IMG/VR virus record: IMGVR_UViG_3300015245_000068
Span: 1-28,708 of that record
Direction: 5' to 3' (one strand)
Length of the DNA stretch: 28,708 nucleotides
From: a virus
Of this stretch, positions 1 to 28,708 are shown piece by piece (position 1 is the first letter of the stretch; each line of letters starts with the position of its first letter). Under the pieces are notes generated by a model. It saw nothing but the letters and a program-made list of their open reading frames with translations, was not told the origin of the DNA and ran no database searches. The position numbers and the translations under genes are program-made.

Positions 1-470
1 CCGAACGGCTCCCAATCGACTTGACGCAGGACGTCGAGATAACCCCCAGGTTCTTCCCTCATATCCTTCAGCAGCTCCGTCGATGACCATTTCTGAGAGG
101 ACGTGAACACCAGCTCCCCGCCGCAAGCCGTCACGGCGAAACTCTCCAGCGCCAACGCTTCATCGTCCTGAGCTTCGGCATAATCGATGCCTTTCACGTA
201 GAAGGCAGGCTTCACATGCTCGATCATCATCACCGCGTCGGCGCTATCGTTGATCTTCACTTCATCGACGCAGGAGAGAGCTGTAAGAGCTTCGGCCCGC
301 TCGGTTTCCGTAAAGCGGGGGCGGCCGGGGCCTTTGGCCACGAAGCGATCGGATGTGACGGAAACGATAAGTCTGTCACCCAGCTTGCGCGCCTGTGTTA
401 AGTGGCGTATGTGACCAAGATGCAACAGGTCGTAGCATCCATGGCAAAGCACAACGCGGAGATCACTCAT
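1..470 (-). CDS. HldE/RfaE C-terminal-type nucleotidyltransferase (3' end outside window)
   Basis: Partial gene: reading starts at ATG 470-468 and stays open for 156 codons to the window edge, so the C-terminus is missing. The N-terminus reads MSDLRVVLCHGCYDLLHLGH, with the HxGH nucleotide-binding signature of cytidylyl/adenylyltransferases at residues 17-20, and a WSSTELLK stretch near the end matches the conserved S(S/T)T motif of this fold. The family moves a nucleotide onto a sugar 1-phosphate or polyol phosphate; in HldE this domain makes ADP-heptose. Here it stands alone, about 21 kb downstream of a PfkB kinase resembling the other half of HldE. The start lacks a clear ribosome site. 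The nucleotide and sugar cannot be told from sequence; glycerol-3-phosphate cytidylyltransferase-like activity is an alternative. Family is confident, substrate unknown. Confidence 0.88.
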   Translation of the reverse strand, partial: MSDLRVVLCHGCYDLLHLGHIRHLTQARKLGDRLIVSVTSDRFVAKGPGRPRFTETERAEALTALSCVDEVKINDSADAVMMIEHVKPAFYVKGIDYAEAQDDEALALESFAVTACGGELVFTSSQKWSSTELLKDMREEPGGYLDVLRQVDWEPF

Positions 471-611
471 CTTCGCGAAATCGCCATTTCAGTGGCCATC
501 GGTGTGATTTTTGGCACCATTGTCGTGGCCACAGCAGTCATAACGATGGGCAGTTGCCCGGATCATTTGCCGATTCACTTAGGAAAATCCGTAAAACTTG
601 CGGGATGTTAG
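441..611 (+). CDS. possible small single-pass membrane protein
   Basis: A plus-strand frame of 56 codons from ATG 441 (or 69 from GTG 402) has a polar N-terminus and one strong hydrophobic segment (AISVAIGVIFGTIVVATAVI), then a short polar tail. No convincing ribosome site precedes either start, and the 5' part overlaps the start of the minus-strand nucleotidyltransferase. In its favour, the stop codon sits in the ribosome site of the next plus-strand gene (TGTTAGGGGGAGAAAATG), which suggests a two-gene membrane pair. Function unknown; a holin-like or superinfection role is only a guess. Confidence 0.35.
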   Translation: MAKHNAEITHLREIAISVAIGVIFGTIVVATAVITMGSCPDHLPIHLGKSVKLAGC

Positions 612-620
612 GGGGAGAAA

Positions 621-830
621 ATGCATTATATCATTGTTGGTTTTGAACTTTTCGTCGGCGCAGTCTTGGCCTATTTCGTATTCGTTTTTGTTGTTGCTAT
701 TGCCGCGAATGTCTTCTGTTGGCTCCAAGAAAATCGTGAAACTGCATTTCGCGTACTTATATTTGGCGCAGTTGTCGCCGTTCTCATCTTCGGAATACTG
801 ATAGGTCATCCACGGTCGATGACGTTCTGA
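621..830 (+). CDS. small two-pass membrane protein
   Basis: A 69-residue protein with two predicted membrane helices, about residues 5-30 and 43-62, separated by a short charged loop containing QENRE. The start is preceded by a strong ribosome site (GGGGGAG, 4 bases before ATG). It runs opposite to the main operon and its stop directly abuts the stop of the tail-collar gene, so the two are convergent with no spacer. The stretch is visibly AT-richer than the flanking late genes, hinting at separate acquisition. Size and topology would fit a small holin, but there is no family motif and no lysin next to it, so function is left open. Confidence 0.65.
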   Translation: MHYIIVGFELFVGAVLAYFVFVFVVAIAANVFCWLQENRETAFRVLIFGAVVAVLIFGILIGHPRSMTF

Positions 831-1826
831 TCAAGTTTTCACCAAAGCCAGGAAGCTGACGATCGTCGGCGGCATGTTCTGGCTGCTGCCGCTTCCCGTC
901 GTTGTAACCGAAATATTCGCATTTCCAGCCGCCGTCGTTCCCGAAAACGTCGGCGTCGTAAACGCTGACGAGCCGCCGCCGCCAAAATGGCCCGGCTGTA
1001 GCGTTTCGTTCGTCGCATAGCCCGTCGGATTGACCGTGAATCCATGAGTATGGCCGGAGTCGGACGCGCTATGGCCGTGCAACGGCATGCGCTCATCCCC
1101 GCCGGCCGCTCCCATCGTCGAGCCATTGATGCCGCTGACTGATGTGACACGGTTTGCGAATGATCCCGGCCCGTTCGTATCGACCGCGATCCGCATCCTC
1201 GCACGCTCGTCCGGCACCCCGAACGTGGTGACTCCATTGCCGCCGAAGGTCGATCCGAGCGAAGCGGCCAGCGCAGGGAACAGCGAGGCCGAATAGGTCG
1301 ATCCATCCTTCACGAGCGCATAGGGCATCGTGCACACCGTCATCCAGGGCGGCCGGCTGGTCACGCCATGAAGGTCGATGGCCTGCCCCGGAAACTCGGG
1401 ATTTTCAAAGTCGACATTCGTTCCATCGAACGCGATGCGCGTCTTCCGTCCCGGAGGCACGCCGATCTGCGTGCCTGTGCCCGCGGCGGGCGCAATGATC
1501 AGCGGGAACGTCGTGCCCAGGCATTGATTGTCGATCAGGTAGGAGCCCGGCGACGAGAACTGATAGGTCGCGGTCCCCGATGGCGAGCCCGTAAAGCGCA
1601 CCATGAAGTTCTGCTGTTGCGCCGGCCCCGCGCCGGGCGTGATCGTGCCCGTTCCCGTAGTCAGCAAAACAGTCGTTGCCGCAGATACTGATATTGTCGT
1701 GAAGCCGCCCAACATACCGTCGATAGCGACGAAGTTCGGATTCATCGCCGCGGTGCCCCATGACCCCACCAAATCTCCGGTGAGGGGCACAATAAGCGCC
1801 TTGTTAACTGTTGTCGGTTCAACCAT
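831..1826 (-). CDS. tail fibre / tail-collar domain protein
   Basis: A 331-residue virion protein. The N-terminal part (ALIVPLTGDLVGSWG, then Gly/Thr/Ser-rich beta sequence) resembles fibre N-termini seen in many proteobacterial phages. From about residue 165 on, WMTVCTMPYALVKDGSTY, LGSTFGG, TTFGVPDER, a His-rich HGHSASDSGHTHGF and a final NMPPTIVSFLALVKT form the phage tail-collar (microcystin-dependent-protein-like) domain, with histidines that probably bind metal as in short tail fibres. The ATG at 1826 is preferred because sequence like family N-termini begins just after it; a TTG at 1871 would add 15 residues. It is a likely host-binding or baseplate-proximal protein and the last structural gene of the operon in this window. 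Confidence 0.8.
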   Translation of the reverse strand: MVEPTTVNKALIVPLTGDLVGSWGTAAMNPNFVAIDGMLGGFTTISVSAATTVLLTTGTGTITPGAGPAQQQNFMVRFTGSPSGTATYQFSSPGSYLIDNQCLGTTFPLIIAPAAGTGTQIGVPPGRKTRIAFDGTNVDFENPEFPGQAIDLHGVTSRPPWMTVCTMPYALVKDGSTYSASLFPALAASLGSTFGGNGVTTFGVPDERARMRIAVDTNGPGSFANRVTSVSGINGSTMGAAGGDERMPLHGHSASDSGHTHGFTVNPTGYATNETLQPGHFGGGGSSAFTTPTFSGTTAAGNANISVTTTGSGSSQNMPPTIVSFLALVKT

Positions 1827-1985
1827 TGACTTATCCGTAGCTGCTATTATGACTGCATCGCCCGGCGACAAGCGGGCTTAGAGCGCGGCACCTTTCACGA
1901 GCTTCCTCGCGTTCCGGTGCTGCAGAAATGTGGCCCATGAACCGCGTTCCATGGCTTTGTCGGCCGGATACGCGAGGGAGACTTC

Positions 1986-2252
1986 ATGACCGAAGATCAG
2001 ATCAAGACCGAGATGCGCCTTTTCGCACTCGAGTCGATCGTTTGCCAACGGTTCGCGACGCATTATCTGCAAATGCCGCGCGAGATTTTCGATGCAATAC
2101 AAAAGCAGGCAATTGAAGGGGCGCAGCGGCAGACTTTCCCCGAGTTCGACCCTGCATTTTCCGATCTTTTATCGGCCGAATTTCAGGCGTCGCTTGAGCG
2201 ACTCTACGGCATGATTCGTCGAAACCTGGAAATTGTCCGAACATCCCGTTAG
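1986..2252 (+). CDS. conserved-looking small phage protein
   Basis: An 88-residue plus-strand gene starting MTEDQIKTEMRLFALESIV with an excellent ribosome site (GAGGGAGA, 5 bases before the ATG). The protein is mainly alpha-helical with charged surfaces and no membrane segment, and ends with RRNLEIVRTSR. It sits alone in a gap of the minus-strand operon, between the tail-collar gene and a 63-residue gene, so it must have its own promoter or be transcribed by read-through from the left. No domain is recognised. It is chosen over the overlapping minus-strand frames because of the ribosome site and balanced composition. Confidence 0.6.
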   Translation: MTEDQIKTEMRLFALESIVCQRFATHYLQMPREIFDAIQKQAIEGAQRQTFPEFDPAFSDLLSAEFQASLERLYGMIRRNLEIVRTSR

Positions 2253-2282
2253 CGATAGCATCAATCAACACGGCGAGTTCCG

Positions 2283-2474
2283 TCATTCGAAGCCCTCAAG
2301 CAAAGGATAGGGCTGCTCAAAGAACAGCATCTCTATTCCACCTTTTTCCGTCCACCGCTGCGCCCCCGATATGCGCCACAAATCGCCTTCAGGCTCCCCG
2401 TAGAATTCCCATTCATCAGCAGGAATGCCGTTCAGGTAGAGCGTGTCTCCGACTTGGGACCATTGATTATCCAC
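2283..2474 (-). CDS. small phage protein
   Basis: A 63-residue acidic, Trp/Tyr-rich protein (YLNGIPADEWEFYGEPEGDL) starting with GTG three bases after the stop of the upstream adaptor-like gene. The GAGGA stretch overlapping that stop could serve as ribosome site, though spacing is very short, so translational coupling is likely. Composition is unlike a random frame and the gene continues the tight operon. No family recognised; probably a minor virion or assembly protein judging by its neighbours. Confidence 0.6.
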   Translation of the reverse strand: MDNQWSQVGDTLYLNGIPADEWEFYGEPEGDLWRISGAQRWTEKGGIEMLFFEQPYPLLEGFE

Positions 2475-2477
2475 TCC

Positions 2478-3191
2478 TCAAATCCTCGGCGTCCCTGCCA
2501 TCGATGGCCCTTTGTCGGACCATCCCTCGGTCGAAAACTTCTTACGCATCTCTTCCGTGTTGGCCGATTTCAAAAGCTCCTGGAGATGGCCTTCCCAAGT
2601 CACCCCAGCCTTCGGATCGTCCACCGCCGCGCCGAAGTTCTTCATGTATCCCGCGGCAAACACCATCGAGGCCGCCACGAGAAGATCGGGGAAGTAGACC
2701 GACAGTAGCGTGGTCGTATTGCTCGATGAAAGCGCCTGCGGCCTGATCGTCCCCACCACTTCCACCTGATAGGCCTGATCAGGCCATGGCCCGACAATGA
2801 TCAGATCCTGATTCACCATCGCAAAATACTGCGGCACGCTCGATCCAGTCACCGAAGGCCACATCGCATTGAGCATTTCGTCCGAGGCCGGCACGAGTTG
2901 ATTGCGCGCTCCGCTCTCTGGATCGCTCTGTCCTGCCGGCGTAATGACATTGACCTCGTCGGTGACGATGAAAGTTCCGAGCGTCGACGGCAGATTGAAG
3001 TTGCGAACGCCGGCCGTCATTGCGGCGGAGGAATCCCGCACGCTGGTATTGAGAAGATCAAGCGAGCGGTAGAGCCTCTGCTCCGCGTCATCGATCATGT
3101 TGGGCAACATCGTCTGAAAGCCGGCGTCCGATGAAGGAACCGGCATCAGGTTGGCGATGGAGGAGACGTAGGTGGAGTACGTGAGAGACAT
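2478..3191 (-). CDS. phage adaptor / head-tail connector-like protein
   Basis: A 237-residue protein beginning MSLTYSTYVSSIANLMPVPS. The middle has PNMIDDAEQRLYRSLDLL, a beta-rich segment (FNLPSTLGTFIVTDEVNVI), a PQYFAMVNQ-type stretch and VEVVGTIRPQALSSSNTTT, ending in a helical C-terminus (LLVAASMVFAAGYMKNFGA). I recognise this arrangement as a widespread phage adaptor family found with tail fibre and connector genes; such proteins extend the portal in short-tailed phages. The start ATG directly follows the upstream stop (TAGATG). Assignment rests on remembered family pattern, not a search, so the exact position in the virion is inferred. Confidence 0.65.
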   Translation of the reverse strand: MSLTYSTYVSSIANLMPVPSSDAGFQTMLPNMIDDAEQRLYRSLDLLNTSVRDSSAAMTAGVRNFNLPSTLGTFIVTDEVNVITPAGQSDPESGARNQLVPASDEMLNAMWPSVTGSSVPQYFAMVNQDLIIVGPWPDQAYQVEVVGTIRPQALSSSNTTTLLSVYFPDLLVAASMVFAAGYMKNFGAAVDDPKAGVTWEGHLQELLKSANTEEMRKKFSTEGWSDKGPSMAGTPRI

Positions 3192-4253
3192 CTAAGCCGA
3201 CGCCGTGAAGGTGGCCCATGTCGTTGTGCCGCCTGTGTTGATATAGAGCCGAGAGGTCGCAGTAACGGCGCCCCCGTTCAGATAGAGCGCGCCGATGCTG
3301 GCCGTGAACGTCGGCGCCCCAGTACCCAAGTAGATACCGAGCGCTGCCGCTGACGATATCCTGATCCCGACCGTCGAGGCCCCCGCCGCCGGCAAGGCCG
3401 TTGTCGGCAGGAAGAACGGCTGGCCCTGAATGCCTCCCGCGCCCGTCGTCGCGACGTTCACCGCACTATAATTCGCCCCCGGCAATACGCCCGTCACAGC
3501 CGCGGCAGAGCCGAGATTGAGCGCTCCGAAACCGACACTCGTTCCCGCATCATTGATCCGCAGAACCTGTGCCGCCGTTCCGCTTATGACCGTAAAATTC
3601 GTCGCCCCGCTTGAATTGACCGCAAGCACAGAAAGGGCGGCGGCCGTCATCAGTTGGGTGGTGCCGATGGCGGCTGTTGCGATCTGCGCTCCACCGATTG
3701 AAGCCGTCAGAATGCTAGTGCCGGGAAGGAAGCCCTGGACACCTCCGGCCCCCGTTGCCGCCAGATTCACCGCACTGTAATTCGCTCCCGGTAGCACGCC
3801 GGTCACAGCCGCCGCGGAGCCCAGATTCACCGCCCCGAAGGCAAGTGCCGTACCTGCATCATTGATACGCAGGACTTGCGCCGCAATACCCACGACAGGC
3901 AGCGGCTTGGCCACGGCCGTTCCCGCGACGCCAAGAACCGAAAGGCCCGAGCCTGCCGCCAGCGACAGCGCAACCGTCGTAGAGCCCGCAGCAGATAGCC
4001 CACTCGATGCCGTCACCAGCGACGATATCGTCACCCACGAGGCAGCAAAGCCCGTCCCAAGGCTTTGCAACACTTGGCCCGTTCCACCGCTGGCAGGCAG
4101 GCCGCCGAGAGCACCTATCGCCTGGCTCAGCGAGAGCGAGACCGAATTCGCGACGCCTCCCGTTGTCTGCACGGCTTCGATCAGTTCGGCGCCCGTAATC
4201 GTGGTCCCGGCAGGCAGGCCCAGAATGGTGACGACGGCAGGAACTTGAGTCAT
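3192..4253 (-). CDS. repeat-containing fibre-like structural protein
   Basis: A 353-residue protein made almost entirely of small residues (Ala, Gly, Ser, Thr, Val) in a beta-solenoid-like pattern, typical of phage fibres. Two near-identical blocks of about 50 residues occur at residues 124-174 and 228-277, each starting AAQVLRINDAGT and containing NLGSAAAVTGVLPGANYSAV. The C-terminus (GALYLNGGAVTATSRLYIN) resembles the strand-turn ends of particle-surface fibre proteins. No catalytic motif. The start ATGA overlaps the stop of the preceding zinc-ribbon gene. It probably forms or attaches to a tail fibre or spike; trimerisation is inferred only. Confidence 0.7.
   Translation of the reverse strand: MTQVPAVVTILGLPAGTTITGAELIEAVQTTGGVANSVSLSLSQAIGALGGLPASGGTGQVLQSLGTGFAASWVTISSLVTASSGLSAAGSTTVALSLAAGSGLSVLGVAGTAVAKPLPVVGIAAQVLRINDAGTALAFGAVNLGSAAAVTGVLPGANYSAVNLAATGAGGVQGFLPGTSILTASIGGAQIATAAIGTTQLMTAAALSVLAVNSSGATNFTVISGTAAQVLRINDAGTSVGFGALNLGSAAAVTGVLPGANYSAVNVATTGAGGIQGQPFFLPTTALPAAGASTVGIRISSAAALGIYLGTGAPTFTASIGALYLNGGAVTATSRLYINTGGTTTWATFTASA
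3423..3884 (-). repeat. internal direct duplication in fibre gene (two copies, 3423-3572 and 3732-3884)
   Basis: Two in-frame copies of about 150 bases, 312 bases apart at their 5' ends, encode the repeated block starting AAQVLRINDAGT. The amino-acid copies are nearly identical, while third codon positions differ at many sites, so the duplication is not very recent or has been kept by selection on protein sequence. Confidence 0.85.
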
Positions 4254-4627
4254 GACGGAGTAGCACTCGCAAAGTCACCCGAGATGATGCGCATGGAGAA
4301 CAGGACACCTATCGGAATGGTAATCCGGATCGAGCCGTTCAGCGTGTAGCGGGTCGAGACTGGAACCTCGTCCATGCCATAAGGCTCTACTCTTGCGTTG
4401 AGAAGCGGAGGCGGATCAGGCGGGATGAAGATGGTGCCGAGCTGGCGTTGGGGCAGATCCTCACAATATTCACACACTAGAATTCTGGTATTCATCAATG
4501 ATATGCCGCGCCATTCAGCTTGAAACCGCAACTTATATAAGTTGGCGATGAATCCACAACGAGAACATGTTGCCCATCCTCTTGGCGAGGTTGCATCGGT
4601 TTCAGCTAATCTCGGATGTGGCCTCAT
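4250..4627 (-). CDS. conserved phage zinc-ribbon structural-region protein
   Basis: A 125-residue protein beginning MRPHPRLAETDATSPRGWAT. Two Cys pairs (TCSRCGF and VCEYCED) about 30 residues apart form a likely zinc ribbon, followed by the phrase PQRQLGTIFIPPDPPPLLNARVEP in which the Pro-rich core is characteristic of a small protein family common in phage connector and fibre gene blocks. The C-terminal half is beta-rich. Its ATG overlaps the stop of the HNH homing endonuclease (ATGA). Role unknown; position suggests a virion or assembly component. Confidence 0.72.
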   Translation of the reverse strand: MRPHPRLAETDATSPRGWATCSRCGFIANLYKLRFQAEWRGISLMNTRILVCEYCEDLPQRQLGTIFIPPDPPPLLNARVEPYGMDEVPVSTRYTLNGSIRITIPIGVLFSMRIISGDFASATPS

Positions 4628-5133
4628 TTTATCCTCGCAAATTCGCCAAATACTTCTTCGGCCGCCTTGGCATATGCCGCACTTGCTTCTTGCGCCGTAT
4701 CAAAAAGTCCTAAATGACAAAACTTATTATCTTTGAATATCCTTGCTTGATATTTTCCACAGACATGAAGTCCGACACCTTTTATATTAAGCTTATTGTC
4801 CGGCCTGGCACGTGTGTTTGCCCTATTTTTAGAATCATCAGCCTCCCTCAGATTGCTCCATTTGTTATTTTTACGGTCGAGATCGCGATGATCGATTCTC
4901 GCTTTCGGCCACCCTCCAGTCATATAAAGCCACGCCAGACGATGGGCTTGGTATCGCCGACCTCGGACTGTGATCCGAATGTATTTCGTATTTTCTATCG
5001 AACCAGCTTCACTTCCAAGAGTGCATTGATTATTGGACACTAACCAAAAGAACTTACCAGTTTCAGGGCAATAGCGCACCAAGGTGCGAAGGATGTCAGT
5101 TGTAAGGTCGCTTGTTATGTCAGCGGGTCTCAT
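4624..5133 (-). CDS. HNH homing endonuclease with AP2 DNA-binding domain
   Basis: A 169-residue protein. Residues 10-100 form an HNH_3-type nuclease: YCPETGKFFW start, AHRLAWLYMTGGWP, then IDHRD (80-84) with catalytic His82 and following NN and N94. Residues 116-168 form an AP2-type three-stranded DNA-binding domain (IKGVGLHVCGKYQARI, LGLFDTAQEASAAYA). ATG 5133 is chosen because it overlaps the upstream stop (ATGA); an in-frame start at 5208 would overlap the upstream gene by 79 bases. The gene is clearly AT-rich (19 G/C of 60 in 4681-4740), unlike its neighbours, as expected of a recently arrived selfish element. It is free-standing, with no intron or split gene visible around it. Confidence 0.88.
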   Translation of the reverse strand: MRPADITSDLTTDILRTLVRYCPETGKFFWLVSNNQCTLGSEAGSIENTKYIRITVRGRRYQAHRLAWLYMTGGWPKARIDHRDLDRKNNKWSNLREADDSKNRANTRARPDNKLNIKGVGLHVCGKYQARIFKDNKFCHLGLFDTAQEASAAYAKAAEEVFGEFARIK

Positions 5134-5822
5134 CGAAAATATCCGCTCAGCTGAGGCGAAAACGTGGTTGGAACGTTCTCCGTATCGGTCGCAGCCGCAT
5201 AGCCCCACGCTTCGGCGTAATCGGTCTTGCGATCGGCCAACAGAGGCGGCGCATAGACCCGCGCCAATCGAAGAGCCAAGCCCGTCACCAGCACGCCAAG
5301 CCAGCGGTACGGCAGATCCGGCGTCTCCCCGCCCGGAATATTCGCATCCTGCATCTGAGATACGGCGTAGTAATTGAAGACATATGGACCGCCGCTATCC
5401 GGAACTGGCCACATCGTCACCATGGGATTATTCAATCTGTCGAACCAAAATTGCGTTGGGGTTCCCTGAGTGAACTTGTTCGCAATCGATGCGTAGACCG
5501 TGCGCGATACCGGGGTCAGATAGGTGTCGATCTGGCTCGCCGTCGCGTTGTTGATCGAGCGGTACGCATCCAAAATCATGACGACGCGCGACGGGATACT
5601 GTAAGTCGCGGTTCCTTGGACGAGAGAAACGGAAAGCGCTTCGACTTTGAATAGGTTCACCTGTCTGTTACTAAGTTCAACAAAAAGGTCATTTATTTCT
5701 CTGCGCGCGGTTAACATATGCTCTTGCCGAATCTCAGGTGCTCTTACCCCAGCGCGTTCAAACGCGGCTAAGATAGCTTCCGAATTCAACAAATTCCAGT
5801 TATAGGTACCGCTGCTTGTCAT
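5130..5822 (-). CDS. phage neck / head-tail connector-like protein
   Basis: A 230-residue protein. Residues 10-60 are helical with a pattern I recognise from a widespread phage family (EAILAAFERAGVRAPEIRQE, then ARREINDLFVELSNRQVNL). Beta strands follow (VQGTATYSIPS), then VYASIANKFTQGTPTQFWFD, a TMWPVPDSGG turn, YYAVSQMQDA and a helical PYRWLGVLVTGLALRLARVYAP segment. Such proteins sit beneath the portal or in the tail tube base. It lies between two homing-endonuclease genes and both its start and stop overlap them by four bases (ATGA), so the endonucleases appear to have entered at its exact boundaries. Confidence 0.68.
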   Translation of the reverse strand: MTSSGTYNWNLLNSEAILAAFERAGVRAPEIRQEHMLTARREINDLFVELSNRQVNLFKVEALSVSLVQGTATYSIPSRVVMILDAYRSINNATASQIDTYLTPVSRTVYASIANKFTQGTPTQFWFDRLNNPMVTMWPVPDSGGPYVFNYYAVSQMQDANIPGGETPDLPYRWLGVLVTGLALRLARVYAPPLLADRKTDYAEAWGYAAATDTENVPTTFSPQLSGYFR

Positions 5823-6478
5823 TTCAGGTAGTTGAACTCCAAGCCTTTTTTGGACTTAAAACGTCCACGGCAATAATACCCTATCATTGAATTCGTTAGG
5901 CCGAATGCTTTAGCCGCTTCAGTTACGCTAACATATTCAACCCCAGTTGTAACACACAACACTCTGCGGCGGCGTGCATCGTTGGCCGTGGCAGCGTTTT
6001 TCTGCATTGCGATCAATTGCTTTTGCGTAAGCTTCCGACCAGCTTCCGCACGCCGGAGCGTTGCGAGCCGCTCACGCAAATCCGATGGCATTTGCCCATT
6101 AGACCATTGATTCGGCTTGCCCTTCTTTGCTGCCGACATTTTCGCCCGCGCCTCAGAAGAAAATCTCAGCCCTTTGACGCCGCCACCGCCATCCGTCATG
6201 TTGTATGCTGGATTTTTTATCCGAATAAACATTCTCTCCCACTCAAGAGCGTCAAAAAAATCGCGGCAAGCGAAAATAATTGACCACTCGAATGCATCCG
6301 ATCCGTGCTTTCTTATGGCCGAAGAAAAGATACTCTGTCTTCCTTTTTTTGCTCTCGAAATATGAGTGCGCGCCCGCGCTCTCAACGTCTTTTCCGTGGC
6401 ACCAATATAGCATTTGCCGTTTATTTTATTTCGCGCGACGTAAACTATCGCTGAAGCAACATGAATGAAATCTCGCAT
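5819..6478 (-). CDS. GIY-YIG homing endonuclease with NUMOD modules
   Basis: A 219-residue protein. The GIY-YIG nuclease occupies about residues 10-97: VYV (12-14) replaces GIY, YIG is at 24-26, the catalytic Arg region is RARART, Glu81 or Glu79 in LEWERMFI can supply the catalytic acid, and the domain ends YNMTDGGGG. A NUMOD3-type motif follows (FSSEARAKMSAAKKGK, 107-121) and a C-terminal NUMOD1-like helix-turn-helix (VSVTEAAKAFGLTNSMIGYY, 183-202). This is the layout of free-standing Seg-type phage enzymes. Its stop overlaps the next structural start. Composition is AT-richer than the neighbours. A promoter lies directly in front, five bases from the ATG. Confidence 0.88.
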   Translation of the reverse strand: MRDFIHVASAIVYVARNKINGKCYIGATEKTLRARARTHISRAKKGRQSIFSSAIRKHGSDAFEWSIIFACRDFFDALEWERMFIRIKNPAYNMTDGGGGVKGLRFSSEARAKMSAAKKGKPNQWSNGQMPSDLRERLATLRRAEAGRKLTQKQLIAMQKNAATANDARRRRVLCVTTGVEYVSVTEAAKAFGLTNSMIGYYCRGRFKSKKGLEFNYLK

Positions 6479-6483
6479 TCGGT

Positions 6484-6512
6484 TTTATATCTGCTTTGTT
6501 CTCATTTAACAA
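6484..6512 (-). promoter_or_regulatory. sigma70-like promoter for the GIY-YIG gene
   Basis: On the minus strand TTGTTA (6512-6507) and TATAAA (6489-6484) are separated by exactly 17 bases. The -10 box ends only five bases before the ATG at 6478, so a normal start point would fall at or just inside the start codon, predicting a leaderless or nearly leaderless transcript. It sits in the short gap after the fibre gene stop. Not tested; seen by pattern only. Confidence 0.45.
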
Positions 6513-6515
6513 GCG

Positions 6516-8111
6516 CTAAGCCGTCCTCTTCGTTATCGGCGCATCCGTGTAAACGACATCGTAGAAGAACTCGGGCAGATAGGTCGAAACGCCCGGTCCT
6601 GAAACCGTGAACACGCCTTGCGGCGCTGGAGGCGGCGGAATCTGCACGATGAATTGCGGGTTCCAACCGAGGTGAGAGTCAAGCTGAGGCGGCGGCGGCG
6701 CAAGATGGACGTCGATCGGCTGCCACCATGAGATGCCTGCGATTCCGACCGGAGGCGGAGGCGGCTTTGGCGTGAACGCTGGAAGCCGGTCCTCATACCT
6801 GACCGGAATGAAGTGCTCTCCTTCGGCTGGCCGCCACCATGCCATGCCGGCAATGGTCGAAGGTATGGCTGCGGGCGGCTGTGGGCGCCAGGAAACGGCA
6901 TACTGCTCTTTCGGACTGGGGGGCCGCATTCCTTCTTGGGGAAGGAACCATGCGATTCCCGAAATCGTAACCGCTGCCGCCGGCATCTGTGCGGTCCAGG
7001 TGAGGCCGTATTGGTCTTTTGGACCGGGCGGCCGCATGCCCTCCTGCGGCAGAAACCACGCCATGCCTGAAACTGGCGTTGCGGCGGCCGCCGGAGGCAC
7101 GAAGAACGTCAATGGCTCTTCGGGCCTCAGAACCGGCTTTGGCCTCTCAGCGAACTCGCTCCGCGGCAGCCAGAGCGCTGGAGCCGCGGGCCGGAAGAAC
7201 GCAGGCTGATCGGGACCGGGATCAGCCCTCTTGATCCGCTCCCCGCCGTCGAGCCGCGGCAGCCAGATTGGAGGCGCCGCCGGCCTGAAAAATGGAACAG
7301 CAAGGTCGTTGCGCGGGAGAATGATCGGACGTTCGCCGCCATCTCCTGTCTTCCACCACACGGGGCTTGCCGAGGCTTGCGCCATCGGTAGCGGAACGAA
7401 CGCTTGGGCCGCATCAGGTACCCGCTGAAGCGCAAGCCGGCGATCGTCATAGGTCCGAGTATACCAGCCGATCGAAGGGGCGGCGGCAGCGGCCGCTCCT
7501 TTGAACGACGCAATCATACCGACAGTACCCCTGCCAGTAGGGGGAGCACCACCACCGCTACGCGTCAGCGTGGGGTTGATAGCTGCCGCGGTAGTTTGTG
7601 GCGCTAAATACGCCATGATGCTGCCGAATGTCGCGCCAACCACTGTATAGAAATGATCTGAGATAGTCATACTGCTATCTACAGTATCACTAGTATCGGC
7701 CGGGTCATCCAATGCCCAGAAAGCTGCTATTAATTGTCCGTCAGTTGTAGGAGTAATAGAACCAGTTTGCGCGGTTGTTAATGATCCATTACCGTTTGTA
7801 ACTAATGTAGTATGCTGATCCAGCACTGTTCCGATACCAGAGCCGGACCAGACTTGTACTTCGAACGAGGCTGCAAACTGTCCCGTTGTAAATGTACAAG
7901 ACGCATTAGTGGTAGGATTGTGGACATAGTAGGTTATACCTACCTGACGTCCAGAAACACTATTCGTGTCGATTTGAATATATGTATTGCCTCGGTTATC
8001 GGACATTCCGGAGCTGCCTCCGGACGTACCGATAACGATAAGATCAGCACCAGTCGTATTCAGTGTTACCGTGCTGGTGCCAACTCCATGAGCGATAAGC
8101 GTCCATGTCAT
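6516..8111 (-). CDS. chimeric fibre protein: beta-rich N-domain plus Trp/Pro tandem repeats
   Basis: A 531-residue protein in two parts. Residues 1-205 form a Thr/Ser/Gly-rich beta domain starting MTWTLIAHGVGTSTVTLN and ending RGTVGMIASFKG, reminiscent of jelly-roll carbohydrate-binding or fibre domains. Residues 214-490 are seven or eight imperfect units of 30-37 residues, each with an aromatic pair near the start (AWFLPQEGMRPP, AWWRPAEGEH, LWLPRSEFAERP) and an F/W-x-P-x-x-P end. Two adjacent units share AWFLPQEGMRPP exactly. A C-terminal segment (VSGPGVSTYLPEFFYDVVY) may anchor it. The repeat half is very GC-rich (44 of 60 at 7141-7200), the N-domain not (29 of 60 at 7681-7740), which points to modular assembly. 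Likely a virion surface or receptor-binding protein; no enzyme motif. Confidence 0.7.
   Translation of the reverse strand: MTWTLIAHGVGTSTVTLNTTGADLIVIGTSGGSSGMSDNRGNTYIQIDTNSVSGRQVGITYYVHNPTTNASCTFTTGQFAASFEVQVWSGSGIGTVLDQHTTLVTNGNGSLTTAQTGSITPTTDGQLIAAFWALDDPADTSDTVDSSMTISDHFYTVVGATFGSIMAYLAPQTTAAAINPTLTRSGGGAPPTGRGTVGMIASFKGAAAAAAPSIGWYTRTYDDRRLALQRVPDAAQAFVPLPMAQASASPVWWKTGDGGERPIILPRNDLAVPFFRPAAPPIWLPRLDGGERIKRADPGPDQPAFFRPAAPALWLPRSEFAERPKPVLRPEEPLTFFVPPAAAATPVSGMAWFLPQEGMRPPGPKDQYGLTWTAQMPAAAVTISGIAWFLPQEGMRPPSPKEQYAVSWRPQPPAAIPSTIAGMAWWRPAEGEHFIPVRYEDRLPAFTPKPPPPPVGIAGISWWQPIDVHLAPPPPQLDSHLGWNPQFIVQIPPPPAPQGVFTVSGPGVSTYLPEFFYDVVYTDAPITKRTA
6642..7472 (-). repeat. Trp/Pro tandem repeat region of the fibre gene
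   Basis: Codes for seven or eight units of about 30-37 residues of the form aromatic pair, Pro, acidic/ERP segment, F/W-x-P. The third- and second-last well-kept units share a 12-residue identity (AWFLPQEGMRPP). Unit lengths vary, so this is an old, diverging protein repeat and not a simple DNA satellite. Confidence 0.75.
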
Positions 8112-8126
8112 CGCGAGTGCGCATTA

Positions 8127-8438
8127 CTATGACGGATTGGCCGCGTTCCAGCGATCACGGACACCCTGCATCATGGCCTGCCGCGCCGCCGCGGCCATTT
8201 CCGCCGTAAAGCCTCGTCCCGGATCAGCAGCAGGCGCGTTCGTCCATCCGATCGCGTTCTTGCAGCTCATACATCCCACCCGGAAATCGTCCTCTGTCCC
8301 TGGAATGACCTCGACGAGATGCGTCGCCGGCATCTTCTCTACGTTCTCGGGGACATCAGCCCGCATGTCCTTGTAGTATTCGCCGCGGGTATGTTCGGCT
8401 GCGGGTGAGCTGCAAAGGCGGCAGTTGTTGAGGGACAT
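8127..8438 (-). CDS. Lar-like zinc-ribbon protein
   Basis: A 103-residue protein with an N-terminal CRLC pair, a second Cys pair CMSC at about residues 56-59 (RVGCMSCKNAIGW) and a C-terminal RDRWNAANPS. This order, Cys pair, long insertion, Cys pair, then an Ala-rich helix ending in W-N, is that of Lar-type restriction-alleviation zinc ribbons found in many phages. Lar proteins modulate type I restriction, but many family members have no tested role, and the insertion here is longer than usual. The start overlaps the previous stop (TGATG). Function by family is tentative. Confidence 0.55.
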   Translation of the reverse strand: MSLNNCRLCSSPAAEHTRGEYYKDMRADVPENVEKMPATHLVEVIPGTEDDFRVGCMSCKNAIGWTNAPAADPGRGFTAEMAAAARQAMMQGVRDRWNAANPS

Positions 8439-8701
8439 CAGACGTTATCCGCTTCTCGCCACAGCATGACGCGCTGGCGCGCCGCTGCTTCCATGGCTTC
8501 GATCTTCCTCATGAACGGCGTGCAGTTGCGGCATTGAGAACGGCCGCAGGTCTGACGGTCGCAACAGGAGCACCAGGGCGACGGGTCTTTCGGCTTGATG
8601 AAGACCGTGACATTGCAGTGGGCGCATTGGAACGTGTCGCGCTCGATCGGCCGGCATTCAGGCTGCGTGAGGATGTTGTAGCCGTAGCCCTTGAACATCA
8701 T
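8438..8701 (-). CDS. small Cys-rich zinc-binding phage protein
   Basis: An 87-residue protein starting MMFKGYGYNILTQPECRPIE. It has three Cys clusters: FQCAHCN, WCSCCDRQTC and CRNC, enough for one or two zinc sites, followed by a helical tail. The start at 8701 is chosen because its ATGA overlaps the upstream stop, giving the same coupling as neighbouring genes; a start at 8767 would overlap the upstream gene by 70 bases. I recognise the type as a common small phage protein in structural operons, but no function is known to me. Confidence 0.7.
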   Translation of the reverse strand: MMFKGYGYNILTQPECRPIERDTFQCAHCNVTVFIKPKDPSPWCSCCDRQTCGRSQCRNCTPFMRKIEAMEAAARQRVMLWREADNV

Positions 8702-9195
8702 TCCTCGACGGAAGCTTGCGTGCCTACTGTGCCGGCGTAATTGGATGATTTCAGCCGGACGCCCCATCCGTTAACCGTCACGGCCGGCGAGATCGGACAG
8801 GTCGCCTTATCCCGCCACCACTGTTTGTCAGAAGCGCGCTGATTGATGGATTTGAAGAACACTGAAGAGTTCGCGTTGTAGGTCGGCTCCGCCGTCGCAT
8901 TGCCTTGATAAGTTCCAAGAGCCGCCGCATCAGGGCCGCCCAAACCGCCGTCGGTCTTGACCGGCGTCAAAGCGCTCATTGTGCCAGCCGTCGTATAGAC
9001 CGACATGTCGAGATTGATGGCGCAATCGGTAGCATTCGGAACGTCGTTCGCGCCCCATTCCAATTCAGTAACCCAGATGCGTCGCAATGTCGTCGCGCCG
9101 GTCGTCGCACCAGCCGTGAGGAACGTCTTGAATGAGGTCGTCAGAACCGACGTAGCGGTCGCCGCGTTCTGATTGTTGATCGTATAGGAGGGCAT
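8698..9195 (-). CDS. beta-rich virion protein (decoration or fibre-like)
   Basis: A 165-residue protein starting MPSYTINNQNAATATSVLTT. It is Thr/Ala/Gly-rich with alternating hydrophobic beta strands (RRIWVTELEWG, CAINLDMSVYTTAG) and no catalytic or metal motifs. A short VYTTAG motif recurs in the 116-residue protein encoded at 9794-10144, suggesting distant relation. GGAGGG lies five bases before the ATG, giving a strong ribosome site, and TGATG couples it to the preceding gene. Position after the capsid gene suggests a head or tail surface protein. Confidence 0.6.
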   Translation of the reverse strand: MPSYTINNQNAATATSVLTTSFKTFLTAGATTGATTLRRIWVTELEWGANDVPNATDCAINLDMSVYTTAGTMSALTPVKTDGGLGGPDAAALGTYQGNATAEPTYNANSSVFFKSINQRASDKQWWRDKATCPISPAVTVNGWGVRLKSSNYAGTVGTQASVEE

Positions 9196-9797
9196 CAGCC
9201 ATTCCTCGCCTTGTCGATTGCCGTTTGAAAGTCGGCAAGCTTCTGTTCATACGCCACACACGCCTCGTCAGCCGCGACCCTTGCTGCATTGGCCTCAGTG
9301 AGTGCCACCTGATGCGCAGCGAGTACGTCCTGCGCCTGTGATTCTCTGGCCTGGGCAGCCGCAATCGCATCGGCAGCATTCTTCATCGCCGCATCAGCTT
9401 CGGTCTTGCTCTTCGAGACGTAAGCATCGGCATCCGACCTCATCTGCAAGGTCGAGGCCGCTATGGAATTGGCATTCGTCTGCGCCTGCGTGACGATGGC
9501 ATCAGCCTCATTGCTGGCCCGCGCGACGATGCTTGCAGCTGTGTGCCTGGCGTCATCAAGCGCCTTGGTCGCGTCTGCGAGCTTCGTGGAGACCTCGGTT
9601 TGCTTGGCTTGTGCGTCAGCAAGGGCGGCCTGCGCCGTCGTGGCGAGCTTCAGCTCTGCCAATGAGGCATCAGCTGCGGCCTTCGCATCGGAGAGCTGCT
9701 GCAGGCGCGCCATGAAGTTGCCGCCGCCCTCATAAGCGGCTTGCAAATCGGCGCTGACCGCGGGAGCCGGATTGGTGTCGATTGAGACGCCGCTCAT
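9195..9797 (-). CDS. Ala-rich long coiled-coil protein
   Basis: A 200-residue protein starting MSGVSIDTNPAPAVSADLQA. From about residue 25 to the end it is a continuous Ala-, Asp-, Lys- and Gln-rich helix with heptad character (ADAQAKQTEVSTKLADATKA, ADAAMKNAADAIAAAQARES), so an extended coiled coil is likely. No enzymatic motif. ATGA overlap with the previous gene. In this place it could be a fibre shaft, internal scaffold or tail-assembly protein; its length is too short for a usual tape measure. Assignment to the virion is inferred from neighbours only. Confidence 0.65.
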   Translation of the reverse strand: MSGVSIDTNPAPAVSADLQAAYEGGGNFMARLQQLSDAKAAADASLAELKLATTAQAALADAQAKQTEVSTKLADATKALDDARHTAASIVARASNEADAIVTQAQTNANSIAASTLQMRSDADAYVSKSKTEADAAMKNAADAIAAAQARESQAQDVLAAHQVALTEANAARVAADEACVAYEQKLADFQTAIDKARNG

Positions 9798-10144
9798 GGG
9801 GAGTTCGTCGCCTGGAGAAGGTTCATGACTGTGGCGGCTGTTGCGACCGCATTCGTTATATTGAGGCGGATCGCCGCCACGGGAAACGCATAGTTGCCAT
9901 TGGCAGGCAGTGTTGCCGACCCGCTATTGAGGCCCGTGTTGGGATACCAAGTAACCCCTGTCGTGCCGTTCCATGTCGGCGACATGACCGTCGAGAAATC
10001 GAAGCAATGCTCAACAGCCCATGACGTTACCGCACCTGCCGTCGTGTAAACGCCGATGCCGATGTTGAATGGATTCTGCTTGATATCGGGAATGATCGGC
10101 GTCGAAAACGTTGAGCCGATGACTGTGACCGTAACCGGCTGCAT
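9794..10144 (-). CDS. small beta-rich virion protein
   Basis: A 116-residue protein starting MQPVTVTVIGSTFSTPIIPD. It alternates short beta strands with turns (NIGIGVYTTAGAVTSWAVEH, TWYPNTGLNSGSATLPANGN) and ends in a short helical stretch. A strong ribosome site (GGAGGATG) lies about five bases before the ATG, consistent with a highly expressed structural protein. It shares the VYTTAG motif with the protein encoded at 8698-9195. It probably decorates the head or tail; no family is named with confidence. Confidence 0.6.
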   Translation of the reverse strand: MQPVTVTVIGSTFSTPIIPDIKQNPFNIGIGVYTTAGAVTSWAVEHCFDFSTVMSPTWNGTTGVTWYPNTGLNSGSATLPANGNYAFPVAAIRLNITNAVATAATVMNLLQATNSP

Positions 10145-10189
10145 GGATCATCCTCCGCACCCAATAGCGCCAGAACCTCCAGATCCAGC

Positions 10190-10507
10190 TTACGGATTGA
10201 GCGTCGCCGCCAGGTCCGTGATCGCCAAAGGGTTTGCCAGCGTGGCGACCACTGTTACCGACGCAACATTCGACGCCGCCGACGAATGGCCCGTAGTATC
10301 ACGCGTGATGACCGTGAAGTTGTGCACGCCGACAGCGAGGACATCCGTCGTGAACGTGCCGGCGGCACCGGTGACGCTGCCGATCGGCGTGGCAGGCGTG
10401 GCCGATGCGGTGTCGAAGATATCGGCACCGGCGATCATGTCCGGCGTCAATGCGGTATTGTCAGTGCGCGTAACCGGAGGCGTCCATGTCAGGGTCGCGG
10501 TAGCCAT
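10190..10507 (-). CDS. Ig-like / fibronectin-type domain protein
   Basis: A 105-residue protein from ATG 10507, preceded by AAGGAAG. It has a single immunoglobulin-like beta sandwich: MATATLTWTPPVTRTDNTAL, SVTGAAGTFTTDVLAVGVHN, FTVITRDTTGHSSAASNVAS, each with the alternating strands of Big/fibronectin type III folds. Such domains are common accessory modules on phage heads and tails and bind cell-surface sugars weakly. A longer reading from ATG 10618 would add 37 residues with no domain and poor spacing to a ribosome site, though it would restore the ATGA overlap with the preceding gene. Start is therefore uncertain. Confidence 0.68.
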   Translation of the reverse strand: MATATLTWTPPVTRTDNTALTPDMIAGADIFDTASATPATPIGSVTGAAGTFTTDVLAVGVHNFTVITRDTTGHSSAASNVASVTVVATLANPLAITDLAATLNP

Positions 10508-10614
10508 TTCGTCGTCTTCCTTCTGCGAGTAGGTCACGATCAGCAGCATGTGCCTGATGAAGGCTGCCGCCGGAGCCGCATTTGATTTCGGGGGATGCTT
10601 CAAACTGAGAAGGA

Positions 10615-10830
10615 TCATCCCTTCCGGCCTGCGTCGTACTGCTTGATGCCCGGGAATTTGCGATGCACCGCAGCTCGGACTTTGGCTTTAAGGTCAGCCG
10701 TTCCATGCTGCGAAACGCGAGCCAGGGCATTCCGGGCGTGGCTCGCATCTTCGACCGGATAGCTCCGGTCAGGCCCAGCGAACGACTTCGCCGGCAATGC
10801 ATTGCGCGTTGAAGCTTTGAGTCTGGCCAT
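10615..10830 (-). CDS. small basic phage protein (DUF6582-like)
   Basis: A 71-residue basic protein (MARLKASTRNALPAKSFAGP) with the recognisable core DRSYPVEDASHARNALARVS and VRAAVHRKFPGI. This pattern matches small proteins widely annotated as DUF6582 in proteobacteria and phages, rich in Lys/Arg and possibly nucleic-acid binding. Its ATG overlaps the preceding stop (TGATG). Family is remembered, function is not established. Confidence 0.6.
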   Translation of the reverse strand: MARLKASTRNALPAKSFAGPDRSYPVEDASHARNALARVSQHGTADLKAKVRAAVHRKFPGIKQYDAGRKG

Positions 10831-11159
10831 CAGCTGGGAGTCCCGCCGTAAGTATCACGCGGCTCGGACGACCCGCCATCGCCACCCTTGGCATGATGAG
10901 CCGAAGAAAGCGGAGAACGGTCAGCCCCCACACCGCCGCCGCGCTTGCGTCCTCGCGGCTTGTGGTCCCCCCGGTGATGCGACTTCTCGCCATGCATCTC
11001 GACGTGGCCGCCATGCTTGCGCTCTTTGACCTTGCCGCCATGCTTCTTCTGATCGCCCTTGGCGTAAGGCTCTTCGCCCTTGGCCTCTTTGAGCACGTCG
11101 GGATTGCCGGCGACCACCATGCCGGTGCGTCCGCCCGATGCCTTATGCTTGCCCTTCAT
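10830..11159 (-). CDS. Lys/His/Gly-rich disordered protein
   Basis: A 109-residue protein with extreme charge: repeated KHGG and GGxV patterns (KKHGGKVKERKHGGHVEMHG, DHKPRGRKRGGG). It is predicted to be intrinsically disordered with no fold motif. An N-terminal VVAGNPDVLKEA segment is the only ordered-looking part. A similarly His/Gly/Lys-rich protein is encoded next to the portal gene (25986-26666), so this phage has two such tails in its head module. Such proteins may bind DNA or capsid inner surface; that is inference from composition. Confidence 0.6.
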   Translation of the reverse strand: MKGKHKASGGRTGMVVAGNPDVLKEAKGEEPYAKGDQKKHGGKVKERKHGGHVEMHGEKSHHRGDHKPRGRKRGGGVGADRSPLSSAHHAKGGDGGSSEPRDTYGGTPS

Positions 11160-11611
11160 TGGACTTCTCCTGTGCCAAGCTTCTGCACATAAAGCATGGT
11201 GACGAATGTCGCCCCCACCGTAGCGGCGGTTCCCGTCTGGGCGACCGCCAGCGCGACCGTCGTCGTGTTGCCTACGTTTGCCATCAGCGTGAGGATCGTG
11301 GTCGTAAGCGTCGGATTGATCCGCGACGTCTGGGCTTTCACGTCAAACGTCGTGCCGGTGTAAGCCGTGCCGAGCGAATCTGTCCCGATCGACAAGAGCG
11401 CGCTCGTCTGCGTATTCCACGCCGTCAACGCATCGACGTTGAACTGCACGATCTGCGAGTTCGGCGGAACGTAGAAATTCGCCGTCGTCAGCGCCGTTCC
11501 CAGCGTCGTACCCTGGGAGAGCACCGCAAAGCCAGTATTCTGGTTGCGGGTGCCATCCGAGTAGAACTGCGGGCCGGAGATCATCGGGCCCGAGAAGCGG
11601 GTGATGCTCAT
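11156..11611 (-). CDS. beta-rich virion protein downstream of capsid
   Basis: A 151-residue protein starting MSITRFSGPMISGPQFYSDG. It has a beta-rich, Thr/Ala-rich body with no Cys and ends with a basic/Gly tail (TMLYVQKLGTGEVQ). Its ATGA overlaps the stop of the endonuclease fusion, which shows that the endonuclease gene sits precisely between this gene and the capsid gene. Placed directly after capsid in the ancestral order, it is likely a head decoration or completion protein. No family named. Confidence 0.62.
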   Translation of the reverse strand: MSITRFSGPMISGPQFYSDGTRNQNTGFAVLSQGTTLGTALTTANFYVPPNSQIVQFNVDALTAWNTQTSALLSIGTDSLGTAYTGTTFDVKAQTSRINPTLTTTILTLMANVGNTTTVALAVAQTGTAATVGATFVTMLYVQKLGTGEVQ

Positions 11612-12708
11612 GTTCCTGCCCCCATAATTCCTCCAATCATGCGCGGTTCGAAACGCACGATATTGTCCGCGGCTTCATGTCGTTGAAGATAAGCGATGGC
11701 TTTACGGAGTACCGTCACATCGTCGTAGGCATAACCGATCGCCATATTGCAGTTGCCGCACAGAAGGCCCCGCACCGCGCCGGTGGTGTGGTTGTGATCG
11801 ACTGACAACATTCGAATGGCGCCATTCTGGAGCTTCGTTTCGGGCTGCTCACAGATGGCGCAAACACCCTTTTGGATGATCAGCATCCGTTGATAAGTGG
11901 CGAAGTCGATTCCGTATTTCTTGCGGAAATCCTTATCACGGGTGCGATCCCGATTCGCCTCGCGATGCACCTTGCGACCTTCCGCCGTTCCCGTAGGAAG
12001 ATCGCTTTCGGAAAACCACCGATAATTGCCGGGGCCAATCGGCTGTGCCGCATCTATTGTTGACATGGCGTAGCGTCGATCAGGAACATCGGTCACATCA
12101 GCAGCAAATGCTTCGAAAGAAGGCCATCCAACCAGGATCCCTTGAGAGATCAAATTCGACCAAGCTGCCCGCTGGCGCTTTTCAAGCAACAGTGTGGCCG
12201 TGACCGCGGATATCGAGGTCGCCGCCTTCAACCGCGTCTCAGCGTCCACGTATGCAGCCGCCGCGTCTTCCGCCGTCGCGAAGTTGCCGCCGAGACTGAT
12301 CTGTTTGTAGTTCCAAGTGATCTTGGACTGGAATTTTCCGAACGGAGCAGGGCTCACACCTTTGAAGCCGGTGGAGTTGTTCGCGACAAGACCGCGCTCG
12401 CGGGCACTATCGATGCGAGAAACATCGCGCAGATTGGCGATCGCACAATTATCTGTCACGCCATCCTTAAAAGTGATGTCACCTTTCGGCCATTCCTTGT
12501 GGATGTAAAACCACGCAAGGCGGCTGGCCTGAAGTTTCTCGCGCTCAACAGTAATGAACCGATAACCGTTCGTGGCAATCACGCCAGCTCGGTCACCAAT
12601 TTGAATTCGATTCGACGAGCGAACCTTCCAACAAAAAATCCCTGATGCTGGATCGTAATCCAGCATCTCCAGAAGTCTTTGATGGGTGAGATTGATCACT
12701 TTCGCCAT
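11608..12708 (-). CDS. homing endonuclease fusion: degenerate HNH, AP2, CRW-like module, endonuclease VII
   Basis: A 366-residue protein with four modules. Residues 1-100 match the HNH_3 domain of the other HNH gene (DYDPASGIFCWKV, ASRLAWFYIHKEWPKGD), but the catalytic site reads ITFKD where the other reads IDHRD, so the key His is Phe. Residues 112-170 are an AP2 domain (STGFKGVSPAPFGKFQSKI). Residues 180-232 look like the ID...PGNxRW module of HNH/AP2 proteins (YAMSTIDAAQPIGPGNYRWF). Residues 265-345 form a recombination endonuclease VII domain: CAIC (283-286), DHNHTTG with D304 and H305, CGNC (317-320). ATG 12708 is chosen for its AGGAGA ribosome site. Composition is not AT-rich, suggesting an older resident. 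Confidence 0.85.
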   Translation of the reverse strand: MAKVINLTHQRLLEMLDYDPASGIFCWKVRSSNRIQIGDRAGVIATNGYRFITVEREKLQASRLAWFYIHKEWPKGDITFKDGVTDNCAIANLRDVSRIDSARERGLVANNSTGFKGVSPAPFGKFQSKITWNYKQISLGGNFATAEDAAAAYVDAETRLKAATSISAVTATLLLEKRQRAAWSNLISQGILVGWPSFEAFAADVTDVPDRRYAMSTIDAAQPIGPGNYRWFSESDLPTGTAEGRKVHREANRDRTRDKDFRKKYGIDFATYQRMLIIQKGVCAICEQPETKLQNGAIRMLSVDHNHTTGAVRGLLCGNCNMAIGYAYDDVTVLRKAIAYLQRHEAADNIVRFEPRMIGGIMGAGT

Positions 12709-12739
12709 TCCCGTTCTCCTGATATGAATTGTACAGTCA

Positions 12740-12767
12740 TTTATACAAAACATCAGGAGTTAGTCAA
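12740..12767 (-). promoter_or_regulatory. sigma70-like promoter for the endonuclease fusion
   Basis: On the minus strand TTGACT (12767-12762) and TATAAA (12745-12740) are 16 bases apart, in an otherwise AT-rich 107-base gap between the capsid stop and the endonuclease start. TG upstream of ATAAAT would also fit an extended -10 with 17-base spacing. The -10 lies about 31 bases before the ATG, with a good ribosome site between. It would let the selfish gene be expressed independently of the late operon. Confidence 0.55.
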
Positions 12768-12815
12768 CCAAGATATCGTATCAACGCTACTGTTTAAGAT
12801 TTATCAATGATTTCA

Positions 12816-13730
12816 TCAGCTTGTAGGAAATTCGCCCCAGCAAGCCCTTGGGTCATTAATACCAAATGAGTAACGTTCATATGCCTTGACAAGGAGATTG
12901 TCGGTTATATTATCGACCCAAAGATCAGACTCATATGGTATTCTCATCATATGGATCATCCCGTCGATATTCGTCTTCATAAACCAGGCGAAGTTCGACG
13001 TCAGGAAGTCCATCACCAGGAAACCTTCCGGCAGACCGCCTGACAATGTCAGGATGGCGTTGACGTCGTTGTCCGCCGTTCCCGGCCGCAGCTCGGTCTT
13101 CGTCAATCGGATCGCGACCTGTTCGAGATTCGGCGGGACGATCAACTGGCGCGCCCGGGACAGGATGCGAAGACCGCGCTCGTTGACGAACAGCGTCCGG
13201 ACGTTGGACATGTCAGCGAGCAGCGTCGACTCGTTCAGCGACTTCGGAACTGTCGACGTATTCGCCCAAGTGCCGCCGTCATAGGGATGCACCGTCGAGA
13301 AGAACGGCTGATTGTCGCCGCCCTGGGCCGAGTTGAAGGTCGTGCCCAAATTGAAGACGTTGGCGCCCTGGATTTCCTTGAACTGCGCGAAGGCTTCCTG
13401 CAGTTTCAGGTTCGTCGGGTTGAACTGCGCCTTGTACAGATTGTCGTCGATCATCTTGCGAGTGACGGCGTAGCCAAGCGCCACCTCGATGTGGACGAAG
13501 TTCCACGTGAAACGCTCGCCGGCCGCATTGTCGAAGGCCGTAGCGGCGCCTTCGTCTTTCAGCTGCGGCAGCGACAGGAACGCCATCTGCGTGGAGCGTT
13601 CCACCGCCATGTTGGACTGGTGTGTCTTGAACACCTTGTCCCACTGGCGAGGGATCATGTCGTAGGAGCCTCTTACATCGAAGAGGCCGGGGAGGAGTTC
13701 TGAGCGAACTTGGGCGAGGGAGACGGGCAT
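12816..13730 (-). CDS. major capsid protein (Mu gpT-like family)
   Basis: A 304-residue protein, the usual length of Mu gpT-type heads. Starts MPVSLAQVRSELLPGLFDVR and has SYDMIPRQWDKVF, VALGYAVTRKMIDDNLY, a long helix (FNPTNLKLQEAFAQFKEIQG), NERGLRILSRARQLIVPP with the LIVPP strand, and ERYSFGINDPRACWG at the end, all in the order of gpT-like HK97-fold capsid proteins. It starts one base after the stop of the decoration gene (TAACATG), the classic decoration-capsid pair. In the mature virion it forms the icosahedral shell. The gene is intact. Family assignment by pattern; overall role is secure from neighbours. Confidence 0.85.
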   Translation of the reverse strand: MPVSLAQVRSELLPGLFDVRGSYDMIPRQWDKVFKTHQSNMAVERSTQMAFLSLPQLKDEGAATAFDNAAGERFTWNFVHIEVALGYAVTRKMIDDNLYKAQFNPTNLKLQEAFAQFKEIQGANVFNLGTTFNSAQGGDNQPFFSTVHPYDGGTWANTSTVPKSLNESTLLADMSNVRTLFVNERGLRILSRARQLIVPPNLEQVAIRLTKTELRPGTADNDVNAILTLSGGLPEGFLVMDFLTSNFAWFMKTNIDGMIHMMRIPYESDLWVDNITDNLLVKAYERYSFGINDPRACWGEFPTS

Positions 13731-13731
13731 G

Positions 13732-14340
13732 TTACGCTACCCCGCTCTGGCCAGACTGAAGCTGCTGGTTATTGAAGGTGACGACGACCCAGTTGAAATT
13801 GGTGGTGTTGTCCGATCCGTTGCCGACCGCCCTCGCGGACCACATATCGACAATCGTAAAAGGCAGCGTCGAAGTTGTTGCGATCTGGCTTTGATCGACC
13901 GTGAATGTCGAAAAGCCCGCGCCAAAAGTCGTGCCGCCCGCGCCGGTTGACCATGCGATGTTGTTGCCAACCGCGGATGACGGGATGGCCGTCAGCAGCG
14001 CTGCCACTCGAAAGATTGCATGCGGCGAGTCGATGATCAGCGCGGTCGCATCGGCCTGCGCAGCCGCGCCAGGAAACCACGGCGAGGATACCGGGGCGCT
14101 CTGGCCCTTAGGGATATAGGTGCAACCCTGAAAAATGCCGGCGATGATGGTGGTCACCAGTGCCGTGCCGGTGATGGCCTGAATGTACGGCGTTGCCGCG
14201 CTTTTGATGACCGGATCACCGAAGAAGATCGAGGTCGCGTAACTCGATTGGATCATGCGCCGCGTAGGCGCGTAATCAGGTGCAGCACCGCCCAGATAGC
14301 CGATGTGCTGAAACCCGAATTGTGCCTGAGTATTCGCCAT
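13732..14340 (-). CDS. head decoration protein
   Basis: A 202-residue protein starting MANTQAQFGFQHIGYLGGAA, a start typical of phage head decoration proteins found just upstream of capsid genes. It has a beta-rich body with FQGCTYIPKGQ, SSPWFPGAAAQADATALIID and a C-terminal FNWVVVTFNNQQL strand. It has no enzymatic motif and precedes the capsid start by one base. It probably binds the outer surface of the shell to stabilise it. The start codon is preceded by a weak ribosome site (GGAG at about -15), with a tandem hairpin region further upstream that may matter for its expression. Confidence 0.78.
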   Translation of the reverse strand: MANTQAQFGFQHIGYLGGAAPDYAPTRRMIQSSYATSIFFGDPVIKSAATPYIQAITGTALVTTIIAGIFQGCTYIPKGQSAPVSSPWFPGAAAQADATALIIDSPHAIFRVAALLTAIPSSAVGNNIAWSTGAGGTTFGAGFSTFTVDQSQIATTSTLPFTIVDMWSARAVGNGSDNTTNFNWVVVTFNNQQLQSGQSGVA

Positions 14341-14370
14341 AGCGAAGGCAAGCTCCGAACGGGGCTCATC

Positions 14371-14497
14371 AACGCTACGGCCTGCGGCGTTTTATAGCGG
14401 GATACCGCCACAGCCTGCGGCGGTTCATGGGTGGCGATGCAACGCGGCAGCCTGCCTGCGGATCACCTTGACTCTACTCCCCACAGCCTGCAGGGAG
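14371..14497 (-). promoter_or_regulatory. tandem stem-loops with a shared loop motif upstream of the capsid operon
   Basis: Four stem-loops lie within 127 bases of non-coding DNA. Plus-strand stems and loops: 14371-14375/14387-14391 (AACGC/GCGTT, loop TACGGCCTGCG); 14404-14409/14419-14424 (ACCGCC/GGCGGT, loop ACAGCCTGC); 14443-14460, less regular, around GGCAGCCTGCC; 14477-14481/14493-14497 (CTCCC/GGGAG, loop CACAGCCTGCA). Read on the transcribed strand the loops share GCAGGCYGT or close to it, while the stems differ yet still pair. This is the first non-coding gap of any size before the decoration and capsid genes, so a role in their expression is plausible. The rest of 14498-14545 holds nothing clear. 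Confidence 0.6.
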
Positions 14498-14545
14498 GCA
14501 CGTAATGCTATCTGGTTACGCTGATTCTCTTGTTGCCGTCAAGCC

Positions 14546-14626
14546 TCATCGAAACGCCATCCAGAAAAGCACGAAAGACGCACCGAACAGAACAACCAGG
14601 ATAGTCGCATCGAGCGAGTCGATCAC
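14546..14626 (-). CDS. 26-residue membrane micro-protein (possible)
   Basis: Starts with GTG overlapping the glycosyltransferase stop (GTGA) and reads MIDSLDATILVVLFGASFVL, ending FWMAFR. It is one short hydrophobic helix flanked by an acidic N-terminus and a basic C-terminus, which fits a small inner-membrane peptide. The four-base overlap is the same coupling used across the operon. Too short for a family call; comparison with related phages would decide. Confidence 0.45.
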   Translation of the reverse strand: MIDSLDATILVVLFGASFVLFWMAFR

Positions 14627-15411
14627 TCGGCCGCCTGCTGCATTTCGATGACCTGCGGCGCCGGCCGCTGCCACGCAGGCATCTGCGCTTGCTGCGCAGC
14701 CATATCCGCCATCATCTGCTTCTCGATATCGTCGAGATAGCGACCGGCATAGTCGTAGGGCCCGACGTGGGAGATGCGATGATTGACGTTAGCCCACACC
14801 TGGCCGCCGCATTGGCGCCAGCGGAAGCAGAAGGCGAGGTCTTCCGATATCAAGCCGCGGTCCGGAATGTCGAGCTTCTCGAAAGCCCGAATCAGGCGGT
14901 TTGCGCCAGCCTGCTTGATCGTATCGAACGCCGGATGGAAGGCGATCCGCGTGTCCACCAGTTGAGGCATCGCCTGCAACATCGTCGTCACCACGTCGCG
15001 CCGGATCAGCAGCACACCGCCGCCGACGCCTTCCACTTCGATGAAACCGCCGCGGCGCTGGGTTATTGGACCGCCCAAGCCCGATCCAACCCAGGTCGTA
15101 GGTTCTCTGCGATGGCGATATAGCGTTCCGACGATGGGCTCGCTGAACAGCACCATGTCGAGCACGAGATTGGGATCGAATCCCATGTCGGCGTCGAAGA
15201 ACAGTAGATAGTCCGAATGCGGGCAGGTGTCGTACCAGATCGTCAGAATCATACTGCGCAATTCGGCGATGTCGGGGAAGGAAATCGAGGAAATCGCAGA
15301 GCCGATTCCTTTGCCGATGAGGGTATCGCGCAAAGCATGAGACGTGAGAAAGCTTGTCGCCGAAATCATCTGGCCGAAAGCGGGAATATGGATATAGACG
15401 TTATGGCTCAT
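14623..15411 (-). CDS. GT-A type glycosyltransferase
   Basis: A 262-residue protein starting MSHNVYIHIPAFGQMISATS. Hydrophobic YLLFFDADMGFDP (residues 68-80) carries the metal-binding DxD (D73, D75) of GT-A glycosyltransferases, preceded by a Rossmann-like N-terminal half. VEGVGGGVLLIRRDVV and the late LISEDLAFCFRWRQCGGQVW match the acceptor half of phage and bacterial family A enzymes. The C-terminal 35 residues are Gln/Ala-rich and unrelated to the fold. ATG 15411 is chosen; it overlaps the methyltransferase stop by 11 bases. It would transfer an activated sugar, probably from a nucleotide donor, but donor and acceptor are unknown. Confidence 0.82.
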   Translation of the reverse strand: MSHNVYIHIPAFGQMISATSFLTSHALRDTLIGKGIGSAISSISFPDIAELRSMILTIWYDTCPHSDYLLFFDADMGFDPNLVLDMVLFSEPIVGTLYRHRREPTTWVGSGLGGPITQRRGGFIEVEGVGGGVLLIRRDVVTTMLQAMPQLVDTRIAFHPAFDTIKQAGANRLIRAFEKLDIPDRGLISEDLAFCFRWRQCGGQVWANVNHRISHVGPYDYAGRYLDDIEKQMMADMAAQQAQMPAWQRPAPQVIEMQQAAE

Positions 15412-16105
15412 TCGTGATGATCCCGTAGAATTTATCAATTGATGTTTTGGATTGTGCTTTCGCAGCGAGGAGTGTCGCGCCGTAATCTTCCGGCATCCGG
15501 AAATCGTGCGGGCATTGAAGATGCCTCACCTTGATATCGCACTCCCACAAATACGACGTGTTCCAATAACGGGCACTGAGGCGAAGGCGCTGCTCGTCCA
15601 AGGTTTCATCGGCGAAGGACCGGTATTCGACGATCGGATATTTCGCGATGAATGTCAGCTCGCCGGCATTGTCCCAGACGATCCATCTGTGATGGTTGTA
15701 GCCTCTGTAGATAGGCGAATTTCCATCGACGCCCCGGGCGAGTTCACAGACCGGGGAAGGGGTTTCGATGTAGCCGGCGGCGCCGCGGAGATGCATTTCC
15801 TTAATCAGATGGAAGGGATTTGCCATGTCTTCGAGGACGTGACGGCAGTAGATGAAATCCCATCCTACGCGGTAGCCTTCATAATCCGCGTCCGGGAGCC
15901 GCTGGTGTCCGACGTCAATCTTCGTCACCTGTTCCGGCGGCAGGCCCGGCACATCCTGCCAATCAACGAAGTGAGTAGCGGCGGGAAAGCGCGCTTGGCC
16001 AGGCCCGATTTCGAGGACTCGCTTGCCTTTGTATTTTGCGGCAAGCCATTCGACGATTTCAGGGACGGGGGACCAATGGTGAGGGTCGGCGTTGGTTAGA
16101 GGCAT
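15401..16105 (-). CDS. class I SAM-dependent methyltransferase
   Basis: A 234-residue protein. The SAM site is KRVLEIGPGQARFP (residues 28-41, GPG loop at 34-36), the acidic strand 2 corresponds to KIDVGH, and motif IV/post-II is DFIYCRHVLEDMANPFHLIK, the typical type-11/12 pattern where YCRHVLED acts like the H/D catalytic surroundings. The C-terminus lacks a nucleic-acid-binding domain. In a cassette with glycosyltransferases, sugar O- or N-methylation is the favoured role; small-molecule or protein substrates remain possible. Starts one base after the stop of the upstream regulator gene (TAATATG). Confidence 0.82.
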   Translation of the reverse strand: MPLTNADPHHWSPVPEIVEWLAAKYKGKRVLEIGPGQARFPAATHFVDWQDVPGLPPEQVTKIDVGHQRLPDADYEGYRVGWDFIYCRHVLEDMANPFHLIKEMHLRGAAGYIETPSPVCELARGVDGNSPIYRGYNHHRWIVWDNAGELTFIAKYPIVEYRSFADETLDEQRLRLSARYWNTSYLWECDIKVRHLQCPHDFRMPEDYGATLLAAKAQSKTSIDKFYGIITNEP

Positions 16106-16106
16106 A

Positions 16107-17285
16107 TTATGCCGCTTCTTCCAGCCAAGCCTTTATATCCGGAGCGCGCCGTTCGAGTTGACGCATCCCTTCATCTGTCAGCGCCCATGTCCACGCGCGG
16201 CGGTCGTTGATTTCGTCGATGGTCATGGCGAACCAGTCCGTATAATTCGGCTTCACAGCAGGAACGCTAATAAGATCACCTTCGTAATACCGATTATCGA
16301 TACCTTCGATCGCTTTCAGCCATTGCAGAGTTTTCGTTAGTTTGTCACGAGAGAATTGTCTTGTCGGCTTGTCCATAAGATCGGCTAACCGGCGTGCAGC
16401 CGCGCCTTGCCGTTTCACCAAATGGCGTGGGGCTTTTCGAATGCCGAAGATGGTCCCCTCGAATAGCTTCTGGTCAAGCTGACGAACGTTGTCCAATGCG
16501 GAGATCGGCCCGACTGTCGAATGGCGGATTTCCATCATCATGCCCGCCATCGTCTTGTTGTTCTCGGCCATGAACTGAATCATCTCGCGCTGGCGCTGGT
16601 CAGCCGCACGGTCAGACCGCTCCTGCCGTTGCTCGGCAGCCCGATCAAGACGCTCCAGGTATGCAAGGACGGCGGTATTATCGGATGGCTGAAGAGGATG
16701 CAACTTTCCATCCTGATACGCCAAAAACACATCAATAACGTGACATGTCGCCTCGTTGGCGAAATCGGTCTTCAGCAAGGTCAGCACGCGGATGGCTTGG
16801 CCGCGATTGAGCCAGTATTCATGGACAGTGCTTCCGTTGGCCGAATGCGCATTCCGGGAATGCAGCGCCCCATACCGTTGCAAGTCCTTGTAATTGTTAT
16901 CGATTACCGTTCGAATGTTGCGCGGCTGGCTCATTTTTGCCGTCTCAGCGAGGCGAATATCCTGGACCCGCATCTCGTCGTCAAAGGGCTGGAGATCAGT
17001 AACAGACAGAGCCGACACAACGGCGTGGCTATCTGCGATTGGCGCGCTTGATGCCTGCTCAGCCTCAAAAAGGGGCTCGCATTGCTCCGGCGTTTCGCAG
17101 CCGGCCGCCAGCACATACTTCCCCGGCTTAACGCGCACAATAGCCCCGCTATCTACCAAACGGCAGCAGGCACTGCTGATAGCGCGCAAAGTGCGACCGC
17201 TTTCTACTGCAAGCTGAATGTTAGTCCTGGCGCGCTTATGCCTCAGGAGCAGTTCAATCACCCAATGTTCTGCGATCTTTCTCAT
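16107..17285 (-). CDS. phage regulatory protein, Rha/antirepressor-like, with N-terminal winged helix
   Basis: A 392-residue protein. Residues 1-60 look like a winged helix (MRKIAEHWVIELLLRHKRAR, then RTLRAISSACCRLVDSGAIV), ending in a wing that matches transcription-type helix-turn-helix folds. Residues 100-200 carry VQDIRLAETAKMSQPRNIRT, YGALHSRNAHSANGSTVHEYW and TLLKTDFANEATCHVIDVFL, a pattern I associate with Rha/antirepressor-like phage proteins. The rest is a charged coiled coil (ERLDRAAEQRQERSDRAADQ) and a C-terminal domain. ATG 17285 is chosen for its AGAGGA site; a start at 17360 would add 25 low-quality residues. Likely a DNA-binding regulator; its regulon is unknown. Confidence 0.58.
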   Translation of the reverse strand: MRKIAEHWVIELLLRHKRARTNIQLAVESGRTLRAISSACCRLVDSGAIVRVKPGKYVLAAGCETPEQCEPLFEAEQASSAPIADSHAVVSALSVTDLQPFDDEMRVQDIRLAETAKMSQPRNIRTVIDNNYKDLQRYGALHSRNAHSANGSTVHEYWLNRGQAIRVLTLLKTDFANEATCHVIDVFLAYQDGKLHPLQPSDNTAVLAYLERLDRAAEQRQERSDRAADQRQREMIQFMAENNKTMAGMMMEIRHSTVGPISALDNVRQLDQKLFEGTIFGIRKAPRHLVKRQGAAARRLADLMDKPTRQFSRDKLTKTLQWLKAIEGIDNRYYEGDLISVPAVKPNYTDWFAMTIDEINDRRAWTWALTDEGMRQLERRAPDIKAWLEEAA

Positions 17286-17318
17286 AATGTCCTCTGGCTG
17301 ATTTGCGCGCATGGCAAA

Positions 17319-17356
17319 GCGGACCGGCCCAACCAGCCAGATCAAAGCCGGTCCGC
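17319..17356. promoter_or_regulatory. perfect 10-bp inverted repeat between TPP gene and regulator
   Basis: GCGGACCGGC (17319-17328) and GCCGGTCCGC (17347-17356) are perfect inverse copies with an 18-base loop, in the 129-base gap after the TPP-enzyme stop and 33 bases or more upstream of the regulator start. There is no run of T on either side long enough for a classic terminator. It may be an attenuator, a weak terminator between the two genes, or an operator for the regulator. Confidence 0.5.
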
Positions 17357-17414
17357 CCACCTGCGCAGATGTTTGAAGGATTCAGTCTTTGGCTGGTTTT
17401 AGAAAGAAGCGCAG

Positions 17415-19148
17415 CTATTCCGCCGCTTCTGCCTTCTCCCGGTAAGGCCACATGTCATCGATCGGAGTCGGAACGAACTTGCCGCTCTCCATGCGGGACT
17501 GGACGCGGGGGGCGATGATCTGATTGGGGGCCATGTCCATGTGAATCAGCGCCGGCAGTTCGCGCGTGAAAGCGTGTTCGAACATGCCGTCTGTCTCATG
17601 CCGCCAGTTTCCCGTGGTGGGGAAACCCATCATGTCCGCGATGCCCTCAAAGTGAGGACAACTAACCCCCGTTTTCTCGTTCGAAACCGCCAGCCTCCCG
17701 AAGTGATTCTCCTGCGTCAACCGCATCGTCGCGTAGCCGTCATTGGCATAGACGAAGATGGAGATGGGAAGCTTGTGATGGGCGATCGTCGCTAACTCTT
17801 GCAGGTTCATCATCGCGCCGCCGTCGCCGGTGAGGCAAACGATTTGGCGCTTACAGTCCGTCGCGAAAGCTGCACCGACGGCCGCCGGGATGGCATAGCC
17901 CATCGAAGACACGCCGGCTGAATGGATGAGCCGTTGGCCCGGTTTCAGCTTCAGGGACTGGAATGTAGGGATGAAGGAGAAGCCGACGTCGGTTATGACG
18001 ATGGCATCGTTGGCGAGATACTGACCAAGTTGTTCGATGAAGTGATAGGCGTTGATGCCGCCTTTGCCCTCGCGATATTCCGGGAGCATGACGGGATTGG
18101 CCAGCGCGTAGGCGTGGCAGGCGTTGAGCCAACTCTCCCAGTGGATGCGATCAGCCGGAAGCCGCTCCACAGCCCGGTCGAAGAACTCCTTGCAGTCCGC
18201 CACGATCGGCAGCGCGCACGGCAGCTTGCTTGCCTCCAGGTCATCGATATCTACCACGATCTTGATGGCATCCGGGGCGAACAGTTCGCGGTTGTGGCCG
18301 GTCTGCGGGTAGGAAAGGCGCGTCCCAACGGCGAGGATCAGATCTGCGTTCTGGATGGTCCAATTGCTCGCGCGGTCGCCGAAGATGCCGCCGGAGCCAA
18401 TGACGCAGGGATGGCCGGGGATAATGTCGCGCGCACCCCAGGACGTCACTACGGGCATGCGGAAGCGATCGAGGAAACGGCGGAGATGGTCTTCGGCTCC
18501 GGAAAGACGAATGCCGTTGCCGATGATCATGACGGGGCGGGACGCCTTGGGAAGCGCATCGATATGCTCGATCTGCGGAGATGGGAGCCAAGTCCGCCAT
18601 TCGGCATATTCCAGCGTCTCGGGATCAATTTCCGCCGCTTGTATGTCCAACGGGATTTCAATCCAAACCGGACCGCGGCGCTCTTGCATGGCTGCATCGT
18701 AAGCGGCTTGCAAATAATGGCGGATCAACCCCGGATCATTGACCGTGATTGCGAGTTTCGTAACCGGCCCAACGATATCGACCATCGGAAGTTCGTTCAT
18801 ACCCTGCGCACGAACATGTCCGTCGGGCAGCGTCATCATCGTCGAGCTTGTCGCCTGTCCCGCGATGACCAGCAGCGGAATGGAATCAACCCACGCCCCG
18901 GCCAATCCCGTCAGAGTATTCGTTCCGCCAGGTCCTGCCGTTACGCAGACAACGCCGATTCCATTCGTCACTCTTGCATCGGCTTCAGCCGCCATCGTTG
19001 CCGCTTGCTCATGATGCATGGCAATGGCTTTGATGCCGGGATGATGGCAGATGGAGTCGTTGAGATGCATCGCGCCAGCGCCGCAGACGGTGTAGACGCG
19101 GGGGGAGAGCTTCGAAACGAATTCCGCAACATAATCACTTAATTTCAT
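17415..19148 (-). CDS. thiamine-diphosphate enzyme, acetolactate synthase-like
   Basis: A full-length 577-residue protein of acetolactate synthase size. Residues 1-165 form the Pyr domain with the catalytic Glu in AMHHEQAA (E47) and AGPGGTNTLTGLAGAWVDSI; the middle domain starts about 200; the PP domain has GDG (441-443) and N469-D470 (YANDGY), the TPP-magnesium signature. TPP enzymes of this fold decarboxylate 2-oxo acids and may join the carbanion to an acceptor. In sugar clusters, relatives such as YerE transfer a two-carbon unit from pyruvate to a keto sugar to make branched sugars. That role is inferred here from neighbours; the true reaction is unknown. Its ATG directly follows the radical SAM stop. 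Confidence 0.85.
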   Translation of the reverse strand: MKLSDYVAEFVSKLSPRVYTVCGAGAMHLNDSICHHPGIKAIAMHHEQAATMAAEADARVTNGIGVVCVTAGPGGTNTLTGLAGAWVDSIPLLVIAGQATSSTMMTLPDGHVRAQGMNELPMVDIVGPVTKLAITVNDPGLIRHYLQAAYDAAMQERRGPVWIEIPLDIQAAEIDPETLEYAEWRTWLPSPQIEHIDALPKASRPVMIIGNGIRLSGAEDHLRRFLDRFRMPVVTSWGARDIIPGHPCVIGSGGIFGDRASNWTIQNADLILAVGTRLSYPQTGHNRELFAPDAIKIVVDIDDLEASKLPCALPIVADCKEFFDRAVERLPADRIHWESWLNACHAYALANPVMLPEYREGKGGINAYHFIEQLGQYLANDAIVITDVGFSFIPTFQSLKLKPGQRLIHSAGVSSMGYAIPAAVGAAFATDCKRQIVCLTGDGGAMMNLQELATIAHHKLPISIFVYANDGYATMRLTQENHFGRLAVSNEKTGVSCPHFEGIADMMGFPTTGNWRHETDGMFEHAFTRELPALIHMDMAPNQIIAPRVQSRMESGKFVPTPIDDMWPYREKAEAAE

Positions 19149-20312
19149 TTACAGAAACCCCAAATGAGGCGGAGCTGACGTGGTCGGGAACGTCGCGTTT
19201 CCCTTCACGTAGGCATCGAGCCAAGTATTGCTGAGAGTTTGTAAACAATTTTCCCCGCAATCCTTGGTTGCGTCGAATTGATCGCTTGCCAGATACCTCA
19301 TGACCTCCCAATAGCGGTCACTCTTGATAATATCGCGGAAACGCTCACGAGTCAGATTGCCGCAGTGGAATTTTGAATACTTAGCATTAAATTTCTGACC
19401 ACAAGTCGAAACAAGACCTGACCCTGAGAACTGAATCAGAAAAGGAGGGCCATAACAGCGCTGATAAGAGCGCTTGCCCTCGTCCTGAATCCGCGACCAC
19501 TTTACGGCAACGCGGAAATTCCCTTCCGTCAGCGCTTCCGCTTCTTCGAATAGCGGAAACAGCGCGCTATATTTGCGGTAATCGACGTTGAGGTCTTTCG
19601 TCGCCGAGTCAGCGCAGTGCTTCAGGATCGCGTATCCTTCGGTCTCGCCGAACATTTCCTTGGCGACGCGCGCAAATGGCACGATCTGATCGCCATCGTC
19701 AGGATGCACGACGAATTGAAGGTTGATGTTGACCGGCAGTTTGTCGCGCCGCTTGATCGCCATCGCTGCCTTGATATTCTCGACGACGCGGTCGTAAAGC
19801 CCCTGCTTCATGCCCATGATCTGCGCCCAGCGATAGCGATCGCCGCCGCTGAAGTTGAAGCGCAGGTAGGTAAGATGCGGCAGGATCCGTTCGAGAAGCT
19901 CCGGCGTCGTCTTCAAGCCATTCGTGCTGATGCCGATCTGAATGCCGAGCTTCGAGCCGTATTCGATAGAGTCCGCATAGAAGGGAACTTCCGTACTCTC
20001 GCCATCAGAGATCAAACTGAAGCCTTTAACGCCCACCTCGGCGGCATCTTCAAGGAACTCAAAGGCGTTCTGCTTCGTGATGACAGTATCTTCGCTGGCC
20101 TGGAGCTGAGCATAACAGAATCTACAAGAACTTGCGCACTTACGCGTCCACGCGCCGTCGACCGTAATTGGCGCGATCTTCTCGCCTCGCTGCCAAGCCA
20201 TGACGCGCTCGCGATAGAACCCGATTTTCGTCCCATCCAATTGCAGATCATGCACAGACGCCGGGCTTTCGAGCGCTACCTGTGCGTGGAATTCCGGAAG
20301 GAAGGCCGTCAT
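19149..20312 (-). CDS. radical SAM enzyme with SPASM-like C-terminus
   Basis: A 387-residue protein. The 4Fe-4S motif CASSCRFC (C59, C63, C66) is the CxxxCxxC signature of radical SAM enzymes, followed by SLISDGESTE (GGE-like) and GISTNGL. The C-terminus has extra cysteines (C286, C304, C317, C352, C356) in a SPASM-like auxiliary-cluster arrangement. SPASM proteins modify peptides, sugars (deoxysugar dehydratase or epimerase) or cofactors. No precursor peptide with a matching leader is obvious, so a sugar or small-molecule substrate is favoured by the neighbouring kinase, TPP enzyme, methyltransferase and glycosyltransferases. It follows the 59-residue coiled-coil gene by one base (TGAAATG). 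Confidence 0.85.
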   Translation of the reverse strand: MTAFLPEFHAQVALESPASVHDLQLDGTKIGFYRERVMAWQRGEKIAPITVDGAWTRKCASSCRFCYAQLQASEDTVITKQNAFEFLEDAAEVGVKGFSLISDGESTEVPFYADSIEYGSKLGIQIGISTNGLKTTPELLERILPHLTYLRFNFSGGDRYRWAQIMGMKQGLYDRVVENIKAAMAIKRRDKLPVNINLQFVVHPDDGDQIVPFARVAKEMFGETEGYAILKHCADSATKDLNVDYRKYSALFPLFEEAEALTEGNFRVAVKWSRIQDEGKRSYQRCYGPPFLIQFSGSGLVSTCGQKFNAKYSKFHCGNLTRERFRDIIKSDRYWEVMRYLASDQFDATKDCGENCLQTLSNTWLDAYVKGNATFPTTSAPPHLGFL

Positions 20313-20313
20313 T

Positions 20314-20493
20314 TCAGTTATCGCGCTGCTGTTTATTAATTCTACGATTCTGCTCGATTATCGCCACCATCTGTTCGCCAGATGCGGCGTTGCGTGCGGC
20401 TAACTCTGACGACTTCTCCGCATCTATCACCATACGTTCATACGCCAGCGCAATCCGCTCCAGCGCCTCAGCAATGCGTGAAAGTTCGCTCAC
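20314..20493 (-). CDS. 59-residue coiled-coil protein
   Basis: Starts with GTG overlapping the preceding stop (GTGA), reading MSELSRIAEALERIALAYER, then a continuous amphipathic helix (AARNAASGEQMVAIIEQNRR) to the stop, which precedes the radical SAM ATG by one base. It resembles a short, dimeric coiled coil with no cysteine or metal site. It is too short for standard gene prediction. It might be a partner of the radical SAM protein (some need a small helper), or just a small phage protein; sequence alone cannot tell. Confidence 0.6.
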   Translation of the reverse strand: MSELSRIAEALERIALAYERMVIDAEKSSELAARNAASGEQMVAIIEQNRRINKQQRDN

Positions 20494-20693
20494 AGCTTCG
20501 CCCTTTGCTCTGCGCTCATCTGACTGCGCAGCTTGGAATCATCCCCCTTGGCCTCTTTGAAAACCTCGATCCATTTCCCGGGACAGCGAGCGCGCAAATC
20601 GCACTCCAAAGCGAGAAGCGCCGGGCCTTGAATAGTGATTGGAATTTCAGAGCCGAAATGGACGATGACGTGGAGAGGATCAATGTTCATCAT
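20490..20693 (-). CDS. small conserved-looking phage protein
   Basis: A 67-residue protein starting MMNIDPLHVIVHFGSEIPIT with a beta-hairpin N-terminus and an alpha-helical C-terminus (IQGPALLALECDLRARCPGK, then WIEVFKEAKGDDSKLR). I recognise a similar short protein in other alphaproteobacterial phages. ATG 20693 overlaps the upstream stop (ATGA) and its own stop overlaps the next GTG. No function known; its location ties it to the tiny gene cassette beside the kinase. Confidence 0.6.
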   Translation of the reverse strand: MMNIDPLHVIVHFGSEIPITIQGPALLALECDLRARCPGKWIEVFKEAKGDDSKLRSQMSAEQRAKL

Positions 20694-20809
20694 AGCGGCG
20701 ACCCCCCTTCGTTTCGGCCATGTTCACGTTTGCCGCCACCCCACCCCATTTGATAGGTGATGAACGACAGCACGGCGCACAGAAGGATAAGTCCGATCGT
20801 GAATTTCAT
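20690..20809 (-). CDS. 39-residue membrane micro-protein
   Basis: Reads MKFTIGLILLCAVLSFITYQ, then a glycine-rich polar tail (MGWGGGKREHGRNEGGSPL). There is one hydrophobic N-terminal helix with a cysteine at position 11, so either a signal-anchored peptide or a lipoprotein-like small peptide. Start ATGA overlaps the preceding stop; stop TGA overlaps the next start. The two tight overlaps argue that this is translated rather than chance reading. Confidence 0.55.
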   Translation of the reverse strand: MKFTIGLILLCAVLSFITYQMGWGGGKREHGRNEGGSPL

Positions 20810-20964
20810 ACCGCTTTCTTCCATGGTTTGAGCGCGGCAACTCTTTCAGTATATGGCCTATCCAGTATCCAAGCGGATCGCTGACATTTGCGTCTGAACC
20901 AACCCGCGAGAACACATGCAGGCGGCGCTAGAAGCAGAAAGAGGAGGAATTCACCCGCGCTCAC
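20806..20964 (-). CDS. 52-residue membrane protein with basic tail
   Basis: GTG start at 20964 preceded by a good site (GAGG, seven bases before). Reads MSAGEFLLFLLLAPPACVLA, then GWFRRKCQRSAWILDRPYTE and a basic end. One hydrophobic helix (residues 5-22) and a cytoplasmic basic tail fit a small bitopic membrane protein. A longer frame up to 21192 exists but its N-terminal part runs through two better micro-genes in other frames. Followed by a four-base overlap with the 39-residue gene. Holin-like or Rz-like roles are possible but unsupported. Confidence 0.55.
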   Translation of the reverse strand: MSAGEFLLFLLLAPPACVLAGWFRRKCQRSAWILDRPYTERVAALKPWKKAV

Positions 20965-20970
20965 TTCAAT

Positions 20971-20984
20971 ACCTCTTCCAGCTT
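20971..20984 (-). repeat. 14-bp repeat, copy 1 (echo of kinase 3' end)
   Basis: ACCTCTTCCAGCTT here is identical to 21242-21255, where it encodes the last residues of the kinase (KLEEV). In the same relative frame this copy reads WKLEEVLK then TGA, close to the kinase end GKLEEVLA then TGA. It looks like a leftover of a second kinase end, as if the 271 bases between had been inserted or the gene end duplicated. Confidence 0.55.
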
Positions 20985-20996
20985 CCAACTCACGAC

Positions 20997-21116
20997 TCAC
21001 GACTCCAATTCGCGCACGATCATGACCGCCGCCCATCCTGCAATAGCGGGAAACACGATATAAAATACGATGTCGCCGATTGAGTGCATCATACTGAACG
21101 TCATATTGAACCCCAT
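20997..21116 (-). CDS. 39-residue membrane micro-protein
   Basis: Reads MGFNMTFSMMHSIGDIVFYI, then VFPAIAGWAAVMIVRELES. There are one or two short hydrophobic stretches with a polar start, and the start (ATG 21116) follows the upstream TAA by two bases with GGA before it. The next ATG (21104) could also start it. It is too small for standard gene prediction. Adjacent micro-genes and coupled spacing support translation; function unknown. Confidence 0.5.
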   Translation of the reverse strand: MGFNMTFSMMHSIGDIVFYIVFPAIAGWAAVMIVRELES

Positions 21117-21118
21117 CT

Positions 21119-21235
21119 TTATCCAAATGGCGGCGGAACTCCTTCGCTCTTACAAACATCTTTCCACTCTTCCGAAGTGGCCGCGAAAGCAAAACAAAGA
21201 ACTAGCGCTACGTAAACAATAAGCAAGAGGATCAG
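21119..21235 (-). CDS. 38-residue secreted or membrane micro-peptide (possible)
   Basis: Starts at CTG overlapping the kinase stop (CTGA), or a TTG three codons later, with AGAGG seven bases upstream. Reads MILLLIVYVALVLCFAFAAT, then SEEWKDVCKSEGVPPPFG. There is a clear signal-peptide-like segment followed by a short polar C-terminus. The unusual CTG start lowers confidence. The downstream gene starts two bases after its TAA, which fits a coupled set of micro-genes. Confidence 0.4.
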   Translation of the reverse strand: MILLLIVYVALVLCFAFAATSEEWKDVCKSEGVPPPFG

Positions 21236-22182
21236 GCCAGAACCTCTTCCAGCTTGCCCATGATCTCATCCCGTCCGACATGTCTTCGGTGGCCGACAAT
21301 GCCGATCTTGAGAGCGCCAACGACATTGCCGACAAGGGCGACGGATGCCATGTCGAGGCCGGCAGCGACGAGGGGAGCGGTGACGGCCATGACAGCATCG
21401 CCGGCACCGATAGTGTCGATTGCGGTTCCAGGAAGCGCGGGACCTCCGCCGTCCACACTGCCTTCTCGCCAATATGATCCATGTTTGCCATGCGTAATGA
21501 GGAACTTATTGCATGTCAGTTTTCGCGACAGGCTGGTCACAACCAATTCAATATGATCGTCCCGCATCCCCGCCGCCAGCCGCGCCTCCGGATCGTCGAT
21601 ACTGATGAAATCCGCCCGTGCCCAGTTCGTCACGGGGTTGAACCCCATATTCCCGGCATTGCTTTGCGCATTGATGGCGAGGAACGCACCTGATGTCTCG
21701 ATCACACTGCGTGGCGTCGGGCCAAACAAGCCATGCCCGAAGTCCGTGACGATCACAATATCAGCGCAGACCAGCTCGCGCTCCAAGGCCGCCTCGAACG
21801 AGGCCCGCAAGACCGGATGCAACTCGATCTGGCGCTTGTCGTAAACTTCGAAGAGCTTGCGGTTGAAGTCCACATCGACGAAACGCGTCTTGCGGATGGG
21901 GGAAGCAGGCGAAAGACATTCCGCCATCGCCCAATCGCCATGCTTGGATGCAGCGACGACACCGCCTTCGAATTCCTCCCTGCCTGTTTCGACAGTCGCC
22001 AAGATGAATTCCTTGGACGAACGTCCAAGAGCAGAGACGTAGCGATATTCGTCGATGATGGTCTCACCGACGAAGAGAATGCGGAGCTTGTCGGCCTTGG
22101 CGAAGGCTTCGCGGATGCGGATAAGCCGAGCCGCATCCGATGCAACTTCCACCGCCTTTATTAGAGCAGTCGAAAAATTCAC
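21232..22182 (-). CDS. PfkB-family sugar kinase, HldE N-terminal-like
   Basis: A 316-residue ribokinase/PfkB protein. After a 30-residue N-terminal extension, LRILFVGETIIDEY (33-46) and EFEGGVVAASKHG (70-82, PfkB motif 1 glycine pair) match HldE kinase, and DTIGAGD (256-262) is the ATP-binding/catalytic PfkB motif 2 with Asp262 the likely base. VTDFGHGLFG is the substrate-adjacent loop. HldE-N phosphorylates heptose 7-phosphate at C1; relatives act on other sugars. GTG start overlaps the glycosyltransferase stop (GTGA). The matching nucleotidyltransferase half is not fused but sits at the left edge of the window. Substrate unknown. Confidence 0.85.
   Translation of the reverse strand: MNFSTALIKAVEVASDAARLIRIREAFAKADKLRILFVGETIIDEYRYVSALGRSSKEFILATVETGREEFEGGVVAASKHGDWAMAECLSPASPIRKTRFVDVDFNRKLFEVYDKRQIELHPVLRASFEAALERELVCADIVIVTDFGHGLFGPTPRSVIETSGAFLAINAQSNAGNMGFNPVTNWARADFISIDDPEARLAAGMRDDHIELVVTSLSRKLTCNKFLITHGKHGSYWREGSVDGGGPALPGTAIDTIGAGDAVMAVTAPLVAAGLDMASVALVGNVVGALKIGIVGHRRHVGRDEIMGKLEEVLA
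21242..21255 (-). repeat. 14-bp repeat, copy 2 (inside kinase 3' end)
   Basis: ACCTCTTCCAGCTT lies at the extreme 3' end of the kinase gene and encodes part of KLEEVLA. It is identical to 20971-20984, 271 bases away, which brackets the two smallest membrane micro-genes. Confidence 0.55.
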
Positions 22183-23123
22183 CCGTATGCCCTCACAATA
22201 GATGGAATTGTCGTCGGAGGAGTCAGCGTATAGGCGAACCGCGCTGCTTCTGCCGGTTCCATCCCCTCCAGCAAAGACGGAACCATATCAACCGCCTTCT
22301 GCCGGATGCGGCGATAGCGTTCGTCAGCTGGCGAAATCGTCTCAAGCTGGCGCGATTGCCCACGCACGCAATCGTTGATCCAACGCGAGCGGTATTCGAT
22401 CAGCGGATGGTGAGCGAAGAGCATCACTTTTCGCAAATCAGTTTCCTGAAAATCATCGGGCAAAATGATTTCACGCGCCTGGCGCCGCCTCATCAGATAG
22501 GCCGCATCGAACCACGTTGCCCACCAGGCCGGCTCCCGCATCTCCTGTGTCGGCCCGGCTTTACTCTGGTCTGTTCGCACATCGGCGAAGGAGACGCGAT
22601 CGATCAGCCGCGCGACGTCATCCACCCAATGGTCTACGAACCAGTACGGGAAGTAGGGCGGGAAGAGATAGCCCAGCTTTTCGACAAACGCTCGAGTCGG
22701 CGCCATGACGGACGGAAACGAGGCGTTGGCGAGGTGCCCGTAGACGACGCCGATGCCGTCAGGAAAGCGAGCGGCGGCATCAAGGATCTTGGTGTCGTAA
22801 CCGGGCGTGATGTCGGGGGCATCGTCGGCAGCAATGAGATAGGCGTCGGCATCGGGGCAAAGCTCCGTGACTGCGTTCCATTTCTCAGCGATGGTATCGG
22901 GCCGAGGCTTGATCACGAGATAGAGCGGAGGCGTCTCGCGCGTGCCGCCGGGAAGCTCAATCGGATTCTTCTGGATAGCCTCGATCGCCGGATAATCGTC
23001 GTCATCGGCCAGCACGTAGAGGCAAGTGTTCGGCTCGGTCCAGTTCTTGACCGATTGCTTGATGGTTTCGACGAGTTGGGCGGCTCGGCCGCGGGTGGCC
23101 AGAGTGATCGCGAGCTTACCCAT
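22179..23123 (-). CDS. GT-A type glycosyltransferase (family 2-like)
   Basis: A 314-residue protein. N-terminus MGKLAITLATRGRAAQLVET is a family 2-like nucleotide-sugar start, LYVLADDDDYPAIE (35-48) supplies acidic residues, and AYLIAADDAPDITPGYD (94-110) carries the metal-binding DD. The remainder has WFVDHWVDDVARL, a likely catalytic acidic segment, and a C-terminal helix set. Phage-encoded relatives decorate virion proteins or nucleic acid; bacterial ones act on surface polysaccharides. It is the first gene of the sugar cassette and is coupled to the preceding head-module gene (TGATG) and to the kinase (GTGA). Donor and acceptor unknown. Confidence 0.75.
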   Translation of the reverse strand: MGKLAITLATRGRAAQLVETIKQSVKNWTEPNTCLYVLADDDDYPAIEAIQKNPIELPGGTRETPPLYLVIKPRPDTIAEKWNAVTELCPDADAYLIAADDAPDITPGYDTKILDAAARFPDGIGVVYGHLANASFPSVMAPTRAFVEKLGYLFPPYFPYWFVDHWVDDVARLIDRVSFADVRTDQSKAGPTQEMREPAWWATWFDAAYLMRRRQAREIILPDDFQETDLRKVMLFAHHPLIEYRSRWINDCVRGQSRQLETISPADERYRRIRQKAVDMVPSLLEGMEPAEAARFAYTLTPPTTIPSIVRAYG

Positions 23124-23758
23124 CAGTCCTCCGGCGGCAAATATTGCGGACGCGGGCCATATGTCGCCTGATCGATGTCGACCCGCCCTCGTGGACGCGT
23201 GCCGCGATGAGCGCGCATGTCCTTGGTCGTATTGCCGTTGAAATTGGCTTTGCCGCCGGTCAACGCGGAATCACGGTCATTCATCTGCTGAGCCGCCTTG
23301 GCGTATTCCTCTGCCCTGGCATCGTCGCACATGATTTTCGGGCGCTCGTCGAGACGCTGGCCGCCACGGATGATCGAGCCTTTCTGGCCGATGGACGTAA
23401 ATCGTCCCGCGAAGCCCGGACGATCCGCCGGCACGGCGCGCCAGCCGTTCTCCGCCATCATCATATTCTGATCGAGCAGAATCTCCTGATTGCCTGAAAC
23501 CGACACGGCATTCCATTGATATTCGAAATCGGGATCCATCAAATCGGAAGGGATGGCGAAGATATCGCCGGTATCCTTGCGCTTGCGGGTGAGGATTTCG
23601 CCGTCGCGGCCGTAATAGACGCCATCCCGGGGGGCATCTCGCATCGGCTCACGCGTGGAGGCCGAGCGCGGGCCGTTGCGCCCTTGCTTTTTCGGAGCCG
23701 GAGCGGCGATGATTTCAGGGGGAAGATCGGGAGCGGGATCAATGGGGAGTTCGGTCAT
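23123..23758 (-). CDS. conserved phage structural-region protein
   Basis: A 211-residue protein from ATG 23758 (ATGA overlap with the preceding gene). N-terminus is Pro-rich (LPIDPAPDLPPEIIAAPAPK), then basic and disordered, followed by an ordered core with DFEYQWNAVSVSGNQEILLD, ENGWRAVPADRPGF and LDERPKIMCDDARAEEYAKA, ending RGRVDIDQATYG. I recognise this core as a common phage protein between scaffold and capsid genes. Function is unknown to me; virion assembly is the likely area. Confidence 0.65.
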   Translation of the reverse strand: MTELPIDPAPDLPPEIIAAPAPKKQGRNGPRSASTREPMRDAPRDGVYYGRDGEILTRKRKDTGDIFAIPSDLMDPDFEYQWNAVSVSGNQEILLDQNMMMAENGWRAVPADRPGFAGRFTSIGQKGSIIRGGQRLDERPKIMCDDARAEEYAKAAQQMNDRDSALTGGKANFNGNTTKDMRAHRGTRPRGRVDIDQATYGPRPQYLPPED

Positions 23759-24192
23759 GACTGCTCTTTCGTGATGGCGTTGTAGAGCCAACGAAGCCAG
23801 CGATGTTTGAGGACGCGGATTGGTGTCTGACGGCCCGCTTGGACATTCGAAATTGCCGCTGCGGTGACGGCCGCTGGATCGATAGTCACGGCTTCATCGG
23901 CAGCTTTCGCCTTGAGCCGATCGCGCTCCTTGAACATCTCGGAAATCTGCTCAAGGCTAGTGCCCCGCGGCACGAACGTCATGCCGTCCGGTGGAGACTG
24001 TTCTCCGATCGCCACCGTGTGGATGCGCGACACCTCGTTGCGGCCGGGACCAATGATCTGTCCCTGCATCTTGACATGGCCGGTAAACGATCCGCCGGCC
24101 TGTTGGCCCCAGCGCTCCAGATTTCGCAAAGCGCCGCCGATGCGCGCCTCTTCTTCCTCTTCTTTGCTTGCGTAAGGCTCTGCGCCGCTCAT
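23755..24192 (-). CDS. small head-module protein
   Basis: A 145-residue protein. ATG 24192 is chosen (MSGAEPYASKEEEEEARIGG) because the frame upstream of it is a low-quality Arg/Ser stretch overlapping the scaffold gene, and the start sits just after the scaffold stop. It has an acidic N-terminus, a middle with MQGQIIGPGRNEVSRIHTVA and MTFVPRGTSLEQISEMFKER, and a basic C-terminus (TPIRVLKHRWLRWLYN). No family recognised. Composition suggests a cytoplasmic assembly factor. Confidence 0.65.
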   Translation of the reverse strand: MSGAEPYASKEEEEEARIGGALRNLERWGQQAGGSFTGHVKMQGQIIGPGRNEVSRIHTVAIGEQSPPDGMTFVPRGTSLEQISEMFKERDRLKAKAADEAVTIDPAAVTAAAISNVQAGRQTPIRVLKHRWLRWLYNAITKEQS

Positions 24193-24193
24193 T

Positions 24194-25174
24194 TCACGCC
24201 TCGATGTTGTTCTTGTCGTACAAGCCACGCTTCTGCATTTCGAGCTTGCGGCGCGCCATTTCCTGGATTCCGATCGGGTCGCCCTTCTTGAATTTTCCTT
24301 TGCCGCTTGGATCGTTGTAGTTCCACACGAGCGTTCCATCGGTTGCCGAGGACTTTTCCCCTTTCGTCAGGTAGACTTGGTTGCTCCGGTTGTCGCTCGC
24401 GCCCGACGAATGGCTTCCAGCGCCGCCGTTCACGGGAGCCACCGGAGGCGCTGGAAGGCGCGTTGCCGTGCGTGTTTGTCCATTGCCGCTTCCGTTTCTC
24501 GCTTCAGGCGCATCGCGCAAGCCCAATGTCTTCTCGACATGCTCGAAATATTCGGTGCTGTCCGGCTCAAGCCCTTGAGCCACCGCGACATGATGGGCGC
24601 TCGTCAGCCGCGCATTCTTCCTGGGATCGATGAGCCAGTCGCGATGCTCGCGCAGCCAACTCGCCGTCGGCGCCGTGAACTTGGAGATGTGCTCTTCGAG
24701 AGGATCCCCAGCACGGCGAGCTTGCGGCTGATCTTCCACCCCTGAAGAAGACTTCCGGCTTTCGAGGTCGGACTTTGCTTCATCCAGGCGGACAATCTTG
24801 GCCTCCGCACTCGCAATCCGCCGTTGAGCTTTAGCGGCAGCGGCAAAGTCGCCTTTTTCCATACACGCCGCATAGTCGGCTTCGGCTTGCGAGGCTTCGG
24901 CGTTGGCAGCAGAGATACCAGCGTCGATCGCGCCTGTCTGACTAACCGAAGTCTCCGCCCGCGCAGCAGCAGCATCTTGACGGGCGCGATCCGCAGCGGC
25001 TCTCTCGTCAGCGGCACGGCGGTTGGCCGCTTCTTCAGAATCCTTGCGCCTCTTATTGTCCGCGAGGAGATCGTCATACTGCTTCTTGAGTACAGCACTT
25101 GCGTCCTCTTCGCCGACGATGACATCGCCGGATTCGCCTTCGACGCTTACGACAAACTCTTCTTCGTCAGCCAT
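24194..25174 (-). CDS. scaffold-like coiled-coil protein
   Basis: A 326-residue acidic protein. Residues 25-140 are a long Ala/Glu/Lys coiled coil (RRAADERAAADRARQDAAAA, EADYAACMEKGDFAAAAKAQ). A middle region PLEEHISKFTAPTASWLREH, then AHHVAVAQGLEPDSTEYFEH, is a pattern I associate with phage scaffold proteins (planned helix pair, then capsid-binding end). The C-terminus is basic and Lys-rich (KGKFKKGDPIGIQEM, LEMQKRGLYDKN). Location after the portal and chaperonin and before capsid is the canonical scaffold slot. No protease domain is visible. Its ATG overlaps the preceding stop by eight bases. Confidence 0.72.
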   Translation of the reverse strand: MADEEEFVVSVEGESGDVIVGEEDASAVLKKQYDDLLADNKRRKDSEEAANRRAADERAAADRARQDAAAARAETSVSQTGAIDAGISAANAEASQAEADYAACMEKGDFAAAAKAQRRIASAEAKIVRLDEAKSDLESRKSSSGVEDQPQARRAGDPLEEHISKFTAPTASWLREHRDWLIDPRKNARLTSAHHVAVAQGLEPDSTEYFEHVEKTLGLRDAPEARNGSGNGQTRTATRLPAPPVAPVNGGAGSHSSGASDNRSNQVYLTKGEKSSATDGTLVWNYNDPSGKGKFKKGDPIGIQEMARRKLEMQKRGLYDKNNIEA

Positions 25175-25370
25175 GATGTTTCAATGCCATCTGTTTCGCC
25201 CATTCGACCACACATTCGCCTTCGGGCGTGCCGAGTACTTTGCGAACTTCGTCAAGAACGTCCTGGGCCGAGTCATAGCGCTTCTGGCGTGGAGGTTTGC
25301 GAAGCCTCTTAAGTTCGCGCTCGAAAGCAGCGCCGACTTCTTCCGGAGTTCCGAACCTTGCCTTCACCAC
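25167..25370 (-). CDS. small helical phage protein
   Basis: A 67-residue protein starting at GTG 25370 (MVKARFGTPEEVGAAFEREL). Short helices with charged surfaces (KRYDSAQDVLDEVRKVLG) and a His-containing end. The start overlaps the GroES-like gene by seven bases, the next gene overlaps it by eight. No recognised domain; operon location implies a head-assembly accessory. Confidence 0.6.
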   Translation of the reverse strand: MVKARFGTPEEVGAAFERELKRLRKPPRQKRYDSAQDVLDEVRKVLGTPEGECVVEWAKQMALKHHG

Positions 25371-25777
25371 AGCAATGCCGGGTCAGAAACCCGCCCCTTG
25401 ATCATCGTATCTTCGAATATGCGGCACGGAACGCCGCCGGTCTTGTCGACCGAAAACAGCTCCATGCCATCGGAGGCGCGGTAATAGACCCAATCGCCTT
25501 CCTCCAATTTGACGCCGCCAAACTTCGCAATGGCATCGTCCTTGAAAGCCAGCGGGCCGAGCTTTACCACCAAGCCGACTTTGCCTTGGAAGCGGTCTTC
25601 TGCAAGCGTCTTGTCGGGCAAGAAGATGCCGCCGGAAGTTCTCTCCGGCCGGATATAGGTCGCGACCATCACTTGATTGTGGAACAATTCGAGGCCGGAC
25701 AGATCGCCCAACTCATTCAGAATCGCCTGTTTCGGATCGTCGGCGGATGCAAGTTCACGCAGTTTCGCGCGGGCCAT
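25364..25777 (-). CDS. phage GroES-like co-chaperonin
   Basis: A 137-residue protein from ATG 25777 with an AGAGGA site. After a helical N-terminal extension of about 28 residues comes the Cpn10 fold: LFHNQVMVATYIRPERTSGG, IFLPDKT (mobile loop with the I-F-L tripeptide at 51-53 that in GroES binds GroEL), GKVGLVVKLGPLAF, EGDWVYYRASDGMEL and PCRIFEDTMIKGRV, all in GroES order. GroES caps GroEL to fold client proteins; T4 gp31 does this for capsid protein. Placement just upstream of scaffold and near capsid genes fits a capsid-folding role with host GroEL. No GroEL gene is in the window. Confidence 0.85.
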   Translation of the reverse strand: MARAKLRELASADDPKQAILNELGDLSGLELFHNQVMVATYIRPERTSGGIFLPDKTLAEDRFQGKVGLVVKLGPLAFKDDAIAKFGGVKLEEGDWVYYRASDGMELFSVDKTGGVPCRIFEDTMIKGRVSDPALLW

Positions 25778-25989
25778 CAATTCCTCTCGTTCTTTTCAAT
25801 TTCTTCGATCAATTCGAGCACTTCGTCCAAGCCTTGCAGCACGCCGATGCGATGGCGGTAATCCTCGTGATTGGAAGCGATGCCGCCAGCGATCTGCTTC
25901 ACATACTCGCTCTTGCGAATGGCGATGCTGTCGCGCAGCTTGCCGAACGAGGAGTTGGATTCAACTGGATACGGATAGGGAACGGTCAT
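25777..25989 (-). CDS. small helical phage protein
   Basis: A 70-residue protein starting MTVPYPYPVESNSSFGKLRD. After the Tyr/Pro-rich start, two amphipathic helices follow (SEYVKQIAGGIASNHEDYRH and VLQGLDEVLELIEEIEKNER). ATGA overlap with the upstream gene and TGATG overlap with the GroES-like gene. No domain recognised; head-module accessory by position. Confidence 0.62.
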   Translation of the reverse strand: MTVPYPYPVESNSSFGKLRDSIAIRKSEYVKQIAGGIASNHEDYRHRIGVLQGLDEVLELIEEIEKNERN

Positions 25990-26666
25990 ACGGCTTTCTT
26001 GTAGTTCTTCTCGGCCCGATGCTCCTTTGCCAGCCGGGCTTTACCGCCGCCACCGCCGCCCGGCAGCTTCGGTCCCATGCCGCCATGTTTGGGATGCTCG
26101 ACCGGACCACCGGTGGCATAGGTGATCGGCTTACCGCGCCCGATGTCCTTGCCGTCCATCTTGCCATCGGTGTGCTGGACCTGCGTTCCATTGCGCAGGC
26201 CCTCGTGCCACGCCGGACCGGACTTGATGCCGCCGCCGCGGGCCCGCATCGGCATCGGGGGTCCGCCGCCTCCCGGCATTGGAGGACGAGGCGGCAAGCC
26301 CGGAGGCGGACCGCCCGCGCCCGGAGGCGGCATACCAGGAGGACCAGGAGGCGGACCAGCCGGAGCCGGGACAGGAACAGGCATTGGATGGGCGCCGTCT
26401 CCTGACGGGGCTACGTTGATGTTGACGACGGTCCCCTTGCTCTTCACCCGGCCGCCTGACGCCCGATGCGGACGGTCCGCGCGATGATGGGCTTTGCCGC
26501 CCTCATGCTTCAGAGCCGCCGGCTTCACCTCCTTGCGGATCAGCGCCTCGTCTTCCTTTTCATCTGAGTGGTGGACGCCGCCGCCGGAGGCATAGCCTTT
26601 CACGATGTGGGAGACGCGGGCTTTCTCGTGCTTGTGGGCCCGGTGCTCGTGGTAGGGGTGACTCAT
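25986..26666 (-). CDS. Pro/Gly/His-rich disordered protein
   Basis: A 226-residue protein. The N-terminal 75 residues are His/Lys-rich (MSHPYHEHRAHKHEKARVSH); the middle is a low-complexity Pro/Gly run (PAGPPPGPPGMPPPGAGGPP) of about 60 residues; SGGRV/TGGPV/ASGGG-type short motifs recur. The C-terminus is basic. It is predicted almost wholly disordered and could not fold as a globular enzyme. It sits between the portal and the chaperonin with ATGA overlaps. A role in genome ejection or capsid lining is only a possibility. Confidence 0.62.
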   Translation of the reverse strand: MSHPYHEHRAHKHEKARVSHIVKGYASGGGVHHSDEKEDEALIRKEVKPAALKHEGGKAHHRADRPHRASGGRVKSKGTVVNINVAPSGDGAHPMPVPVPAPAGPPPGPPGMPPPGAGGPPPGLPPRPPMPGGGGPPMPMRARGGGIKSGPAWHEGLRNGTQVQHTDGKMDGKDIGRGKPITYATGGPVEHPKHGGMGPKLPGGGGGGKARLAKEHRAEKNYKKAV

Positions 26667-28708
26667 TTCTTGCCTCCGCCTTTCGGCTTCGCCGGGGGAT
26701 TCATCGCCTGATATTCAGCGACGCTTTGCGCGTGCTGCTGCTGATCTTCGGCCAAGCCTTGCTCGTGCTGTTGAGCTTGTTCGGCGAGGCCCATCTCATG
26801 TTGCTGGCCTTGCACAGCCAATCCATGCTTGGCGTGTTCGAGCTGCAATCCCTGCTGATGCTGTTCGCGCTGCATCTGCATTTCGGCGCCCTGCTTGACC
26901 ATGTCGACCTGATGCGAGTGATCCTCGCGGACCATGTCGGCGCGATGGATGACCTCTTCGCGCTGGAGACGGATGCCTTCCACTTCCTTCTCGCTCTCCA
27001 TTTTCTGCTGTTCGAGGGAACCCTTGCCCTGGACTTCCGCGGCTTTGATCTGCACGGTTTGCTGCTTCGCCTGCGCTTCCACCATCTTCGCCATGCCGGC
27101 GAGGTCCTGGCCTTGAGGCTGCGGCGGGGGATCGATGACCATATCGGCGGGATCATCTTTCAATGCACGGCAGATTTTCTCAGCCACTTTCTTCGCCGAG
27201 AAATACGGCGCAAGCGGCGTCGTCATGATCTGCGTGTAGGCCACCGCCTTCATGACGCGATGCAGATGGCTTGGCGTGTTCGGATCAGAGCGCGGCACTA
27301 ACTGGTGATCATCGAGCGCTTGGAGGAACTTCTGTTCATTCCAATAGCCCTTTTCGGCGATCTTGTTGGTGCGCCAGAAATCCTCCGGATTGTCGCGGAA
27401 CAGTTCGATGAACAGCTCTATCTCTTCGGCTTGGGCCGCATGCATGTCCTTATGGGCGGCAGACATGATCTTGGTCGCCTGCTCGATCTGAGCCAGCATC
27501 GTACCGACCGGGATATTCGCCAGGCCTTCGCTCGCAGGGATTTCGGCTGCACCGGCGAGTTTATCGGCTTGAGCCTGAATCTTGTCCATCATGGTCATGA
27601 GACCAGGCGTGGGGTCACGATAGGGCAGCGCCATGACCATGTCGCTGATCTTCCCATTGCCGGTCTTGACGGAGACGAATTCACCTATCCCCGGGCGGAA
27701 GTTGCTGGTGTTCTGCCGCCCCGCGATCTCGGCAATTAATCCACCAGGGAATGATGCAAACATGCCGGCATCGAGCGCCTCACGCCAACAGCCTGTCATC
27801 GCCGCGGAAGCATTGCCGAGAATATTCAGCATTCCCGTTCCGTAGAATCCAGGGCCTGGCACATACGGATATTTGATGTACATCCGTTTGCGTTCGCATT
27901 CCTCGTCTTCCTCTTTCCAGTCGCGGCGCAGCGAGAGGATTTCGCGCGAGTCCTTGTCGATCGTGACGAGATAGGGCAGCGGAATGTGCTCATCCTTGAA
28001 CTTGCCCGGCGCGTATTGCTCCAAGTCCAATTCGCATTGCGTCTCATAGAGATTGTAGGGCTGATCTTCGGGACGGTCGTTATGCGTCGTGGTGCCCTGG
28101 ATGCCGGCGATCTTCTGGCCGACGACATTTGTTGACGAGGTGGGCTGCGTCAAATCCACCTTGCGATAGGCCTTGAGCAGCTGCATCCGTTTCATGACAG
28201 ACGGACGCATTTCAATCTGGAGCGTGATACGGCCGCAGGATTTCAGGTCCTTGGTCGTGTCGCTGACGATGAAGTCTTTTGCATCGACCGATTCAGAGAC
28301 CGGCCGGCGCCGCATCGGGCAACGGTAGACCTTCTTGAAGCCCGACCCTTTGAAATACGTGCCCCACAGCAGCATATGCGAGGTATCGGGGACATATTCA
28401 GATGCCGTGACCGTCATATAATAGTTCATATGCCGTTCGAGCGCTTCGGCCAGCTCGTCCTGGGGACCGCTTTCATCGCCGGGCGCCACTTGAATCTTGA
28501 CGGGGCCTTCCGCCGGCAGCAGCTCGGCACGGCTGTTGGCCCAACCCTTGAGTACGGCTTCCAGCAGCAGCGGATTTGTGACCGACGATATTCCGCCATC
28601 ACCCGTCGCAGCCGAATTGCCCGCAGTGCCTTTCGGCTCTTCGAGCTTCAGTCCGAGCAAGCCAATGCCGCGAGCGACGATCTGGAGATGGCCCTGGCGC
28701 GAGCGGTC
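26663..28708 (-). CDS. portal protein (5' end outside window)
   Basis: Open reading from the right edge to a stop at 26663, at least 681 codons; a TTG at 28660 is not the true start because coding-like sequence (RQGHLQIVARGIGLLGLKLE) continues upstream to the edge. The body has TASEYVPDTSHMLLWGTYFK, FKKVYRCPMRRRPVSESVDA, then IKYPYVPGPGFYGTGMLNIL and a portal-typical PVGTMLAQIEQATKIMSAAH. The last 180 residues are a Gln/His/Glu-rich coiled coil (QQHEMGLAEQAQQHEQGLAE). P22-like portals have the same large size and a C-terminal helical barrel. It forms the DNA channel at the head vertex. Terminase is expected further right. Confidence 0.8.
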   Translation of the reverse strand, partial: DRSRQGHLQIVARGIGLLGLKLEEPKGTAGNSAATGDGGISSVTNPLLLEAVLKGWANSRAELLPAEGPVKIQVAPGDESGPQDELAEALERHMNYYMTVTASEYVPDTSHMLLWGTYFKGSGFKKVYRCPMRRRPVSESVDAKDFIVSDTTKDLKSCGRITLQIEMRPSVMKRMQLLKAYRKVDLTQPTSSTNVVGQKIAGIQGTTTHNDRPEDQPYNLYETQCELDLEQYAPGKFKDEHIPLPYLVTIDKDSREILSLRRDWKEEDEECERKRMYIKYPYVPGPGFYGTGMLNILGNASAAMTGCWREALDAGMFASFPGGLIAEIAGRQNTSNFRPGIGEFVSVKTGNGKISDMVMALPYRDPTPGLMTMMDKIQAQADKLAGAAEIPASEGLANIPVGTMLAQIEQATKIMSAAHKDMHAAQAEEIELFIELFRDNPEDFWRTNKIAEKGYWNEQKFLQALDDHQLVPRSDPNTPSHLHRVMKAVAYTQIMTTPLAPYFSAKKVAEKICRALKDDPADMVIDPPPQPQGQDLAGMAKMVEAQAKQQTVQIKAAEVQGKGSLEQQKMESEKEVEGIRLQREEVIHRADMVREDHSHQVDMVKQGAEMQMQREQHQQGLQLEHAKHGLAVQGQQHEMGLAEQAQQHEQGLAEDQQQHAQSVAEYQAMNPPAKPKGGGKK

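Follow-up and report, generated by a model that had tools for sequence, protein, structure and literature searches.

A slot for exchangeable sugar pathways among the head genes of a mostly uncultured phage lineage

Introduction

Why would a phage carry a set of sugar enzymes between its scaffold and its capsid gene? The question is raised by a 28.7-kb IMG/VR viral fragment (here called the window, meaning the whole stretch of 28,708 nucleotides that was analysed), in which the main genes lie on the minus strand in the order portal, scaffold, cassette, head protein, capsid and tail. The initial annotation had placed six enzymes between the scaffold and capsid genes; all six are indeed located there (14623-23123), on the minus strand, with the scaffold on one side and head genes on the other, and their domains were matched. 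It had also proposed that they make a branched or modified nucleotide sugar destined for the virion, the DNA or the host surface. Our search of the open-access literature returned no described phage system of this kind. Here we ask whether the arrangement is more than chance, what its enzymes could make and where the product may end up.

Results

The features of the window are collected in Table 1. Start/stop overlaps had been claimed throughout the cassette, which holds in part: GT2 overlaps both the gene at 23123 and that of the PfkB kinase, the methyltransferase overlaps GT1, and the radical SAM and ThDP genes abut, but there are two gaps, of 538 nt after the kinase and of 54 nt after the ThDP gene. 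A 67-aa gene absent from the initial gene set proved to be a conserved part of the cassette, while the relatives' slots gave no match to the 417-aa gene, which is probably a passenger outside the pathway. The true start of GT1 is probably the ATG at 15411.

Table 1. Features of the slot and its surroundings in the window
Feature	Position	Strand	Remarks
Scaffold-like protein	24194..25174	-	Left slot landmark; precedes the slot in relatives too; weak phrog matches only
Conserved protein next after scaffold	23123..23791	-	Left border defining the slot
GT2, soluble GT-A-like glycosyltransferase, 314 aa	22179..23123	-	phrog_14945 glycosyltransferase 1.9e-5
PfkB sugar kinase, HldE domain-I-like, 316 aa, GTG start	21232..22182	-	Pfam PfkB 4.7e-13; rfaE_dom_I 1.6e-15
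Small conserved partner of the radical SAM enzyme, 67 aa	20490..20693	-	Motif GDDSKLR..M
Radical SAM/SPASM enzyme, 387 aa	19149..20312	-	Radical_SAM Pfam 5.5e-12
ThDP-dependent carboligase, JanthE/YerE-like, 577 aa	17415..19148	-	PDB 8rph (JanthE) E=2.7e-111
417-aa gene inside the cassette	16107..17360	-	Family matches very weak
SAM-dependent methyltransferase, 234 aa	15401..16105	-	Methyltransf_23 1.7e-4, under curated cut-off
GT1, core glycosyltransferase of the slot	14623..15438	-	Phage family match (phrog); GT-A model
Conserved head-region protein preceding the capsid gene	13732..14340	-	phrog_37556 2.7e-5; in all complete slots
Major capsid protein, right slot border	12816..13730	-	phrog_371 major head protein 6e-10; Mu-like gpT 3e-6
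HldE domain-II-like nucleotidyltransferase	3..470	-	rfaE_dom_II 3.2e-31; cut by contig end

A search with the capsid protein returned 80 loci, and both borders of the slot were visible in 38 records, the window included; the counts that follow are of sequences, not of independent events. GT1 is present in all 38 complete scaffold-to-capsid slots and GT2 in 24, and the radical SAM cassette occupies 13 (the window and 12 others). The radical SAM enzyme, the PfkB kinase, the small protein and exactly one type of ThDP enzyme occur together in every one of these 13 cassettes and in none of the 25 other slots; the methyltransferase follows the same division (10/13 against 0/25), and a nucleotidyltransferase and a SIS isomerase are found in 11 and nine cassettes, respectively. 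Four of the 38 slots hold an alternative set comprising a DegT aminotransferase, a cupin-like protein and a hexapeptide acetyltransferase, and the other 21 have GT1, some of them GT2 as well, but no pathway gene of the search panel; some of these 21 slots are long enough for genes outside that panel. In relatives that lack the cassette, scaffold and capsid genes are joined directly or by GT1 alone, and none of the cultured relatives that were inspected (Pelagibacter HTVC023P, Planktothrix Pag-Yong1 and Caulobacter RW) has an annotated cassette between the two.

Since the block recurs at the same place in 12 further complete slots, rather than being scattered among the relatives, its arrangement is more than chance, and both chance clustering and a misbinned bacterial fragment are ruled out. 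A large, mostly uncultured phage lineage exchanges sugar pathways at this place in its head-assembly operon, and the cassette of the window is one of the versions. The hosts are probably Alphaproteobacteria; one member, L107, is a phage contig binned with Rhizobiales, a hint, short of proof, as to its host.

Three of the enzyme families recall the ADP-heptose pathway, which likewise uses an isomerase (GmhA) and a PfkB kinase and nucleotidyltransferase (HldE). The kinase of the window keeps the GAGD motif, and PfkB is found in all 13 cassettes. The nucleotidyltransferase, which had been suspected from the edge of the contig to belong with the set, does so: in 11 of the 13 cassettes it is fused to the N-terminus of PfkB, although in the window it stands unfused some 21 kb from the kinase, at the far contig end. 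The other phages give single nucleotidyltransferase matches, which, where they could be located, lie inside the slot and are fused to PfkB. The SIS gene of the cassettes is GmhA-like; none was found in the records of L014, L019 and L030 or, by tblastn, in the window, and the 19-kb fragment L014 has neither nucleotidyltransferase nor SIS gene. The cassette differs from the ADP-heptose pathway in its reversed domain order, with the nucleotidyltransferase first, and in that no phosphatase or epimerase was identified in the slot. The HldE and GmhA profile scores are also well below the equivalog cut-offs, so that a heptose is a guess.

The ThDP enzyme is a full three-domain TPP enzyme (Pfam 1e-31, 2e-28 and 9e-28) with the N, M and C domains of the DC superfamily, and in the PDB search its match to 8rph, which is JanthE (PMC12188165), far exceeded those to 5ahk (2.7e-65) and 6lpi (4e-55), these scores placing it nearer to JanthE/YerE than to the acetolactate synthases. 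A plain acetolactate synthase was rejected, both because JanthE is much the nearer match and because the best NCBIfam score, 290, falls short of the cut-off of 538. Like the YerE-like synthases YerE, ErwE and JanthE (PMC12247030, PMC12188165), the window's protein is a full-length ThDP enzyme. Its alignment with JanthE covers the catalytic glutamate (Glu47), the C-terminal stretch, HHEQ and GDG, the last of which stands where JanthE has CDG. It lies in a phage head operon and has beside it, in place of the CDP-3,6-dideoxy-4-keto-glucose pathway, a nucleotidyltransferase-PfkB pair and a radical SAM enzyme.

Relatives fill the same position with other enzymes. The JanthE-like type is found in the window and in L002, L003, L004, L008, L019, L035 and L048; a split pair resembling pyruvate dehydrogenase E1-alpha and E1-beta replaces it in the complete slots of L014, L016, L078 and L107, and occurs also in the partly visible slots of L017, L018, L028, L034, L040, L062, L072 and L086; in L030 the position is taken by a split transketolase. 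The type differs even between the window and L014, its nearest relative (capsid proteins 93% identical), and tblastn found no E1 genes hidden in the window. On quick trees of the radical SAM enzyme, GT1 and the MCP the type changed at least four to five times, of which the starred branches force only two to three. The two-subunit enzymes resemble the alpha-KADH2 (E1-alpha/beta) branched-sugar synthases of aldgamycin, kibdelomycin and related compounds (PMC12247030), but at about 195 aa each the phage subunits, assigned by Pfam/NCBIfam only, are short, and the transketolase C-terminal domain seen in the cellular E1s is missing from them.

The YerE-like, E1-like and transketolase-like superfamilies are reported as the only three ThDP superfamilies for which ketone acceptors are known, and as the source of the sugar branches in LPS and antibiotics (PMC12247030). 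That these three have repeatedly been exchanged at one pathway position points towards a shared reaction, sugar branching, and the branched sugar proposed initially gains support both from the enzyme nearest to JanthE/YerE and from its replacement by the other two branching superfamilies. Alternatively, the ThDP enzymes could assemble the carbon skeleton ahead of activation: the same virion-directed sugar would then be lengthened rather than branched, by way of an octulose- or heptulose-phosphate on which the isomerase, the kinase and the nucleotidyltransferase would act. The transketolase-type replacement in L030 and the GmhA/HldE set would fit a ketose-phosphate made first, but the single-chain type is JanthE-like and its known relatives use ketones and 2-oxo acids, not sugar phosphates (PMC12247030, PMC12188165), and we regard chain lengthening as unlikely.

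The branched-sugar reading calls for a ketone, and no dedicated dehydratase or other ketone-forming enzyme was found besides the radical SAM enzyme, which counts against it. In the window this enzyme scores above the Pfam cut-off for Radical_SAM and slightly under that for SPASM (20.1 vs 21.5 bits). The CxxxCxxC and C-terminal cysteines (C59, C63, C66, C286, C304, C352 and C356) are invariant in 17 sequences, and identity across the 17 phages is 53-73%. An antiviral enzyme of the viperin kind or another radical SAM defence enzyme was considered and set aside, the match being weak (29 bits vs a cut-off of 180). SPASM enzymes often mature peptides, and the gene of the small protein lies upstream of the radical SAM gene in 13/13 cassettes and, as a homologue immediately upstream, in most cellular loci; the small protein might thus be the peptide substrate of a RiPP-like pair that has the sugar genes as independent neighbours. 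Conservation, however, extends over the greater part of the small protein and leaves no variable core, its beta-alpha-beta model found no match in the PDB with E < 0.001, and the radical SAM enzyme never occurs in a complete slot without sugar genes, all of which makes such a pair very improbable.

Co-occurrence of the same enzymes in bacterial surface-polysaccharide clusters had been proposed as a check. A search of cellular genomes with the radical SAM enzyme gave 27 loci (41-59% identity), and the core enzymes are found together in SAR11 and others: many of these loci, mostly from SAR11 and other Alphaproteobacteria, have NT-PfkB, E1-alpha/beta and DegT aminotransferases nearby, and sometimes SIS, and one (L133) lies near NeuB-like and nucleotidyltransferase genes. 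The SAR11-type clusters share with the phages the radical SAM enzyme and the small protein encoded upstream of it, the NT-PfkB fusion and E1-alpha/beta; they add SDR and DegT aminotransferases, whereas the cassette of the window adds GT1 and the methyltransferase and sits among head genes.

The unrelated podovirus MW202801 has a distantly related radical SAM gene immediately behind its capsid gene, in the company of glycosyltransferase, methyltransferase and NodB-like genes; this suggests more than one origin for sugar cassettes linked to head genes.

The bacterial counterparts would also suit a sugar that alters the host surface (LPS or O-antigen), blocking superinfection or changing a receptor. 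We hold this to be quite unlikely: the genes sit within the head operon, no GtrA flippase was found in the 20 phage records searched, and the cassette is without obvious membrane proteins, none of its products having a clear membrane span. Least probable of all, in our estimate, is that the sugar modifies the bases of the phage DNA. Phage glycosyltransferases that glycosylate DNA do exist (cited in PMC12619734), but the phage records searched contain no hydroxymethylase of the thymidylate-synthase superfamily, and a location among head genes does not point to DNA.

The glycosyltransferases themselves match no Pfam family at E<=0.01, and were recognised by the phage families phrog_1574 and phrog_14945. 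GT1 is present in a single copy in 19/19 records, and its catalytic DxD, SED and H columns (D73/D75, E190/D191 and H215) are invariant in 28 sequences. Its model has a GT-A fold, the nearest structures, at moderate TM values of 0.4-0.5, being STIV A197 of an archaeal virus and the collagen hydroxylysine galactosyltransferases. The head-operon location, the constancy of GT1, the neighbours of its model and the absence of GtrA and of thymidylate-synthase-type genes from the records searched together favour a virion protein as target. Among the three destinations first proposed the virion is therefore preferred, with caution, over the other two, and the sugar probably ends up on the particle.

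Discussion

The reading best supported by these observations is that of a branched-sugar virion glycan. In its full form, which we consider on balance probable, the exchangeable slot encodes a pathway to a branched, possibly methylated NDP-heptose-like sugar that is moved by GT1 and GT2 onto a virion protein. We infer the sugar and its heptose identity, the order of steps, the radical SAM step, the source of the ketone, the branch and the protein acceptor as follows. A GmhA-like isomerase, the phage's or the host's, would provide an aldose phosphate, from which the PfkB kinase and the nucleotidyltransferase, a reversed-order HldE, could make an NDP-heptose-like sugar with the help of a host phosphatase. 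The radical SAM enzyme and its small partner may then oxidise or otherwise prepare this sugar, and the ThDP enzyme would use a 2-oxo acid to put a short acyl branch on a keto-sugar, which the methyltransferase may cap. GT1 and GT2 would attach the product, most likely to the capsid or another head protein during assembly.

Glycosylation of phage virions is already known; in mycobacteriophages, capsid and tail proteins are reported to be the substrates of phage-encoded glycosyltransferases (Freeman et al. 2023, cited in PMC12619734). There the glycans themselves were observed, whereas here it is a dedicated sugar-synthesis pathway that is encoded. What would be new, if true, is a lineage-wide modular slot that encodes the synthesis of the sugar itself, with a swapping of pathways that resembles bacterial O-antigen loci. 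Tentatively, and at a little under an even chance, the lineage may run an O-antigen-like, serotype-style system on its own particles, in which a constant capsid-side glycosyltransferase is served by interchangeable sugar pathways, among them a branched-sugar one with three unrelated interchangeable ThDP enzymes and a new pair of radical SAM enzyme and small protein. This predicts that otherwise similar phages have chemically distinct particle coats. The swap of three ThDP superfamilies at one pathway position amounts to a natural experiment, and the cassette offers a concrete handle on the uncharacterised radical SAM/small-protein pair of SAR11 polysaccharide clusters.

Gene content of the cassettes

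Additional genes are found inside the radical SAM cassettes: the window carries an insertion whose 417-aa product, without clear family, reads like a Rha-type phage regulatory protein, and in two related cassettes a protein of unknown family (454–484 aa) separates the conserved small protein from the radical SAM/SPASM enzyme. Where relatives encode the GmhA-like SIS isomerase, the window has a 538-nt stretch lacking a convincing gene. Genes for HNH-like and GIY-YIG-like endonucleases are dispersed between its structural genes.

The scaffold-to-capsid slots of four related loci (L039, L045, L059 and L060) hold a different cassette, consisting of a DegT aminotransferase, a cupin-like protein (DUF6016) and a NeuD/PglD-like acetyltransferase. 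A head-linked cassette lies downstream of the capsid gene in L106, an unrelated podovirus.

Coordinates of features in the window and other phage loci
Locus	Position	Feature
Window	4624-5208, 11608-12753, 5819-6478	HNH-like and GIY-YIG-like endonucleases
Window	16107-17360	417-aa gene
Window	20693-21232	538-nt stretch, place of SIS isomerase in relatives
L002	6969-8333	Separating protein
L003	6693-8147	Separating protein
L106 (MW202801.1)	8980-13643	Radical SAM, GT, PhyH, methyltransferase, NodB-like, GT
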